A program made the position numbers and the translations under genes. This document shows positions 1 through 64,000 of a stretch of DNA of 64,000 nucleotides, in pieces. Each line of letters begins with the position of its first letter. Position 1 is the first letter of the stretch. A model generated the notes under the pieces. That model had not been told where the DNA came from. It saw nothing but the letters and a program-made list of their open reading frames with translations, and searched no databases. The DNA comes from Synergistota bacterium (lineage in GTDB: Bacteria > Synergistota > GBS-1). The stretch spans positions 1 through 64,000 of the forward strand of contig JANXBX010000005.1 in NCBI GenBank assembly GCA_025060595.1. Reading direction: 5' to 3'.

Positions 1-175
1 TAAAAAGGGATTGCGACATTCACCCCCTCTATCATCATAAACTCCCCAGTTATGTCAGTATAAGTTGGAAAAAACCCTGAATAAAAAGGGATTGCGACGT
101 TCAATGGGCCTGCCTTCCATCCAACACCGTATTCTTTTTAAAAGTTGGAAAAAACCCTGAATAAAAAGGGATTGC
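1..175 (+). CRISPR. Leader-distal end of a CRISPR array (three repeat copies, two spacers)
   Basis: A roughly 35-base repeat (GTTGGAAAAAACCCTG at its 5' end, GGGATTGCGAC at its 3' end) is seen as a 3' part at 1-17, a full copy at 64-98 and a copy at 144-175 that loses its last GAC. Two A residues before each GTTGG may also belong to the repeat. The unique spacers are about 45 bases (18-63 and 99-143), long as is common for type III arrays. CCCT and AGGG inside the repeat can form a short hairpin. The ATTGCGAC end resembles the 8-base crRNA 5' handle, so transcription is read as left to right, with the leader outside the window. A decayed final repeat is usual for the leader-distal end. The csm operon starts about 5.3 kb downstream. 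Confidence 0.88.
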
Positions 176-248
176 TAATATTATGGAATTTCTTGAGGGG
201 TATTTTTTATTTCTTATGGGGGAAAGTTAAATTGAAAGGTTGGTTATT

Positions 249-267
249 TGTAGAATTTAATTCTACA
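249..267. promoter_or_regulatory. Perfect 19-bp palindrome, candidate operator upstream of the tct operon
   Basis: The arms TGTAGAATT and AATTCTACA flank a single central T with no mismatch. The site lies about 33 bases upstream of the -35 box of the tct promoter, where an activator would bind. No regulator gene is adjacent, so its partner is unknown. The rest of 176-299 shows nothing else I can name. Confidence 0.45.
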
Positions 268-299
268 TAATAGAAAGGCTCATTTAAGGTGTAGAGTAC

Positions 300-328
300 T
301 TGAAAGATCATTAAGTAGGTGGTATTCT
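300..328 (+). promoter_or_regulatory. Probable promoter of the tctC-tctB-tctA operon
   Basis: TTGAAA (300-305), a 17-bp spacer and TATTCT (323-328) preceded by TGG (extended -10). Transcription would start near 335, giving a leader of about 105 bases. The leader contains two SD sequences (361-367 and 378-384), each followed at once by a start-stop pair (ATGTAA at 371-376, TTGTAA at 386-391), before the real SD at 426-433. Confidence 0.5.
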
Positions 329-439
329 TTTTATAGAAATTATTTTCCTAATTTTTATGAAAGGAGGGTGATGTAAAAAGGAGGTTTGTAATCTATTTTT
401 AGTTCCATTTTAATTTTCACAGAAGAGGAGGGGTTATGT

Positions 440-1411
440 ATGAAAAGGCTTTTATGGTTTTTGGTTACAATGAGTATGGTTTTAGGAGTCTCTATGTCTG
501 TGTGGGCGGCATATCCAGAAAAGCCAGTTACTGTAATTTGTCCATGGGGGGCTGGGGGAGGTACAGATAGACTTGCTCGTTTTTTAGCTGATGAACTCTC
601 AAAGAAATTTGGGCAACCTTTTACAGTCGTTAATAAAACAGGTGGTGGTGGTGCGGTAGGCCATTCTGCTGGTGCCTATGCTCCACCAGATGGATATACT
701 ATAACTATAGTAACTTTAGAATTGGCTACGATGCATTGGATGGGGTTAACCGATCTCACTTATGAGGCCTTTGAATATGTTGCTCAAGTTAATGAGGATG
801 CAGCGGGTGTAACTGTCAGAGCTGATGCTCCTTGGAAAACTTTAAAGGAGTTACTAGATGATATAAAGGCTAACCCTGGAAAGTATCTTTTCTCTGGTGT
901 TGCAACGGGTGGAATTTGGGACTTGGCGAGGATTGGTATGCTTCATGCTGCAGGAATACCAGTTGATGCTGTAAAGTGGGTTCCTTCTACAACTGGTGCA
1001 GCTCAAGCTCTAACTGAGCTTTTAGGTGGACATATTCATGTAGTAACATGCTCTTTAGCTGAAGCTGCTTCTTACATAAGAAGTGGGCAGGCACGTGCCC
1101 TTGCTGTGATGGCTGATGAAAGGTTACCAGCTTTTCCTGATGTCCCAACCTTGAAAGAACAAGGAATTAACTGGAGTGCTGGAACTTGGAGAGGAGTGGG
1201 GGTTCCTAAAGGGACGCCTGAGGATATAAGGAAAAAGCTTGAGGATGCTATCATTGAAATAGCCAATTCTGAGGCTTTTAAGAAATTTATGGAAACTAAT
1301 GGTTTTGGAATAAAGATAAGGAGAGGCGCAGAATTTAAAAAGTTTGTTGCAGAGCAAGATAAAGCCTGGAAGACAGTTCTTGAAATAGGTGGCTTACTTA
1401 AGAAGAAATAG
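440..1411 (+). CDS. tctC: TctC-type periplasmic solute-binding protein of a tripartite tricarboxylate transporter
   Basis: 323 aa, normal length for the Bug/TctC family, which captures carboxylates in the periplasm for the TctAB membrane pair. Residues 1-23 form a signal peptide ending WAA/YPEKPV. There is no lipobox cysteine, so the protein should be soluble in a periplasm. The family mark PWGAGGGTD follows directly. The start is the ATG at 440, behind AGGAGGGG (426-433). An overlapping ATG at 436 is in another frame. A terminator-like hairpin follows the gene, so more binding protein than permease is expected. The substrate cannot be read from the sequence. Confidence 0.93.
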   Translation: MKRLLWFLVTMSMVLGVSMSVWAAYPEKPVTVICPWGAGGGTDRLARFLADELSKKFGQPFTVVNKTGGGGAVGHSAGAYAPPDGYTITIVTLELATMHWMGLTDLTYEAFEYVAQVNEDAAGVTVRADAPWKTLKELLDDIKANPGKYLFSGVATGGIWDLARIGMLHAAGIPVDAVKWVPSTTGAAQALTELLGGHIHVVTCSLAEAASYIRSGQARALAVMADERLPAFPDVPTLKEQGINWSAGTWRGVGVPKGTPEDIRKKLEDAIIEIANSEAFKKFMETNGFGIKIRRGAEFKKFVAEQDKAWKTVLEIGGLLKKK

Positions 1412-1425
1412 ATTAATAAGTTGAT

Positions 1426-1469
1426 ATATAGGGGTAGGTTCTGTATCAAGGACCTACCCCTATATTTTT
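1426..1469 (+). terminator. Intrinsic terminator between tctC and tctB
   Basis: A 14-bp perfect stem (1426-1439 with 1452-1465, core AGGGGTAGGT / ACCTACCCCT) is followed by a run of five T. It is inside the operon, so it probably acts as a partial terminator or mRNA 3' stabiliser that raises tctC output over tctBA. Confidence 0.8.
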
Positions 1470-1491
1470 AAAGAGAAGGGAGGTTTTTTTC

Positions 1492-1986
1492 ATGGGGATA
1501 GGGGATTTGATTCTTGGGATTAGTTGTATAGCTTTATCGATTTTTGTCTTTTACTATTCGAGGTTTTTCCCTAAATATACTTCTGGAGCTCAAGAGCTTC
1601 CAGGGCCCAGCTTTTTTCCAAGACTCTTGGCTATTTTTATAATTGCATTTGGAATATACTTTGTAATATATGGCATATATAGAGTTTTGAAGAATAGGGA
1701 CGAAAGAAGGTCTTTTAATAGCCTTGAATTTAAGGATTTGAGGAGTCTTTTAAGTTATGTGTTAGTTTTATCTACTGGCTTTATAGTTTATCCGGTTCTG
1801 AACTTTTTTGGAACCATTGTTGGTTTTACAGTTATTGGAATTTTTCTTATGCGGATATTTAAGGTTAAGTGGATTACGTCTATTATATACTCTTTCGCTA
1901 TGGCTTTAATTATTAACTGGATATTTAAAGGAATATTTAAGCTTCCGTTACCTGATGATAAAATATTTCTTCTTTTAAGGGGGTAG
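1492..1986 (+). CDS. tctB: TctB-type small membrane subunit of the tripartite tricarboxylate transporter
   Basis: 164 aa with four hydrophobic segments (about residues 5-22, 43-63, 85-110 and 118-152), the usual TctB build. TctB sits beside TctA in the inner membrane; its exact role in the family is poorly known. The start ATG has AAGGGAGG about 8 bases upstream. The gene lies between tctC and tctA, 7 bases before tctA. TctB proteins diverge strongly, so the call rests on topology and position more than on sequence motifs. Confidence 0.85.
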   Translation: MGIGDLILGISCIALSIFVFYYSRFFPKYTSGAQELPGPSFFPRLLAIFIIAFGIYFVIYGIYRVLKNRDERRSFNSLEFKDLRSLLSYVLVLSTGFIVYPVLNFFGTIVGFTVIGIFLMRIFKVKWITSIIYSFAMALIINWIFKGIFKLPLPDDKIFLLLRG

Positions 1987-1993
1987 ATCCCTT

Positions 1994-3478
1994 ATGTCTT
2001 ATTTTTTAAGTATTCTTTCACTTGATGTAATTTTACCTCTTTTTCTTTCCATGGCTTTTGGAATTTTTGTTGGAGCAATGCCTGGTCTTACAGCAACTAT
2101 GGCGGTAGCCTTAATAATTCCTTTAACTTATTATATGAAGCCTATAGCGGGTCTTAGTATGGTTATAGGGGTTTCATTTACGGCCATATTTGCAGGAGAT
2201 ATCCCGGCTACCTATTTGCGTATTCCTGGAACTCCTGCTTCCGGAGCTGCAACATTGGACGGCTTCGAAATGAACAAAAAAGGGAAAGGTCCATTAGCTT
2301 TAACTCTTGATTTATTTTGCTCTGCCTTGGGTGGTATGATAGGAGTATTAATACTTATACTAGTTGCACCGCCCTTAGCAAGAGCAGCTTTAAGTTTTAC
2401 TCATTTTGAATATTTCTGGTTGGGTATTTTTGGCTTAAGTATGGCAGCTGTGTTAAGTAAGGGTAACACGATTAAAGGATTGTTATCAGCTCTTTTAGGA
2501 CTTCTCGTGTCCACAATAGGTATAGATGTGACTACTGGTTACCCAAGGTTCACTTTTGGTGTCATAGACCTTATGGATGGGGTTAGTTTCATCCCGGCTA
2601 TGATAGGTCTCTTTGGAATATCCGAAGTATTAAAAAAGCTTACATTGGATAAGGATCTAGAGCTAACGAGGGTGAAAACCGATACAAAGCTTCAAGTTAT
2701 AGAAGCATTTAAGCTCATGTTGAAAAACAAGTTTACCATTGTTAGAAGTGCTCTTATTGGAACTTTTATAGGTGCGTTACCAGGTGCTGGTGCTGATATA
2801 GCTGCTTGGGTTTCATATGGAGTAGAGAAGAATCTAGCTCGTGATGAGGTTGGAACTGGAAGCCCCAGAGGTGTCATTGCTCCAACGAGTGCTAATAACG
2901 CTGCCATAGGTGGAGCTTGGATTCCTGCCTTATCTTTAGGGTTACCGGGAGATTCTATAACCGCTATAGTTCTTGGAGCCATGCTCATGTATGGTTTGAA
3001 GCCCGGTCCATTAATTTTTACTGAATCTAAAGAACTGGTTTATCAGCTTTTCGTTGTTGCTGTTTTAGTTCAAATACTGCTGATACCGGCTGGATGGATC
3101 GGAATAAAGACCTTCTCATATCTTGTTAATCTAAGAACTGGTGTGGTTATGACCGCAGTGGTTCTATTTTCTATCGTAGGTTCTTATGCTATTAGAAATA
3201 GCTTTTTTGATGTTGGAATTATGATGGTTTTCGGCTTGCTTGGTTATGTGATGGAAAGGATAAACATGCCTCTTGCTCCAATGGTTTTAGCGCTTATTTT
3301 GGGTAGAATGATAGAGGATAACCTTCGTGTCGGGCTCATAAAGACAAGTGGAAGTTACCTCCCCTTTATAAGTAGGCCTATATCTTTAACTTTAGTTATA
3401 CTTATAGTGCTATCCTTTTTGGGGCCATATTTGTGGAAAGCTTTTAACTTTGTTAAAAGTTCTATGAGGAAGGAGTAA
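1994..3478 (+). CDS. tctA: TctA-type large permease subunit of the tripartite tricarboxylate transporter
   Basis: 494 aa with about 12 hydrophobic segments. The two glycine-rich repeats typical of TctA are present: FVGAMPGLTATMAVALIIPL near residue 25 and FIGALPGAGADIAAW near residue 258. It is the transmembrane channel of a cation-driven uptake system working with TctC and TctB. Its 3' end overlaps the convergent molybdopterin oxidoreductase gene by 17 bases, with no terminator visible between them. Confidence 0.94.
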   Translation: MSYFLSILSLDVILPLFLSMAFGIFVGAMPGLTATMAVALIIPLTYYMKPIAGLSMVIGVSFTAIFAGDIPATYLRIPGTPASGAATLDGFEMNKKGKGPLALTLDLFCSALGGMIGVLILILVAPPLARAALSFTHFEYFWLGIFGLSMAAVLSKGNTIKGLLSALLGLLVSTIGIDVTTGYPRFTFGVIDLMDGVSFIPAMIGLFGISEVLKKLTLDKDLELTRVKTDTKLQVIEAFKLMLKNKFTIVRSALIGTFIGALPGAGADIAAWVSYGVEKNLARDEVGTGSPRGVIAPTSANNAAIGGAWIPALSLGLPGDSITAIVLGAMLMYGLKPGPLIFTESKELVYQLFVVAVLVQILLIPAGWIGIKTFSYLVNLRTGVVMTAVVLFSIVGSYAIRNSFFDVGIMMVFGLLGYVMERINMPLAPMVLALILGRMIEDNLRVGLIKTSGSYLPFISRPISLTLVILIVLSFLGPYLWKAFNFVKSSMRKE

Positions 3479-5387
3479 GTTTTTCTATTCTTACTTTTGT
3501 TTCAAAAAAGGCGGCTCCACGATTGTCTTCTGCTAAAATTTCGCCACATAGGTCATTTATTCCAGTATCGCCTTGATCTATTAATAAAGTGTCATGTCTA
3601 ATTTTAGGGTTAAAATGAAGTTTAACCTTTAGCTTTCCATTGTGCGAGACTAAAAATGCTTCTTCAAAAGGATATTTTTCTTTCCATATCGGATTTATCA
3701 AGCAAATAATAGGTTTTGGTTCGCCTTCTATAGATCTTTGTGAGTTAGTTCTCGTTAGCGCTTTTGGAGTTATTAAGGTAAAAGGATACTCTTCCATAGA
3801 TTTTAAGTCTGGTAGCTTTAGCTTTTCTGCAAAATGAAATTTCCTGTCCTCTGTCAGGAAGATCCCATCTTTAAATGGAATTTCAGGAAAGATCGGTGAA
3901 AATATCCAACCTTTCTCTTTTAATAAGGATGGGGTTATTCCAAAGGAGTAGAGCTTTGAAAAGGCTATTTCTATAGCTTTTTCTACTTCTCCGAATTCTT
4001 TCTCAAAACCAAGCCTTTTAGAAAGCTCCTTGTATATGGTCCACTCATCTAAAGCTTCACCTTTAGGTTCAAATATTTTTGGAAGATAGCCAATTATATG
4101 ATTCCAGAAAGATCCCCTTATATCCTCTTTTTCTAGATACGTAGCGCAGGGAAGCACTATATCAGCTAATTGAGTGGTTTCATTCCATCTGAAGTCTATT
4201 ACTACCTTTAGTGGAATTTTACTAGCCACTTCCTTAAGCTTTCCGGTATTTTGAGTTTGGTTGAATAGATTGAAGCTCTGAATCCACAAAACTTCAAAGG
4301 TTTCCTTTTCAAGCTCAGATGCTAATGATGCTTTGGGAACCTTCTTAAAATCTTTTATGGTGAAAGTTTCTTTATTTATAGGTTTTATCCATCTCATATC
4401 AAAAGATGTTAAACTGTAATGAGAGAAGGAGACTCCACCGCCTTTTACTCCAATATTTCCAGTTATGGCTGAAAGGGCATCTATAGCCCTGAATGTAGAG
4501 ACACCATGACTGTAGTGTTGTACTCCCATTCCAAGCCATATGGAAGCCGGTTTTTCAAAGGATAACCTTTTCGCTATTTCACAGATATCTTCCAAATTGA
4601 CATTGCACTTTTCTGATAACTCTATTAGTTTCCAATCGTTCAAGATATTTTTGTAAGCTTCAAAATTTACGGTTTTGTTCTCTATAAAATATTTGTTTTC
4701 CCAACCATTTTCAAGAATAACCTTAGCTATAGCTAGTGCCAGATATACGTCGCTTCCAGGTTTAACTGAAATATGTTTGTTAACAAAGTTTGCGGTTTCC
4801 GTTTTGATGGGGTCTATCAGGTAAATAAATGTCCCGTTTTTTCTTGCTTTCTCTATAAAAGGAACGAAGTGTATATTAGTTCTCGCAGGGTTTCTACCCC
4901 AAATTATCGCGGTTTTACTTTTTAATATATCTTCTGGAGGGTGGTTAAAGCAAGCTCCGAAGTCAAGCTCGTGAGCAAAGTTTCCAGCATCGTCACATAG
5001 ATTTCCATCCATATAGGTTATGTTTCCGTATAGGTGGAAGAATCTAATAGAGCATAGTCTCATGAATATACCTGTATTACCAGTGTTTACTCCTAAAAGT
5101 ACTGAGTTTTCTTTTCCTTTATCTTTAAGCTCTTGAAGTTTATCTGATATTACGTTCAAAGTTTCCTCCCAAGAGCTTTTTCTTAACTCGCCATTCTTTC
5201 TTATAAGTGGATGGGTTATCCTTTTTTTGCTTTCCCTGTCTTTAAGGAATTTATAAATTCTTTGACATAGGAAATTTTTCGTATAAGGATTTGATGTGTC
5301 TGGCTTTAGAATTAAATCGTTCTTGATTTCAAAATTAATAGCACATGCATCCCAACAGTCAGCATAGCAGACTCCTTTAAACTTCAT
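3462..5387 (-). CDS. Molybdopterin oxidoreductase catalytic subunit (BisC/COG0243-type), cytoplasmic
   Basis: 641 aa. The N-terminus has C7-x3-C11-x3-C15-x25-C41, the 4Fe-4S motif of the DMSO-reductase superfamily, followed by a long Mo-bisMGD domain (IIWGRNPARTN near 165, IQSFNLFNQTQN near 390) and a C-terminal dinucleotide-binding domain (RTNSQRS near 555). C131 in the stretch NLCDDAG is at the usual place of the molybdenum ligand. There is no Tat leader before the first cysteine. No electron-transfer or membrane-anchor subunit gene is adjacent, so the partner and substrate are unknown. A strong SD (AGGAGG on the minus strand) precedes the ATG. Confidence 0.9.
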   Translation of the reverse strand: MKFKGVCYADCWDACAINFEIKNDLILKPDTSNPYTKNFLCQRIYKFLKDRESKKRITHPLIRKNGELRKSSWEETLNVISDKLQELKDKGKENSVLLGVNTGNTGIFMRLCSIRFFHLYGNITYMDGNLCDDAGNFAHELDFGACFNHPPEDILKSKTAIIWGRNPARTNIHFVPFIEKARKNGTFIYLIDPIKTETANFVNKHISVKPGSDVYLALAIAKVILENGWENKYFIENKTVNFEAYKNILNDWKLIELSEKCNVNLEDICEIAKRLSFEKPASIWLGMGVQHYSHGVSTFRAIDALSAITGNIGVKGGGVSFSHYSLTSFDMRWIKPINKETFTIKDFKKVPKASLASELEKETFEVLWIQSFNLFNQTQNTGKLKEVASKIPLKVVIDFRWNETTQLADIVLPCATYLEKEDIRGSFWNHIIGYLPKIFEPKGEALDEWTIYKELSKRLGFEKEFGEVEKAIEIAFSKLYSFGITPSLLKEKGWIFSPIFPEIPFKDGIFLTEDRKFHFAEKLKLPDLKSMEEYPFTLITPKALTRTNSQRSIEGEPKPIICLINPIWKEKYPFEEAFLVSHNGKLKVKLHFNPKIRHDTLLIDQGDTGINDLCGEILAEDNRGAAFFETKVRIEKLTPSS

Positions 5388-5421
5388 TATTCAATTCCTC
5401 CTTTTAGTATTGACAAAATAA

Positions 5422-5450
5422 TTTAGTTATGGTGACTAATATGTTAAGAT
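5422..5450 (+). promoter_or_regulatory. Possible promoter of the csm operon
   Basis: An extended -10 (TGT then TAAGAT, 5445-5450) lies 40 bases before the cas10 start; its -35 is poor. A consensus TTGACA at 5410-5415 is also present, but it sits 21 bp before TAATAT (5437-5442), which is too far for a standard promoter. One of these probably drives the operon. Confidence 0.35.
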
Positions 5451-5490
5451 ATTTTCTTTATTGTAGCAAGTCTTTAAGGAGTTGATTTTT

Positions 5491-7863
5491 ATGAATCTCG
5501 AAGTTTTTTATCTAGGGGCGCTCTTTCATGATGTAGGAAAGTTTATAGAAAGAACCAAAGCTTATAAGGAAATATCGAAGAAAGAAGAGTACAAGAGTCT
5601 TGATGTGGGACGGTGGGCGCATCCAAGGTATTCTCATTTTTGGCTTAAAGGTGTATGTGAGAGAATTCCTCTGCTTAAAGAGTTGAGTTCTTGTGATGTG
5701 GAAAAAATGCGTGATTTAGTTTTATGGCATCATAAACCTGGTGATCTTTTTTGGTGTGAAGTTCTTCAGACGGCGGATTATCTATCTGCTGCAGAGAGAG
5801 TGGAAGAGTCAGAAGAAGAGAAAGAGGAGTATAATAAGGAGCCTCTTTTAAGTATCTTTAGTGAGATCTTTGAGGATAAAACTTCGGATAAGCTGTTTTA
5901 TCCTCTTAAAAAGCTTGATACGGATGATAACATAATTTTTCCTCAGAACAAGGAATATCTGATAGTTAATTATGACGAATTGGAAAAAGATTTTGAATCT
6001 GTTTTAAGTTTGGTAGACTCAGAAGAGGATCTTTTAACTCTCTTTGAAAGGTACTTTTGGTGTGTTCCTTCTCAGGTTGTAGGAGCTAGAGCGGATATAT
6101 CTCTTTACGATCATTTGAGGACTACTGCTGCTATAGCAGTGGCTTACTGGCACGAGATAATTATAAGGGAAAAGGAAGGTATGGATTACTGGAGGGATCG
6201 CTTATCTAAGGTTAGAGATTTCTTAGGGAAAGGCAGTGGAAGTATAGGGGAAGAGGCTGACTTCCTTCTTATTGGCGGTGACCTTTCTGGTATTCAAAGC
6301 TTTATATTTGATATACCTTCTAAGGGAGCGGCGAAGAGCTTGAAAGGAAGATCATTATTTTTGTCTATTCTGATGGAGGTTATAGCAAGGTATATAGTTG
6401 ATAGTCTTAATTTAAGGCTGGTTAATATTCTTTACATGGGTGGAGGGGCTTTTTGGATTTTGGCACCTCGTTCTGTGGAAAATAGACTTAAAGATATTAG
6501 AAAGAATATCTCAAAGCTGCTTCTGAGAGCTCTGAAGGGGAAAATATATGTAGCTTTAAGTTGGGTTCCTATTTATTACAAAAATTTTTATGTGAAATCT
6601 GAGGAAAATTTTGTTTCGGTGGTTGAACGTCTTCAGAGAGAGCTTTCTAGGGTTAAAATGGAAAGATTTAAAGAAGTTCTTGAGGATGAGAATGGTTATA
6701 AACTTCTTTTTGGTTCACCTGGGATTCTGTCTTCCTATGAGGAGCATTGTATTATATGTGGTGAGAGTGAAAAGCACCTTCTTCTAGCTTATGATGAGCC
6801 TGTAGGTACTCAAAGAATATGTAAAATGTGCGATTCTTTTAGGGAATTATCGAATAGATTTAGTGAAGAAGATCTTATAAGGTTTGAAAAAGTTGGACGT
6901 GACTCAGATGTTGAAATATCAGATTGCTTTTCTCTGTTTAAAGCGTTTGGTTTTTCTGTAAATCCCGTCAAGTTGAAAGAAAAGGAAAGGATTTATTTTA
7001 AAAATTCCTTACTGAAAAGACCCAAGAAAAATAATAAGGAACCTTCTGTTAAAACTCTTGAGGATTTAGCTGAGCAAAGTGAAGGAGATAAGCTTTTGGG
7101 TTATATTAAGCTTGATATAGATAGTTTGGGAAGGATTTTTAAGGAGGGTTTAGGTAAGGAATACTACTCGGTATCGAGAGTCGCTATGCTAAGTAGGATG
7201 CTCGCCTTTTTCTTCGAAAGATACATACCTATGAGGATAATTTCTAATGAAGATTATCTTGTTTTCGCTGGTGGTGATGATGCCTTTATAATCTCTTCTT
7301 GGAGTAGATCGCTTAGAATTGCTGAGGAGATAGAAATGTCATTTAGAAAATATGTGGCTGGAAATCGCAAGATAACTTTTTCTGTGGGTCTATTTCTAGC
7401 TAAGCCCAATTATCCTGTAAGTAGAGCTGCAATTTTGGTGGAGGAGGAACTGCATAGCGCTAAGAGTAAGTATAAGGAGAAAGATGCGGTTTGTATCTGG
7501 GGAGAGGTTTTTACAAAGTGCGAGTATAGGGAGCTTTTAAAGCTGTGGAACAGGCTTAAGGAGTTCTTCAGTAAAAAGGATGGTTTTGAAGCAAGGGGTA
7601 CGCTTTTTAAAATTATAAGATTTTCAAAAGATCTTAGAAGCATGGATGAAGAGTTTAAACTTCCTAAACCTTGGCTCTTTGCTTATGCTTTAAGAAACGT
7701 TGAGGATAAGGAGTTCAAAGATTACATTGTTAATTTGTATGAAAGGCTTCCCTTTAAAGGTTTTTGTGGGGCAGATGAAAGCCCTATTGAGATTCGAAAC
7801 CCAGCCATATTATATGTGGCTTCCTGTTTTGCTTATCTTTCAACAAAAGAGGAGGTGAGGTAA
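5491..7863 (+). CDS. csm1: Cas10/Csm1, type III-A CRISPR effector large subunit
   Basis: 790 aa from the ATG at 5491. An in-frame TTG at 5482 abuts the SD AAGGAG (5476-5481), so it is unlikely to be the start. In order: an N-terminal HD nuclease domain (H13-D14 in LFHDVGKFIE), the first palm domain (LLIGGDLSGIQSFIF near 260), a zinc finger (C420-x2-C423 and C444-x2-C447), and a second palm domain with intact GGDD at residues 594-597. Intact HD and GGDD predict target-activated ssDNA cleavage and cyclic oligoadenylate synthesis. It is first in a five-gene operon and abuts csm2. Confidence 0.96.
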   Translation: MNLEVFYLGALFHDVGKFIERTKAYKEISKKEEYKSLDVGRWAHPRYSHFWLKGVCERIPLLKELSSCDVEKMRDLVLWHHKPGDLFWCEVLQTADYLSAAERVEESEEEKEEYNKEPLLSIFSEIFEDKTSDKLFYPLKKLDTDDNIIFPQNKEYLIVNYDELEKDFESVLSLVDSEEDLLTLFERYFWCVPSQVVGARADISLYDHLRTTAAIAVAYWHEIIIREKEGMDYWRDRLSKVRDFLGKGSGSIGEEADFLLIGGDLSGIQSFIFDIPSKGAAKSLKGRSLFLSILMEVIARYIVDSLNLRLVNILYMGGGAFWILAPRSVENRLKDIRKNISKLLLRALKGKIYVALSWVPIYYKNFYVKSEENFVSVVERLQRELSRVKMERFKEVLEDENGYKLLFGSPGILSSYEEHCIICGESEKHLLLAYDEPVGTQRICKMCDSFRELSNRFSEEDLIRFEKVGRDSDVEISDCFSLFKAFGFSVNPVKLKEKERIYFKNSLLKRPKKNNKEPSVKTLEDLAEQSEGDKLLGYIKLDIDSLGRIFKEGLGKEYYSVSRVAMLSRMLAFFFERYIPMRIISNEDYLVFAGGDDAFIISSWSRSLRIAEEIEMSFRKYVAGNRKITFSVGLFLAKPNYPVSRAAILVEEELHSAKSKYKEKDAVCIWGEVFTKCEYRELLKLWNRLKEFFSKKDGFEARGTLFKIIRFSKDLRSMDEEFKLPKPWLFAYALRNVEDKEFKDYIVNLYERLPFKGFCGADESPIEIRNPAILYVASCFAYLSTKEEVR

Positions 7864-8262
7864 ATGGTTAAAAACGAACAAGCGAGAGAAGGTCAAAATA
7901 CCAAGTATGATAGTGCTTTCATAGAAAAGAATGCTATTAAAATTAATGAAATTAAAAATGTAGAGGAGCTCAACAGGCTTTGCGAAGAGATAGAAAAGTT
8001 AGCTAAAAGCGATAAAACTACATTTACTCAAATAAGGAATATCTATTCTAGGGTTAGGAAAGTGAAGGAATTAAAGGATTTGGTAGCTCTAAGACCTGTC
8101 TTGGCTTACGTTGGCGCAAGGAACAATATAAAAGATTTGACCGGGCTTTTAGACAGGATAATTAAAGCTGCTAATAAGAGTGAGCATTTAGATAGCTTTA
8201 AAAAGTTTATGGAAATGCTTGTTTGTTACAAGAGGGTTCACAAGGGTCAGGAGGCGAGTTAG
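7864..8262 (+). CDS. csm2: Csm2, small subunit of the type III-A complex
   Basis: 132 aa, mostly charged helix, with the first 30 residues likely disordered. Csm2 proteins line the crRNA-target duplex in the Csm complex as the Cas11-type small subunit. The conserved segment SRVRKVKELKDLVALRPVLA (about residues 59-78) and KKFMEMLVCYKR near the C-terminus fit the family. ATG follows the cas10 stop directly, with GAGGTGAGG as SD. The call is strongly backed by its place between csm1 and csm3. Confidence 0.92.
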   Translation: MVKNEQAREGQNTKYDSAFIEKNAIKINEIKNVEELNRLCEEIEKLAKSDKTTFTQIRNIYSRVRKVKELKDLVALRPVLAYVGARNNIKDLTGLLDRIIKAANKSEHLDSFKKFMEMLVCYKRVHKGQEAS

Positions 8263-9132
8263 ATGGAAGTACCTAAGTTTATAGGTAGGGTTTTAATAGA
8301 GGGTAAAATAGAGGCCAAAACGGGTCTTCGTATAGGCGGTTCCAGGGAAGTGCTTGAAGTTGGTGGTCTAGATCTTCCCGTTATTAAGGATCCATTTGGG
8401 GTTCCTTATATACCTGGATCTTCTTTGAAGGGTAAGATGAGGGCTCTACTGGAACTTATGGAAGGTAAGGGAAGTTATGTTTTAAAAGGCGAGCAAGAAG
8501 ATACTAATTTTCAAGATTTTTGGGCTAAGTATACTAAGTATATTAGGGAGTCTAGCAATGAGAAATCGATAAAGTTTGAAGGTAAACCTTGTTCTTGTGG
8601 CGAATGTAATATATGTAAGCTTTTTGGCATTCCTGCAAATGCCAATAAACGTCCTTTAAATCCTACGCGTTTGACAGTTCGTGATGCTTTTTTAGATAAA
8701 GATGATTTTGAGAATAAGTTTAAGGATGCTGAGCTTCTTGAGTTTGAATATACAGAAGTTAAATATGAAAACTCTATAGATAGGCTCACTTCAGCAGCCA
8801 ATCCTCGTCAAGTAGAGAGGGTTCCAGCTGGTGCTCAGTTTAATTTTGCTATGATTGTTAAGCTTTTGGGTGAAGAGGAAGTGGATCTTTTAGGAACTCT
8901 TGCAACTGGTATGAAACTTCTCGAGGATGATTATCTTGGTGGTCATGGTTCAAGAGGTTATGGAGCTATAGAGTTTAGGAATCTTAAAATTAAGTTCAGG
9001 AGCCGTTCTTTTTACGAGGGAAGGGAAGGTGAAAAAGAAGTAGGAAGTTATAAGAGTGTTTCTGAAATTAAGCTTGAAGAGATTAAAAGCGCGCTGAAAA
9101 AGCTGATTAGAGGAGAAAGTGAGTCAAAATGA
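8263..9132 (+). CDS. csm3: Csm3, backbone Cas7-type subunit and target-RNA nuclease
   Basis: 289 aa. The N-terminal RRM-type fold carries TGLRIGGS, then GLDLPVIKDP, where D37 matches the catalytic aspartate (D33 of the Streptococcus thermophilus protein) that cuts target RNA every 6 nucleotides. IPGSSLKGKMRALLE follows. A cysteine-rich insert (CSCGECNICKLFG, about 110-122) is a probable zinc site. EVKYENSIDRLTSAANPRQ and DYLGGHGSRGYG are family signatures. An SD (CAGGAGG) lies before the ATG. It overlaps csm4 by 4 bases. Confidence 0.96.
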   Translation: MEVPKFIGRVLIEGKIEAKTGLRIGGSREVLEVGGLDLPVIKDPFGVPYIPGSSLKGKMRALLELMEGKGSYVLKGEQEDTNFQDFWAKYTKYIRESSNEKSIKFEGKPCSCGECNICKLFGIPANANKRPLNPTRLTVRDAFLDKDDFENKFKDAELLEFEYTEVKYENSIDRLTSAANPRQVERVPAGAQFNFAMIVKLLGEEEVDLLGTLATGMKLLEDDYLGGHGSRGYGAIEFRNLKIKFRSRSFYEGREGEKEVGSYKSVSEIKLEEIKSALKKLIRGESESK

Positions 9133-10118
9133 TGATTTTTAAGCTTTTCCCTGGTGAAAGAGCTTTACTATCCTGGAAAGATTTAACCTTTAGTTCTTCC
9201 TCGCTTTTTGGCGGTTTATCTAACGCGATTGGAGAGCTTTATGGTGGAGGCGAACTGCGTAAGTTCATAGAGGCTTTTTCTAAGAATGAAATTAATATTT
9301 CTTCTGTTTTTCCTATGATAAGGGGGGAAACGCAGGATATTCTATTCTTGCCTCGTCCTATTCTTCCTCCGAAGTTAGAAGGAAAAGAGGGTGGATCATC
9401 TATTGAGAGCAAGAAAATCAAGAGGATAAAATGGTTATCCGTGAATACATTTTTCGAGCTCGGTAAAAGTATTGTGTACGATGATTCTGATAAAAGTTAT
9501 AGATTTTATTACGTATTTTCGAACAGCAATATTTTTTGGAATGATCTTTTTTATGCTCAAGATGTTCCTGCTGAGTTTAAAAGAGAGATTCCTTTCAGGA
9601 AAGTTGAGGTTCCCCATGCTTCTATAGATAGGCTAGATTTTTCATCAAATCTTTTCTTTACTGAGGACATAATGGTTAAAAATCCCTTAGGTTTTTACTT
9701 TTTATGTGAAGCTTTAGATGTCTGGAGGGATAAGATAAAAAACGCTGTTAGTTTTCTTTTAGATGAAGGTTTAGGGGGTGAAAGAAGCAAGGGTAAGGGT
9801 ATTTTTGAGGAGGTTAAGGTAGAAGAGGTTGACTTTTTGCCCAAAGTTAAAAAAGTCATAGGTTATATTGGACTTTCTCTAACTTATCCATCTGAAGAAG
9901 AAGTTAGCAAAATTTATTCTTTTTCCTTAGTTAAAGATGATGGTTTTGTATACATGGGAGGAGGTAGAAGCATTAAAAAGTCCAGAGTAATGATGCTTTC
10001 AGAAGGTTCATTCTATAAAGGTGAAGTAAAGGGGAAGCTTTTTGAGGAGAGATCGGGGAATATTGTGGTCTTTAGAAACGGAAAGGCTTTTACTGTTCCG
10101 GTAGGTGATTTAAGTTGA
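9129..10118 (+). CDS. csm4: Csm4, Cas5-type subunit that caps the crRNA 5' handle
   Basis: 329 aa RAMP protein. The glycine-rich loop GLGGERSKGKGIFEEV near residues 219-234 is the best family mark, and PLGFYFL and SSSSLFGGLSNAIGELYGGG fit the Cas5/Csm4 fold. In the Csm complex it binds Cas10 and the repeat-derived crRNA tag. The start ATGATG overlaps the csm3 stop by 4 bases, indicating translational coupling. The stop overlaps the TTG start of csm5. Confidence 0.93.
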   Translation: MMIFKLFPGERALLSWKDLTFSSSSLFGGLSNAIGELYGGGELRKFIEAFSKNEINISSVFPMIRGETQDILFLPRPILPPKLEGKEGGSSIESKKIKRIKWLSVNTFFELGKSIVYDDSDKSYRFYYVFSNSNIFWNDLFYAQDVPAEFKREIPFRKVEVPHASIDRLDFSSNLFFTEDIMVKNPLGFYFLCEALDVWRDKIKNAVSFLLDEGLGGERSKGKGIFEEVKVEEVDFLPKVKKVIGYIGLSLTYPSEEEVSKIYSFSLVKDDGFVYMGGGRSIKKSRVMMLSEGSFYKGEVKGKLFEERSGNIVVFRNGKAFTVPVGDLS

Positions 10119-11266
10119 AAGTTAAGTTGAAAACCTTAACCCCAATATTTATAGGTGCTGGGAAAGAAAAAGTTCTCTCTCCAAGATTTGATTGGGTTAT
10201 GGGTAAGGAAGGTGTATTATTAATAGATCAAAATCGTTTATTTGAAATTCTTACCCTTAATGAGCGTTTAGTAGATGATTATGTTAAGCATGTTAAAGAA
10301 GGAGGAAATATCAGAAATTTCATTGATAATCTTGATAAGGAAAGAGTAATTGGAAAAGAAGATGTAAAGAGTTTGATTAAAGGTAAGCTTCGTTTTAAAG
10401 TGGCATTAAAAGATAAAGAGAACATCGAAATCCAAAGGTTTATTTCTTCTCCCTTAGGTAACTACATACCTGGAAGTAGCATCAAGGGGGCTATAAGGAC
10501 AGCATTGGGGTATTATTACTTTAACAAAAAGAAACAAAGGTCCAATACCTTAAATGTCTTAGATAAGATTAAAAATGTTAAGAATCCAAAGTTTGCCTAT
10601 AGTGATGCGAATTTGCAGTTCGAAACCTTTTCCGCTAGATTTTCTTCTTATGGAAAATATGATGCTAAAGATGACTTTCTTAAGCTTTTAAGGGTGAGGG
10701 ATAGTGCTTTCTTATCTCGAGATAATTTTGTGATATTTCAATGTTCTGTTTTCAACTTTAATAGTAATAAAGAGGGTGCACCTGTGTTTCTTGAGTGTTT
10801 GGATGAGGGAAAAGAGGTAGAAATTGAAATCAACTTTTTTAAGGGTAAGAGTCCTATTTATAACCTATGTTCTGGTTTTTGGAGTTTTCTTAAGGAGGGG
10901 GAAGAAAAGGCTATCTTAAAGATATTTGAGTTTTTAAACGGGTTTGCGTTGGACTTTATAAAACGTGAAAAGAACTTTTTTAAGAATAGACAAAAGGATT
11001 TGATAGATTTCTATAATAAAATAGAGAAAGAGGTTAGCGAAAAAACTGCTTTGCTTCTCTTAGGGAGGGGAACCACTTTCTTTGGAAAAACCATAGATAT
11101 GGCTTTTACAGATGAAGAATTTGAAAGATTAAGAGATATTTTTCCTATTAGACAGATGGGGGTTGTGGGAGGGAAGAAATCAAAACCATTTCCTATAACC
11201 CGTCTTTTGTGTAAGGATGGTAGTGGTTATAAGCCTCTTGGATGGGCTTTGCTTACCATAAAATAA
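10115..11266 (+). CDS. csm5: Csm5, Cas7-type subunit at the crRNA 3' end
   Basis: 383 aa RAMP protein. Visible marks are LKTLTPIFIGAGKEKVLSPR at the N-terminus, YIPGSSIKGAIRTALGYY near 117-134, and GRGTTFFGKTI near 315. Csm5 tops the filament and helps recruit nucleases for crRNA 3' trimming. It starts with TTG in a TTGA overlap with the csm4 stop. It is the last gene of the operon; no csm6 or cas6 follows, and a separate promoter lies 20 bases after its stop. Confidence 0.93.
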   Translation: MKVKLKTLTPIFIGAGKEKVLSPRFDWVMGKEGVLLIDQNRLFEILTLNERLVDDYVKHVKEGGNIRNFIDNLDKERVIGKEDVKSLIKGKLRFKVALKDKENIEIQRFISSPLGNYIPGSSIKGAIRTALGYYYFNKKKQRSNTLNVLDKIKNVKNPKFAYSDANLQFETFSARFSSYGKYDAKDDFLKLLRVRDSAFLSRDNFVIFQCSVFNFNSNKEGAPVFLECLDEGKEVEIEINFFKGKSPIYNLCSGFWSFLKEGEEKAILKIFEFLNGFALDFIKREKNFFKNRQKDLIDFYNKIEKEVSEKTALLLLGRGTTFFGKTIDMAFTDEEFERLRDIFPIRQMGVVGGKKSKPFPITRLLCKDGSGYKPLGWALLTIK

Positions 11267-11286
11267 GATAAGCAGAAAAATCGTTC

Positions 11287-11315
11287 TTGACAATATGGTG
11301 ATACTCGTTTAATAT
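11287..11315 (+). promoter_or_regulatory. Promoter of the 4Fe-4S membrane protein gene
   Basis: Perfect TTGACA (11287-11292), a 17-bp spacer and TAATAT (11310-11315). It separates the next gene from the csm operon as a transcription unit. The spacer carries TATGGTGA (11294-11301), also present at 5428-5435 upstream of cas10. Confidence 0.6.
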
Positions 11316-11389
11316 TTAAGTCTGTTTTGTGTGAGGTTCTAGTAACTCCTAAAGCGAAGATCGAGTAGCCATTGCAGGAGGGATGGTCT

Positions 11390-11845
11390 GTGGTTAAGTT
11401 TATAAGGATAGTTGGAGTGTTACTTTATTTAGTAATGATGATTTTAGGGATTTTTTATCCTTTAATAGGTGTAGTGGTACTGGGATATTTGGTAACGGTG
11501 GTTATACTTGGTAGGAGAAAAAAGTGGTGTTCGTTGAATTGTCCACGAGGTAGCTTTTATGATTTTATAATATCAAAGTTATCTCTTAAAAGGCCCTTGT
11601 CTAAGTTTTTGAGGAATAACTTTACATGGAAGCTTTTTTTAATTTTGTTAGTTTTACTTATGGTTGTGCAATTTTACATTGTGCGACCGTTTGACTATGA
11701 TGGTGTTGAAATGTTTGAAAAGCTAGGTTTAATTTTTTACAGAGCTTGTTTTGTATCTAGCGCTATAGGTATACCTCTATCTATATATTACAATCATAGG
11801 GCATGGTGTGCTGTGTGTCCCGTAGGGAACTTGCTTAGGAAGTAA
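11390..11845 (+). CDS. Small membrane protein with 4Fe-4S-type cysteine motifs (NapH/NosR-like fold)
   Basis: 151 aa from the GTG at 11390, which sits 7 bases after AGGAGGG (11376-11382). An upstream in-frame TTG at 11372 precedes that SD and is not used. There are about four hydrophobic segments. The cysteine pairs are WCSLNCPRG near residue 45 and WCAVCPVGN near the C-terminus, the CxxxCP pattern of membrane ferredoxin-like electron carriers. Redox transfer across or along the inner membrane is likely, but no partner enzyme is adjacent. It is followed by a strong terminator, so it forms a one-gene unit. Confidence 0.7.
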   Translation: MVKFIRIVGVLLYLVMMILGIFYPLIGVVVLGYLVTVVILGRRKKWCSLNCPRGSFYDFIISKLSLKRPLSKFLRNNFTWKLFLILLVLLMVVQFYIVRPFDYDGVEMFEKLGLIFYRACFVSSAIGIPLSIYYNHRAWCAVCPVGNLLRK

Positions 11846-11884
11846 GGATATTCTTATTCTAAATAAATTTTTATTTTTTATTAT

Positions 11885-11926
11885 ATAGCAGGAACCAGGT
11901 AGATAAATGGTTCCTGCTATTTTTTT
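11885..11926 (+). terminator. Strong intrinsic terminator
   Basis: A 13-bp perfect stem (11885-11897 with 11908-11920, core AGCAGGAACCA / TGGTTCCTGCT), a 10-base loop and a run of seven T. It ends the 4Fe-4S protein transcript and insulates the symporter gene downstream. Confidence 0.92.
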
Positions 11927-11980
11927 AATTTCATTTAGGTATCCTTTTACAATTAAGTCTATTCTTAGTAAAAGCTTGAC

Positions 11981-12023
11981 TTGCTATTTTGCGTAGATGG
12001 TTTATAATTTAGTTGTAAACCAT
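11981..12023 (+). promoter_or_regulatory. Promoter and overlapping inverted-repeat operator of the symporter operon
   Basis: The -10 box is a perfect TATAAT (12003-12008) with TTGCTA (11981-11986) 16 bp upstream. A 27-bp inverted repeat with 11-bp arms and one mismatch (11997-12007 and 12013-12023, outer halves ATGGTTTA / TAAACCAT) covers the -10 and the start point. That position suits a repressor site. Confidence 0.6.
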
Positions 12024-12049
12024 AGCTAAAATTAGGAGGTGTTGCTCTG

Positions 12050-13300
12050 ATGAGTAATAATCAGTTAGCAGTGCCTCTTAAGTTAGGTAGGCGTCCTTTA
12101 CTTATGCTTTTTGCGTTTTTCCTAGGAGCAATTATTGGATACCTAGCTGGACCTAAGGTTGTGGTAATTAAACCCTTAGGAGATATATTCATATATCTTT
12201 TAAAGTTTTTAATCGGTCCTCTCATTTTTGTTTCTATAACTTTAGCTATATCTTTTGTTGCCGATATGAGTAGGCTTGGTAGGGTTTTTGGTCGATTCTT
12301 AATTTACTGGCTTGTTATGGGGTTTATTTCAGCAGCTATAGGTTTTGTCATGGCTGGTGTTATTAAGCCTGGTGTGGGGGTCAAACTTGAGCCTCCTCCA
12401 GGGTGGACTCCACCTAAAATAGCTGGTATAGATGAAATCATAGCTACTGTTATACCAAATAACTTTATAGCACCTTTTCTTAATCTCCAAGGTATGCAAA
12501 TCATAGTTGCTGCTATATTGTTTGGTATTGCTGCGGTACTTTTGGGAAGAGATATGCCTGATAAGAAGCAGCTTTTTGTTGATGTGCTCAACGCTATACT
12601 AGGGGTTATATACAAGTTTATAGATATTGTTCTTTGGTATGCTCCTATTGGAATCTTTGCTCTTGCTGCTAACTTGGTTGGGGTTGCTGGGGGAATGGTT
12701 TTAGGAGCGGTATTCAAGATGGTTTTAACTCAGTGGGTCGCTTATGCAATAATACTCTTTATAATCCATCCTATATTGCTTGTAGGGTATATAGGCGTTA
12801 ATCCTTTCCAATATTGGAGAAAGATTTATCCAGCTATGATAACGGCCTTTTCAACTACATCAAGTAGCGCTACAATGCCTGTTACACTTGAAAGGACAAG
12901 CAAGCTCGGTGTACCTGTAGATATGGTTCAGCTCATTATTCCTATTGCTGCGACCATTAATATGCAAGCCGTTGCTGCTGAGATGCCTATATATGTCGCT
13001 TGGGCTAGCCAAATGTATGGTGTTTCTTTAACTGGTGGGCAAATAGCTATAGCGCTTTTCCTAGGAGTTATAGGTGCGGCAGCTTGTGCAGGAGTCCCTG
13101 GTGGTGGAATTATAGTTGCTGCTATGACTCTCTCTATAATGGGGCTTCCTCTAACTCCTGTTCCATGGATAGCAGGGATTTATACTCTTATAGATATGCC
13201 CAATACGATGCTTAATGTTACAGGGGATCCTCTTGGAGTTATGGTTGTTGCTAAAGGTTTAGGTGAATTTGATAAGAGCAGGTTTTATGCTTCTGACTAA
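12050..13300 (+). CDS. Glutamate-transporter-family (DAACS) cation symporter with altered substrate site
   Basis: 416 aa, eight transmembrane segments and two hairpins as in GltPh. HP1 reads STTSSSATMP (268-277), with T270 where GltPh has Arg276. TM7 reads NMQAVA (304-309) in place of NMDGTA. TM8 reads DMPNTMLNVTGD (382-393), keeping the family Asp and Asn but with N385 where GltPh has Arg397, the residue that holds the acidic side chain. The two usual substrate arginines and one sodium-site Asp are therefore missing. A neutral or otherwise different substrate is inferred. AGGAGG precedes the ATG. Downstream genes suggest amino-acid use. Confidence 0.9.
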   Translation: MSNNQLAVPLKLGRRPLLMLFAFFLGAIIGYLAGPKVVVIKPLGDIFIYLLKFLIGPLIFVSITLAISFVADMSRLGRVFGRFLIYWLVMGFISAAIGFVMAGVIKPGVGVKLEPPPGWTPPKIAGIDEIIATVIPNNFIAPFLNLQGMQIIVAAILFGIAAVLLGRDMPDKKQLFVDVLNAILGVIYKFIDIVLWYAPIGIFALAANLVGVAGGMVLGAVFKMVLTQWVAYAIILFIIHPILLVGYIGVNPFQYWRKIYPAMITAFSTTSSSATMPVTLERTSKLGVPVDMVQLIIPIAATINMQAVAAEMPIYVAWASQMYGVSLTGGQIAIALFLGVIGAAACAGVPGGGIIVAAMTLSIMGLPLTPVPWIAGIYTLIDMPNTMLNVTGDPLGVMVVAKGLGEFDKSRFYASD

Positions 13301-14474
13301 AGGGTCACCGAGAATTTGTTTAGCTGGTCATATCGGTGTCGGTCACGTTTTTAGCCATTCTGGGTTTGTCCAAGATGATTCGCTTGGTTTTTTAACTGTT
13401 GTTAATTTTGTTAAAGAGCTTTTTGGTTTAGATATCAAGCTTGTAGGAACTAGCGTTGACGGAGATAGTATAAAGGTTTTTACATCTTACGGCGGGGTTG
13501 GTATAGGTAAGCCTAGAAGGGGGTTAACCCCTTTTGAAATTAGTGCCTTGAGGAAGGCGGGGGGTGACCCCCTTTTTGTTCAACGTTTAGCTCTTGAGAT
13601 CTTTGGTAGGTTTTACGGTAACGGTATTAGTGAAAGCGCTGTTTCATTTATGTATGCTTTATCAGAGAGTATATTAGATTCTTTAAATAGGGCTATACCT
13701 GAGTCCAAGCTTTTGAAGTGTGAGGATGAAATAAGTTCGGATATAGTTTGGGGAGTTAATATCGATTTTTGGGGTGTACCCTTAGCCATTTTAGCCACTG
13801 TAAATGGTTCTAAAATCGGCTTGGGGCCTTGTGAAGATTTGGAAGGAAATGTTTATAAAGGGGTGAAATTTAGAGTTTTAAGGAGTTTAAGAGCATTAAA
13901 AATCCCCACAATAGTTGTAGAAAGCAAAGCCTTTAATCCGGCTCTTAGTGTTGATGTTCCAAGTTTTCTAGTTAGGTATAATGAGGAAGTGGATAATTCC
14001 GCTGTTGCTTTGAGTCTAGTCGATTCTCTTAAGGAGCTCGGATACCCTTTTCTATTCATAAGTAAAGCTTTTCCTCTTCTTTCGAAACCTGCCATAGAGG
14101 TTGAAAGCAAGAAGTTTGTTTCACGTTTACTTAGGCTTGTTAAGGCCTTTTCTAGGGTTAAGACCTCTAAGAGTAAGGTTTTGATTTTAGGAGAACTTGC
14201 TAAGCTTATCTCTGAGGATGCTGGTGGTGTTTCTTTTATGAGCTCTAGAGTCAATAAAGTGGCGAGAGCTGTTGGGTTAATGCCTGGTACTGGTGCTGTT
14301 ATATCTATGTGTTTGCCGAAAGGATATATAAAGGAGCATAAAATTCCTTTCGTTACGGAGGATGATTTAGCCAAAATGACACAAGTTGTGAGAAAGGCAG
14401 TTATAAGGCTTTGGGATAGAATCGAAGATGCCCAAAGAGAACTTAATTTGAAATTCAAGGCCTTAGGGGGGTGA
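13287..14474 (+). CDS. Protein of unknown function, between a symporter and an asparaginase
   Basis: About 395 aa from the ATG at 13287; an in-frame GTG at 13263 is also possible and the start is not settled. I do not recognise the family. It has no signal peptide and no membrane segment. Conserved-looking stretches are GHIGVGHVFSHSGFVQDD (H15, H20, H24, D30, D31), which could bind a metal, GVNIDFWGVPLAI, and GLGPCEDLEGN near the middle, plus GLMPGTGAVISMCLPKG near the C-terminus. It overlaps the symporter 3' end by 14 bases and is 4 bases before the asparaginase TTG, so the three genes form one operon and probably one pathway. Confidence 0.75.
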   Translation: MLLTKGSPRICLAGHIGVGHVFSHSGFVQDDSLGFLTVVNFVKELFGLDIKLVGTSVDGDSIKVFTSYGGVGIGKPRRGLTPFEISALRKAGGDPLFVQRLALEIFGRFYGNGISESAVSFMYALSESILDSLNRAIPESKLLKCEDEISSDIVWGVNIDFWGVPLAILATVNGSKIGLGPCEDLEGNVYKGVKFRVLRSLRALKIPTIVVESKAFNPALSVDVPSFLVRYNEEVDNSAVALSLVDSLKELGYPFLFISKAFPLLSKPAIEVESKKFVSRLLRLVKAFSRVKTSKSKVLILGELAKLISEDAGGVSFMSSRVNKVARAVGLMPGTGAVISMCLPKGYIKEHKIPFVTEDDLAKMTQVVRKAVIRLWDRIEDAQRELNLKFKALGG

Positions 14475-14478
14475 GTTT

Positions 14479-15519
14479 TTGGCTGATAAAATTTTATGGA
14501 TAAGAACCGGCGGAACTATAGATATGATTTATGATAAGGAGAGCGCTTCTTATGTTCCTGCCTCTAAGGATTTGATCAATAAGGTTTTAGATAGAATATC
14601 TTTAAGCGATGTTTACTTGGATATAAGAAGCGATGTGGTTGATTTTATAGATAGCTCAGAGATGATACCCGATGTGTGGATTAGGCTTTCGGTTTTTATA
14701 GCTGATAACATAGAGAGATATGATGGAGTTTTAATAACTCATGGAACTGATACGATGCATTATACGGCTTCGGCCTTGAGTTTTATGCTTATGAATTTAG
14801 ATAAACCTGTTGTTCTGACAGGGGCGATGATTCCTATACTTGAGGAGGGCTCTGATGGAGTGAAGAATTTCTTGGATTCTATAACCTTTTTGACCAGAGC
14901 TTCTATACCTGGTGTCTTTTTGGTATTTGATGGTAAAGTTATAAGAGGGGTAAGGGCAAGAAAAGTTAGCTCAGGTGATTTTGGGGCGTTTTATAGTATA
15001 AACTCAGAGTATGTTGGTTTTGTGGAGAATGGGGCTATTAGATTAAATTTAAAAGGTAAACCTTTTATAACGGGATCAGGACAATCTAGAGTTTATGCTG
15101 ATACTAAGTTAAATAATAAAGCTGCTTTAGTTAAACTTTTTCCTGGATTTGATCCCAAGTTGCTAGAGAGTTTAGTTGTTTCAGGGGTTAAGGGAATTGT
15201 ACTTGAGGCTTTTGGTTCCGGAGGGGCTAGGGTTACTGATCCACTTTCTATAGTTGAGTCTATAAGAAGACTTAAAGAGAAAGGTATTCCGGTTTTTATA
15301 ACTTCTCAATGTTGTTTAAAAGGAATTGTTAGGTTCGGTCCTAAGCCTTACTATGTGGCTAAAAGGTTGATGGAAGCTGGTGCTATTTCGCTTCATGATA
15401 TGCTTAGTGAGGTTGCTATTGTTAAACTTATGTGGGTGTTAGGTCATACTGAAAGTTACAATGAGATTGTAGAGCTTATGCTTAAAAATATGGTTGGTGA
15501 GATAGACACAGATAGTTAA
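14479..15519 (+). CDS. L-asparaginase family amidohydrolase, cytoplasmic
   Basis: 346 aa. Both catalytic triad parts of the family are visible: T13 in RTGGTID, and T90-D91 with K162 (HGTDTM and ARKVSS), matching Thr12, Thr89-Asp90 and Lys162 of the E. coli type II enzyme. It hydrolyses asparagine (or a related amide) to aspartate and ammonia. There is no signal peptide, so it acts in the cytoplasm. It starts with TTG behind AGGGGGGTGA and is the third gene of the symporter operon. GAMIPILEEGSDGVKN replaces the more usual GAMRP, so the exact substrate is open. Confidence 0.9.
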   Translation: MADKILWIRTGGTIDMIYDKESASYVPASKDLINKVLDRISLSDVYLDIRSDVVDFIDSSEMIPDVWIRLSVFIADNIERYDGVLITHGTDTMHYTASALSFMLMNLDKPVVLTGAMIPILEEGSDGVKNFLDSITFLTRASIPGVFLVFDGKVIRGVRARKVSSGDFGAFYSINSEYVGFVENGAIRLNLKGKPFITGSGQSRVYADTKLNNKAALVKLFPGFDPKLLESLVVSGVKGIVLEAFGSGGARVTDPLSIVESIRRLKEKGIPVFITSQCCLKGIVRFGPKPYYVAKRLMEAGAISLHDMLSEVAIVKLMWVLGHTESYNEIVELMLKNMVGEIDTDS

Positions 15520-15525
15520 AGATGA

Positions 15526-15534
15526 TGTTATAAT
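15526..15534 (+). promoter_or_regulatory. Extended -10 promoter before the LDH2 gene
   Basis: TGT followed by perfect TATAAT (15529-15534), 36 bases before the GTG start. The best -35 (TAGACA, 15503-15508) is 20 bp away, so it probably relies on the extended -10. Confidence 0.5.
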
Positions 15535-15569
15535 AAACGTAAAAAGATCCTTTAATAGGGGGGATAAAG

Positions 15570-16667
15570 GTGCATCAAAAAGAGTGGCTTGAAGTTAGAG
15601 TTGATGAGTTAAAGGATGTTGTAAAACGTATTTTTATGGCTCTTAATGTACCTGAAGAACATGCGGAGATTGCTGCTGATGTTTTAGTTGAGGCAGATAG
15701 AAGAGGTATAGGTTCTCATGGGGTTGGTCGCTTAAGGAGATATGTAGATGGTATAAAAACAGGGATGATGATACCTGGTGTTGAGGGTATCGTTGTTAAA
15801 GAAACTGAGAATACTTTGACTATTGATGGTCAGGGTGGTCTTGGTCAAGTGGTAGCTTATAAAGCTATGAAAAAGGTTATAGAGAAAGCGGAGAAGAAGA
15901 ATATATGTTTTGCCGCTGTTAGAAACTCTAATCACTATGGAATAGCTGGATATTATGCAATGATGGCCTTAGAAAAGGGTTTAATAGGTATTTCTTTGAC
16001 TAACTCTACTCCGTTAATGGTTCCTACATTTGGAAAAAATGTTTTCTTAGGAACTAATCCTATAGCTATAGCTTTTCCTGTTGAGAAAGGTTGGCCGGTG
16101 GTTCTCGATATGGCTACTTCTACGGTTCCGCAGGGGAAGTTAGAGGAGTATAGGAGAATGGGAAAGAAAATACCTCTGTGTTGGGCTACGGATGAGTTTG
16201 GTAATCCTTGTGATGATCCTGGAAGAGTTTTAGATAACATGGCTGCAAGACGTGGTGGAGGTCTTCTTCCATTAGGAGGAGCTGATGAGGAAACTGGAGG
16301 GCATAAGGGCTACGCTCTTTCTTTTGTGATAGATGTGCTTTGTGGGGTGCTTTCTGGAGGAATTTATGGAATACATCTTTACGAGGAAAAGGGGAAGCCG
16401 TCTGGGGTGGCGCACTTCTTGGGAGCTATGAGAATAGATGCTTTTATAGATCCTGATCTTTTTAAAAAGAACTTATCCAAATTTGTTGAAGAGATAAAGT
16501 CGGCAGAAAAAAGAGAGGGTTGTCCGAGAATATATGTTCCTGGGGAGAAAGAGTATGAAAATGCAGAGAGGCAGAAAGAGAAGGTTAAGCTTTATTATAA
16601 GGTTATTAATGAGATTAAGGCAGTTGCCTCAGAATTAGGTGTTAATATTAATTTAAATCCCCTGTGA
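15570..16667 (+). CDS. LDH2/MDH2-family NAD(P)-dependent 2-hydroxyacid dehydrogenase
   Basis: 365 aa, the usual length of this family (malate, L-sulfolactate, ureidoglycolate and delta1-piperideine-2-carboxylate enzymes). Signatures are SHGVGRLRRYVDGIKTG near residue 50, RNSNHYGIAGYYA near 113 with the catalytic-site His, and GTNPIAIAFP near 165. It interconverts a 2-hydroxy acid (or cyclic imino acid) and its oxo form in the cytoplasm. GTG start behind AGGGGGG. The peptide-importer genes follow 16 bases later, so they may be co-transcribed. The substrate cannot be told from sequence. Confidence 0.9.
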   Translation: MHQKEWLEVRVDELKDVVKRIFMALNVPEEHAEIAADVLVEADRRGIGSHGVGRLRRYVDGIKTGMMIPGVEGIVVKETENTLTIDGQGGLGQVVAYKAMKKVIEKAEKKNICFAAVRNSNHYGIAGYYAMMALEKGLIGISLTNSTPLMVPTFGKNVFLGTNPIAIAFPVEKGWPVVLDMATSTVPQGKLEEYRRMGKKIPLCWATDEFGNPCDDPGRVLDNMAARRGGGLLPLGGADEETGGHKGYALSFVIDVLCGVLSGGIYGIHLYEEKGKPSGVAHFLGAMRIDAFIDPDLFKKNLSKFVEEIKSAEKREGCPRIYVPGEKEYENAERQKEKVKLYYKVINEIKAVASELGVNINLNPL

Positions 16668-16683
16668 GGAAGGGGGGGTAAGT

Positions 16684-18531
16684 TTGAAGAAATTTAGTTT
16701 GGTTAAGTGGTTTTTCGTTTTAAGCTTAACTTTTATCTTCTCCATTAATGTTTTTGCTGAGGTTAAAAATCCTGACACCATAATTGTAGCTACCATAGGA
16801 GATGTACATACTCTTGATCCTCACTTTGCTTATGATACTGCAAGCGGAGAAATCATATATAATGTTTATGAAAATCTTATAGCCTATAAGGGAGAGAGTG
16901 TTACAGAATTTATACCGCTTTTAGCTACGGAGGTTCCAACGGTGGAAAATGGTCTTATAAGGGACAATGGAAGGACCTATATATTCCCCATAAGGAAAGG
17001 GGTGAAGTTTCATAATGGTTATGAGCTTACTCCTGAGGATGTGGCTTACTCCTTTAAGCGCTGTATGATACTTGATAGGACCGGTGGACCTAGCTGGATG
17101 ATATTGGATCCACTACTAGGTTATGAAAGTCTGGAGGACTTAGTTAGGGATAAGGCGAAGGTTTCAAGCTGGGGAGACCTTTTTACTGAGGATGGTAAGC
17201 TTAAGCCTGGATTTGAGAAAGTTATGAGAGAGATATACGATATGATAGATAAAGCTGTAGAGGTTCAAGGAGATAAAGTGGTCTTTCGTCTTGCTAAACC
17301 CTATCCTCCTTTCTTAAATATTCTTGCTCAAGGGGCAAGCTGGTCTGCTATTTTAAGTAAAAGGTGGTGCATTGAGCAAGGGGACTGGCCTGGTACTCCT
17401 GAGGAATGGTGGAAATATCGCGATCCTCAGAGAGAAAAGGATCCACTCTATGAGCGAATGAATGGAACTGGTCCATTTAAGCTTGTTGAATGGAAGAAGG
17501 GGGAATATGTTAAGCTTGAGAGAAATGAGAATTATTGGAGAGGTCCTGCAAAGGTAAAGTACGTTTTGATAAAGAAGGTTGATGAATGGGCTACAAGGAG
17601 GATGCTTCTTGAGAATGGAGATGCTGATGCAGTTTATGTACCAAGGCAGTATCTTCCTCAGATTGAAAAGATGAAGGGGATAAGGATAATTAGAGGGCTT
17701 CCAACTTTGGCTATACAGGCTGCATTATTTAACCTTAATATAAAAATTGAGGGAAATCCTTACGTAGGTAGTGGAAAGCTTGATGGCGAAGGGATACCAT
17801 CAGACTTCTTTAATGATATTCACGTTAGAAGGGGATTTTGCTATTTATTCGATTGGGACACTTACATAAAAGAGGTTTGGAATGGAGAAGCGCTTCAACC
17901 TACTGGTATAGTTCCAAAGGGGCTTCTGGGATATAATCCTGATGGCCCAAAATATAGCTTTAATATGGAAAAGGCAAAAGAGGAGTTTATGAAGGCTTGG
18001 AATGGTGAGGTTTGGAAAAAGGGTTTTAAGTTTACGATACTTTATAATGCTGGAAATGAGGAGCGAAAAATAGCTGCCGAGATGCTTGCGAGAAACGCAC
18101 GTAAACTTAATCCTAAGTTCAGGATAGAAGTTAGAGGAGTTCAGTGGTCAACCTATCTTTCTGATCTAACTAAGGGGAATCTGCCACTTTTTATAATGGG
18201 ATGGCTTGCTGATTATCCTGATCCTCATAATTTTGTTCAACCCTTTTTAAGTAGTAGGGGGGCTTTTATGGCCTATCAGGGTAAAAATGCGATTGAACTT
18301 GCTAAGAGGGAGTTTGATCCCCTCATAGAGAAAGCTATGACTATCGGTGATTCGAAAGAGAGAGAGAAAATATACTTTGAGATTCAGAAGAAAGAGCATG
18401 AGTATGCTCCTCATATACTTCTTCATCAAGCCATGGGAGTTCATGTTTCAAGAACTTGGATAAAAGGATGGTATTATAATCCCATGAGGCCTGGTGGAGA
18501 TTTCTATAGCCTTTATAAGTCCGAGGAATAA
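16684..18531 (+). CDS. Peptide/nickel-type ABC transporter periplasmic substrate-binding protein
   Basis: 615 aa SBP_bac_5 (cluster C) protein, longer than most DppA/OppA. Signal peptide about 1-25 (ends NVFA/EVKNPD) with no lipobox cysteine, so periplasmic. Family marks: DVHTLDPHFAYDT, RKGVKFHNGYELTPEDVAYS near 103-122, and NGTGPFKLVEWKKGEY near 259. The TTG start lies behind a run of seven G. It delivers oligopeptides or a similar ligand to the permease pair encoded next. Confidence 0.93.
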   Translation: MKKFSLVKWFFVLSLTFIFSINVFAEVKNPDTIIVATIGDVHTLDPHFAYDTASGEIIYNVYENLIAYKGESVTEFIPLLATEVPTVENGLIRDNGRTYIFPIRKGVKFHNGYELTPEDVAYSFKRCMILDRTGGPSWMILDPLLGYESLEDLVRDKAKVSSWGDLFTEDGKLKPGFEKVMREIYDMIDKAVEVQGDKVVFRLAKPYPPFLNILAQGASWSAILSKRWCIEQGDWPGTPEEWWKYRDPQREKDPLYERMNGTGPFKLVEWKKGEYVKLERNENYWRGPAKVKYVLIKKVDEWATRRMLLENGDADAVYVPRQYLPQIEKMKGIRIIRGLPTLAIQAALFNLNIKIEGNPYVGSGKLDGEGIPSDFFNDIHVRRGFCYLFDWDTYIKEVWNGEALQPTGIVPKGLLGYNPDGPKYSFNMEKAKEEFMKAWNGEVWKKGFKFTILYNAGNEERKIAAEMLARNARKLNPKFRIEVRGVQWSTYLSDLTKGNLPLFIMGWLADYPDPHNFVQPFLSSRGAFMAYQGKNAIELAKREFDPLIEKAMTIGDSKEREKIYFEIQKKEHEYAPHILLHQAMGVHVSRTWIKGWYYNPMRPGGDFYSLYKSEE

Positions 18532-18541
18532 GTGAAATTAT

Positions 18542-19582
18542 ATGATAGCTTATATTTTAAGAAGGCTTTTAATCCTGCCTTTTATTTTGTTAGGGGTTAC
18601 TTTTCTTGTTTTCTTCATGATGCAGTTTCTCGATCCTGTTCAAAGGCTTTCTGCTTACATAAAAAGTCCTGAGGAGTTAAAAAACCTTACTACTGAGGAT
18701 CTAAATAGGTTAATAAAAAGGTATGGATTGGATAGACCTCTCGCCGTTCAGTATTTTGATTGGCTTAAGAAGGTCTTAAAGTTTGATCTGGGTTGGTCGG
18801 AAGTAGCCCATCAACCAGTTAAAGATGCCATACTAAACAGGTTTCCAGCAACGCTTGAGCTTGCGCTATTTGCTGTTTTCCCCGTGATATGGATTGGAAT
18901 ACAGCTTGGAGTAATTTCAGCAGTTCACCGAGATAGACTATTAGATCAAGCTATAAGAGTTTTTGCAGTTGTGGGATGGTCAATGCCATCTTTCGTTTTT
19001 GGAATACTTGTTCTTTTCCTCCTTTATGGTGTTTTAGGTTTATTTCCACCAGGAAGATTGTCCCTTTGGGCTCAGAATATTGTGAGTTCACCGGATTTTA
19101 AGGCATACACAGGGCTTTATGTGATTGATGGTCTTTTAAATGGTGAATTAAGTGTAGCTTTAGATGCTTTAAAGCACCTTGTAGGTCCTATTATAACCTT
19201 GTCTTATCTGTGGTGGGCTTTCATATTGAGGATTACTCGCTCAAGTATGCTTGAGGCTCTTCATAAGGAATATGTAGTTACTGCACGAGCTAAAGGGGTT
19301 CCTGAAAAGCTTGTAATTCATAGACATGCTAAAAGAAACGCTCTTATACCTGTAGTTACGGTTGCAGGAATGATGGTTTTGGGGCTTCTTGGTGGGGTTG
19401 TGATAACAGAAACTATTTTTGATTATCCAGGAATAGGTAGGCTTGCTGCTTCTGCGGCTCAACAGCTTGATTATCCTCTTATTCTTGGAATAACTCTATT
19501 TGATGCTTTGCTTCTAGTTTTAGGTAATCTTATAGTTGATATTCTTTATGCCATAGTGGATCCAAGGGTGAGGCTTGAATGA
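18542..19582 (+). CDS. DppB-type ABC permease subunit
   Basis: 346 aa, six hydrophobic segments. The EAA loop KRNALIPVVTVAGMMVLG near residues 263-280 contacts the ATPase. Residues 40-70 and 165-210 form the large periplasmic loops usual in this branch. It starts 10 bases after the binding-protein stop and overlaps the next permease gene by 4 bases. Confidence 0.93.
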   Translation: MIAYILRRLLILPFILLGVTFLVFFMMQFLDPVQRLSAYIKSPEELKNLTTEDLNRLIKRYGLDRPLAVQYFDWLKKVLKFDLGWSEVAHQPVKDAILNRFPATLELALFAVFPVIWIGIQLGVISAVHRDRLLDQAIRVFAVVGWSMPSFVFGILVLFLLYGVLGLFPPGRLSLWAQNIVSSPDFKAYTGLYVIDGLLNGELSVALDALKHLVGPIITLSYLWWAFILRITRSSMLEALHKEYVVTARAKGVPEKLVIHRHAKRNALIPVVTVAGMMVLGLLGGVVITETIFDYPGIGRLAASAAQQLDYPLILGITLFDALLLVLGNLIVDILYAIVDPRVRLE

Positions 19583-20475
19583 TAGGTTTTTCTCAAGTTT
19601 TGTTGAAGCTCGTGAGGAATCCTACATCGCTTTTGGGGATCGTTTTGGTTTCATTTTTTGCTTTTATAGCCTTGTTTGCTCCTCTTATAGCTCCTCCTGA
19701 GTATCCTGATGAGCCCTATCTTCTTCCTAAGGCTGGATGGGCTATAGAGCCCTCTCCTCCTTCGGAAAAACATCCATTTGGTACAACAGAGGGACAATAT
19801 GACATCTTTTATGGGATAGTCTGGGGGTCGAGGACGGCCTTTAAGGTTGGGTTTATAACAGTTGTTTTTTCGGCTTTGATTGGTGTTATCGTTGGTTCTA
19901 TTTCTGGTTACTTTGGGGGTTGGATAGATGAACTTATAATGAGAATAACAGATATATTTATGGCATTTCCATTTTTGGTTGCTGCTATGGTGCTTACAAC
20001 CATACTCGGGAAGGGACTGGACAAGGTTATGATAGCTCTTGTAGTTTTCGGTTGGATGGGGTATGCTCGATTGATTAGGGGGAGTTTTCTTTCTGCTAAA
20101 GAAGAGCTCTACGTTCTAGCAGCTAAGGCAATAGGAGTTAGCACCTTTAAGATAATATTTAAGCATATACTTCCTAACACAATATATCCAATAGTGATTC
20201 AGGCCTCTATGAATATGGGTTCTATGGTTGTTACAGCTTCAGCTTTAAGTTTCCTTGGGGTTGGAGCTCCTGATGGTTATGCTGATTGGGGACAGATGAT
20301 CTCTTATGCAAGGAACTGGATAGTAGGAGCGCCTGGAGAAGCTCTTAAGTACTGGTATACTTTCCTTTATCCGGGAGGGGCGATAGCTCTTTTTGTTTTA
20401 GGTTGGAATCTTTTAGGTGATGCTATAAGGGATATTCTTGATCCTCGACTTAGGGGGCTTAAGGTTAGAGAATGA
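19579..20475 (+). CDS. DppC-type ABC permease subunit
   Basis: 298 aa, six hydrophobic segments with the OppC-type N-terminal helix and a periplasmic stretch HPFGTTEGQYDIFYGIVWGS. The EAA loop is AAKAIGVSTFKIIFKHILPN near residues 180-199. The ATG lies in a 4-base overlap with dppB and its stop overlaps dppD by 4 bases, so the importer genes are coupled. Confidence 0.93.
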   Translation: MIGFSQVLLKLVRNPTSLLGIVLVSFFAFIALFAPLIAPPEYPDEPYLLPKAGWAIEPSPPSEKHPFGTTEGQYDIFYGIVWGSRTAFKVGFITVVFSALIGVIVGSISGYFGGWIDELIMRITDIFMAFPFLVAAMVLTTILGKGLDKVMIALVVFGWMGYARLIRGSFLSAKEELYVLAAKAIGVSTFKIIFKHILPNTIYPIVIQASMNMGSMVVTASALSFLGVGAPDGYADWGQMISYARNWIVGAPGEALKYWYTFLYPGGAIALFVLGWNLLGDAIRDILDPRLRGLKVRE

Positions 20476-21443
20476 GAAAGCTTCTTGAGGTTTTGAATTT
20501 GAAGACATATTTTTTTATGGAAGAGGGGGTGGGTAAAGCTGTAGATGATGTTTCCTTTTTCGTAAATGAGAGAGAGGTTTTTGGTCTTGTTGGAGAATCA
20601 GGTTGTGGGAAAAGTATGACTGCTTTATCTATAATGAGGCTTGTTCCTTATCCAGGAAGGATAGTTGGAGGGGAAGTTATTCTTGAAGGAGAAGATCTCT
20701 TAAAGAAATCTCCCGAGGAAATGAGGAGCATAAGAGGCAGGAAGATTTCTATGATATTTCAGGAGCCAATGGTTGCTTTAAATCCCGTCTATACAATAGG
20801 TTTCCAGATAGCTGAAGCAGTGTTGGTTCATAATCCAGAGATAAGTTTGGAGGAGGCTTGGGAGAGGGCAATTGAGATGTTGAGTAAAGTTGGCATTTCG
20901 AATCCGAGGAGGAGAGCTGAAGAATATCCCTATCAGATGTCTGGAGGTATGAGACAAAGAGCAATGATAGCTATGGCTTTGATAAATAATCCTAGATTAC
21001 TTATAGCTGATGAACCTACTACCGCCTTGGATGTTACGATACAAGCCCAAATACTTGAGCTTATGGAGGAATTAAGAAAAGAGTATAGGGCATCCATCTT
21101 GTTTATAACTCATGACCTTGGGGTTATAGCTGAGGTTTCTGACAGGGTTGGAGTAATGTATGGAGGTAAAATAATAGAGATAGGAGATGTATACTCTGTT
21201 TTTGATAAGCCTCTTCATCCCTATACGTTTGCGCTTTTAAAGTCTTTGCCTAGCCTGGATAAGGAAGAAAGGAGACTTTATTCTATACCTGGGTCTGTTC
21301 CGAATATCCTTAATTTCCCTAAAGGTTGCAGATTTAAAGATAGATGCAAGGAGTCTTTTTCTCTTTGTGAGGAAGAACCTCCAATGTTTGATGTGGAGGG
21401 GGGTCGTCTTGTCAGGTGCTGGAAGTTTTATGACGGTGTTTAA
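20472..21443 (+). CDS. DppD/OppD-type ABC transporter ATPase
   Basis: 323 aa. Walker A GESGCGKS near 38-45, signature MSGGMRQR near 155, Walker B LLIADEPTTALD near 175, switch His in ITHDLG. The C-terminal oligopeptide-transporter extension has the cysteine set CRFKDRCKESFSLC, a probable 4Fe-4S or zinc site in OppD/DppD proteins. Most systems of this class also have a second ATPase (DppF/OppF); none follows here. The 3' end overlaps azlC. Confidence 0.93.
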   Translation: MRKLLEVLNLKTYFFMEEGVGKAVDDVSFFVNEREVFGLVGESGCGKSMTALSIMRLVPYPGRIVGGEVILEGEDLLKKSPEEMRSIRGRKISMIFQEPMVALNPVYTIGFQIAEAVLVHNPEISLEEAWERAIEMLSKVGISNPRRRAEEYPYQMSGGMRQRAMIAMALINNPRLLIADEPTTALDVTIQAQILELMEELRKEYRASILFITHDLGVIAEVSDRVGVMYGGKIIEIGDVYSVFDKPLHPYTFALLKSLPSLDKEERRLYSIPGSVPNILNFPKGCRFKDRCKESFSLCEEEPPMFDVEGGRLVRCWKFYDGV

Positions 21444-22071
21444 AAAGGGACTATTGTGTAGTATTCCAATAATGCTTGGATATATACCAGTGGCCGTAAC
21501 GTTTGGGATTTCGGCAACTGCAGTTGGGCTTAATAAGTTAGAAGCTATTTTATCATCTTTGCTTATATTTGCGGGAGCTAGCCAGTTTGCAATGATATCT
21601 CTTATTAAGCACTCTTTTGAAAGTGCGATAATCATTCCCGTCTTACTAAATTTGAGGCATTTGATTTACGGTTGTATTATTTCTTATCGATATGATATAA
21701 AAATGCCATTTTTGACTGCATTTGGTTTAACTGATGAGGTTTTTGCTGTTTCGGCTAACATGTCAGAGAGTGAGGAATTTATTTGGGGTCTTGAGGTAGG
21801 GGCTTACGTTTCCTGGTTTTTAGGGACTCTGATAGGTGTTTTGGGAGGAGAGCTTTTATTAGTTAAAAAGGATTTGGCTAACTCGCTTATGTTTTCTCTT
21901 ACAATATTATTCTTTATTCTTCTAATACCTGGTTTTAAGGATGAAAGGAAGCTTTCTACTCTAATTGGTGGAGTTATTGCTTTAGTTTTTCACTGTCTTG
22001 GATATACTCCCTTAGGGGTCATGTGTGCGGGGATTTTGACCCCCTTTTTGGTATCAAAAATTAAGGGATAG
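21430..22071 (+). CDS. azlC: AzlC-family branched-chain amino acid exporter subunit
   Basis: 213 aa from the ATG at 21430. The open frame runs further upstream inside dppD, but this ATG gives the normal length, starts just before the first hydrophobic segment and leaves a 14-base overlap. Family marks are IPIMLGYIPVAVTFGISA, LIFAGASQFAMISLI near 59-73, and LLNLRHLIYGCIISY near 85. With AzlD it exports branched-chain amino acids or analogues, balancing pools during peptide uptake. Confidence 0.9.
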   Translation: MTVFKKGLLCSIPIMLGYIPVAVTFGISATAVGLNKLEAILSSLLIFAGASQFAMISLIKHSFESAIIIPVLLNLRHLIYGCIISYRYDIKMPFLTAFGLTDEVFAVSANMSESEEFIWGLEVGAYVSWFLGTLIGVLGGELLLVKKDLANSLMFSLTILFFILLIPGFKDERKLSTLIGGVIALVFHCLGYTPLGVMCAGILTPFLVSKIKG

Positions 22072-22401
22072 GTGAAGAGCTTGCTTGAGCATAATATTTT
22101 TGTTATTGCTATCATTGCTATTTTAACTTATTCAGCAAGGCTTCTTCCTTTATACTTTAAGGGTGTGTTAAATAAATTACCTCATCTTGAGGAGTTCTTA
22201 AGACATTCGTCGATGGCTTTAATGTCTGCTCTTTTCGTCACGTCGCTTGTAAGTTTTCCCGTAAATGTTAGGGAACTTGGCCTTAATATTTCTGCTTTGA
22301 TCTTTGTTTTTATATCTTATAAGAAATGGAAAAGCTTAGGTTTATCTGTTCTATTTGGGATTGTTATTCACTGGTTGCTTTCTGTAGTGATATCAACATG
22401 A
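22072..22401 (+). CDS. azlD: AzlD-family membrane protein, partner of AzlC
   Basis: 109 aa with four hydrophobic segments. YSARLLPLYF near residue 20 and SSMALMSALFVTSLV near 45 fit AzlD. It lies directly after azlC. The start may be the GTG at 22072 or, better placed behind AGGTGA (22070-22075), the TTG at 22081. The stop overlaps the next gene in ATGA. Confidence 0.88.
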   Translation: MKSLLEHNIFVIAIIAILTYSARLLPLYFKGVLNKLPHLEEFLRHSSMALMSALFVTSLVSFPVNVRELGLNISALIFVFISYKKWKSLGLSVLFGIVIHWLLSVVIST

Positions 22402-24062
22402 AGGTCTTAATTTTCGATGGTTATGTAGATGAACCAGCTTGCTTTGGTGTTTCTCCATATATATCTCCATATCCTAGGTATATAGCTGGGGTTTTACTTT
22501 CTCATGGAATAGAGTCTGATTATATAACGGTTGATTCTTGGAGAGTTAAGGAAAATAAGTTTAGCTTCTTGAATTCTTATGATCTGCTTATAGTTATATC
22601 AGGCCTCACAGTACCAGGTAGATATAGAGGAGGAACACCATTAACCTTAACTGAGTTGGAAAGTATAGCCTCTTCTGTTAAGCGCCCTTTTAAGATTTTG
22701 TGTGGACCTATCAAGCATGGTTATTCTCTTAAGGGTGGTAAGAAGGCAGTAGGAGTTAAAGGCCTTTCCTTTGATTTGTTAGCATTGGGAGATCCTTGCT
22801 CTGTTTTGGATTCTTATCTTAGAGGGAGGTTAGACCCCTTTGCAAGAAGAAGTTATAAGGATTTAAAGCGGTGGGCGTCGCTAGGAGCTTATATAATTAG
22901 GCTTCATGATAGGTTCCCAAAGATAATATGTGAAATTGAAACTGGTAGAGGTTGTGAGAGAGCTTTGCACTGTTCCTTTTGCACAGAAGGATTGCTTGGT
23001 TTTGTTGAGTATAGGCCTCCTGAAGATGTGATAGAAGAGGTTTCTTCTCTTTATGAGGTTGGTTGTAGAGCTTTCAGGCTTGGTAGACAACCTAACCTTT
23101 TTGCATATATGGGCGGAGAGAGACCAAATGTTAAGGCTGTTGAATATCTTTATAAGGGTATAAGGGAGGTAGCTCCTGAAATTAAAGTATTACATATGGA
23201 TAATGCTAATCCCTGGTATATAGCAAACTTTCCTGAGGAGTCTTTTGAGATAGCTAAGGTGATATCCATTTACAATACAGCTGGTGATACTGCTCCTCTC
23301 GGGGTTGAAAGTGTTGATCCTGAGGTTATAAAGAAAAATAACTTAAAAGCAACCAGGGATGAAGCATTGAAAGCTATAGAGATCATTAATAAAGCAGGGG
23401 GATGGAGGGAGGGAAAGGAGCTTCCTAAGCTTCTCCCAGGAGTTAACCTTCTTTATGGGTTACCTGGTGAAAGCTATAAAACTTATGAATTAAACTTTAG
23501 TTTTTTAAAAGAGGTTTTAGATAAGGGTTTCCTTTTGAGGAGGATAAACATAAGGCAGGTTGTAGCTTTTGAAGATACTCCTCTTTATGAGATGTTAGGA
23601 GGTAAGCCTCCTAAGATTAATAAAAGGCTTTTTGATATATGGAAACAAAGGGTCAGAGAAGAGATAGATTTTGCTATGCTTAAGAAGGTTGCGCCGCCAG
23701 GATCAATTATAAAAGGAGTAATAGTTGAAGAGGTTCGAGGGAATTTAAGTTTTGGGAGAGCCTTGGGCAGCTATCCCTTACTTGTTGGGATTCCTATGCC
23801 CCTAAAAATTGGAGAGGAATTAGACGTTTTCGTTATAGATTATGGATATAGATCTCTAACGGCACTTCCTATTCCTTTTAAGATTAATGAAGCGCCTTTT
23901 AGTGCCATTGAGGCTATACCTGGTATAGGAAAAGGAAGGGCTAAGCGGATAATTCAAGCTCGACCCTTTAATAGCAAGAGAGAATTAATAAATTCTCTTG
24001 ATGATCCTAAGATATTGGAGTTTTTTCTTGAGTTTTTAGAGTTACCAAACGAAGGGAATTAG
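22398..24062 (+). CDS. Radical SAM protein with C-terminal helix-hairpin-helix (COG1031-like)
   Basis: 554 aa from the ATG at 22398 (ATGA overlap with azlD; the frame is open further upstream). The N-terminal 160 residues form a Rossmann-like domain, then the radical SAM core with ETGRGCERALHCSFCTEG. The cluster cysteines are spaced C-x5-C-x2-C, wider than the usual C-x3-C-x2-C. The C-terminus has AIPGIGKGRAKRII, a helix-hairpin-helix often seen in nucleic-acid binders. It resembles uncharacterised proteins found widely in archaea; the substrate is unknown. It ends in a 21-base convergent overlap with the methyltransferase gene. Confidence 0.8.
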   Translation: MKVLIFDGYVDEPACFGVSPYISPYPRYIAGVLLSHGIESDYITVDSWRVKENKFSFLNSYDLLIVISGLTVPGRYRGGTPLTLTELESIASSVKRPFKILCGPIKHGYSLKGGKKAVGVKGLSFDLLALGDPCSVLDSYLRGRLDPFARRSYKDLKRWASLGAYIIRLHDRFPKIICEIETGRGCERALHCSFCTEGLLGFVEYRPPEDVIEEVSSLYEVGCRAFRLGRQPNLFAYMGGERPNVKAVEYLYKGIREVAPEIKVLHMDNANPWYIANFPEESFEIAKVISIYNTAGDTAPLGVESVDPEVIKKNNLKATRDEALKAIEIINKAGGWREGKELPKLLPGVNLLYGLPGESYKTYELNFSFLKEVLDKGFLLRRINIRQVVAFEDTPLYEMLGGKPPKINKRLFDIWKQRVREEIDFAMLKKVAPPGSIIKGVIVEEVRGNLSFGRALGSYPLLVGIPMPLKIGEELDVFVIDYGYRSLTALPIPFKINEAPFSAIEAIPGIGKGRAKRIIQARPFNSKRELINSLDDPKILEFFLEFLELPNEGN

Positions 24063-24536
24063 TCTCCATGTTCTTTTCCTGTAATCCTTGAACTCAGGTA
24101 GTTCTTCTAGGACCTTTTCCTCTTTAATTATCTTTCTTATAAGAATAAAGAGGTTGAGAGAGAAGGGTAAAATAAGAAGCCTCGATTCAGAGGCGGTAAC
24201 TCCACCTAAACATAGAAGGGCAAGTCCCAAATAAAGGGGATGTCTTATTAAAGCGTAAGGGCCATTTTTAATAAGCTTTTCTGGTTTTTTCAACCTCACT
24301 GAAAAGCTTTCCTTTAAAACAGCTCTTCCCCATATCCTTAAAGTTACACCTAAAAAAGCTATTAGGCTTCCCCAGAGATTTTCACTTTCAAAGAAAGTTA
24401 TGTAACCTCCGTAAATTAGTATAAGGGCGGTGAAAGAAACCATAAGGAGATATTCTAGATTTCTTTCACCGCTTATGAAGAAGTTCCAGCCTCTTTCAAG
24501 TAGAAACCAAATTGAAGCTATTGCTGGGAAAACCAT
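24042..24536 (-). CDS. Isoprenylcysteine carboxyl methyltransferase/PEMT-family membrane protein
   Basis: 164 aa with four hydrophobic segments and the family motif NGPYALIRHPLYLGLALLCLGG spread over about residues 91-112 (RHPLYxG binds S-adenosylmethionine). It ends with EFKDYRKRTWRLIP, where the usual E..Y..Y motif sits. It should methylate a lipid or small molecule at the membrane. It starts one base after the DUF1667 stop and is the last gene of the minus-strand oxidoreductase operon. The substrate is unknown. Confidence 0.8.
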   Translation of the reverse strand: MVFPAIASIWFLLERGWNFFISGERNLEYLLMVSFTALILIYGGYITFFESENLWGSLIAFLGVTLRIWGRAVLKESFSVRLKKPEKLIKNGPYALIRHPLYLGLALLCLGGVTASESRLLILPFSLNLFILIRKIIKEEKVLEELPEFKDYRKRTWRLIPFVW

Positions 24537-24905
24537 TTAGGCTCTATTTATGCTTTTCGTAGCTATAACGTTAGCTTCTGTTCCTGCAACATTCTTTATT
24601 ATTATATCCCCAGCTTTTATTGGTGCTTTAACTTTTGTATTTTTTATTTCTTTCATTACATCGAATATTTTGTATTTTGGTATAGCTTTATCTATCTTAA
24701 CACTTACCAAAGGTAGGTCTCCATCTTCGACCAGAACGCTTGAGGCTATTGTTCTCTTAGGGTTAAAGATTTCATTATAAGCGTAATCTTTACCCTTGGA
24801 GCACAGAGCATTATCGATTTTTAGCCCGTTGGGGTTTTTATCATCACGAGCAACTATAAGATTGCAGCTATTTGGACACAATATACAAACCATTTCTCTT
24901 ATCAT
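24537..24905 (-). CDS. DUF1667 iron-sulfur-type small protein
   Basis: 122 aa. The N-terminus has MVCILCPNSCNL (C-x2-C-x3-C) and later NALCSKGKDYA, four cysteines fit for a cluster or zinc. Then comes the family stretch NPKRTIASSVLVEDGDLPLV and a C-terminal SHS2-like part. DUF1667 genes commonly travel with a glycerol-3-phosphate-dehydrogenase-like FAD protein and an NAD/FAD oxidoreductase, as here. Its start overlaps the upstream oxidoreductase stop by 4 bases. It may act as an electron carrier of that complex (inference). Confidence 0.88.
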   Translation of the reverse strand: MIREMVCILCPNSCNLIVARDDKNPNGLKIDNALCSKGKDYAYNEIFNPKRTIASSVLVEDGDLPLVSVKIDKAIPKYKIFDVMKEIKNTKVKAPIKAGDIIIKNVAGTEANVIATKSINRA

Positions 24906-26140
24906 TCTATCATCACCTCTAACTTTTCCGCACTTTTCAGTTCTTCTGCTTTAACTTCGATATTTTCCATCACAGCAGGATGAAGGTTTATTATTCTCTT
25001 TCTCTTTATTACTCTGTTATTACCGTCTCTTATAACTATATATCTATTTCTTGATGGATAGCTTACTCTAAATAAGAAGTTTACGTCTAATTTTCCAGAA
25101 ATCTTGTGTGGTAGCACATATCTTATTCCTTCACCTGCTTTTACGTCTATCCAATTTTTGGATCTTGGTAAACTTCCTTCAAGGTAACGTTTTGCAAATT
25201 CCGCTACAAGCTCTCCTTCCATTGATGCCCAGTCGGCTAAATCATGCACGTGAAGAACATTTCCAGCTGCAAATACGCCCTCTATGTTAGTTTGATAGGT
25301 GTCATCTACTATAGGACCACCAGTTACTGGGTGAATTGGGATACCAGCTTCTCTTGATAGCTCATTTTCTGGTATGAGTCCGACAGAGAGTAGAAGTGTA
25401 TCGCATTTTACAAACTTTTCACTGTTAGGGATTATCTTTCCCTCATCATCCAATTTTACATAGGTTACTCCCTCAACTCTTGCTTTTCCGTGAACCTTAG
25501 TTACTGTGGTTTTAAGATATAAAGGAATGTTATAGTCTTCAAGACATTGCACAATATTTCTCGGTAGACCGCTTGAGTAAGGTAATTTCTCTAGCACCAT
25601 AAGGACTCGAGCTCCTTCTAGCGTTAATCTTCTTGCCATTATAAGGCCTACATCTCCAGAGCCAAGAATGACCACTTCGTTTCCAATCATGTAATTGTCT
25701 ATGTTCATCAGCCTTTGAGCCACTCCAGCTGTGTATATTCCTGCGGGTCTGGTTCCTGCAAGCCATATTGCTCCAGCAGTTCTCTCTCTGCAACCCATCG
25801 CCAGAACGATTACTTTTGCTTTTATTTTTTCTCTTCCCCATGGGCCGCTGAGTATCATGCTTTTATCTGGGAAAAGATTAACTACCATAGTATCAGAGAG
25901 AATATCCACTTTATAGTTAATGAGCTTTTCTAAATATTTATCTATATACTCTGGACCTGTTAAACTTTCTTTAAATTTATGTAATCCAAAGCCATCATGA
26001 ATGCATTGGTTTAATATGCCTCCCAGTTTTTTTTCTCTTTCTACCAAAAGTACGTCGTTAACTCCTATTTCCTTTAGTCTGGTTGCGCAAGCTAAACCAG
26101 CTGGTCCCGCACCTATTATTACTACGTCTCTTTCAATCAT
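24902..26140 (-). CDS. NAD(P)/FAD-dependent oxidoreductase, partner of the GlpA-like enzyme
   Basis: 412 aa. FAD-binding GAGPAGLACATRLKEIG near residue 10, a GxGxxG NAD-binding site VILGSGDVGLIMARRL near 150-165, and the second FAD motif TNIEGVFAAGNVLHVHD near 275. ECNQCIHDGFGLHK-type text (here NQCIHDGFGLHKF, residues 45-57) holds a cysteine near the flavin. It follows the GlpA-like gene with an 8-base overlap and precedes DUF1667 with a 4-base overlap. The three likely form one flavin/iron-sulfur complex passing electrons to NAD or a carrier. Confidence 0.9.
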   Translation of the reverse strand: MIERDVVIIGAGPAGLACATRLKEIGVNDVLLVEREKKLGGILNQCIHDGFGLHKFKESLTGPEYIDKYLEKLINYKVDILSDTMVVNLFPDKSMILSGPWGREKIKAKVIVLAMGCRERTAGAIWLAGTRPAGIYTAGVAQRLMNIDNYMIGNEVVILGSGDVGLIMARRLTLEGARVLMVLEKLPYSSGLPRNIVQCLEDYNIPLYLKTTVTKVHGKARVEGVTYVKLDDEGKIIPNSEKFVKCDTLLLSVGLIPENELSREAGIPIHPVTGGPIVDDTYQTNIEGVFAAGNVLHVHDLADWASMEGELVAEFAKRYLEGSLPRSKNWIDVKAGEGIRYVLPHKISGKLDVNFLFRVSYPSRNRYIVIRDGNNRVIKRKRIINLHPAVMENIEVKAEELKSAEKLEVMIE

Positions 26141-27599
26141 ATTTTCTCATCCTCCCTGAGAATAGCCAAGATCCCTCTTTGTGAAGCTGAAAATCTTCTG
26201 GTTTGTATCCAAACTCTCTCTCAAGGATTTCTATTATCTTAGGCATGCAGTAGCCCCCTTGACATCTTCCCATCATAGATCTTGCTCTATATTTTATGCT
26301 TGCTAATGTTTTAGCTCCCAGAGGGTTTTCTATGGCTTCTATTATCTCTCTTTTGGTTATCTTCTCGCATCTACAGATTATTTCTCCGTAAGCCGGGTCT
26401 TCCTTCACTTTTCTTTGTTTTTCTTCTTCCCGAAGCTCTTCAAATTTTTCGAGGCGAGGTGCTGAAGGTATGAATTTTTCTTTAGGCAGTAAAGTTTCCT
26501 TCTTCTCTATCATCTCCTTTACCACTCTTGCTATAGCAGGAGCGCTTGTTAATCCTGGCGACTCTATACCAATTAAGTTTATGAAGTTTGGAATACTTTC
26601 CTCTTCTTTTATCACAAAGTCATGGAAAGTTTTATCTCCGGGTGGAACTGGTTTAGCTCTTATACCTGAGAAAGTCCTTATTACATCGCTTCTTTTAAAG
26701 TAGGGCCAGAGCTTGTGGCCTCCTTCAAATAGCTTTTCCATTACTTCAGGGGTACTTTCATAGTCTTCTGGATCCTCTATGTACTCTGCTGAAGGGCCTA
26801 CCGTTATAGGGCCCTCTACAGTAGGTGTTATATGAACTCCTAGGTGCCCTCCAACCTCTTTACTTGGGACAGGATATATAGGCATTTTAAGGAGAGGACC
26901 TAATGTTTTATCAAGGAGTAAGTATTCTCCTCTGCAGGGGTAAATTCTATAACTATCAATACCTACTAACTTTGAGAACTCCGCCGAAAACACGCCAGTG
27001 GCGTTTATAAGCCATCTACACTCATATTTGTCTCCCTTTTGGCTTTTGAGTTTAAATACTCCGTTTTCTTTTCTTACTTCTACTATCTTACAGTTTAAGA
27101 AGTATTTTACTCCATTTAAAAGGGCAGTTTCAGCAAGAGCTATAGTTAAAAGATAAGGTGAAAAAATAGCAGTTGCAGGAGAATACATACATGCTATTGC
27201 TCCACCTACACCTGGGCATATTTTTTCCACATTATCGCTTCCTCTAATTATTTCCAATCCTTCGACTCCATTAGTGTCTCCTGTTTCTTTAAGTTTATAA
27301 AGCTCTTTTACTTCATCTTCCTCGAAAGCAACGAGGACTTTTCCTGTGGGTTTAAAGGGGACCTTAAGGATCTTTATCCACTCTTTTATTTTTTTGTTTC
27401 CTTCAACACAAAGTTTCGCTTTAAGCGATCCAGGACGGTAGTAAAACCCTGCATGAACGACACCGCTATTTCTACCACTCGCTCCAAAACATACATCTGG
27501 CTCCTTTTCGAAAACTGCTATTTTGAGATCAAATCTTGATAATTCATAAGCTATTGATGATCCAACAGCTCCTCCACCAACTATTCCTACATCAAACAC
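26133..27599 (-). CDS. GlpA-like FAD-dependent dehydrogenase with C-terminal BFD-type iron-sulfur domain
   Basis: 488 aa from the GTG at 27599. The frame is open to 27614, but that region is the SD GGGAGGTGA itself. N-terminal DAO fold with VGIVGGGAVGSSIAYEL and GASGRNSGVVHAG near 42. The C-terminal domain (about 390-475) has ICRCE and GRCQGGYC, the four-cysteine BFD-like 2Fe-2S site of anaerobic glycerol-3-phosphate dehydrogenase GlpA. Glycerol-3-phosphate or a 2-hydroxyacid is a likely substrate, but no glycerol kinase is nearby. First gene of the operon, under the promoter at 27639-27666. Confidence 0.9.
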   Translation of the reverse strand: MFDVGIVGGGAVGSSIAYELSRFDLKIAVFEKEPDVCFGASGRNSGVVHAGFYYRPGSLKAKLCVEGNKKIKEWIKILKVPFKPTGKVLVAFEEDEVKELYKLKETGDTNGVEGLEIIRGSDNVEKICPGVGGAIACMYSPATAIFSPYLLTIALAETALLNGVKYFLNCKIVEVRKENGVFKLKSQKGDKYECRWLINATGVFSAEFSKLVGIDSYRIYPCRGEYLLLDKTLGPLLKMPIYPVPSKEVGGHLGVHITPTVEGPITVGPSAEYIEDPEDYESTPEVMEKLFEGGHKLWPYFKRSDVIRTFSGIRAKPVPPGDKTFHDFVIKEEESIPNFINLIGIESPGLTSAPAIARVVKEMIEKKETLLPKEKFIPSAPRLEKFEELREEEKQRKVKEDPAYGEIICRCEKITKREIIEAIENPLGAKTLASIKYRARSMMGRCQGGYCMPKIIEILEREFGYKPEDFQLHKEGSWLFSGRMRKYD

Positions 27600-27620
27600 T
27601 TTTTCACCTCCCACCTTAAA

Positions 27621-27655
27621 TGAGTGTATTTAAATGTAAGTATACTGAGTGTATT
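27621..27655. promoter_or_regulatory. Direct repeat TGAGTGTATT, candidate repressor sites
   Basis: Identical 10-base copies at 27621-27630 and 27646-27655, 25 bp apart. One lies inside the spacer of the minus-strand promoter, the other just past its -10. This layout would let a repressor, plausibly the FadR-type regulator encoded divergently, shut off the oxidoreductase operon. Confidence 0.5.
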
Positions 27656-27666
27656 AAGTTTGTCAA
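27639..27666 (-). promoter_or_regulatory. Promoter of the GlpA-like oxidoreductase operon
   Basis: On the minus strand, perfect TTGACA (27666-27661), a 16-bp spacer and TATACT (27644-27639). Transcription would start near 27632, about 33 bases before the GTG. Confidence 0.7.
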
Positions 27667-27695
27667 GAGGTAAACGGAATTAAATTTTCATCATG

Positions 27696-27724
27696 TTGAC
27701 TTAAGGGTGACAACTTGATATACT
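27696..27724 (+). promoter_or_regulatory. Promoter of the FadR-type regulator gene
   Basis: TTGACT (27696-27701), a 17-bp spacer and TATACT (27719-27724) preceded by TGA (extended -10). The leader would be about 120 bases; nothing else was recognised in 27730-27836. Confidence 0.65.
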
Positions 27725-27854
27725 TAAAGTGATTGATTTTAAAAGATTTGCTGTCAATGCAAGGAAGAGTATTCTTTTGTTTAATGGTGTCGTAAATTGC
27801 GCATGCTTATGTTTAAAAGTGATTTGTTTTTGATCTAAAGGAGTTGTTAGGTTG

Positions 27855-28538
27855 ATGCCTATTTTTAAACCTAAGAGAATTTATGAAGAGGTTGCGGAGG
27901 AAATTAGAGATTGGATATTGACAGGTAAAATTAAACCTGGCGAAAGACTTCCGTCAGAGGAGGAGCTCTTGCATATTTTTGGCATAAGTAGAGCATCTTT
28001 AAGAGAAGCTTTTAGGCTTCTTGAGTCTATGGGACTTGTGGAAACGGTTTTGGGGAGGGGAAGGTTTGCTCGGCCCATTCCTGAGGTAGATAGGGATAGC
28101 CCTAAGGTTTTCTATGAGGCGCTTATGGCTAGAGAGCTTCTTGAACCGACCATAACGAAGTATGCTGCTAGATGTGCTGAACCTGAGGATGTGGATAGGA
28201 TTGGTAAAATCGTAGAGGCTATGGAAAAAAGAAAGGAGCTTTCCGTTGAGGAAATGGTTAGGTATGATCAGGATTTTCATCTTGAGGTTGCTAAAGCGAC
28301 TCATAATTTTCTGCTTGTAAACATTACTATGGATTATCTTAACATCATTAAGAGCCTTGGGGAAAACACTTTGAAGGTTCCAGGAAGGAAAGAGAGATCT
28401 TTTAGGGAGCATAAGAAAATCTTCGAAGCTATAGCCTCAAAGGACGAGGAAGGGGCTTTTCAGGCAGATTTAGAGCATGTAAGGAATGTAAGGGAGATGA
28501 TAGATAAGCTTTATGGGAGGAGAGAAAGTAGTCAATAA
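27855..28538 (+). CDS. FadR-type GntR-family transcription regulator
   Basis: 227 aa from the ATG at 27855; a TTG directly before it (27852) is nearer the SD AAAGGAG and may be used. N-terminal winged helix (about 8-72: RIYEEVAEEIRDWILTGKIK, ERLPSEEELLHIFGISRASL, TVLGRGRFA) and a C-terminal FCD ligand-binding domain with metal-type His and Asp (DQDFHLEVAKATHN, REHKKIFEAI). Such proteins sense carboxylates or sugar acids. It is divergent from the oxidoreductase operon and probably controls it. The 3' end overlaps the histidine kinase gene. Confidence 0.92.
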   Translation: MPIFKPKRIYEEVAEEIRDWILTGKIKPGERLPSEEELLHIFGISRASLREAFRLLESMGLVETVLGRGRFARPIPEVDRDSPKVFYEALMARELLEPTITKYAARCAEPEDVDRIGKIVEAMEKRKELSVEEMVRYDQDFHLEVAKATHNFLLVNITMDYLNIIKSLGENTLKVPGRKERSFREHKKIFEAIASKDEEGAFQADLEHVRNVREMIDKLYGRRESSQ

Positions 28539-29973
28539 TTTGACATTATCGGAAAGCTTTGGTTGTGAGCTTGAGATTGGTTTTTTGAAATTAAGGGAGG
28601 ATGGTTTGGTTATTTACCTAGACGAGGCAGCTTCTAAGCTCTTAGGTGTTACTGCGGAAGAAGTGAAAGGAAAAGTTTTTTTATGGGAGTTTTGTCACGG
28701 CCCTAAGGGTGTAATTGGAGGGAAAGAGGCATTTACTAAATTTTTGGAACGCTTGAAGAAAGGAGAAGAGATCGCTTCTTACAATTTTTGTCTCTTTTCA
28801 AAGCAGGGTTCGTCCTTTTATGCTGTTATGAAAGGTAAATTGGTATACGAGGAAAAGGAACCTATTATCTTTGCAGCAATTGTTAAGTTGCCTCTTGATA
28901 GAGAGATATATTTTAATCTCCTTAGAGATATTCCTTCTGCGTTATTTAGGATAAGTATGGATAATAGATTTGAATTTATCGATGATGAAGGTGCAAAAGA
29001 AATTCTTGGTTATTCTGCTAAAGATTTAATAGGTAAGGAAGTTTACGAAATTCATTTTGATAGAGTTGCGGCTGATAACCTTTTTAGGGAGATAAATAGG
29101 GTTCTTCTAGAGAAGGATAGTGTTAGAGTGCGGCAGGTTCTATTGAAAAGAGCAGATGGTACTCCGGTTTGGGTGACTTCCATAATTAGAGGGATTTATG
29201 ATAAAGATGGTAGCCTAAAAGGAAGAGAAGGTATAATGATAAGATCAAGCTTTCTAAACTCAGTTGGCGGTGAATTAGAAGATAAAGATGCGTCATTAAG
29301 TATGCTTGGGCATGATATTAGAGCTCTTGTAGGAAGCGCTATATCCTTTCTTGAGCTTTTATCTGAAAGTGGCTTGAACGAGTTTCAAACTAATCTCCTT
29401 AAGAAAGCTTGCGTAAGTGTTCATGGAGTTAGAAGGCTTTTTGAAAATTTTATCTACTCTTATAGAATTAGGTCAGGTAGGCTTGAGGTTTTAGAAGAAC
29501 CCTTCGATCTTAATGAGGTGATTGATAATATTTATGTAGTTATATCTCCCTATCTTAAAGAGGGAGTGGAATTTAAGTTAGATATTCCTGAGTTTCCCTA
29601 TATGCTTTTAGGGGACTCTCCTAAGCTTGAGCAGATTTTGCTTAATCTTCTTGTTAATGCCGCTAAGGTCACTACTGAAGGTTTTGTGGAGCTTTCCGTT
29701 AAGAAGATAAGAGAGGACGAGGTGGTGGAGATTCTTTTTTTAGTTAGAGATAGCGGGCCTGGAATTCCTGAAGAAATCAAGGATAGAGTATTTTCGCCTT
29801 TTAAGCGATTTTCTACCTCTTATAAAGGGTTAGGTTTGGGTCTTTATATATCAAAGACCTTAGCTAAACTTATGAAAGGCGATCTCTGGTTAGGAGAAAG
29901 CGAGAAAGGAAGCCTTTTCTGTCTTAAGCTTCCCTTTAAAAGGGGAGAAATGAAAAAAGAAAGCTCTTCTTAG
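28513..29973 (+). CDS. Cytoplasmic PAS-domain sensor histidine kinase, orphan
   Basis: 486 aa. No membrane segment. Two PAS-like domains (about 20-125, and 133-250 with DIPSALFRISMDNRFEFID and EILGYSAKDLIGKE). HisKA with the phospho-acceptor His in MLGHDIRALVG near 262. HATPase with NLLVNAAK (N box), RDSGPGIP (G1), FSPFKRF and GLGLGLYISK (G2). No response regulator gene is adjacent, so its partner is elsewhere. The ATG at 28513 overlaps the regulator gene by 26 bases; a TTG at 28540 after the regulator stop is an alternative start. Confidence 0.9.
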   Translation: MGGEKVVNNLTLSESFGCELEIGFLKLREDGLVIYLDEAASKLLGVTAEEVKGKVFLWEFCHGPKGVIGGKEAFTKFLERLKKGEEIASYNFCLFSKQGSSFYAVMKGKLVYEEKEPIIFAAIVKLPLDREIYFNLLRDIPSALFRISMDNRFEFIDDEGAKEILGYSAKDLIGKEVYEIHFDRVAADNLFREINRVLLEKDSVRVRQVLLKRADGTPVWVTSIIRGIYDKDGSLKGREGIMIRSSFLNSVGGELEDKDASLSMLGHDIRALVGSAISFLELLSESGLNEFQTNLLKKACVSVHGVRRLFENFIYSYRIRSGRLEVLEEPFDLNEVIDNIYVVISPYLKEGVEFKLDIPEFPYMLLGDSPKLEQILLNLLVNAAKVTTEGFVELSVKKIREDEVVEILFLVRDSGPGIPEEIKDRVFSPFKRFSTSYKGLGLGLYISKTLAKLMKGDLWLGESEKGSLFCLKLPFKRGEMKKESSS

Positions 29974-31281
29974 GTGAGCATGTTTAGGTTTAAACTTTTT
30001 CTAGTCTTTTTAATCCCCATTTTTGCTCTTTTATTTATCCCCTTTGGGATGGTAAATGCCTCTTTAAATGCAAAGTACATCTTCTTATTTATAGGAGATG
30101 GAATGGGTTTCCCTCAGGTTAAGTTGGCTGAAGCGTTTTACGGAAGTTTAACAATGTGTAATCTTAAAGTAAAAGGGGAAGTGGCCACTTACGCAGCCAA
30201 TAAAGAGGTTCCTGATTCTGCTGCTTCCGCTACTGCATTAGCCACTGGTTATAAGACATTGAACGGAATATTAGGTATGGATCCCTTGAAGACTGAAAAA
30301 CTTAAGACCATTGCTTATATGGCAAAAGAAAGAGGCATGAAGGTAGGGATAATAACCAATACTCCATTAGATGATGCTACTCCTGCAGCCTTTTATTCTA
30401 ATCAACCAAGCAGGTTGAATTATTACGAGATTTCTCTAGATTTAATAAGTAGCGGTTTTGACTATTTCGTTGGTGGCAGACCCTTGGGGAATTCCGATAG
30501 ATATAGAAAAGGAAAACCTGATATATTGAAACTTGCTGAGAAGAAGGGATATTCGATCATAAAGGGGGAGAGAGAGCTCAAGTCGTTAAAATCTAATAAA
30601 AATAAGGTAATAGTTTTAGATCAAGCTCCGACGCTATACTATGAGATAGATCGTCCGCTCGGCTCTTTATCCTTAGCAGACTTGTTAAGGATAGGAATTG
30701 AATGCCTTTACGGTTCCTCTGGTTTCCTTATGATAGTTGAGGGAGGGAAGATTGATTGGGCCTGTCATGCTAATGATGCAATGACAGCCATTGCTGAGGT
30801 TAAGTCTTTTGACGAAGCTATCAAAGTAGCTTTGGATTTCTATAATAAGCATCCAAGAGAAACTCTAATTGTAGTTACAGCAGATCATGAAACTGGCGGT
30901 ATGGAATTGGATCTTTCTGAGAAAAAATATAAATACCTTGCTTTTCAAAAGGTTTCTTATGCTAAGTTCAATATGGAGCTTTTTAGACTAAAGTCTAAAC
31001 CTTATGATAAAAGAAGACTCTATTCATTAATAGAAAACTGCTTTGGTTTTACCATAAGCGAGAGAGAAGCAAATTTACTTGAAGAAGATGAAAGGAAGTT
31101 AACCTTTAAGCTGATACGGATTTTAAATGAAAAAGCAGGGATCAAATGGAAAACGGCAGGACATACTGCTACCAGCGTTCCTATTTTTGCTCATGGAGTA
31201 GGAGCTGAACTTTTTGAAGGCTTTATAGATAATACTGATGTAGCCAAAAATATTATGAGAATTGCTGGATTAGTTTTTTGA
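29974..31281 (+). CDS. PhoA-family alkaline phosphatase, exported
   Basis: 435 aa. N-terminal signal peptide about 1-28 ending MVNA/SLNA; start GTG 29974 or the ATG two codons on. The metal and catalytic sites of the family are all visible: FIGDGMG (Asp), DSAASATALATG (nucleophile Ser), DDATPAAF, EGGKIDWACHAND (Asp and His), ADHETGG (Asp-His), and GHTATSVP (His). It releases phosphate from monoesters in the periplasm. It follows the kinase gene directly. The 3' end overlaps the convergent flavodiiron gene by 29 bases. Confidence 0.93.
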   Translation: MSMFRFKLFLVFLIPIFALLFIPFGMVNASLNAKYIFLFIGDGMGFPQVKLAEAFYGSLTMCNLKVKGEVATYAANKEVPDSAASATALATGYKTLNGILGMDPLKTEKLKTIAYMAKERGMKVGIITNTPLDDATPAAFYSNQPSRLNYYEISLDLISSGFDYFVGGRPLGNSDRYRKGKPDILKLAEKKGYSIIKGERELKSLKSNKNKVIVLDQAPTLYYEIDRPLGSLSLADLLRIGIECLYGSSGFLMIVEGGKIDWACHANDAMTAIAEVKSFDEAIKVALDFYNKHPRETLIVVTADHETGGMELDLSEKKYKYLAFQKVSYAKFNMELFRLKSKPYDKRRLYSLIENCFGFTISEREANLLEEDERKLTFKLIRILNEKAGIKWKTAGHTATSVPIFAHGVGAELFEGFIDNTDVAKNIMRIAGLVF

Positions 31282-32476
31282 TTCCTTCTCTAATTTTGAG
31301 TTCATCTTCTTCTTTGGTTTTCCCGTTGATTTCTATAATGTCTACGAGTTTTAAATCGGAATCTTTAAGAAGCTTTTGAAGCTCTCTTTTTAAAGCTCCT
31401 GCCCATCCAAAGTTACCTAATGCTAAGACTGGTTTTTCATAGTTAGCCTTATCTAATATTTCATAAATTAGATATTTAGCTATGGGATGTAAACTTGCTT
31501 CGTAAGTTGAAAAACCAAAGATTATGAATTTGCTATCTGGTATTTCTTTTAATATTTCGCTAAGGGCTGGGGAATTGGTATCAGTGAAACCGTAAACTAG
31601 GGGTTTAGTTCCGCTTTTCTTTAATTCATCTATTGCTATTGTTATTCCCTTTTCAACGAAACCATACATGGAGTCGTATATCACCAGAGCCTTTTCTTTT
31701 TGAGGGTCGCCTTTTGCTACTTTTGCATAGTGTTCGAGTAGTTTCATGGGTTCCTTCATCCATATTAGTCCATGTCCTGGGAGAATAGCTTTGAGGTTGT
31801 TTAATACTCCCATGCCCTCGAGTTTTTCGAAATTCTCAGGAATGTATTTCTTGTAATGTCCTATAACCGTTACTATGTATTTAGTGACATGCTTAAGATA
31901 TTTTTCTATGTTAGCTTCATTCGCGTCGTCTATATTGTCTGGAATGGAATAGCCTCCTCCTACATCACATCCAAAGATGATTCCTTTGTCTGGAAGATAA
32001 GTAATAATTGTGTCTGGCCAATGGAGCCATGGAACATAAATGAATTTGAGCCTATTATTTCCTAACTCAATTTCTTCTCCATCCTCTACAGTTTTTATAT
32101 TTTCCCTTATGCCATAAAAGGCATCTAAAAGCTTTTTGGCAAGGGAGGAACAGATGATTTGTGCCTTTTTCTTGTTAGCTTCCAACAATACTGGTAAAGC
32201 TCCGCTATGGTCTGGTTCTGTGTGGTGAACAACTATATGGGTTATATCCTCTGGATTAACTATGCTTTTGATGGCGTCGAGAAACTCACGGGAATAGGTA
32301 TCCTTCCATGTGTCAAACAAGACAATATTATCCTTTATTTTCATTATATATGCATTATAGGTTATTCCCTCTGGTATGTCCCATATAGCTTCGAAGAACT
32401 TTATTTTGTCATCATCGATTCTAAGTAAGTGTATCTCCGGTTCTTCAAAAAGCTTTTTAATCCACACCTTAGGCAT
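31253..32476 (-). CDS. Flavodiiron protein (FprA/ROO family)
   Basis: 407 aa. N-terminal metallo-beta-lactamase domain with diiron ligands H85-x-E87-x-D89-H90 in HHTEPDHSG, further ligands in LHWPD, CDVGGG and LPGHGL, and a C-terminal flavodoxin domain starting near 265 (VIYDSMYGFVEKG). It reduces oxygen to water, or nitric oxide to nitrous oxide, in the cytoplasm of anaerobes. No rubredoxin domain is fused and none is adjacent. It has its own promoter, divergent from rpsO. Confidence 0.95.
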   Translation of the reverse strand: MPKVWIKKLFEEPEIHLLRIDDDKIKFFEAIWDIPEGITYNAYIMKIKDNIVLFDTWKDTYSREFLDAIKSIVNPEDITHIVVHHTEPDHSGALPVLLEANKKKAQIICSSLAKKLLDAFYGIRENIKTVEDGEEIELGNNRLKFIYVPWLHWPDTIITYLPDKGIIFGCDVGGGYSIPDNIDDANEANIEKYLKHVTKYIVTVIGHYKKYIPENFEKLEGMGVLNNLKAILPGHGLIWMKEPMKLLEHYAKVAKGDPQKEKALVIYDSMYGFVEKGITIAIDELKKSGTKPLVYGFTDTNSPALSEILKEIPDSKFIIFGFSTYEASLHPIAKYLIYEILDKANYEKPVLALGNFGWAGALKRELQKLLKDSDLKLVDIIEINGKTKEEDELKIREGIKKLIQQFS

Positions 32477-32512
32477 ATTTATCCCCCCTTTTGAAGTTTG
32501 TTTACTTTTAGA

Positions 32513-32541
32513 ATTGTATCAGAAGAGTATCTAAGTAACAA
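32513..32541 (-). promoter_or_regulatory. Promoter of the flavodiiron protein gene
   Basis: On the minus strand, TTGTTA (32541-32536), a 17-bp spacer and extended -10 TGA-TACAAT (TACAAT at 32518-32513). It lies 37 bases before the ATG and is divergent from the rpsO promoter. Confidence 0.55.
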
Positions 32542-32558
32542 CTCCTTTTTTCTTTTTG

Positions 32559-32567
32559 TGGTATAAT
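32559..32567 (+). promoter_or_regulatory. Promoter of the rpsO-pnp operon
   Basis: Extended -10 TGG followed by perfect TATAAT (32562-32567); the -35 is weak. The transcript would begin near 32574, with an 85-base leader that contains the hairpin at 32591-32620. Confidence 0.6.
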
Positions 32568-32590
32568 GTATAAGAAATAGACCTTCATCT

Positions 32591-32620
32591 AAGCTCACCG
32601 TTGTCCCCAGCGATGGGCTT
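32591..32620 (+). promoter_or_regulatory. Leader hairpin upstream of rpsO, possible S15 control site
   Basis: A 13-bp stem with one mismatch and two G-U pairs (AAGCTCACCGTTG 32591-32603 with CAGCGATGGGCTT 32608-32620) closed by a TCCC loop, in the 5' leader of rpsO. There is no T run, so it is not a terminator. S15 represses its own mRNA through varied leader structures in many bacteria; that role here is inference. Confidence 0.5.
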
Positions 32621-32658
32621 GGTTGGAGGATAAAAAATGATAAAGGGGGGAACTTTGA

Positions 32659-32928
32659 ATGTCCTTAACTAAGGAGGAAAAGGAAAGTATAATAAGAGAG
32701 TTTAGACTCCACGAGTCTGATACGGGATCTCCAGAAGTGCAGATTGCTGTTCTTACAGAGAGAATTAATAGGTTAACAGAACATCTAAAGCAACATCCAA
32801 AGGATTTCCATTCAAGAAGAGGTTTGTTTAAAATGGTTGGTAAAAGGCGCAGGTTGCTTAATTATCTTAGAGAAAAGGATGCACGTAGGTATTTTGAGCT
32901 TATAAAGCGCCTTGGCCTCAGGAGGTAG
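32659..32928 (+). CDS. rpsO: Ribosomal protein S15
   Basis: 89 aa, full length. Signatures [20 protein letters not shown] and [20 protein letters not shown] match S15, a primary 16S rRNA binder of the 30S platform. ATG behind GGGGGG. The stop lies within the SD region of pnp, the common rpsO-pnp arrangement. Confidence 0.98.
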
Positions 32929-32935
32929 TTCTAAA

Positions 32936-35095
32936 ATGATAGAGGTTGTGGGAGGAGAGGTAGGAGGACGTGAACTCTCCTTCGAAATTGGTAGAGTTGC
33001 TTGGCAGGCTAATGGTGCTACGCTTGTCAGGTATGGCGGAACAGTTGTGTTAGTTACTGCTGTTATGTCTGATGAAGTTAAAGAGGGAGTTGATTTTTTA
33101 CCGCTCCTTGTGGATTACGAGGAGCGGTTTTATGCTGCTGGTAAGATCCCGGGTGGTTTCTTTAAGCGAGAGGGAAAGCCAAGCGAAAAGGCTATACTAA
33201 GTGCAAGGCTTGTTGATCGTTCCATAAGACCACTCTTCCCGAAGGGGTTTAGAAATGATGTTCATGTGGTGGTAACTGTTCTTTCCTATGACCAATTAAA
33301 TCAGCCAGAGCTTCTTGCGATAAATGGTGCATCTCTTGCGCTTGGTATATCGGAAATACCCTTTGAGGGACCTATTGCAGCTGTCAGAGTAGGATATATT
33401 GATGGTGAATTTGTGGTTAATCCTACTGAGCCTGAACTTGAAACGAGCGATCTTGATCTCGTTATTGCTGGAACCAAAGATGCCATAGTTATGGTAGAGT
33501 CTGGTTCGCAGGAGCTTCCAGAGAAGGTTATAATAAACGCGATGGAATTTGGTCATGAGCACATTAAGAAAATCATAGAGATTCAAGAGAGGTTAATAGA
33601 AAAGTGTGGTAAGGAAAAAGTAAAGGTTGAACTACCCCCTAGGAACGAGGAGCTAGCACGGAGAATAAGGGAAAGATGGGCGCATCCTATAAGGGAAGCG
33701 TTGAATGTAATGGCTAAAGCGGAGAGAAATGCTGCTATAGCTAAGATACAGCAAGAGGCTTTTAAAGAGCTTGGTGAGGAGTTTTTAGGTTATGAGCTTC
33801 AAATTAAGGAGGAGCTTGACGCTCTTCTTCATGAAACCGTAAGAAAGATGATAGTTGAGGAGGGAATAAGAGCTGACGGTAGAGGTTGGAAAGATATCAG
33901 GCCAATAACTTGTGAGGTTGGCTTGTTACCAAGAACACACGGTTCTGCTTTATTTACACGTGGTGAAACGCAAGCTCTTGTTATAACTACAATAGGAGTA
34001 GTAGGTGATGAGCAGATAGTAGATGGTCTTGGTGAGGAAGAGGCAAAGAGATTTATGCTACACTATAACTTCCCACCTTATAGTGTTGGTGAAGTTAGAC
34101 CTCTACGAGGACCTGGCAGAAGGGAGATCGGTCACGGAGCGCTAGCTGAGAGGGCTTTAAAGGCAGTGATACCTTCGGAGGATGAATTTCCTTATATAAT
34201 TAGAGTTGTCTCAGAGGTGCTCTCTTCAAACGGATCTACTTCTATGGCTACTGTGTGTGGCGGAACTTTATCCCTGATGGATGCAGGAGTTCCAATTAAA
34301 TCTCCTGTTGCAGGTATAGCTATGGGGCTAGTAAAGGAAAATGATAAGGTAGTAGTGTTAAGCGACATTCTTGGGCTTGAGGATCATCACGGGGATATGG
34401 ACTTTAAGGTGGCTGGAACAGAAAGAGGTATAACTGCACTTCAAATGGATTTAAAGATAAAGGGGATAACATTTGGCACTTTGGAACAAGCTTTAGAGCA
34501 GGCGAAAGAAGGAAGGCTTTATATTCTTGAAAAGATGAGAGAAGTTATAGCTGAGCCTAGGCCGACCCTTTCTCCCTACGCTCCAAGGATAATGGTTGCT
34601 GAGATTGATCCCGACAGGATTCACGAGGTTATAGGCCCTGGGGGGAAGATAATAAGAGATATCATAAGGAAAACTGGAGCCAAAATAGACATAGAAGAAG
34701 ATGGGAAAGTTTATATATCTTCACCTACAGAGGAAAGCGGAATAAAGGCCTTAGAGATGATAAAAGATATAGCAAGAGAAGTTAAGGAAGGGGATGTTTT
34801 TAAAGGTAAGGTGACTAGAATTACTAAGTTTGGCGCATTTGTTGAGATATGGCCTGGTAAAATGGGTCTTGTTCACATATCTGAGCTTTCCGATAAGAAG
34901 GTAAAAAGCGTTGAGGAAGTGGTTAAGGTGGGAGATGAGATAGAGGTTATGGTTATAGGTATAGATAGTCTTGGTCGCATAGCTTTAAGTAGGAGGAAGG
35001 TTCTTGAAGCGACAGAGGGAACAAGTCAATCTTCAGTAGAACCTAAGTTTCCAAAAGCTAATATAAGAAAACCACAGGAATTTAGGAGGAAGTAA
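32936..35095 (+). CDS. pnp: Polyribonucleotide nucleotidyltransferase (PNPase)
   Basis: 719 aa from the ATG at 32936, which is 9 bases after AGGAGGT (32920-32926); an in-frame TTG at 32912 lies inside rpsO and is not used. Two RNase PH domains ([14 protein letters not shown] near 75; [10 protein letters not shown] and [20 protein letters not shown] near 340-400), KH domain ([16 protein letters not shown] near 560) and C-terminal S1 domain ([25 protein letters not shown]). It degrades RNA 3' to 5' using phosphate. Confidence 0.98.
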
Positions 35096-35098
35096 TTT

Positions 35099-35545
35099 TT
35101 GACTGATAAAAAGATCGTTTTAAGGATTAAAAGGGAGAGGGACGATATCCCTCTCCCTTCTTATGCTACATTAGGTTCTTCTGGTCTAGATCTGAGGGCT
35201 TCTGAGGATGTTTTGATCCCTCCCGGTGCTTGGAAAGCGGTTTCTACGGGTATAAGGATTTCTTTGCCTTTAGGATATGAAGCTCAGATCAGGCCTAGAA
35301 GTGGTCTCGCTCTTAAAAATGGGGTTACAGTTCTTAATTCTCCCGGAACTATAGACTCGGATTACAGGGGAGAAATAAAGGTTATACTCATAAATCATGG
35401 TAAGGAACCTTTTTTCGTTAAGAAGGGAGATAGAATTGCTCAGATGGTTATATCCAAGGTAGAGCAGGTTGAAGTAGTTGAAGTGGAGGTTCTTGATGAA
35501 ACGGATCGTGGAGAAGGGGGTTTTGGACATACTGGTTTGAAATGA
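35099..35545 (+). CDS. dut: dUTP diphosphatase
   Basis: 148 aa trimeric dUTPase. All five motifs are visible: [48 protein letters not shown] and the C-terminal [10 protein letters not shown] arm. It removes dUTP and makes dUMP. TTG start 8 bases after AGGAGGA. The stop overlaps the next gene in ATGA. Confidence 0.97.
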
Positions 35546-37194
35546 GTGGAAAATTGTTACTTGTACCTTTAGGCGGTCTTGGAGAGATAGGCAAGAACAT
35601 GATGCTTCTTCAGTATGAGAATAGCATAATTGTAATAGATGCTGGTCTGGCTTTTCCTGATGAGAATATGCCTGGGATTGATCTTGTTATACCGGATATA
35701 AGTTATCTTATTGAGAATAAAGATAAGGTCTTAGGAATAATACTTACCCATGGTCATGAAGATCATGTAGGTGCTATTCCTTATATCCTTAAGGAATTAG
35801 ATGTTACGGTTTTTGGAACCCCTTTGACCTTGGCTGTCCTTGAAAGTAAGTTCAGTGATGGTATAGAGTTTAAAAAGAGAGTTGTGAGGGAGAAAGAGGT
35901 TATAAATTTAGGTCCGTTCACTGTGGAGTTTCTTAGGGTTTGTCACAGTATAGCTGATGGGGTTGGGTTGGCTATAAGGACTCCTTTAGGTCTTGTGGTT
36001 CATACGGGAGATTTTAAGTTTGATCAAACTCCTGTTGATGGTAAGGTTACAGATTACAGAAGATTTGCTGAGCTTGGAGATGAGGGGGTCCTCTTACTTT
36101 TATCAGATAGTACTAATGCTGAGCATGAAGGTTATACTCCTTCAGAAAGGGAAGTAGGACTTGCTTTAAATGAGCTTTTTATGAGGGAAAGGGGTAAAAG
36201 AATAATAGTTGCTACTTTTTCTTCCAATATTCACAGGATTCAACAGGTTATGGATGCAGCGCTAAAATATGGTAGAAAGGTATCTATAATAGGTAAAAGC
36301 ATGCTTAAGCTTGTGGAACTTGCCAAGAGCTTAGGTTATATTAATTTTCCTGAAGAAGCCTTGATTTCTCCTGAGGAAGTGGAAATGTGTTTCCCTCATG
36401 AAGTTGTAATCATAACTACTGGAAGTCAAGGAGAACCCCTTTCAGGGTTAAGCTTGATGGCCTCTGGTGAGCATAAGTATGTAAGGGTTACTTCTGATGA
36501 TGTAGTGGTTATATCCGCTATGCCTATACCAGGTAACGAGAGGCTTGTAGCTAAGGTTGTTAACCTTCTATTCCAAAGGGGTGCGGAAGTTCTGTACGAA
36601 CCCTATAGGCAAGTTCATGTTTCTGGTCATGCAAGTAGGGAAGAGCTTAAACTTATGCTTAATTTTACTCGCCCTAAGTATTTTATTCCAATTCACGGAG
36701 AATATAGGCATTTGGTCAGGCATGCAAAAATAGCTGAAGAGATGGGATTGCCTAAGGAGAATATATTTATTTTAAATAATGGGGATATACTTGAGCTTTC
36801 TGAGAGTGGCGCCAAAGTTAAGGGTAAAATCCAAACAGGAGCTATACTGATCGATGGTTTAGGAATAGGAGATGTGGGTAACGAGGTTTTAAGGGAGAGA
36901 AAGAGGCTCTCTCGAGATGGGATAGTTGTTGTTTCTGTGGCCTTAAATGGTAAGAGAATCCTTTGTGAACCTAAAATAGAATCTCAAGGATTTATATACG
37001 AAAGAGAGTGGAATGGGCTTATGGAAGAAGCTAAAAATAGAGTAACTAAAATTCTCAAAGAATTTTGTGGCTTGAACGATAGTGTACTTGAGGCTAAAAT
37101 TGTTGAGTGCTTAAGAAAACTCTTTTTGGAAAGCACTGGAAGATTTCCAGTTATAATCCCAATAATAATGAGGGCTGAGGATGAAAATATTTGA
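35542..37194 (+). CDS. rnj: Ribonuclease J
   Basis: 550 aa. Metallo-beta-lactamase site HGHEDHVGA near residue 73 with further His and Asp ([15 protein letters not shown]), the beta-CASP domain ([16 protein letters not shown]-like [16 protein letters not shown]), the returning lactamase part ([10 protein letters not shown]) and a C-terminal domain. It acts as 5' exo- and endoribonuclease. It overlaps dut by 4 bases and uppP by 14, which suggests an RNA-decay plus wall-lipid operon. Confidence 0.96.
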
Positions 37195-37951
37195 TGCTTT
37201 TGTTTTAGGAGCAATTCAAGGACTAACAGAATTTTTACCTATAAGCAGTTCTGGTCACCTTCTTATAGTAGAAAAGCTTTTAAATGTGGAAGGAGATCTT
37301 CTTTTTTTGAATGTTCTCTTTCATGCTGGAAGTCTTGTCGCTCTTCTTATTCTTTTCAAAAGGATGGTTTTTTCTATTATCAAGGGGTTTTTCCTTAAAG
37401 ATGAATATTTCAGGAGACTCGGGTGGAGTATAATAGGTGCTTTGATTCCAACAGGGATCATAGGGGTTTTGCTCGAAAAGAAGGTTGAAAGCATATCTTT
37501 AAAGGGAGTTGCTCTTTTTTATTTTATTACTGCTATATTCCTTTTTTCTTTGAAGTATCTAGGAGGAATAAGAGACTTAAAAGGATTTAGTTTTAAGGAT
37601 GGTTTCTTTGTTGGAATAGCTCAAGGTATGGGGGTTTTCCCGGGGCTTTCTCGCTCTGGAGTAACCATATTTAGTGGTTCTTTTCTTGGACTCGATATGG
37701 ATAGTGCGATTAGGTTTTCTTTTCTACTTGCCATTCCTACTATTGGAGGAGCCTTTTTATTTGAGCTTAAGGATATAATTTCTTTAAATCAAAGAGTAGA
37801 TTGGTTGGTTTTACTTGTGGGTTTTGTCTCTTCTTTTTTCTTCAGCTTTCTTGCTATTAAATTACTTATGAGAAGTTTTATTCAAAAGAACCTTCATTGG
37901 TTTTCTTTATACTGTTTGGTTTTGGGATTAGTGTTACTCTTGATGCCATGA
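37181..37951 (+). CDS. uppP: Undecaprenyl-diphosphatase (BacA type)
   Basis: 256 aa with about seven hydrophobic segments. Both catalytic motifs are present: GLTEFLPISSSGHLL near residue 14 and GVFPGLSRSGVTIF near 150. It recycles undecaprenyl pyrophosphate to the monophosphate carrier used in wall synthesis. It overlaps the rnj end and shares an ATGA overlap with maf. Confidence 0.96.
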   Translation: MKIFDAFVLGAIQGLTEFLPISSSGHLLIVEKLLNVEGDLLFLNVLFHAGSLVALLILFKRMVFSIIKGFFLKDEYFRRLGWSIIGALIPTGIIGVLLEKKVESISLKGVALFYFITAIFLFSLKYLGGIRDLKGFSFKDGFFVGIAQGMGVFPGLSRSGVTIFSGSFLGLDMDSAIRFSFLLAIPTIGGAFLFELKDIISLNQRVDWLVLLVGFVSSFFFSFLAIKLLMRSFIQKNLHWFSLYCLVLGLVLLLMP

Positions 37952-38547
37952 AGATAGTACTTGCTTCTTCATCGCCTCGGAGGCAAGAGTTGCTTAAAAT
38001 GATAGGACTTGACTTCGAAGTTATATCTCCCATCGATGTTGATGAGTCCCAATATGATTCTGTTGATCCAAAAGATATTGTTGTTGAGCTTGCTTTTAAG
38101 AAAGCTAAAAGCGTTTCTGAGAAACTGTTAAAAGAGGGAGAAAATGCTTTAGTAATAGGAGTGGATACCTTAGTTGAAATCAAAGGGCTTCTCTTAGGGA
38201 AACCATCTTCGAAAGAAGAAGCTTTTAATATGATGCAGCTTCTTCAAGGTAACACTCATAGGGTTTTTTCCGGTGTAGGATTGATCGAGGTTCCAACATT
38301 GAGATCAGAGGCAGGGTTTGAAGTTACTAAGGTTAGCTTTTATCCGCTTACTATTAGTGAAATAAATGCATATATAGATTCAGGGGAATGGGTTGATAAA
38401 GCTGGTGCCTATGCTATACAGGGTAAAGCTTCGCTTTTTGTTAAGAAGATAGAAGGGTGTTACTTTAACGTTGTTGGGTTGCCTTTAGCCTTGTTGAGGA
38501 GACTTTTGATCAAGTTTGGCTTAGATCCGCTTTTTATGGAGGTGTGA
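37948..38547 (+). CDS. maf: Maf-family nucleotide pyrophosphatase
   Basis: 199 aa from the ATG at 37948 (ATGA overlap with uppP; the frame extends upstream from a TTG at 37897 but that adds a non-homologous tail). ASSSPRRQELLKMIGLDFEV at the N-terminus, VIGVDTLVE near 71 and DKAGAYAIQGKASLFV near 150 are the family signatures. It hydrolyses non-canonical or methylated nucleotides (dTTP/UTP class) and has been tied to septum control. Confidence 0.96.
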   Translation: MKIVLASSSPRRQELLKMIGLDFEVISPIDVDESQYDSVDPKDIVVELAFKKAKSVSEKLLKEGENALVIGVDTLVEIKGLLLGKPSSKEEAFNMMQLLQGNTHRVFSGVGLIEVPTLRSEAGFEVTKVSFYPLTISEINAYIDSGEWVDKAGAYAIQGKASLFVKKIEGCYFNVVGLPLALLRRLLIKFGLDPLFMEV

Positions 38548-38553
38548 TTCTTT

Positions 38554-40455
38554 ATGTTTCGTAAGTTTCTGTTTTTTATTTTTTTCTTGGGTTTAGCGTT
38601 TAGCTTTTATTTTCTCTACCATAGAGTGAGTGTAGAATTGCAAAATAGGGTTTTCTCTGTATCTTTAGATATGGAGGAGATTAAGCTTCTTTCCTCTATT
38701 GAAGGTGTTCCACTTGAAACAGTCTTAAGAAAGCTCAAAGAAAGTGGAGCGAATGTGGTTTCCGTACATGCTCTTACTTTGGATAACCTTTATAAAGAGG
38801 GGAAGGTTTTATTTTTTCAAGGTTATGAGGCTGATAGATATCAATGGCTTAAGGGGGATTTTAAACCCTATTTTACTTATGTTCTAGTAAAAGATGAAAA
38901 CTTATTAAGGAGTATCTTCCTATCCTTGGGTTTCGCTATAGGTATGGATAAAGTTGAAATTAAAGATGTTGAAGGAGGGCTTATTATAGAGGTTAAGAAG
39001 AGCTTGGAAAGTACGATTGCTATTCCTATATGCTTTTCGAAAGATGAGGTTGACCTTCTCAAGAGGGAAGGTTTTAAGGTTTACTTGAGGATAAGGAACT
39101 TCAGAGAGAATAATCCAGATTATATAAAACATATATTTGATGAGATGGATTTGCTGGATACAGAAAAGGTGCTGGTCTTTGATGGTGAAGAGGCTTTCGG
39201 TTATCCTAACCTGTTAAAAGAGGTTTCTTCTGAGATAAAAAAGAGGAATTATAAGGTTGGTTTGATTGAATTTGCTAAGCAGATAGGAAAGGAGGAAATC
39301 GCTCTTTATAGCTTTCCAAACGTTTTGCTCGTTCATAGCATAGATGCGAAAGAAATCCTCATTTATGATAAAGAGAGGGCTCTCTTGAGGTATTTGAGAG
39401 CGGTCAAAGAAAGAAATATGAGAGTTTTATATGTTAGATTTTTCTTTAATCTCCGGGGAGACCTAGTAGCGGAAAACGCGAAGTACATATCAAACCTGAT
39501 AAGCTCCATAAAAGAGGCTGGTTTTGTCTTAGGTAGTCCAAATCCTTTGCCCAATTTCAGTAAAAGCTCTTTCATAGCCTTTGTGATATCTTTTGGAGCG
39601 CTTGCTGGAGTTACACTATTTCTAAAATATCTTAGTATTTTCAGGGAAAAGTATATACTTCTTTTTCTACCTCTAGCTATCCTTTCTTACGTGTTCCTCT
39701 ATTTCTTTAAAGGATCTTATTTTAGCTTTACTCTTTTAGCTCTTTTAGTTTCTATTATTTTCCCAGTTTGGGGTATGCTTGTTCTTATTGATAAAAAGGA
39801 GACCATAAGTTTGATGCACAATAGCTATAGTGCCTATTTAAGGAGCTTCTTATTTTTAAGCCTTTATCCTATCTTAATTTCTCTTTCCGCTGGAGTATAT
39901 ATATCTTCTATACTGGGTGAGCCGCTTTTTATGTCTAAGCTTTTCCAATTTAAGGGAGTCAAGATAGCATATCTCTTCCCCCTTGTAAGTGCGGGATTAA
40001 TAGCTCTTCATAAAGAAGGCAGAAATTTAAGGAGCTTGATTAAGGAACCATTTATGAAGGAAGAGTTTTTGGTTTTTCTGGCATTGTCTGGAATTGTTGG
40101 GATTTATCTTATTAGAAGTGGTAATATTCCTGTGGTAAAGCCAATTTCTATTGAAAGGGAGGCAAGGGATGTTCTTGATATATTGCTTTATGCTCGTCCC
40201 CGTTTTAAAGAGTTCTTAATAGGATATCCTTCGATAGCTCTCTTTCTATACCTTAGTTCTAAAAAGCTTCTCTCTAACTATAGGCCTTTGGTTATAATGG
40301 TGGGGACAATAGCCCCCGTTTCAGTTATTAATAGCTTTTGTCATATACATACTCCATTTTTGCTTTCGCTCTTAAGAACGATAAATGGGGTGATCTTCGG
40401 TTGGGTAATGGGTGCCCTTTTGCTTTTAGTTCTTCATCTTTTTTATAAAAAATGA
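38554..40455 (+). CDS. DUF5693 multi-spanning membrane protein
   Basis: 633 aa. An N-terminal membrane segment (about 3-23) anchors a soluble extracytoplasmic domain of some 320 residues (VSLDMEEIKLLSSIEGVPLE near 30; FDGEEAFGYPN near 210). About nine C-terminal membrane segments follow from residue 345. The function is unknown. In other genomes this family sits next to csaB, as here, where the junction is a 4-base ATGA overlap, so a role in making or moving pyruvylated cell-envelope polymer is a fair inference. GGAGGTG precedes the ATG. Confidence 0.82.
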   Translation: MFRKFLFFIFFLGLAFSFYFLYHRVSVELQNRVFSVSLDMEEIKLLSSIEGVPLETVLRKLKESGANVVSVHALTLDNLYKEGKVLFFQGYEADRYQWLKGDFKPYFTYVLVKDENLLRSIFLSLGFAIGMDKVEIKDVEGGLIIEVKKSLESTIAIPICFSKDEVDLLKREGFKVYLRIRNFRENNPDYIKHIFDEMDLLDTEKVLVFDGEEAFGYPNLLKEVSSEIKKRNYKVGLIEFAKQIGKEEIALYSFPNVLLVHSIDAKEILIYDKERALLRYLRAVKERNMRVLYVRFFFNLRGDLVAENAKYISNLISSIKEAGFVLGSPNPLPNFSKSSFIAFVISFGALAGVTLFLKYLSIFREKYILLFLPLAILSYVFLYFFKGSYFSFTLLALLVSIIFPVWGMLVLIDKKETISLMHNSYSAYLRSFLFLSLYPILISLSAGVYISSILGEPLFMSKLFQFKGVKIAYLFPLVSAGLIALHKEGRNLRSLIKEPFMKEEFLVFLALSGIVGIYLIRSGNIPVVKPISIEREARDVLDILLYARPRFKEFLIGYPSIALFLYLSSKKLLSNYRPLVIMVGTIAPVSVINSFCHIHTPFLLSLLRTINGVIFGWVMGALLLLVLHLFYKK

Positions 40456-41471
40456 AGGTATTTATATCCGGTTATTATGGTTTTGGAAATTTAGGTGATG
40501 AAATGTTACTTGATGCCTTGAAGAATCTACTTTTAGAAACGGGCTTTAGGAGGGATGATATCGTAGTCCTTTCAGCTTCTCCTGAAAATACATTGAGAGA
40601 ACATATGCTGCCGGCAATTAAAAGAGGAAATTTTATAAGCCTCCTTTTAAATATAAAGAAAGGTGATATTCTTATAAGCGGTCCTGGAGGATTGTTTCAG
40701 GATGTTACAGGACCCTGGAGTCCGCTTTTTTATGCTTCACATATCTTTTTAGCTCTTATTAAGGGAGCAAAAATTTTCTTATACGGACAAAGCTTTGGGC
40801 CTATAAAAAGGAAGTTTAATTTGAAGTTGCTTAAGTTTCTTTCTTCTATGGCATCTCTTGTGGTTTTAAGAGACAAAAGCATGAGTGATATAGTACCTGA
40901 AGGCAAGCTTTTCTTTACCCCAGATCCTGCTTTTGCTCTTTGTTATGATCAAGAGAGAGGTAAGGAAAGGAATGGAATATGTCTTGTTTTTAGGAGATGG
41001 AGTTGGGACTTAGATGCTCTTGTTTCTTCTCTTATTAAAACTGGTTTACCTTTGACGCTTGTCTCTTTTCAACCCTCTTTAGAGCGGGAGGAGGGATTAG
41101 ATCTTTCTAGAAAATATGAATTGCCCTTTTATGGATTTGAAGATTGGAAGGAGGCTTTAAATTTTTTCTCTCAGTTTAAGATTTTAGTTGGGATGAGATT
41201 GCACTCTCTTATAATTTCCGCTATGGCTTTTACTCCTTTTATTGGGATTTCTTATGATCCGAAAATTAAAAATCTATGTGATCTTTTAGAAATGCCGTAT
41301 ATAGAAGATGAGAAGGGTTTCTCCCTCTTAGATAGATATGTGGATGCTCTCATGGTAAAATGGGATAGGGAAAAAGAAAAATTAAAAAAGAAGGTAGAGC
41401 TTTTAAGAAGCGAGGTAAAAGCTATTTTCGTAGAGAGTATGGATATCTTGATGGGGAGGGAAAGATGCTAA
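40452..41471 (+). CDS. csaB: CsaB-type polysaccharide pyruvyl transferase
   Basis: 339 aa. [17 protein letters not shown] at the N-terminus, [20 protein letters not shown] near 77, GQSFGPI near 117 and [20 protein letters not shown] near 251 are typical of the PS_pyruv_trans family. CsaB adds ketal-pyruvate to wall polymers so that SLH-domain proteins can bind. No SLH protein is encoded in the window. It is coupled to the DUF5693 gene. Confidence 0.92.
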
Positions 41472-41472
41472 G

Positions 41473-42309
41473 ATGATGGGAATTTCAAAGGAGTTAATCA
41501 AGAACCTTGAAAACATAGCAAATCAAGTTAGGCGGGATATAATAAAGATGACCGGATTTGCTGGTTCTGGACATCCTGGAGGATCACTATCTGTAGTTGA
41601 AGTACTCGTTTCTCTGTATTTTGCAAGAATGAGACACAATCCGAGCGATCCTTATTGGCCCGAAAGAGATAGGTTTGTTTTATCTAAGGGGCATGCTGCT
41701 CCAGCGTTATATTCAGTTTTGTCGCTGTGCGGTTATTTTCCGAGGGAAGAGCTGTGGAGGTTAAGAAAGTTGGGCTCCATCCTTCAGGGACATCCTTCGA
41801 GACTTGATACTCCTGGGGTTGAGGCTTCTACTGGCTCTTTAGGTATAGGTTTTGCTATAGCTCAAGGGATGGCTCTTGCAGGAAAGCTAGATAAAAAGGA
41901 TTATAGAGTTTTTGTTCTTTTAGGTGATGGGGAAATTCAAGAGGGAATTGTTTGGGAGGTTGCTATGTCTGCTAGCTTCCATCACCTTGATAATCTTACT
42001 GCTATCCTTGATTATAATGGTATGCAGCTTGATGGTTCTATTCATGATATAGTTTCTCCTTATCCTATAGCCTCTAAATGGAGAGCTTTCGGTTGGGAGG
42101 TTTTTGAGATAGATGGACATGACTTTTATCAAATTCTTGAGGTGCTTAGTAAGGTTGAGAGAGTTAGGGAATTTCCAACTATAATAATAGCACACACTGT
42201 TAAAGGTAAGGGTGTTTCCTTTATGGAAAATAATAATGAATTTCATGGAAAAGCTCCCACACCTGAGCAAGTTAAAATGGCGCTTGAGGAACTTGGGGAG
42301 GTTGCATAG
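41473..42309 (+). CDS. Transketolase, N-terminal (TPP-binding) subunit
   Basis: 278 aa. [14 protein letters not shown] near residue 29, [13 protein letters not shown] near 73, and the thiamine-diphosphate motif [12 protein letters not shown] to DYNGMQLDG (149-190) mark the N-terminal half of a split transketolase, as in many anaerobes. With the next gene product it moves two-carbon units between sugar phosphates. It starts at one of two tandem ATG codons at 41473. Confidence 0.95.
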
Positions 42310-42311
42310 GA

Positions 42312-43250
42312 ATGGTGACAAAGAGATCTCCGAGAGAAGCATATGCTAAAGCTCTAATAAAACTTGGGGAGGAAAGAGATGATATAGTTGTTTTTGATGC
42401 AGATCTTTCTACATCTACACAAACGGCTAAGTTCGGTGCTCGTTTTCCCAGGAGATTTTTTAATATGGGAGTAGCCGAAGCTAATATGATGGCTACTGCT
42501 GCTGGTATGGCTATTTCTGGTAAAACCGTTTTTGCAAGTACTTTTGCTGTTTTTGCCACTTCGAGAGCTTATGATCAGGTTAGAGTTGCGATAGCTTACT
42601 CTTCGGCTAATGTTAAAATAGTTGCTACGCACGGGGGTATTACTGTTGGAGAGGATGGAGCAAGTCATCATGCTATTGAGGATCTTGCTTTAATGCGAGT
42701 GATGCCTAACATGAGAGTTTTAGCTCCCTCTGATTATCAATCTACATATTCTCTGATCTTAAAAGTTGCTGAGGAGAAGGGGCCTTTTTATGTTCGTTTA
42801 ACTAGGGTGTCTCTTCCGGATATATACTCGGAAGGAGAAGTCTTCAATTTAGGAGGAGGAAAGCTTTTGAGGGAAGGTAGAGATGTAACGATAGTTGCTG
42901 AGGGTCCTGTAGTCTTTGAGGCTCTTTCTGCAGCTGAAATGCTCGCTAGTGAGGGCATTTCTGCTGAGGTCATAGATTCCTATTCCATAAAGCCTTTGCC
43001 TGAGGAGCTGATTCTCGATAGCTTATCTAAGACGAAGAGGGTTGTAACTGTTGAGGATCATAGTATAATAGGTGGTCTTGGAGGGGCTATTGCGGAGTTG
43101 ATATCGGAAAAACTTCCCTGCCCTTTGAAAAGATTAGGTGTAAGAGACACTTTCTGTTGTTCAGGGTCTGCTGCTGAGCTTTTAAAGCATGTGGGGCTTG
43201 ATGCTGAAGGAATAACAAGAGAGGTGAAAAAATTCCTTGATAAGTTTTAG
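42312..43250 (+). CDS. Transketolase, C-terminal (pyrimidine-binding) subunit
   Basis: 312 aa. FFNMGVAEANMMATAAGMA near residue 53 carries the catalytic Glu for TPP. ATHGGITVGEDGASHHAIED near 101 and the C-terminal TPP-partner fold (VVTVEDHSIIGGLGGAI near 237) complete the enzyme. ATG lies 10 bases after GGGGAGG. The 3' end overlaps the TTG start of ftsE by 14 bases. Confidence 0.95.
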   Translation: MVTKRSPREAYAKALIKLGEERDDIVVFDADLSTSTQTAKFGARFPRRFFNMGVAEANMMATAAGMAISGKTVFASTFAVFATSRAYDQVRVAIAYSSANVKIVATHGGITVGEDGASHHAIEDLALMRVMPNMRVLAPSDYQSTYSLILKVAEEKGPFYVRLTRVSLPDIYSEGEVFNLGGGKLLREGRDVTIVAEGPVVFEALSAAEMLASEGISAEVIDSYSIKPLPEELILDSLSKTKRVVTVEDHSIIGGLGGAIAELISEKLPCPLKRLGVRDTFCCSGSAAELLKHVGLDAEGITREVKKFLDKF

Positions 43251-43917
43251 TATGGTTACAAAAGTTTACCCTCACAATATAGTGGCTTTAAAGGATGTCA
43301 CGGTTAACATTGAAAAAGGGGAATTTGTTTTTCTTATAGGTCCTACTGGTTCTGGTAAGACAACTTTCCTTAGGCTGATATATAGGGAAATTAAACCAAC
43401 CCGTGGCAGCGTTTATGTGATGGGCGAGAACCTTCTTAAGATGAAGGAAAAGGAGATTCCCTATTTAAGAAGGCAGATAGGGTTTGTATTTCAAGATTTT
43501 AAGCTTCTTCCTTATAAGACTGTTTATGAAAATATAGCTTTCGCTTTGGAAGTTATCGGTTGTAATCGTGATGAAGCTGAAGCAAGGGTTGAAGAGATTC
43601 TTGAAAGAGTCGGTTTGTCGCACAGGAAAAATCTTCTACCCTATCAGCTTTCTGGAGGGGAACGCCAACGTGTAGCTATAGCAAGGGCTCTTGTTAATAA
43701 TCCTCCTATACTTTTAGCTGATGAACCTACAGGAAACCTTGATTTTGAGGCTGCAAGGAGCATAATGGACTTGTTAGTAGAAGCGAACCTACATGGGACT
43801 ACAGTTGTAGTAGCTACTCATAATAGGGATATAGTTAACTCTTTGAGGAAAAGAGTAATAGCCTTGAAAGACGGAACTCTTGTAAGGGACGATAAGGAAG
43901 GGGTTTACAATGTATAA
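43237..43917 (+). CDS. ftsE: FtsE, cell-division ABC ATPase
   Basis: 226 aa from the TTG at 43237. This start is supported by GAGGTGA 9 bases upstream (43221-43227) and by the family N-terminus MI-F--V-K-YP; the ATG at 43252 would cut it. Walker A GPTGSGKT, VFQDFKLLP (Q loop), LSGGERQRVAIARAL, Walker B LLADEPTGNLD. With FtsX it transmits division signals to a periplasmic murein hydrolase activator. Confidence 0.96.
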   Translation: MISFSMVTKVYPHNIVALKDVTVNIEKGEFVFLIGPTGSGKTTFLRLIYREIKPTRGSVYVMGENLLKMKEKEIPYLRRQIGFVFQDFKLLPYKTVYENIAFALEVIGCNRDEAEARVEEILERVGLSHRKNLLPYQLSGGERQRVAIARALVNNPPILLADEPTGNLDFEAARSIMDLLVEANLHGTTVVVATHNRDIVNSLRKRVIALKDGTLVRDDKEGVYNV

Positions 43918-44797
43918 GCTTAAATATTTTCTTAGAGAAGCTTTGAAAGGATTGTGGCGTCATGGTTTTATGAGTTTGCTTACTGTTACAACAATATTTA
44001 TAGTTCTCTTTATTGTAGGTTTATTTCTACTTGTGGGGATTAATATTCGTTTTGCTGTAGAGAGTCTATCTCAAAGTCTTGAAATAAGGCTTGTGTTGAA
44101 AGGTAACCCCACTCCTCAGGATGTTCAAAGACTTTATAGCAGTATCCTTTCTATTGAAGGCGTTAAGGAAGCGAAATTTGTCTCTCGTGGAGAGGGTTTA
44201 AGAAATCTTGCAAAGGAGCTTGGAAGAGAGGATCTTTTGAGCTTGCTTAAGACCAATCCTTTGCCCGATGTCTTTGAAATAAGGGTTAAAAAGGCGTCTG
44301 ATATAGATAGTGTAGTAGGTATTATAAAGAACTGGAGAGAGACACAAGAGATAATTTATGGTAAGGAGGCTGCTCAGAAGCTTTTGGCTCTGCAAAGGCT
44401 TTTAGTTTATAGTGGAAGTGTTCTAGCTCTAATACTCTTAGTTTCTGCTTTGCTTGTTATATTCAATACCATTCGGCTTGTGGTTTATGCAAGAAGAGAG
44501 GAAATAGAGATAATGAAGCTTGTTGGTGCAACTCATTGGTTTATAAGGTTACCCTTCTTGTTTGAAGGTGTTATCCTTGGAGGTATAGGAGGAATTGTTG
44601 CATCAATAGGTCTCTTTTTCGTATACAGAGAGGCTTTAGATCTTGTTGCTCTTAATTTTCCTTTTATTCCTTTAATTAACGATATGACGCTTATTTACAA
44701 ACTTTGTGGTTTTATTTCCTTGGGCGGGCTTCTGATAGGTTTGGGAGGTGGGCTTTTTGCTGTTCAGAGGCTTTTGGGGAAGGTTGCTGTTGAATAG
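43910..44797 (+). CDS. ftsX: FtsX, cell-division membrane protein
   Basis: 295 aa. One N-terminal membrane segment (about 20-45), an extracytoplasmic domain with EIRLVLKGNPTPQDVQ and FVSRGEGLRNLAKELG, then three C-terminal segments from about residue 170 including EIEIMKLVGATHWFIRLPF. It overlaps ftsE by 8 bases. The next gene encodes the M23 protein it should regulate. Confidence 0.95.
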   Translation: MYKLKYFLREALKGLWRHGFMSLLTVTTIFIVLFIVGLFLLVGINIRFAVESLSQSLEIRLVLKGNPTPQDVQRLYSSILSIEGVKEAKFVSRGEGLRNLAKELGREDLLSLLKTNPLPDVFEIRVKKASDIDSVVGIIKNWRETQEIIYGKEAAQKLLALQRLLVYSGSVLALILLVSALLVIFNTIRLVVYARREEIEIMKLVGATHWFIRLPFLFEGVILGGIGGIVASIGLFFVYREALDLVALNFPFIPLINDMTLIYKLCGFISLGGLLIGLGGGLFAVQRLLGKVAVE

Positions 44798-45965
44798 GAG
44801 TCTCTTCTTATATATATTTTTTTCCCTATTTTTATTTTCCTCAATAGTCTCAGCCTTAGATTATGATAGAGAGATAGCTGAAAAGCAAAAGCTTTTAGAT
44901 AGGATTAAAAAACAGCTCGAGGAGCAAGAGAGGCTAATTAAGACGAGGGCTCAGAGAGAGGAAAGTCTTCTTGAAGAGATAGGTAAGCTTGATAAAGAGA
45001 TAGAGAAGCTAACCCTTGAAACTAAAATAACGAGCTTAAAGATTGACAAGCTTAATGCTGAGATAAACGAGAAAAAGAAGCTCATAGAGAAACTTCTTGC
45101 TGAGCTTGAATCTAAAAGGGAACTTCTTGCAAGTAGAGTTCAAGCTATGTATAGGTATGGAAGAGCAGGTTACCTTGAAGCTTTATTGAGAGCTTCAAGT
45201 TGGGAAAGTCTTGCTCTAAATAGTCTTTATTTAAGGAGAATAGCTTCTTATGAAGCCTCATTAATAGAGGAAATAGAACGTAGAGAAAGGGAAGTTTCAA
45301 GAGAAAAACTAGAGCTTGAGAAAAAATTAAGAGAATTAGTAGCTTTAAGGGAGAAGCTTAAGGGAGAAATCGCTTCCTTAAATCGAAAGAAGTCAGAAAG
45401 AGAAGCCTTGCTAAATAAGGTTCGTCAGGAAAAGGCCTTTTACCAGAAAGCTTACGCAGAGTTTGAGGAGCTTTCAAGACAGTTAGAGGTGACGATAAGG
45501 AAACTTATAGCCGACAGGGAAGCCGCAAGTTTGAGAAGAAGCGGTGAAATCAGCGGTTTTAGGTTAGGTCAGAGAAGAATTCGTATGATTTGGCCGGTGA
45601 GCGGTAAAATTGTTTCAAGTTATGGATATAGAGTTCATCCTCAGTTTGGTACACGGGATTTTCATGCAGGTATAGACATAGAGGCTCCTTTAGGAACGGC
45701 AGTTAAAGCTGCTGCGGGAGGAGAGGTTATTTTTGCTGGATGGCTTAAGGGTTATGGAAGGGTTGTAATAATCCTTCACGAGGGTGGGGTTGCTTCTGTT
45801 TATGCCCATCTTAATGACATAGTAGTTAACGAGAGGGATAGAGTTTCTCAAGGTCAGGTTATAGGAAGTGTTGGAAATACGGGTCTGACTACTGGAGCTC
45901 ATCTTCATTTTGAAGTTAGAGTGGATGGAAGGACAGTAGATCCTTTGGCCTATTTACCACGATGA
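44790..45965 (+). CDS. EnvC-like murein hydrolase activator/M23-family peptidase
   Basis: 391 aa from the TTG at 44790, 6 bases after GGGGAAGG; the open frame extends back into ftsX. Signal peptide about 1-21 (ends IVSA), a long coiled coil (about 25-245), and a C-terminal LytM/M23 domain. The domain has the zinc site HAGIDIEAP and HLHFEVRVDG, plus VYAHLNDI, so it keeps ligands that true EnvC has lost and may itself cut peptide cross-links. Its place after ftsEX points to septal wall splitting. Confidence 0.92.
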   Translation: MNRSLFLYIFFSLFLFSSIVSALDYDREIAEKQKLLDRIKKQLEEQERLIKTRAQREESLLEEIGKLDKEIEKLTLETKITSLKIDKLNAEINEKKKLIEKLLAELESKRELLASRVQAMYRYGRAGYLEALLRASSWESLALNSLYLRRIASYEASLIEEIERREREVSREKLELEKKLRELVALREKLKGEIASLNRKKSEREALLNKVRQEKAFYQKAYAEFEELSRQLEVTIRKLIADREAASLRRSGEISGFRLGQRRIRMIWPVSGKIVSSYGYRVHPQFGTRDFHAGIDIEAPLGTAVKAAAGGEVIFAGWLKGYGRVVIILHEGGVASVYAHLNDIVVNERDRVSQGQVIGSVGNTGLTTGAHLHFEVRVDGRTVDPLAYLPR

Positions 45966-46177
45966 AGGTTGATAGGATAGTTAAGCTTAAAAAGCCGCAT
46001 CCTTGTGGGAGTAAAGAGTGGATGGTTTTAAGAGAAGGTCTAGATTTTAGGTTAAGATGTCTTGGGTGTGGAAGGGAGATATGGATATCAAGGGAGAGAT
46101 TGCGGAGGATTGCTCTTAAAAATGGCTTACAGGGTGAGGATAGTGGCGGTAGGGAAAATAAGACAGAAGTTTTATAA
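45962..46177 (+). CDS. DUF951 small zinc-ribbon-like protein
   Basis: 71 aa. VKLKKPHPCGSKEWMVLREG and FRLRCLGCGREIWISRERL match DUF951, with three cysteines in two short knuckles. The function is unknown; it often sits near division or translation genes. 4-base overlap with the peptidase gene; its 3' end overlaps rlmH by 56 bases. Confidence 0.88.
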   Translation: MKVDRIVKLKKPHPCGSKEWMVLREGLDFRLRCLGCGREIWISRERLRRIALKNGLQGEDSGGRENKTEVL

Positions 46178-46568
46178 GGAGGCTATAAGTGAGTATATTA
46201 AAAGGCTTTCTCCATTTTGTAGAATACTGATTGATGAAGTTGAAGAGGTAGGAGATCCTTTAAAAGAAGGGGATAATATTTTAAGGATAGTTAAAGATAA
46301 TAATTGCTTTATAGCTTTAGATGAAAGGGGCGAGCTTTTAACCTCGTTAGATTTTTCTAAGAGATTAGAGAAGTTTTTTTTGAAAGGAGAAGAACCTGTC
46401 TTTGCTTTAGGCGGAGTCAGAGGTTTTTCTGAGCAGATTAGAAAATCGGCTTTAGAAGTTTGGGCTCTTTCAAAGCTGACCTTTACTCACGAGCTTGCAA
46501 GGCTTATTCTTATTGAGCAAATATATAGGGCTTTTAAGATTATGAGAGGAGAGCCCTATCATTATTAA
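46122..46568 (+). CDS. rlmH: 23S rRNA (pseudouridine1915-N3)-methyltransferase RlmH
   Basis: 148 aa from the ATG at 46122; the frame is open upstream within DUF951 and a GTG at 46134 is an alternative start. SPOUT-class knot with FALGGVRGFSEQIRK near 106 and the C-terminal FTHELARLILIEQIYRAFKI and GEPYHY signature. It methylates pseudouridine 1915 of 23S rRNA in the 70S ribosome. The 56-base overlap with DUF951 is unusually long. Confidence 0.95.
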   Translation: MAYRVRIVAVGKIRQKFYKEAISEYIKRLSPFCRILIDEVEEVGDPLKEGDNILRIVKDNNCFIALDERGELLTSLDFSKRLEKFFLKGEEPVFALGGVRGFSEQIRKSALEVWALSKLTFTHELARLILIEQIYRAFKIMRGEPYHY

Positions 46569-46582
46569 GGGGGTGTTTACGT

Positions 46583-46876
46583 TTGGAAGGAAGGTTGTTA
46601 AAGCAGTTCCAGGAAAAGATCCTTAAAATACAAGAAGAGCTAGCTTCCCAAAAGGTTGAAGGGTCAGCAGGAGGAGGTATGGTTAGGGTTATAGCTAATG
46701 GTCAACAAGAGATACTTGAAGTTCATATAGAGTCCGAGTTATTAAATTCTGAAGATATAGATATGCTCTCAGATTTAATTGTGGCAGCTACTAATGATGC
46801 CTTAAGAAAAGCAAGAGAGCTTGCTATGAGCAGAATGGGAAGCCTTTTAGGGGGGATGAAACTTCCTTGGTTCTAG
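46583..46876 (+). CDS. ebfC: YbaB/EbfC nucleoid-associated protein
   Basis: 97 aa. KILKIQEELASQKVEGSAGG, VRVIANGQQEILEVHIESEL and DLIVAATNDALRKARELAMS fit the family, a dimeric DNA binder usually encoded with recR, as here. TTG start behind AGGGGGTG. It overlaps recR by 10 bases. Confidence 0.95.
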   Translation: MEGRLLKQFQEKILKIQEELASQKVEGSAGGGMVRVIANGQQEILEVHIESELLNSEDIDMLSDLIVAATNDALRKARELAMSRMGSLLGGMKLPWF

Positions 46877-47472
46877 CTAAGTCTTTGAGGGAGCTTGTGG
46901 TGCTTTTGAGTGAGCTCCCTGGTTTAGGAGAAAAAAGCTCTCAAAGAATAGTTTTTCATCTTCTTAAGGAAAAACCTGAAAAGATTCGAAGAATAGCAGA
47001 GTTATTGATTGATGTGAGGGAAAGGCTTAAACCTTGTTCCATTTGTGGGGCTTTAAGCGACACAGATCCTTGCGGTATATGTTTAGATAAGGGGAGGGAT
47101 AAATCTACAATATGTGTAGTTGAAGATACGCTTGATCTCTTAAGCATAGAAAGGGCTTCCTTTTACAAGGGGGTTTATCATGTTTTAGGTGGATTAATAT
47201 CCTTTGCTGATGGAATAGGACCAGAGGACTTGAATTTTCAGGGTCTTATAAGAAGATTGGAAAATGCTAATGTAAAGGAGATTATCTTAGCGTTGGATCC
47301 GAGTGTAGAAGGGGATACTACAATGTTTTACATAGTTGATCTTCTTAAACCCTTTAAGATTAGAATAACACGCTTGGCTTTTGGAATTCCTATAGGTGGT
47401 AATGTAGATATGGCTGATAGTCTTACATTAACGAAGGCTTTTGAGGGAAGGAGAGAAATCGAGGGGGTGTAA
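46867..47472 (+). CDS. recR: Recombination mediator RecR
   Basis: 201 aa. N-terminal helix-hairpin-helix ([20 protein letters not shown]), a C4 zinc finger [16 protein letters not shown] near 57, a Toprim domain ([12 protein letters not shown] near 80; [12 protein letters not shown] near 140) and a C-terminal Walker-B-like region. It helps load RecA at gaps. TTG start about 11 bases after the G run 46850-46855. Confidence 0.97.
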
Positions 47473-47476
47473 GGCT

Positions 47477-48592
47477 TTGGCAGGAAAACAGATTTATTTT
47501 GTGGAGAGGATCCTTCAGTTTGTTTTTGTTTTTTTGGGTTTAGGAATAGGTTATCAAGTTAGCCCCTACGTTTTAAGATATATAGATTATTCTCTAACGG
47601 CTGTAGAAAAAATGAGCCTTGTAGGGGCTGTTACAGTTATTGGTGGCTTTATAATGTACATATTATCACCAAGCATAATAAGGGTTATTCTTAAGGTTGT
47701 GAGCAGAGTAGAAAGTGACCTTCAAAAGCTACCTGCTATAGATATAGCTATAGGTTTACTTGGCTTGATATTAGGTCTTATAGTTGCCAATCTTTTAGCC
47801 GTTTCATTAACTCCTATACCTATTATTGGAGAGTATTTTCCCCTGATACTTAATATAATTTTTGGTTATCTCGGTGTTGGGCTTGCCTTAAGAAAAAAAG
47901 AGGAGATAATGACTATATTAGGTTTAATACCGCGCTTGAAGGATAAGTTGTCTCTGAGACCATCTAAGAAGGAAGCATATGTTACTGAGCTCCCCTGTCC
48001 TAAGATCTTGGATACAAGTGTTATAATAGATGGCAGGATTCTTGATATATATAAAACTGGATTTCTTGAAGGAAGTATTCTCATACCGAGATTTGTTTTA
48101 AATGAACTTCAGTATGTTGCTGATTCAACGGATCCGATGAAAAGGAGTAGAGGAAGAAGAGGGCTTGATATTTTGACTAAGATTCAGAAGGAAGGTAAAG
48201 ATAGGGTTAGAATATATGAGGATGAAGTCGATGGTAAGAGTGTAGATGAAAAGCTTATTACACTTGCGAAGAAGCTTAACGCTGAAATTATTACTACGGA
48301 TTATAATCTTAACAAAGTGGCTAATATTGAAGGGGTAAGGGTGCTTAATATAAATGAGCTTGCAAATGCTCTTAAGCCTTTAGTTTTACCTGGAGAGGAG
48401 TTAGAGGTTCAAATTATAAGAGAGGGTAAAGAATCTGGACAAGGTGTAGGTTACTTGGATGATGGGACCATGGTTGTAGTTGAGGAAGGTAGGTCTTACA
48501 TAGGCAAAGTTGTTGAACTTCAGGTTACAAGTGTTCTTCAAACAGCTGCTGGAAGAATGATATTTGGGAAAATAAAGAGAATAACTAAGTGA
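47477..48592 (+). CDS. Membrane PIN-TRAM domain protein (YacL-like)
   Basis: 371 aa from the TTG at 47477, 7 bases after GAGGGGGTG; the frame extends back into recR. Four N-terminal membrane segments (about residues 5-145), a PIN nuclease domain with acidic residues ([40 protein letters not shown]), and a C-terminal TRAM RNA-binding domain ([20 protein letters not shown]). It is likely a membrane-bound ribonuclease; the target is unknown. Confidence 0.93.
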
Positions 48593-48593
48593 T

Positions 48594-49073
48594 ATGGATA
48601 GGATCGGGCTTGGATATGATATTCATCCTCTTGTTCAAGGAAGAAGATTGTTTCTTGGTGGCATTGAGATAGACTATTCTATGGGTTTACTGGGGCACTC
48701 TGATGCCGATGTAGTTATCCATTCTCTTTGCGATGCTCTTCTCGGAGCTTTAGCTTTAGGAGATTTGGGGGATTATTTCCCTTCAGGGGATCCAACTTAC
48801 AAGGATATAAGAAGCGAAATACTTCTTAAAGAAGTTCTGAAAATAGTTGCAGAAAAGGGATACGTTCCTTATCAAGTGGATGTTACTATAGTTGCTGAAG
48901 CCCCTAGGCTTAAGAGTTATATTCCCTTGATGAGGGAGAAACTTTCTAGGCTTCTTGATCTTGATTTAGATAATGTAAGTATAAAGGCTGTTAGCCCAGA
49001 GGGGCTTGGAGCATTGGGGAGAAAAGAGGGTATTGCTGCTATAACTCTCGTAAAGGTGGTGGGGAAAAAGTGA
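48594..49073 (+). CDS. ispF: 2-C-methyl-D-erythritol 2,4-cyclodiphosphate synthase
   Basis: 159 aa. Zinc ligands in GLGYDIHPL (D8, H10) and LLGHSDADVVIHSLCDALLG, plus SPEGLGALGRKEGI near the C-terminus. It is an isoprenoid (MEP pathway) enzyme. ispD is not beside it here. GTGA overlap with the next gene. Confidence 0.97.
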   Translation: MDRIGLGYDIHPLVQGRRLFLGGIEIDYSMGLLGHSDADVVIHSLCDALLGALALGDLGDYFPSGDPTYKDIRSEILLKEVLKIVAEKGYVPYQVDVTIVAEAPRLKSYIPLMREKLSRLLDLDLDNVSIKAVSPEGLGALGRKEGIAAITLVKVVGKK

Positions 49074-49819
49074 ATAAGAAGGTGTTGATTGCACTTTTAC
49101 TTTTATACCAGTTTTTAGTTGCGGGAATGGTTTATGGTTCTTCTACTTTTCCATGTTGGTATGAGGTAAAAGATAAGAACAAAGTGGAAGTTAGATTTGC
49201 TGGGCAATATGTGATGAGGTTGAGAAGAGGTAATCCCGAGAGGAGAGCGAGTGAGTTTGTTAATAAAATTAATAGTCTCTGGGAAAGGGGGCTTCTGTTT
49301 AGGGACTTCGAGATAGTGAAAGGTAAGGACGGATATCTAATCAAGTACAATAATGAGGAAATTTTTAAAGTTACTGAGGAAGACGCGAGAGATAATGGGA
49401 CTACCCCCTTTCATCTTGCTGCTATTTGGTTGAATAACCTTTGTTATGGGATGGCATCCCTTCAGTCTTACAGGCTTTGGTCCCGCAGTATATCTCATCC
49501 CAGGATTATTGAAGGTATAGCATCTTGGTACGGAAGCGAATGGAATAATAGGGAGACCGCAAGCGGTGAGATATACTGGGACAAAAAACTTATTGCAGCA
49601 TCTAGAACCCTTCCCTTTAATTCGCTTGTGAAGGTTACCGATCTTAAGACTGGGCGTTGGGTTGTAGTCAGGATAGTTGATAGGGGACCATATGTTCGTG
49701 GCAGGATAATAGACCTATCCACGGCTGCAGCTGAGGTGTTGGAGATGAAAGGGAGAGGAATTGCTCAAGTTAGAGTAGAAGTTATTCAATGGGATGATCG
49801 TTTTGGAGGAAAGAGGTGA
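49070..49819 (+). CDS. RlpA-like septal-ring protein (double-psi beta-barrel)
   Basis: 249 aa. Signal peptide about 1-24 without a clear lipobox, a middle domain of unknown type (25-140), and a C-terminal RlpA-like double-psi beta-barrel: GIASWYGSEWNNRETASGE, LPFNSLVKVTDL and VVRIVDRGPYVRGRIIDLS. Asp in RIVDRGP and His-less catalytic region fit a lytic-transglycosylase-like fold. No SPOR domain. Start GTG in a 4-base overlap with ispF. Confidence 0.9.
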   Translation: MNKKVLIALLLLYQFLVAGMVYGSSTFPCWYEVKDKNKVEVRFAGQYVMRLRRGNPERRASEFVNKINSLWERGLLFRDFEIVKGKDGYLIKYNNEEIFKVTEEDARDNGTTPFHLAAIWLNNLCYGMASLQSYRLWSRSISHPRIIEGIASWYGSEWNNRETASGEIYWDKKLIAASRTLPFNSLVKVTDLKTGRWVVVRIVDRGPYVRGRIIDLSTAAAEVLEMKGRGIAQVRVEVIQWDDRFGGKR

Positions 49820-51249
49820 AATTATTGAACGTTAGAGTAAGATTTGCTCCCAGTCCTACAGGCTTTCTCCACGTTGGGGGTGCAAGGACTGCTCTTTATA
49901 ATTATCTTTTTGCTAAAAGGATGGGAGGCTCTTTTATATTAAGAATTGAGGATACTGATAGAGAACGTTCTACTATAGAGGCTGAAAAATCCATAATGGA
50001 GGATCTTAAATGGTTAGGGCTTTTCTGGGATGAGGGTCCTTATCGTCAGACGGAGAGACTCTCCTTATATAAGGAGCATGCGCTTGAGCTTTTGGAAAAA
50101 GGCTTTGCTTATAAATGTTATTGTACCGAATCCGAGATTGAAGAAATGAGAGATGAGATGCTTTTAAGAAGGATTGCCCCAAAGTATAATGGAAGGTGTA
50201 AAAAGCTTTCTGAGGATGAAAAAAGGAGACTTGAGAACGAAGGTAGAGTTCCAGCTATAAGGTTTAAAGTTCCTGAAAGCGGTGAGTTAATTTTTAAAGA
50301 TATTGTTAGAGGAGAACTTAGATTTAGTCTTTCAGATGTTGGAGATTTTGTTATAATGAGATCTGATGGTATACCAACTTACAACTTTGCTGTTGTAGTA
50401 GATGACCACTATATGAGTATAACTCATGTTATAAGAGCTGATGAGCATATAGCAAATACACCAAAACAGCTTCTTATTTATCAAGCTTTTGGGTGGGAAC
50501 CACCTCAGTTTGCTCACGTTTCTATGATTCTGGGACCGGACAGAAGTAAGCTAAGCAAAAGGCATGGTGCCGTTTCGATATCTCAATATAGAAAAGAAGG
50601 TTATCTTCCTGAAGCAATGAATAATTATCTTCTTTTGCTTGGATGGTCTCCTCCTGATGAGAGGGAGATATTTTCTATGGATGAAATGGTGAAGGCCTTT
50701 TCGTTAGATAGACTTTCTAAGAGCCCAGCCATATTTGACATAGGTAAGCTTCGCTGGATGAATGGGCACTATATGAGAAACTTACCCCTTGATAAGGTTT
50801 ATGAATATTCCCTTCCGTTCTTCCTGGAAAAAGGTTTTCCTATGGATGAGGGATGGCTTAAGAGAGTGGTTTTCGTCTATAGGGAGCATACTTCTACTCT
50901 TCAAGAGATGGTTGATGAAGCGCTACCTTTGATAAATTTTTCCTTACCTCTCCCTTTGGAAATGGAGGAAACTCTTCGCGATGAAAATGTTCCTAAGGTT
51001 TTGAAGACTTTCATAGAAGTGTTTTCTCCTTTTAAATATAAAAATGTATCTTTCTCAGAAGCGTGGGAGCTTTTAAAAGAGGTGGTTAACAGGGTTGGGC
51101 TTAAGAGAGGAAAAGTTTTGTTTCCCTTAAGAGTTGCTGTAACTGGTAGAAAATCGGGCCCTGAACTTTATTATATTATAGAGCTTCTCGGAGTGAGGAA
51201 AGCCCTTCTCAGGGTAGAAGAAGTCTTATCTTACGTTGGAGGAAAGTGA
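49816..51249 (+). CDS. gltX: Glutamate--tRNA ligase
   Basis: 477 aa class I enzyme. HIGH-type motif in FAPSPTGFLHVGGARTALYN, the zinc-type CYCTESEIEEMRDE region near 98, and KMSKS-type DRSKLSKRHG near 237. Start at GTG 49816, or the TTG at 49825, which is 5 bases after GAGGTGA. No gatCAB or glnS is in the window, so whether it is discriminating cannot be told. Confidence 0.97.
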   Translation: MKLLNVRVRFAPSPTGFLHVGGARTALYNYLFAKRMGGSFILRIEDTDRERSTIEAEKSIMEDLKWLGLFWDEGPYRQTERLSLYKEHALELLEKGFAYKCYCTESEIEEMRDEMLLRRIAPKYNGRCKKLSEDEKRRLENEGRVPAIRFKVPESGELIFKDIVRGELRFSLSDVGDFVIMRSDGIPTYNFAVVVDDHYMSITHVIRADEHIANTPKQLLIYQAFGWEPPQFAHVSMILGPDRSKLSKRHGAVSISQYRKEGYLPEAMNNYLLLLGWSPPDEREIFSMDEMVKAFSLDRLSKSPAIFDIGKLRWMNGHYMRNLPLDKVYEYSLPFFLEKGFPMDEGWLKRVVFVYREHTSTLQEMVDEALPLINFSLPLPLEMEETLRDENVPKVLKTFIEVFSPFKYKNVSFSEAWELLKEVVNRVGLKRGKVLFPLRVAVTGRKSGPELYYIIELLGVRKALLRVEEVLSYVGGK

Positions 51250-52493
51250 TGGAAGAAACTCTTTATAATTACATATTGTTTTTTTTACAAACTTTTACTG
51301 CCTTAGTAGGCGGATATTATGTGGTTATTTATACCTTGAGTTTCTTGCCATGGAAAGAGAAAAAGAGTCATGCTGTTGATGAATATTTAAGGTTCGTTAT
51401 TCTTATTCCAGCTCATAATGAGGAGAAGGTTGTTGGAAAATTGATTTCCAATTTAAGGGAGCTTGATTATCCTAAGGAGCTTTACAAGATTGTGGTCATA
51501 GCAGATAACTGTACTGATAACACAGCTAAAGTCGCGAGGGAAGCTGGTGCTATGGTATGGGAAAGGACCGATTCTAAAAGAAGGGGAAAACAATATGCTC
51601 TTGATTGGGCCTTTAGAAAGCTTTTAAAACGTAAAGAGTTTGATGCTGTTTGTGTTTTTGATGCGGATAACTTGGTTTCTCTCAATTTTCTTAAAAAGGT
51701 TAATGAGAGAATGCTTTCTGGTGAAAAGGTTCTTCAGTGTTACCTAGATACGAAAAACCCTTTCGATAGTTGGATTACCAAAGCTTATGCTTTGGGGTAT
51801 TGGATATCTAACCGAGTTTTTCAGTTTGCGAGATGGAGAACAGGTTTATCAGCGGTTCTGGGGGGAACTGGTTTTGCTATTTCGATGGATTTGATAAAAA
51901 AATATGCTCTAGGTTTATCCTCTTTGACAGAGGATCTTGAACTTACGATGAGGCTTAATCTAGCTGGTATAAAAGTTGGATGGATACACGATGCCAAAGT
52001 TTATGATGAAAAACCACTTACTTTTAAGGAGTCGTGGAATCAAAGGCTAAGATGGATGAGGGGGCACTGGGATGTAGCTGTGAGATATGGTCTTCTTCTT
52101 TTTAAGAAGGCCATTTTTGAGGGGAAGTTTTATATGCTTGATATGTTCTTTTATGCTATATCTCCGTTAAGGATACTTTTAGGAGGGGTTATTCTTTTCT
52201 TTCTCTTCTTTTCTCATGTGGCTGAAGTTGATATTGAGAGATTTTCTTATGTTTGGGTTTTTCCTTTCTGGTTTTGGTTTTTGATGTCTTTATGGATATG
52301 GCTTTATCCTTTTGTAGCTATGGTTCAGGAGAAGGTTCCCATAAGGGCTTTTCCTTACTTTATTTACTTATTTTTATGGAGCCTGACTTGGATACCCTTG
52401 GTGGCTCATGCTCTTTTAACATTTAGGGTTAAACAATGGTCTCATACGAGACATACGAGGGCTTTAACGTTAGAGGAGGTAAGCCAAGCTTAA
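51249..52493 (+). CDS. Processive family-2 membrane glycosyltransferase
   Basis: 414 aa from the ATG at 51249, 6 bases after GGAGG. One N-terminal and about four C-terminal membrane segments. GT2 motifs in order: LIPAHNEEKVVGKLI, VIADNCTDNTAKVA, FDADN (DxD), TEDLELTMRL (catalytic Asp) and QRLRWMRGH (QxxRW). Such enzymes extend and export beta-linked sugars such as poly-GlcNAc or cellulose-type chains. The sugar is not readable. It sits between two tRNA-ligase genes, an unusual place for it. Confidence 0.92.
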   Translation: MEETLYNYILFFLQTFTALVGGYYVVIYTLSFLPWKEKKSHAVDEYLRFVILIPAHNEEKVVGKLISNLRELDYPKELYKIVVIADNCTDNTAKVAREAGAMVWERTDSKRRGKQYALDWAFRKLLKRKEFDAVCVFDADNLVSLNFLKKVNERMLSGEKVLQCYLDTKNPFDSWITKAYALGYWISNRVFQFARWRTGLSAVLGGTGFAISMDLIKKYALGLSSLTEDLELTMRLNLAGIKVGWIHDAKVYDEKPLTFKESWNQRLRWMRGHWDVAVRYGLLLFKKAIFEGKFYMLDMFFYAISPLRILLGGVILFFLFFSHVAEVDIERFSYVWVFPFWFWFLMSLWIWLYPFVAMVQEKVPIRAFPYFIYLFLWSLTWIPLVAHALLTFRVKQWSHTRHTRALTLEEVSQA

Positions 52494-52514
52494 GCTTTAA
52501 AGGGGATGGTGAGC

Positions 52515-54401
52515 ATGTTACATATAAGAGTTAATGGTAAGTTGTTAGAAGTTCAAGAGGGAGTTAAGCTTATTGATATATTAAAAAACTTGGGATTAAA
52601 AGGTATTTTTATGGCAGAGGTGGATGGAGAAATAGTAGAATTAAGCTTTTCTGTTACGAAAGATTGTGAAGTAAGGTTTCTTGATTTTTCTCATCCTGCT
52701 TCTCAAAAGGCTTTTTGGCACACTGCTTCTCACATAATGGCACAAGCAGTTAAGAGGATTTTCCCTGGGGTTAAGCTAGGAATTGGGCCTGCTATAGAAA
52801 GTGGCTTTTACTATGACTTTGATCATTCCGAGGGCTTTTCTCCTGAAGATTTAGAAAAGATAGAAAAGGAAATGGAAAGGATAGTGGAGTTGGATTATCC
52901 TGTAATTAAAGAGGTAAAAACTAAGGATGAAGCTAAAGAGCTTCTTAAGGATGAACCTTACAAGCTTGAGCTTCTTGAAGATATCCCTAACGAAAAGGTT
53001 AGCTTTTATAGGCAAGGTGAATTTGTAGATCTTTGTGCTGGTCCTCATCTTCCCTCAACTGGATATGTTAAGCACTTTAAGCTTTTAAGTGTAGCTGGGG
53101 CATATTGGAAGGGAAATGAGAAAAATCCGATGCTTCAAAGAATTTATGGTACTGCTTTTCCAGAGAAAGAAATGCTTGAGGATTATCTGAATAGAATTGA
53201 GGAAGCTAAAAGAAGAGATCACAGGAGGCTTGGTAGAGAGTTAGAGCTTTTCAGTCTTCATGAGGAAGGCCCTGGGTTTCCGTTTTTCCATCCTAAGGGT
53301 ATGATCATATTGAATGAGCTTATAGACTTTTGGCGAAAGGAGCATAGAAGGGCTGGTTATAGGGAGATTAGAACGCCTATTATTCTTTCAAGGGAGCTTT
53401 GGGAGAGATCCGGACACTGGGATCATTATAAAGAAAACATGTATTTTACTAAGATAGACGAAGCGGACTACGCTATAAAGCCTATGAATTGTCCTGGTGC
53501 TATTCTAGTTTTTAAGGAGGGTATGAGAAGCTACAGAGATCTTCCTCTTAGGTTAGCGGAACTAGGTGTGGTTCATAGGCATGAAAGATCAGGTGTTCTT
53601 CATGGTCTGATGAGAGTTAGAGCCTTTACTCAAGATGATGCCCATATATTCTGTACTCCTGATCAGATAAAAGGAGAGATAGAGGGGATCATTAAGCTTG
53701 CTGATCGCTTTTATAGGGACATCTTTGGTTTTGAGTACTCGGTAGTTTTAAGCACTAAGCCTGAAAAAGCTATGGGACCCGATGAGATATGGGAAAAGGC
53801 GACCAACGCTCTTAAAGCTACCTTGGAAGAGCTTTCTATCCCTTATGATATAAGGGAAGGGGAAGGTGCTTTTTATGGTCCAAAGATAGATTTTTTGCTT
53901 AAGGATTGCATAGGTAGGACATGGCAGTGTGGTACGATTCAGCTTGATTTTCTTATTCCAGAAAAGTTTGATGTAACCTATGTAGGTCCTGATGGTGGAA
54001 GATATAGGCCAGTTATGCTTCATAGGGTAATATATGGTAGTCTTGAGAGGTTTTTTGGAATTCTTATTGAGCATTATGCTGGTGCGTTTCCTTTATGGCT
54101 TGCTCCTGTTCAGGTTAGGGTGTTAACAGTAGGGGAAGCACACATACCTTTTGCCAAAGCGGTTTACGATGTTCTCTATCAGAGGGATTATAGGGTTGAG
54201 CTTGACGATAGAAATGAAAAGCTAGGTTATAAGATAAGAAGTGCCCAGCTTGAGAAGATTCCTTATATGCTTATAATAGGAGATAAAGAGGTAAGTGAGA
54301 GAAAAGTGTCTGTAAGAGAGAGAAAGGAAGGGGATATAGGTAGCTATACTCTAGAAGAATTCTTGGTTATGCTTGAAGAAAGGAAGAAAAGCTTTAAATA
54401 A
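52515..54401 (+). CDS. thrS: Threonine--tRNA ligase
   Basis: 628 aa from the ATG at 52515, 9 bases after AAAGGGG; an earlier ATG at 52506 abuts that SD. N-terminal TGS domain (1-60), editing domain with HTASHIMAQAV near 71, and the class II core with MNCPGAILVFK, RHERSGVLHGLMRVRAFTQD and the zinc ligands Cys, His and His. C-terminal anticodon-binding domain from about 530. Full length. Confidence 0.97.
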   Translation: MLHIRVNGKLLEVQEGVKLIDILKNLGLKGIFMAEVDGEIVELSFSVTKDCEVRFLDFSHPASQKAFWHTASHIMAQAVKRIFPGVKLGIGPAIESGFYYDFDHSEGFSPEDLEKIEKEMERIVELDYPVIKEVKTKDEAKELLKDEPYKLELLEDIPNEKVSFYRQGEFVDLCAGPHLPSTGYVKHFKLLSVAGAYWKGNEKNPMLQRIYGTAFPEKEMLEDYLNRIEEAKRRDHRRLGRELELFSLHEEGPGFPFFHPKGMIILNELIDFWRKEHRRAGYREIRTPIILSRELWERSGHWDHYKENMYFTKIDEADYAIKPMNCPGAILVFKEGMRSYRDLPLRLAELGVVHRHERSGVLHGLMRVRAFTQDDAHIFCTPDQIKGEIEGIIKLADRFYRDIFGFEYSVVLSTKPEKAMGPDEIWEKATNALKATLEELSIPYDIREGEGAFYGPKIDFLLKDCIGRTWQCGTIQLDFLIPEKFDVTYVGPDGGRYRPVMLHRVIYGSLERFFGILIEHYAGAFPLWLAPVQVRVLTVGEAHIPFAKAVYDVLYQRDYRVELDDRNEKLGYKIRSAQLEKIPYMLIIGDKEVSERKVSVRERKEGDIGSYTLEEFLVMLEERKKSFK

Positions 54402-54403
54402 AA

Positions 54404-55207
54404 TTGAAGTTTTTAAGATTTTTTGTTGAGAAACCCTCGTCTTTAAGAGATTTTTTAAAAGAGAAGCTTGAATTTTCAGGAAGAGTAATAAAAAAAATTG
54501 TAGATAGGGGTTGGGTTTTCGTCAACGAGGAGAGAATACTTAAGGCGAATTTTCAGCTTCGTATTGGTGATAAGATTGAGGTTATTTTTCTTGAGTTAGA
54601 TTCTAGCTATAAGGTCCTTTACGAAGATGATTATATTTTGGCCGTGGATAAGCCGCCGTTCGTTTTAACTAATGAATCACCTTGGAGCCTTGAAGCCATA
54701 TTAAATAGAAATGGTAAAAGGGTTAGAGCTATACATAGATTAGATTTAGAGACAACTGGTGTCTTACTTTTCGCTAAAGATGATAATATCTTTGGAGTTT
54801 TTAAAGAGCTATTTAGAAAGAGGCTTCTTAACAAGGTTTACAAGGTTATAGCTGAGGGCAGTATAAGGGAAAGTTCTTTTAAGGTTAGCTTGCCTGTCGA
54901 TGGAAAGGAGGCAATATCGCTTTTTAGGGTTATAGAAAGAAGTAAAATAGCTACATTTCTTGAAGTAAGGATACTGACTGGAAGAAAGCATCAGATAAGG
55001 ATTCATCTTTCAAAGATTGGACACCCAGTCGTAGGTGAAAAGCTTTATAAGAGGGGTATAATCAGGGAAGAGGTTTTAAGAAAGATCCCGAGGATTATGA
55101 TTCACTGTGAGGAAATATCGTTTGAGCACCCATTTTTAGGGAAATTTGTTAGTATTTTTTCTTCTCTTCCTGGTGATTTTAAAGAGGCCTTAAAAGCCCT
55201 GTTTTGA
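54404..55207 (+). CDS. RluA-family 23S rRNA/tRNA pseudouridine synthase
   Basis: 267 aa. N-terminal S4-like RNA-binding domain (about 12-62) and the catalytic motif RAIHRLDLETTGVLLFAK near 108, where the Asp of HRLD is the nucleophile. GRKHQIRIHLSKIGHPVVG near 196 is also typical. TTG start. The exact site modified (RluC/RluD type) cannot be told. Last gene before the infC leader. Confidence 0.92.
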   Translation: MKFLRFFVEKPSSLRDFLKEKLEFSGRVIKKIVDRGWVFVNEERILKANFQLRIGDKIEVIFLELDSSYKVLYEDDYILAVDKPPFVLTNESPWSLEAILNRNGKRVRAIHRLDLETTGVLLFAKDDNIFGVFKELFRKRLLNKVYKVIAEGSIRESSFKVSLPVDGKEAISLFRVIERSKIATFLEVRILTGRKHQIRIHLSKIGHPVVGEKLYKRGIIREEVLRKIPRIMIHCEEISFEHPFLGKFVSIFSSLPGDFKEALKALF

Positions 55208-55208
55208 C

Positions 55209-55237
55209 TTTACTTATCAAAGATTTCATGATATACT
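55209..55237 (+). promoter_or_regulatory. Promoter of the infC-rpmI-rplT operon
   Basis: TTTACT (55209-55214), a 17-bp spacer and TATACT (55232-55237) preceded by TGA (extended -10). The transcript would start near 55243 and have a leader of about 140 bases. Confidence 0.65.
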
Positions 55238-55264
55238 TCGATTGAAATTTCGAAGAAGGGGCAT

Positions 55265-55370
55265 CTATCTGCCTCTCACCCTGTGGCTGAAGGCTAGCTT
55301 ACAGGGTAGAATAAAGGGGATAACTTTAAGAGGGCAGATAGGTGTATTCTATCTGCCCTCTTAAAATTTT
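55265..55370 (+). promoter_or_regulatory. Attenuator-like leader of infC-rpmI-rplT
   Basis: A perfect 17-bp hairpin (55325-55341 with 55349-55365, core AGAGGGCAGATAG) ends in TTTT just before the infC SD. An upstream segment, CTATCTGCCTCT (55265-55276), copies the hairpin's right arm except for one C. It can instead pair with the left arm, breaking the hairpin. A third stem, CCCTGT/ACAGGG (55279-55284 with 55301-55306), lies between. Mutually exclusive pairings are the mark of attenuation; in Bacillus this operon is controlled by L20 through its leader. Confidence 0.72.
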
Positions 55371-55385
55371 ATGGAGGTGATGGAT

Positions 55386-55889
55386 ATTAAGGAATATCGT
55401 ATTAATGAAGAAATTAGGGCAAAAAGAGTCCGACTTATTGATGAAGATGGAAGACAGATTGGTATCATGGATATCAGTGAAGCTTTGAAGATAGCAAATG
55501 ATAAACAACTGGATCTTGTAGAGGTGGCTGCAGAGGCTGATCCCCCAGTTTGTAAGCTAATGGATTATGGCAAGTATCGTTACGAGCTTAAGAAAAAGAT
55601 GAAGCAGTCTAAGAATAAGCCTAGGGGGGCAGTTGTTAAAGAGGTAAGAATGCGACCTAAGATAGAGGAGCATGACTATAGGTTTAAGCTTAAGAACATA
55701 AGAGAGTTTCTTCAGGAGGGGTGTAAGGTAAAAGTTTCCATGCTTTTTAAGGGTAGAGAGATGAGTTATGCCGAAGATGGTAAGGATATCTTGATGAAGG
55801 TAATAGAGGAAACAAAGGACCTTAGCAGGCTTGAATGGGGTCCGAGAGCTGAAGGATGGTCTATAAGCGTTATGCTTGCTCCAAAATAG
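55386..55889 (+). CDS. infC: Translation initiation factor IF-3
   Basis: 167 aa from a probable ATT start at 55386. GGAGGTGA (55373-55380) lies the right distance before this ATT, while the in-frame ATG codons at 55371 and 55380 fall within or against that SD. The N-terminus IKEYRINEEIRA then lines up with the Bacillus IF-3 start, which uses AUU. N-domain (VRLIDEDGRQIGI, EADPPVCKLMDYGKYRYE) and C-domain (KVKVSMLFKGREM) are complete. IF-3 rejects non-AUG starts, so an AUU codon gives self-control. Confidence 0.93.
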   Translation: MKEYRINEEIRAKRVRLIDEDGRQIGIMDISEALKIANDKQLDLVEVAAEADPPVCKLMDYGKYRYELKKKMKQSKNKPRGAVVKEVRMRPKIEEHDYRFKLKNIREFLQEGCKVKVSMLFKGREMSYAEDGKDILMKVIEETKDLSRLEWGPRAEGWSISVMLAPK

Positions 55890-55904
55890 AGGAGGGATGT
55901 TCTG

Positions 55905-56096
55905 ATGATGAAAACTCGTAAAAGCATAGCACGCAGGTTTAAGTTAACTGCTACTGGGAAAGTTAAATATATGAAGACAGGGCGGAGCCATCTTTTAAGA
56001 AGAAAGAGCTCCAAGAGGAAAAGACAGTTGAGGAAAGCTGCTTATTTAAGCGGTAGAGATGCTATTAATGTTAAAAAGATGTTACCTTACGCCTAA
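55905..56096 (+). CDS. rpmI: Ribosomal protein L35
   Basis: 63 aa. KTRKSIARRFKLTATGKVKY and HLLRRKSSKRKRQLRKAAYL are the family pattern. Starts at tandem ATG codons, 8 bases after GGAGGG. 15 bases after infC. Confidence 0.97.
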   Translation: MMKTRKSIARRFKLTATGKVKYMKTGRSHLLRRKSSKRKRQLRKAAYLSGRDAINVKKMLPYA

Positions 56097-56125
56097 AGCG
56101 GATTTTCGAAAAGGGGTGAGAGTAT

Positions 56126-56485
56126 ATGAGGGTTAAGAATGCAAGCTCTGGAAAAGGGAGAAGAAAGAAGCTTTTTAAGCTTACAAAAGGTTATTATGGT
56201 CAGAAGAAAAATGTTTTTAAAAGAGCTCATGAGGCAATGTTGAAAGCTCTTAGCTATTCTTATAGAGATAGAAGAGCTAAGAAGGGGGATTTCAGAAAGC
56301 TATGGATAGCGAGGATAAATGCGGCAGCCCGTGAGGAAGGTCTTACTTACAATCGTTTTATCAATGGGCTTAAGAAAGCTGGAGTGGCTATAAATAGAAA
56401 GGTTTTAGCTGAGCTTGCCATTCACGATAGGGAATCTTTCTCTGAGCTTGTAAGAATTGCCAAGGAAAACCTTGGGGTTGCTTAG
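56126..56485 (+). CDS. rplT: Ribosomal protein L20
   Basis: 119 aa, full length. RVKNASSGKGRRKKLFKLTK is a slightly unusual N-terminus (most have a longer VARV--RKKLLKLAKG). GYYGQKKNVFKRAHEAMLKA, RDRRAKKGDFRKLWIARINA and the C-terminal domain are standard. L20 starts 50S assembly and in Bacillus represses this operon through the leader. Confidence 0.97.
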   Translation: MRVKNASSGKGRRKKLFKLTKGYYGQKKNVFKRAHEAMLKALSYSYRDRRAKKGDFRKLWIARINAAAREEGLTYNRFINGLKKAGVAINRKVLAELAIHDRESFSELVRIAKENLGVA

Positions 56486-56498
56486 AGAGGGATCGATT

Positions 56499-57515
56499 AT
56501 GAACCTTGAGAATATAAGAATAGAATTTCTCAAAGATATCGGGGAGGCTAAAAGCCTCCCCATTCTGTATGAGATTAAAGCTAAATATATAGGGAGAAAG
56601 GGGATAGTAACTGCGCTTTTCAAGAACTTTAAGGATCTTTCCCCTGAGGAGAGAAAAGAAAAGGGCAAAGTTTTAAATGAACTGAAAGAATGGATAGAAG
56701 AAGAGATTAATAAAAGAGAAGAGGAAATCCTTAAAGCAGAGGCTCTTAAAAGAGAAATTGAGGGTAAAGTGGATTTTACTTTACCTGGAAGGCGCATCAA
56801 GAGAGGTAATCTTCATCCTTTAAGTAGAGTTTTAAGAGAAATAATAGAGATTTTTTCCTCTATGGGGTTTTCTCTTGAAGAGGGTCCTGAGATTGAGCTT
56901 GACTATTATAATTTTGAAGCTTTAAACATTCCAAGGGATCATCCCGCAAGGGATATGCATGATACGTTCTATATAACTGATAATGCTTTGTTAAGGACTC
57001 ATACCTCTCCTGTTCAAATAAGAGCTATGAAAAAGAGGAAGCCTCCATTAAGAGTTATATCGGCTGGAAAGGTCTACAGAAGGGATTCTGATCCTACGCA
57101 TTCACCAATGTTTCATCAGGTTGAAGGACTTTTAGTCGATGAGGATGTTAAGCTTGCGGATCTTAAGGGGGTTCTATCTGAGTTTGCTAATAGAATATTC
57201 GGTGGGAAGAGGAAGATAAGATTTAGGCCTAGCTATTTCCCCTTTACCGAACCAAGCGTTGAGGTTGATGTGGAATGCGTTAGATGTGGTGGAAGAGAGG
57301 AAAGTTGTGTGGTTTGTAAAGGCACTGGGTGGCTTGAAATATTGGGTGCAGGGATGGTTCATCCTGAGGTGTTTAAAGCTGTGGGTTATGATAGTGGTAA
57401 ATATGTAGGATTTGCTTTTGGACTTGGTGTTGAAAGAATAGCTATGCTTAAGTATGGTATAGATGATATAAGGCTTTTCTTTGAGAATGATCTTCGTTTC
57501 TTGCGTCAGTTTTAA
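56499..57515 (+). CDS. pheS: Phenylalanine--tRNA ligase alpha subunit
   Basis: 338 aa from the ATG at 56499; the frame is open into rplT. N-terminal coiled coil, class II motif 1 (LREIIEIFSSMGFSLEEGPE), motif 2 (RVISAGKVYRRDSDPTHSPM) and motif 3 (GFAFGLGVERIAML). CVRCGGREESCVVCKGTGW near 263 is a zinc-like knuckle found in some bacterial PheS proteins. 13 bases after rplT, so part of the same operon. Confidence 0.97.
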   Translation: MNLENIRIEFLKDIGEAKSLPILYEIKAKYIGRKGIVTALFKNFKDLSPEERKEKGKVLNELKEWIEEEINKREEEILKAEALKREIEGKVDFTLPGRRIKRGNLHPLSRVLREIIEIFSSMGFSLEEGPEIELDYYNFEALNIPRDHPARDMHDTFYITDNALLRTHTSPVQIRAMKKRKPPLRVISAGKVYRRDSDPTHSPMFHQVEGLLVDEDVKLADLKGVLSEFANRIFGGKRKIRFRPSYFPFTEPSVEVDVECVRCGGREESCVVCKGTGWLEILGAGMVHPEVFKAVGYDSGKYVGFAFGLGVERIAMLKYGIDDIRLFFENDLRFLRQF

Positions 57516-57528
57516 GGAGGGGTGACTA

Positions 57529-59925
57529 ATGAAAGTTTCTTTTAAATGGTTAAAGGAATTTATAGAAATAAACTTTTCACCAGAGGCTTTGGCTGAACGT
57601 TTACTTATGGTTGGACTTGAAGTTGAGGATATAGTCTATCTTAACCCTGGGTTGGATGGTGTAATTTGTGCGACTTTATCTGGTTTGAGTAGGCTTGATG
57701 ATGGTTATATTGTTTATCTTAGGGTTAAAGATAAAACGTATAGAGCTTTTTATAAGGGCGAAGCAGTCTTGATCGAGGGTAAGAAAGTTGCTATTGCCAC
57801 AGTAGGAGCTTCTATAGCTTCTAAATTGGTTAAAAGCTATGAAGTTTCTGGCTTAGAATTCGATGCTTTTCTTCCTTCGGAGGAAGAGCTTCGTATAGGT
57901 GAGGGGAAAGGACCTATCTTTCTTCCTGATGAATCTCAAGAGGGCGATACTCTTGTTAGGCTTTATGAGCTTGATGATGTCATATTGGATATAAGCGTTA
58001 CTCCTAATAGAGGAGATTGTCTTAGTGTAATAGGTATAGCGAGGGAAATAGCAGCTATAAAGGGTATTGGTCCTAGGGGGCTTTTACCTAAGTTTGATCT
58101 TGAGGAGAAAGGAAGAGATATAAGAGAGCTTGTGAGTGTGGAAGTAGAAGATTACGATTTGTGTCCAAGATATGTTGGTAGAGTGATAGAGGGCGTTAAA
58201 GTTACTGAAAGCCCTCTTTGGTTAAAAAGAAGGTTGATTCACTGTGGGCTAAGGCCTATAAATAATGTGGTTGATGCTACTAATTATGTTATGCTTGAGC
58301 TTGGGCAACCACTTCATGCCTTTGATCTTAATTTAATAAGAAAGAGGAAAGTTATAGTTAGGAGAGCGCGAAACGGAGAAAAAATACGTTGTATAGATGG
58401 TGTTGAAAGAACTCTTTCAAACAACGACCTTGTTATAGCTGATGCAGAAAGAGCTATAGGTATAGCTGGAGTTATAGGAGGAGAGAATACCGAGATATGG
58501 AGCGGAACTAAAGATGTATTTCTAGAATCTGCCTTTTTCAATCCCTCTTCGATTAGAATGACTGCGCGATCTTTAGGGATAACTACAGAGGCTTCCTATA
58601 GATTTGAGAGAAGGGTTGATCCAGGTAATACTCTTTTTGCTGCAGATAGAGCCGCTTATCTTATTTCTAAAATTGCCCTCGGTAGGGTTTCGAAAGGATA
58701 TCATGATCTTTGTAGAGATAGCTTTAAACCATGGTTTGTCATAATGAGACCCGAGAGAGTCAATAGAATTTTGGGGACTCAGCTTAAACCGGATGAAATT
58801 ATAACTATTATTTCTTCTCTTGGTTTTAGCTCAAGATATAAAGAGGACCTTCTTGAGGTTGAAGTGCCTACCTACAGGGGTGATATTCAGAGAGAAATAG
58901 ACCTTATAGAGGAAGTGGCTCGCATATACGGTTATGTTAAAGTTCCGCCAAGAATGCCTTGGGGAGAAACTCAGGTTGGGGGTTTAGATGAGATACAGAA
59001 GCTAGAGTGGAGGGTAAGAGATATTCTTATAGGAGAGGGTTTTAATGAGGTTATAACTTATAGCTTCATAGATCCCGAGATTTTCGATAGACTTCTTTTG
59101 CCTCAGGGACACCCATTGAAAGAGTGTATTTCTTTACTTAATCCTCTTAAAGAAAATCAATCTGTAATGAGAACATTTATGCTTCCTGGGCTTATTTCTG
59201 CTCTATTATTTAACTATAGAAAAGGGAGTAAAGACATATTTTTATTTGAAGTAGGTAAGGTCTTTAGAACAGAATTAACCTTTGAAGGACTCCCTGTGGA
59301 GATCAACAAGCTAGGGATGATAATGCTTGGAGGAATAGATAAGGAGCTGATTACAGGGTCTGTTATTCCTAGAGATATTCTTAACCTTAAGGGAGCTTTA
59401 GAAAACCTGTTCGAAAGCTTTAAAGTTGTTGCCGATTTTAGGGATATCGAGGAAGACTTGCCTTTTCTTGTAAAGTTTAGGTCTTCATCGATATATATTC
59501 TCGGTGAGAGAGTAGGTTGGATCGGTGAAATAAGTCCTAAAATAAGTATTGCTTTTGAAGTGAACGAACCTATATACGCTGCTGAAATAGACCTTGATAG
59601 GTTCTTTACTTTAGTTCCTAAGGAGATAAAGTATAAGGAGCTTCCTAGATTTCCATCTACGAGAAGGGATGTTTCTGTATTAGTTCCCTTAGATAGAAAG
59701 GCAAAGGAAGTGGAGTCTGTAATAAAGAGCATTGGAGGAGAAATCGTTGAAGAAGTTAGACTCTTTGATTTCTATCAAGGGCCTCAGGTTCCTCAAGGGT
59801 ATAGAAGCTTGACTTTTTGTGTAATTTATAGAGCTAAGGATAGAACATTAAAAGACGAAGAGGTTGAGGAGGTTCATCTTAAAGTTAGAAAGGAGCTAGA
59901 AAGAAGCGGTTTTAAAGTTAGATAG
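57529..59925 (+). CDS. pheT: Phenylalanine--tRNA ligase beta subunit
   Basis: 798 aa, full length. B1 region (MKVSFKWLKEFIEINFSPEA; DVILDISVTPNRGDCLSVIG near 150), B3/B4 editing core (PRYVGRVIEGVK, ATNYVMLELGQPLHAFDLN), B5 (LGTQLKPDEIITIISSLGFS) and the C-terminal anticodon-binding FDX domain (LPRFPSTRRDVSVLVPLDRK). The EMAP-like tRNA-binding part (about 39-145) is present but diverged. ATG behind AAGGAGGGGTG. Confidence 0.97.
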   Translation: MKVSFKWLKEFIEINFSPEALAERLLMVGLEVEDIVYLNPGLDGVICATLSGLSRLDDGYIVYLRVKDKTYRAFYKGEAVLIEGKKVAIATVGASIASKLVKSYEVSGLEFDAFLPSEEELRIGEGKGPIFLPDESQEGDTLVRLYELDDVILDISVTPNRGDCLSVIGIAREIAAIKGIGPRGLLPKFDLEEKGRDIRELVSVEVEDYDLCPRYVGRVIEGVKVTESPLWLKRRLIHCGLRPINNVVDATNYVMLELGQPLHAFDLNLIRKRKVIVRRARNGEKIRCIDGVERTLSNNDLVIADAERAIGIAGVIGGENTEIWSGTKDVFLESAFFNPSSIRMTARSLGITTEASYRFERRVDPGNTLFAADRAAYLISKIALGRVSKGYHDLCRDSFKPWFVIMRPERVNRILGTQLKPDEIITIISSLGFSSRYKEDLLEVEVPTYRGDIQREIDLIEEVARIYGYVKVPPRMPWGETQVGGLDEIQKLEWRVRDILIGEGFNEVITYSFIDPEIFDRLLLPQGHPLKECISLLNPLKENQSVMRTFMLPGLISALLFNYRKGSKDIFLFEVGKVFRTELTFEGLPVEINKLGMIMLGGIDKELITGSVIPRDILNLKGALENLFESFKVVADFRDIEEDLPFLVKFRSSSIYILGERVGWIGEISPKISIAFEVNEPIYAAEIDLDRFFTLVPKEIKYKELPRFPSTRRDVSVLVPLDRKAKEVESVIKSIGGEIVEEVRLFDFYQGPQVPQGYRSLTFCVIYRAKDRTLKDEEVEEVHLKVRKELERSGFKVR

Positions 59926-59937
59926 GGGGGATAGCGA

Positions 59938-60180
59938 TTGCTGGAGGAGCTTAAAGCCCTTGAGGAAAAGATAGATTCTCTTGTAGCCTTGGTTGGAAAG
60001 CTCAGAGAAGAAAACAGGGCTTTAAAAGAGGAACTTTCAAAGGTAAATGAGAAACTCAAAACCTATGAGGAGCTGGAAAAAGAAAGGGAACGCTTTTTAA
60101 TGGAGAAGAAAGATATGGAAGATAGGATAAAGCGTATATTTAGCAAGCTTGTAAGTGTGGTTAACAAGGAAAGCAAGTAA
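59938..60180 (+). CDS. Small coiled-coil protein, ZapB-like
   Basis: 80 aa, nearly all one coiled coil with leucine heptads (EELKALEEKIDSLVALVGKL, REENRALKEELSKVNEKL). TTG start behind AGGGGGG. It abuts zapA (stop and start share one base), so a division role as a ZapB-type Z-ring bundler is likely, though sequence alone cannot prove it. Confidence 0.75.
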   Translation: MLEELKALEEKIDSLVALVGKLREENRALKEELSKVNEKLKTYEELEKERERFLMEKKDMEDRIKRIFSKLVSVVNKESK

Positions 60181-60431
60181 TGGCTAAAGTTAGGTTGACA
60201 GTGCTTGGGGAATCCTATTGGATAAAAGGTGAAGATCCGGAGGAAAAGCTTCAGGAGGTCGCTCTCTTAATAAGCTCTACTTTAGAGGATGTGGAGAGAA
60301 AGTATCCTCAACTTAAGGACAAGGAGAAGTTACTTATGCTTGCCTTAACACTTGCGGAAAAGTTGGTAAGCCTTAAATTTGAGTTAATAGGTATAAGTAG
60401 GAAGGTAGAGGAGTGTCTGGCGAAAGATTAA
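60180..60431 (+). CDS. zapA: ZapA-family cell division protein
   Basis: 83 aa. VRLTVLGESYWIKGEDPEEK at the N-terminus, then the coiled helix LQEVALLISSTLEDVERKYP and LMLALTLAEKLVSLKFEL match ZapA, which cross-links FtsZ filaments. Next to the coiled-coil gene and before cvpA. Confidence 0.9.
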   Translation: MAKVRLTVLGESYWIKGEDPEEKLQEVALLISSTLEDVERKYPQLKDKEKLLMLALTLAEKLVSLKFELIGISRKVEECLAKD

Positions 60432-60922
60432 GTTTTGGGTTCTTAGATCTCCTTTCTTTAATAACGTTATTATTTTTCTCTGTAAGAGGGTGGTTTAAGG
60501 GAATAGCAAGGGAGTTATGCGCTATGATTGGTTTGGTTTTAGGATTGGTCGCAGCATTTAAGTATTCTTCAGCTTTATCCTCTATCTTGGGGAGAAACTT
60601 CCCAACTATCTCTCCTCTCTCTAGAGTTATAGCTTTCGCTCTGATATTTTTATGCATTTTGGTGTTTTTCTCCCTTTTAGGTGGATTTCTTAATAAAATT
60701 CTTAGAATTTTGTGGCTTGGCTGGTTTGATAGGATGGGAGGTTTGCTTTTGGGTTTGGTAGAGGGAGGTTTTATTATCTCTATTCTTTTCTGGGGGATTA
60801 ATCTTTTGCCTGATAGTACCATTCTTAAGGAGCTTAAAGGGGAATCTTTTATTTATAAAATTTTTGAAAGTCATGCATTACCTTACTTAAGGGAGATGAT
60901 AGGTAAACTAAAATGGAGGTAG
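60413..60922 (+). CDS. CvpA-family membrane protein
   Basis: 169 aa with four hydrophobic segments. LDLLSLITLLFFSVRGWFKG and ARELCAMIGLVLGLVAAFKY at the N-terminus, and LLGLVEGGFIISILFW near 120 fit the CvpA family (colicin V production, membrane stress). GTG start; it overlaps zapA by 19 bases and mutS2 by 10. The zapA-cvpA-mutS2 order is common. Confidence 0.88.
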   Translation: MSGERLSFGFLDLLSLITLLFFSVRGWFKGIARELCAMIGLVLGLVAAFKYSSALSSILGRNFPTISPLSRVIAFALIFLCILVFFSLLGGFLNKILRILWLGWFDRMGGLLLGLVEGGFIISILFWGINLLPDSTILKELKGESFIYKIFESHALPYLREMIGKLKWR

Positions 60923-63246
60923 GAAAGAGAACCATAGAACTTCTTGAATTTGAGGAATTTAAGGATATTTTATCTAAGTGGGCTTTTACCGAGCTTGGTA
61001 AAAAGAGAATCTTAGACAAAAGTATACTGTCTCGTGAGGAACTTGAAAGGGAGTTGTACATTCTCAAAGAGGCTTATGTTCTTCTTTCATCTAAAGAAAC
61101 ACCTCCCTTTTCTGGAGGTCTGGTGGATCTAACGCCGCTTCTTGGAAATCTAAAGGTTTCTCTAAAGTTGCTACCTGAGGAACTTCTTAAGATAAGGGAT
61201 TTTTGTAAGGGGGTAGAAAAGCTTAAAGAGTTCTTTTTTAATAAAAGAGAGGCTTTCCCAGGAATTTACTCTGTAGCGAGGGAGCTAGAGCCTTTAAGGA
61301 ATCTTAGCTCTGCAATTTCTAAAGCTATAAACGATAGGGGAGAAATAGACTCAGAGGCCACTCCTTTACTTTCTTCCCTAAGAAGGAGAATAAAAGCTTT
61401 AGAGGAAAAGATAAAAAACGAATTGCTTAAGTTAATACATTCCCCTGAGTTCGAGGATATTATTCAAGAGCCAATATACACATTACGAGAGGGAAGGTTT
61501 GTTATTCCCGTTAAAAGGGATAGGAAAAGCTCCTTTCCTGGAATAGTTCATGACCTTTCTGGTAGTGGAATGACTCTCTTTATGGAGCCTCTCTCAACAC
61601 TCTCTCTTCAGAATGAGCTCAGAGAGCTTAAATCAGAGGAGGAAAATGAGGTAAACAGGATACTTTATAGTCTCGGGGAAATGGTAATGCTTCACTCTTT
61701 AGAACTTAAGAAAAATATAGATCTTGTGGCAAAACTGGACGACTTGTTTGCACGAGCTGCGTTTATGGCTGAGGAAGGAGCTGTAATTCCTGAAATAGAT
61801 AAAAGGCCGTTGTTAAGATTAGTGGATGTTAGGCATCCACTTCTAGGGAAGGGAGCAGTTCCTATAACTATAGAAGTCGGAAGAAGGTTTGGCATTCTCG
61901 TTATAACCGGACCTAATACGGGAGGTAAAACCGTAGCGTTAAAAACTGCGGGTCTTATGTTACTTGCAGGGTGGTGTGGTTTTCCTATACCTGCGAAGGA
62001 GGCTATTATAGGTGAGTTTGATTTGCTCTTTGCTGATATAGGAGATGAGCAGAGCATAGCTCAAAATCTTTCTACTTTTTCCTCTCATATTGGGCCTATA
62101 TCCGAAGTTTTACCTAAGATAACCTCAAGATCTCTTTTGCTTCTTGATGAGCTCGGGGCAGGTACCGATCCTCAAGAGGGTGCTGCCTTAGCTATGGCGA
62201 TATTGAAATATATAAAAGGGAAGAAAGCCAAGGCTATAATCACGACTCACTATCCGGCTTTAAAGTATTATGCCATAAGAGAAGAAGATGTAGAAAACGC
62301 CTCTGTAGAATTTGATATAGAAACTCTTAGACCTACTTATAGGCTATTTATAGGTATCCCTGGTGCGAGTAATGCTATAGCTATAGCGAGAAGGCTCGGT
62401 ATGATAGAGGAGGTCTTAGAAGAAGCTTCTAGGCTTATCTCCTATGAAGATGAAAAGATAGAGGAAGTTATAAGGGAGCTTCATGTCAAGATGTCAAATT
62501 GTTCTTTATTGGAAAGTAAGCTTAAGGAGGAGTTAAAGAAAGCTCAGGAGTTGAGGGAAAAGTATGAAAAGAAACTCGAAACCATCCGTGAGAAAGAGGA
62601 AAAAATTTTAGCCTCAGCTAAGCTTAAAGCGAACAGGATGTTGAAAGATGCTGAAAGGGAGCTAAAGGGTATACTAGAAGATGCCAGAGCTGATATCAGA
62701 AGTTATGCTGAAGCTAAGGGAAAACTTAAGGAATTGTCCAAGGAAATAGGTGAAGAAGTGGCTCCCCTATTTGAGCCTTTAAAGAGCGTTACCTTTTTAA
62801 AGGTTGGGGATAGGGTTTATGTTCCTAAGTTTGGGAAATGGGGGGAAGTTGAGGAAATTTTCCCTGAGGAGGAAGAAGTGGCTCTTCGAATGGGCTACTT
62901 TAGGGTTTTTGTTTCTAAAGATGAAATAAGTGGTGAGGGGATTTCCCAGCTGGAAGAATCAGGTATTAAAGAGGAGGTTAGCTATGAAATTGGAGATGTT
63001 CCTTATGAGTTTTCTATAAGAAAGAAGAAGTTTGAAGAAGCAAAAGAGGAATTGTTGAGGTTCCTTGATAGAGCTTTTCTTAAGGGATATCCCCAGGTTA
63101 AAATAGTTCATGGAAAAGGGGAAGGTATATTGCGTAAGATGGTTTGGGACCTGCTTAAAGAGATTCCTTATGTTAAGAGCTTTAGGTTTGGTGAGGAGGC
63201 CGAAGGGGGACAAGGGGTTACAGTGGTTTGCTTCGAAAGGGGATGA
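60913..63246 (+). CDS. mutS2: MutS2, Smr-domain DNA/ribosome rescue ATPase
   Basis: 777 aa. Core and lever domains with FVIPVKRDRKSSFPGIVHDL near 197, ATPase with Walker A TGPNTGGKT near 333, Walker B LLLDELGAGTDPQEG near 410 and ITTHYPALKY. A coiled-coil region (about 520-615) follows, then a KOW-type stretch, and the C-terminal Smr nuclease domain (VKIVHGKGEGILRKMVWDLL) with HGxGxG. No mismatch-binding domain I, as expected. It splits collided ribosomes or suppresses recombination in other species. Confidence 0.95.
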   Translation: MEVGKRTIELLEFEEFKDILSKWAFTELGKKRILDKSILSREELERELYILKEAYVLLSSKETPPFSGGLVDLTPLLGNLKVSLKLLPEELLKIRDFCKGVEKLKEFFFNKREAFPGIYSVARELEPLRNLSSAISKAINDRGEIDSEATPLLSSLRRRIKALEEKIKNELLKLIHSPEFEDIIQEPIYTLREGRFVIPVKRDRKSSFPGIVHDLSGSGMTLFMEPLSTLSLQNELRELKSEEENEVNRILYSLGEMVMLHSLELKKNIDLVAKLDDLFARAAFMAEEGAVIPEIDKRPLLRLVDVRHPLLGKGAVPITIEVGRRFGILVITGPNTGGKTVALKTAGLMLLAGWCGFPIPAKEAIIGEFDLLFADIGDEQSIAQNLSTFSSHIGPISEVLPKITSRSLLLLDELGAGTDPQEGAALAMAILKYIKGKKAKAIITTHYPALKYYAIREEDVENASVEFDIETLRPTYRLFIGIPGASNAIAIARRLGMIEEVLEEASRLISYEDEKIEEVIRELHVKMSNCSLLESKLKEELKKAQELREKYEKKLETIREKEEKILASAKLKANRMLKDAERELKGILEDARADIRSYAEAKGKLKELSKEIGEEVAPLFEPLKSVTFLKVGDRVYVPKFGKWGEVEEIFPEEEEVALRMGYFRVFVSKDEISGEGISQLEESGIKEEVSYEIGDVPYEFSIRKKKFEEAKEELLRFLDRAFLKGYPQVKIVHGKGEGILRKMVWDLLKEIPYVKSFRFGEEAEGGQGVTVVCFERG

Positions 63247-64000
63247 AGTTTAAATATATGAGGAAAAAACAGTTAAAAAAAGAAGATATCTTTGCTTTAG
63301 ATATAGGGACGAGGACCGTTGTAGGACTTGTAGTTGAACCTTTAGATGAGGGGCTTAAGGTTAAGCATCTTGCTTTTGAAGAACATAGAACACGTTCTAT
63401 GTTAGACGGCCAAATACATGATGTAACTCAAGTCTCAAAAGTAGTTTCCCGTGTTAAGGAGATCCTTGAGAATGAATATGGAAGCAAGCTTAGCGAGGTA
63501 AGCGTTGCAGTAGCTGGAAGAGCTTTAAGAACCATGAGGGGAAGTGCTGAGTTCCCTGTGGATATATTAAAAGATGTGGAAGAGGAAATAGTCAGGGAGC
63601 TTGAGCTTCAGGCTCTTCAAAATGCATTAAGAAGACTTAGAGAGGAGTCTTTTTCAAAGGAGGAGTTCCATTGTGTAGGCTATAGCGTGGTTAAATATAC
63701 ACTAGATGGGGATCCAATTAGGAATTTAGTGGGGCAGAGAGGAAGACGTATAGGAGTTGAGGTTCTTGCAACATTTCTCCCTCGGGTAGTGCTTGATAGT
63801 ATGCTTTCCGTTTTAAGGAGGACGGACCTTAAACTTTCGAGTATAACTCTTGAACCTATAGCTGCTATAGAGGTTGTAGTTCCTCCAGACATGAGAATGC
63901 TTAATTTAGCTTTAGTTGATGTTGGAGCTGGAACGATGGATATAGCCATAACAAAGGACGGAGCTGTTGTGGCATATGGTATGGTTCCTGTTGCAGGGGA
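63243..64000 (+). CDS. FtsA-like actin-fold ATPase, 5' part cut by the window end
   Basis: About 252 codons visible, no stop. Phosphate-1 motif FALDIGTRTVVGLVVEP near residue 17, SVAVAGRALRTMRG near 85 (start of subdomain 1C) and phosphate-2 LALVDVGAGTMDIAI near 225. It belongs to the FtsA/Hsp70-like group; a long FtsA-like protein next to mutS2 is seen in several Clostridia. Start at the ATG 63243 in a 4-base overlap with mutS2, or the ATG at 63258. True FtsA would need a C-terminal FtsZ-membrane helix, outside the window. Confidence 0.8.
   Translation, partial: MKFKYMRKKQLKKEDIFALDIGTRTVVGLVVEPLDEGLKVKHLAFEEHRTRSMLDGQIHDVTQVSKVVSRVKEILENEYGSKLSEVSVAVAGRALRTMRGSAEFPVDILKDVEEEIVRELELQALQNALRRLREESFSKEEFHCVGYSVVKYTLDGDPIRNLVGQRGRRIGVEVLATFLPRVVLDSMLSVLRRTDLKLSSITLEPIAAIEVVVPPDMRMLNLALVDVGAGTMDIAITKDGAVVAYGMVPVAG

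Follow-up and report, generated by a model that had tools for sequence, protein, structure and literature searches.

A symporter gene, a gene of no named family and an asparaginase gene follow one another in the stretch of Synergistota bacterium DNA analysed here (the window, 64,000 nucleotides), and together they constitute a conserved catabolic module that includes an uncharacterised enzyme family. The product of the middle gene, abbreviated UNK below, belongs to a family that is widespread, unnamed, enzyme-like and tied to the uptake and breakdown of amino acids. This multi-phylum family has dozens of invariant or near-invariant positions, is absent from Pfam and NCBIfam and has no solved relative by sequence, and the company that it keeps in operons is consistent enough to narrow the candidate substrates to a few that can be tested. 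We tentatively propose that UNK is, quite possibly, an amino acid racemase for aspartate-like substrates, acting on cysteate in the Desulfobacterota and probably on D-asparagine in the window. More broadly, UNK is probably either such a racemase or a comparable enzyme of catabolism.

Organization of the gene cluster

The three genes and the features around them are listed in Table 1. UNK was read from an ATG that overlaps the symporter stop by 14 bases (ORF coordinates), and an alternative GTG start at 13263 would give a protein of 403 residues. An identical 14-base overlap of symporter and UNK is found at two other loci (L002 and L003), and the asparaginase gene starts 4 bases past the end of UNK. 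The Ldh_2-family gene is a probable further member of the operon, and L002/L081, from the same genus, also has such a gene 3' of the trio. The ABC transporter genes are possibly on the same transcript; at L003, an ABC binding protein and a permease are likewise encoded 3' of the trio. Promoter-like sites found by consensus scan showed no excess over shuffled sequences, and the site listed is a pattern match only.

Table 1. Features of the gene cluster and of two other clusters in the window
Feature	Position	Strand	Details
Sigma-70-like promoter match, TTGCTA-16-TATAAT	11981..12008	+	about 42 bases 5' of the symporter gene; consensus scan
SDF (SLC1/DAACS) symporter, T270/Q306/E311/N385	12050..13300	+	416 aa; PF00375, 1e-89; alignment to solved structures
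UNK, unnamed family, proposed amino acid racemase	13287..14474	+	395 aa from ATG; genome context
Type I asparaginase, catalytic T13/T90/D91/K162	14479..15519	+	TIGR00519 above cut-off; residues conserved
Ldh_2-family 2-hydroxyacid dehydrogenase	15570..16667	+	PF02615, 2e-117
Dipeptide/oligopeptide-type ABC binding protein and two permeases	16684..20475	+	ORFs with short gaps
Type III-A-like CRISPR effector module	5482-11266		by eye
Oxidoreductase cluster	24537-27614	-	by eye

Two further clusters were noted elsewhere in the window. The first consists of five tightly packed genes, which appear to be a Cas10-like gene (HD-like start, GGDD) followed by Csm2/3/4/5-like genes, and neither cas1 nor cas2 was recognised in the ORF list of the window. 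The second appears to encode an FAD-dependent dehydrogenase/oxidase, an NAD(P)/FAD oxidoreductase and a small Cys-rich protein, and it resembles the anaerobic glycerol-3-phosphate dehydrogenase set.

Asparaginase and symporter

The asparaginase that was originally described as following UNK is assigned to the asparaginase family by Pfam and is of type I, with a score of 269 bits against TIGR00519 (NCBIfam cut-off 260.5), and its four catalytic residues are conserved among the asparaginases of the trio loci. The symporter gives a full-length match to PF00375 (positions 4-386 of 387, Pfam) and scores far under the NCBIfam curated cut-offs for DctA, GltP and SstT. According to the original prediction, it lacks both arginines that hold acidic substrates as well as a sodium-site aspartate; alignment to GltPh and 9bgz bore this out, with T270 at the position of Arg276, Q306 at that of Asp312 and N385 at that of Arg397. 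Because the nearest solved relative, the aspartate transporter 9bgz, carries a Cys at the Arg276 position, loss of this arginine is not diagnostic, and it was dropped as a sign of a new substrate. The informative losses are those of Arg397 in TM8 and Asp312 in TM7, the two marks of the GltPh-like acidic subgroup, both of which the symporter lacks.

Retained in TM8 are D382, T386, N389 and D393, the equivalents of GltPh D394, T398, N401 and D405. In GltPh, the substitution R397C leads to loss of aspartate uptake and gain of serine, alanine and cysteine transport (PMC5750217). The retained residues, taken with this analogy, suggest that the likely cargo is an amino acid whose side chain is neutral, and the protein is predicted to be a neutral amino acid importer. 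Asparagine is the natural guess, since the operon holds an intact asparaginase. The missing Asp312 suggests a change in ion coupling, for which E311 is a possible proton site.

These features are shared by the symporters found next to UNK elsewhere. The signature TINM(Q/H)A..AEMPIY together with N385 was present in 25 of 26 aligned SDF proteins, the sole exception being a canonical SDF copy that does not adjoin UNK; partner symporters have Q or H at position 306 and read AEMPIY or AEMAIY, with E311. A second SDF copy in the genome of the window (L191) retains Arg276, Asp312 and Arg397 and is of the canonical aspartate type, and the window symporter is therefore a specialised copy. The partner symporters also offer a natural test of how SLC1 substrate and ion coupling respond to the joint loss of Arg397 and Asp312. 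In Thermovorax, the partner symporter is split into two ORFs (L025:10200-11299), through either decay or assembly error.

Sequence and distribution of the UNK family

A GTDB scan found UNK homologues at 28 loci, and the family is represented in Synergistota, Clostridia, Negativicutes, Sutterellaceae, Desulfobacterota, Fusobacteria and one Desulfurococcaceae archaeon. Within the window's own phylum, 15 of 188 genomes, the window genome counted, have UNK. A Fusobacteria plasmid carries a homologue too, as does one more genome from the class to which Sedimentibacter belongs.

Searches of Pfam, NCBIfam and the PDB by sequence gave zero matches to UNK, which is therefore of an unrecognised family, as first described, and falls into no well-known family with an unrelated role. 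Nothing credible was found when 34 homologues were scanned singly, nor was there any match when the PDB was searched with a profile made from the UNK alignment. NCBIfam gave no match to the Asp/Glu racemase superfamily (TIGR00035, NF052483), and no sequence match to peptidase or lyase families was seen. A literature search by function words, with subscription papers outside its coverage, returned no paper on the family.

More than 20 residues are invariant in the family alignment; many are polar, and they cluster in motifs. They include G14, H15, G17, H20, Q29, D30, D31, G69, G70, N173, K194, E212 and R230, among others, and the stretch G178-xG-P181-xE183-D184-xE186-G187-N188. Of the cluster H15/H20/H24/D30/D31 to which attention had been drawn in the window protein, all residues except H24 are invariant, and no cysteine is conserved. 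The pattern of conservation is like that of an active site.

One candidate relationship, to the diaminopimelate epimerase DapF, was discarded. It appeared for 1 of the 34 members at an E value of 0.008, which is at chance level, and L013, scanned singly, scored 13.9 bits against a cut-off of 114.65. The stretch matched is the second cysteine motif of DapF, which in DapF is preceded by a strand; homology was rejected because the cysteine is not conserved in UNK and a helix, not a strand, is predicted before it. An apparent 654-residue fusion protein in Fretibacterium (L020) proved to be merely a run of N. In one Synergistota genome (G128), UNK is split into two ORFs (L077:8009-9345) by decay or assembly error.

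Gene context of UNK across genomes

Gene neighbourhoods were compared at 39 loci besides the window, after merging of duplicates. An SDF symporter adjoins UNK at 25 of these and an asparaginase at 19, with both present at 18, so that homologues of the trio do co-occur, as had been anticipated, from Synergistota to the archaeon. The other loci have TRAP transporter genes (6), an Amidohydro_3 protein (4) or other neighbours (3), or are cut by a contig end (1). Some SDF-UNK loci without asparaginase stop at a contig border, and those of the Sutterellaceae are genuinely without it. Symporters were also surveyed in the 188 genomes of the phylum by means of a degenerate DNA pattern for AEMPIY. The pattern occurred in 15 genomes, in 13 of which it lies in a real symporter (the matches in G011 and G121 are not symporters), and 11 of these 13 adjoin UNK. 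Of the 188 genomes, 13 have the signature symporter, 15 have UNK and 11 have both, an association beyond chance (Fisher p about 5e-13, kinship ignored). At L088 (2834-5265), an AEMPIY symporter without UNK lies beside a PLP enzyme of the threonine-dehydratase/serine-racemase fold and a DUF6282 protein, which may functionally stand in for UNK.

In a phylogenetic tree, UNK sequences group by context. The TRAP loci form one well-supported clade, with the long-branched L023 apart, and the amidohydrolase loci form another such clade. SDF loci, mostly with asparaginase, are found in both deep halves of the tree, the archaeon included, and the link is therefore old or was gained repeatedly; the SDF link is probably the ancestral state and the other contexts derived, or else it arose more than once. 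Other neighbours of UNK fit loosely with amino acid stereochemistry: L079 has a DppA D-aminopeptidase homologue together with a CuyB-type racemase, L033/L072 an Asp/Glu racemase and an aminotransferase, and L078 an AbgT transporter and a PepT-like M20 peptidase. On the Fusobacteria plasmid (L045:2075-9155), a glycyl-radical enzyme, its activase and a TauE/SafE-family exporter are encoded a few genes from UNK, a further possible sulfonate link.

That UNK accompanies unrelated types of transporter (SDF, TRAP and AbgT) could mean that it is a non-catalytic partner of amino acid importers, either a sensor or a transporter-associated regulator. This is highly improbable given the many polar residues among its invariant positions, set in motifs typical of active sites, and given three loci (L027, L033 and L045) with no transporter directly beside UNK. 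The original suggestion of an uptake-and-breakdown route for an amide or amino-acid-like compound other than glutamate or aspartate agrees with the loss of Arg397 and with the intact asparaginase, but UNK itself is not amide-specific. It is found not just with asparaginase but also with TRAP transporters and a D-cysteate sulfo-lyase, and elsewhere with amidohydrolases, so that it must have a broader role than the cleavage of amides.

Cysteate operons in the Desulfobacterota

The gene order RidA-CuyA-DctP-DctQ-DctM-UNK-GntR is found at all five Desulfobacterota loci of the TRAP clade, with the small DctQ gene placed from ORF lists, and UNK closes the set of enzyme and transport genes before GntR. 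CuyA is a D-cysteate-cleaving enzyme, and the CuyA of a UNK operon that was scanned lies above the D-cysteate sulfo-lyase cut-off. Its preferred form of the substrate is supplied by CuyB, which racemises L-cysteate to D-cysteate (PMC11382572). The other genes of the operon already cover import, lysis, removal of the enamine and regulation; racemisation is the one step without a gene, and UNK is thus its natural candidate.

Among 277 Desulfobacterota genomes sampled, 13 contained CuyA above cut-off. CuyB was above cut-off in 6 of the 13, each time adjoining CuyA, and in a seventh (G973) it lies beside CuyA and is cut by the contig end. UNK without CuyB was found in 2 (G191 and G919), UNK together with CuyB in none, and neither in 4. 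CuyB was not found in two further genomes with UNK and CuyA (L017 and L029), and Halodesulfovibrio (L014) has both UNK and CuyB, the latter in a different TRAP locus; in all, four of the five genomes with a UNK-CuyA operon are without CuyB above cut-off. At L171 and L175, also from Desulfobacterota, CuyA/CuyB adjoin a separate, less related SDF symporter that is possibly a cysteate importer.

These operons also bear on whether UNK might attack the amino acid itself as a lyase, deaminase or decarboxylase, for example of the aspartate/asparagine ammonia-lyase type, up- or downstream of the asparaginase. Such an activity, in keeping with the near-constant presence of amino acid transport genes beside UNK and with the threonine-dehydratase-like enzyme next to the UNK-less symporter of L088, is distinctly unlikely, since the cysteate operons already have CuyA for lysis and RidA for clearing the enamine, and known lyase families are not matched.

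Predicted structure of UNK

AlphaFold2 models of the window protein and of a Desulfopila homologue were confident, with pLDDT values of 88.6 and 93.7, respectively. The best Foldseek matches of both models in the PDB were uridine phosphorylases (E about 2e-5, probability 1.00), but superposition was poor, with TM-scores of 0.23-0.28 over the query and an rmsd of about 10 Å or worse. M42-type aminopeptidases, with similarly poor superposition, and the CwlV amidase came next (E 0.01-0.6, TM-score about 0.25), and a Foldseek search against viral proteins gave no match. Comparison by hhalign of the UNK profile with Udp/MtnN profiles, built from approximate E. coli reference sequences and from genome homologues, gave a probability under 5 percent, and PF01048 (NP-I) was not matched by any UNK member scanned. 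Membership of NP-I, the nucleoside-phosphorylase superfamily, was rejected: the structural match recurs, but profile comparison and superposition fail. The models point to a weak resemblance to a phosphorylase/hydrolase-like class, not to membership.

Recruitment of an NP-I enzyme for a ribosyl or nucleoside-like substrate would account for the recurrence of uridine phosphorylases at the top for two independent models; it is very unlikely, as the neighbours of UNK are amino acid genes and not nucleoside genes. A hydrolase of phosphorylase/hydrolase-like fold, similar to amidases or peptidases, might instead release an amino acid from a precursor that is N-acylated, cyclic or a dipeptide, with the asparaginase then deamidating the product. 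The aminopeptidase and amidase matches point this way, as do neighbouring genes for Amidohydro_3 proteins, the M20 peptidase with AbgT, the DppA homologue and the peptide-type ABC transporter, and the invariant His/Asp/Glu residues could bind metal. We nevertheless consider a hydrolase unlikely: the structural matches are weak and unaccompanied by any to peptidase families in sequence, characterised members of the symporter family carry free amino acids or dicarboxylates, and the place of UNK in RidA-CuyA-TRAP operons, where the substrate should be free cysteate, is left unexplained.

Proposed role of UNK

If UNK is a racemase, the cargo of the window symporter would be a small neutral amino acid, most likely asparagine, its D-form included. 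UNK would convert the D-form to the L-form, and the asparaginase would hydrolyse the latter, yielding aspartate and ammonia for use in fermentation. In the sulfite-producing Desulfobacterota, UNK would replace CuyB, turning imported L-cysteate into D-cysteate for CuyA. Catalysis might involve the invariant His/Asp/Glu/Lys cluster, and a metal may take part, a guess prompted by the absence of a conserved cysteine. It is conceivable, if rather doubtful, that UNK stands at the head of a new racemase family with no relation to those already known, which serves the use of D-asparagine in fermenters through a modified SLC1 symporter as well as cysteate respiration in sulfidogens, supplying the missing racemase where a CuyA operon has no CuyB.

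Several observations speak against racemisation. By sequence comparison, UNK is homologous to no racemase, and its best predicted fold matches, though poorly superposed, are nucleoside phosphorylases. The Asp/Glu-family racemases near UNK at two loci count mildly against it, as they would be redundant unless the substrates differ. Halodesulfovibrio carries CuyB in addition to UNK, and the Sutterellaceae have UNK without asparaginase. A dedicated racemase is moreover not obligatory, because four CuyA genomes have neither CuyB nor UNK. Should racemisation be confirmed, UNK would represent a new enzyme class, would explain how L-cysteate could be fed to a D-specific lyase in several sulfidogens without CuyB and would point to the use of D-amino acids by anaerobes that live in sediments, in hot habitats and in guts.

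Comparison with known systems

The asparaginase of the window is an AnsA-like type I L-asparaginase that has its catalytic residues and is otherwise ordinary in sequence, the unusual feature being its partner UNK. The symporter resembles SDF/SLC1 members (GltPh, GltTk, EAAT and ASCT) in its serine-rich HP1, TINM position in TM7 and GVPGGG of HP2, and it differs from them in the changes of Arg397 to Asn and, across partner copies, of Asp312 to Gln or His, as well as in the new E311. UNK has a weak local structural likeness to uridine phosphorylases and M42 aminopeptidases; compared with these, it has extra helical regions and superposes poorly overall, with neither sequence nor profile in support. 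In relation to CuyB (NF052483, Asp/Glu racemase superfamily), UNK is longer (395 versus 225 residues), is not similar in sequence and lacks the conserved cysteine pair, whereas it occupies the same place in the CuyA operon, and the genomes that carry the two are largely complementary.
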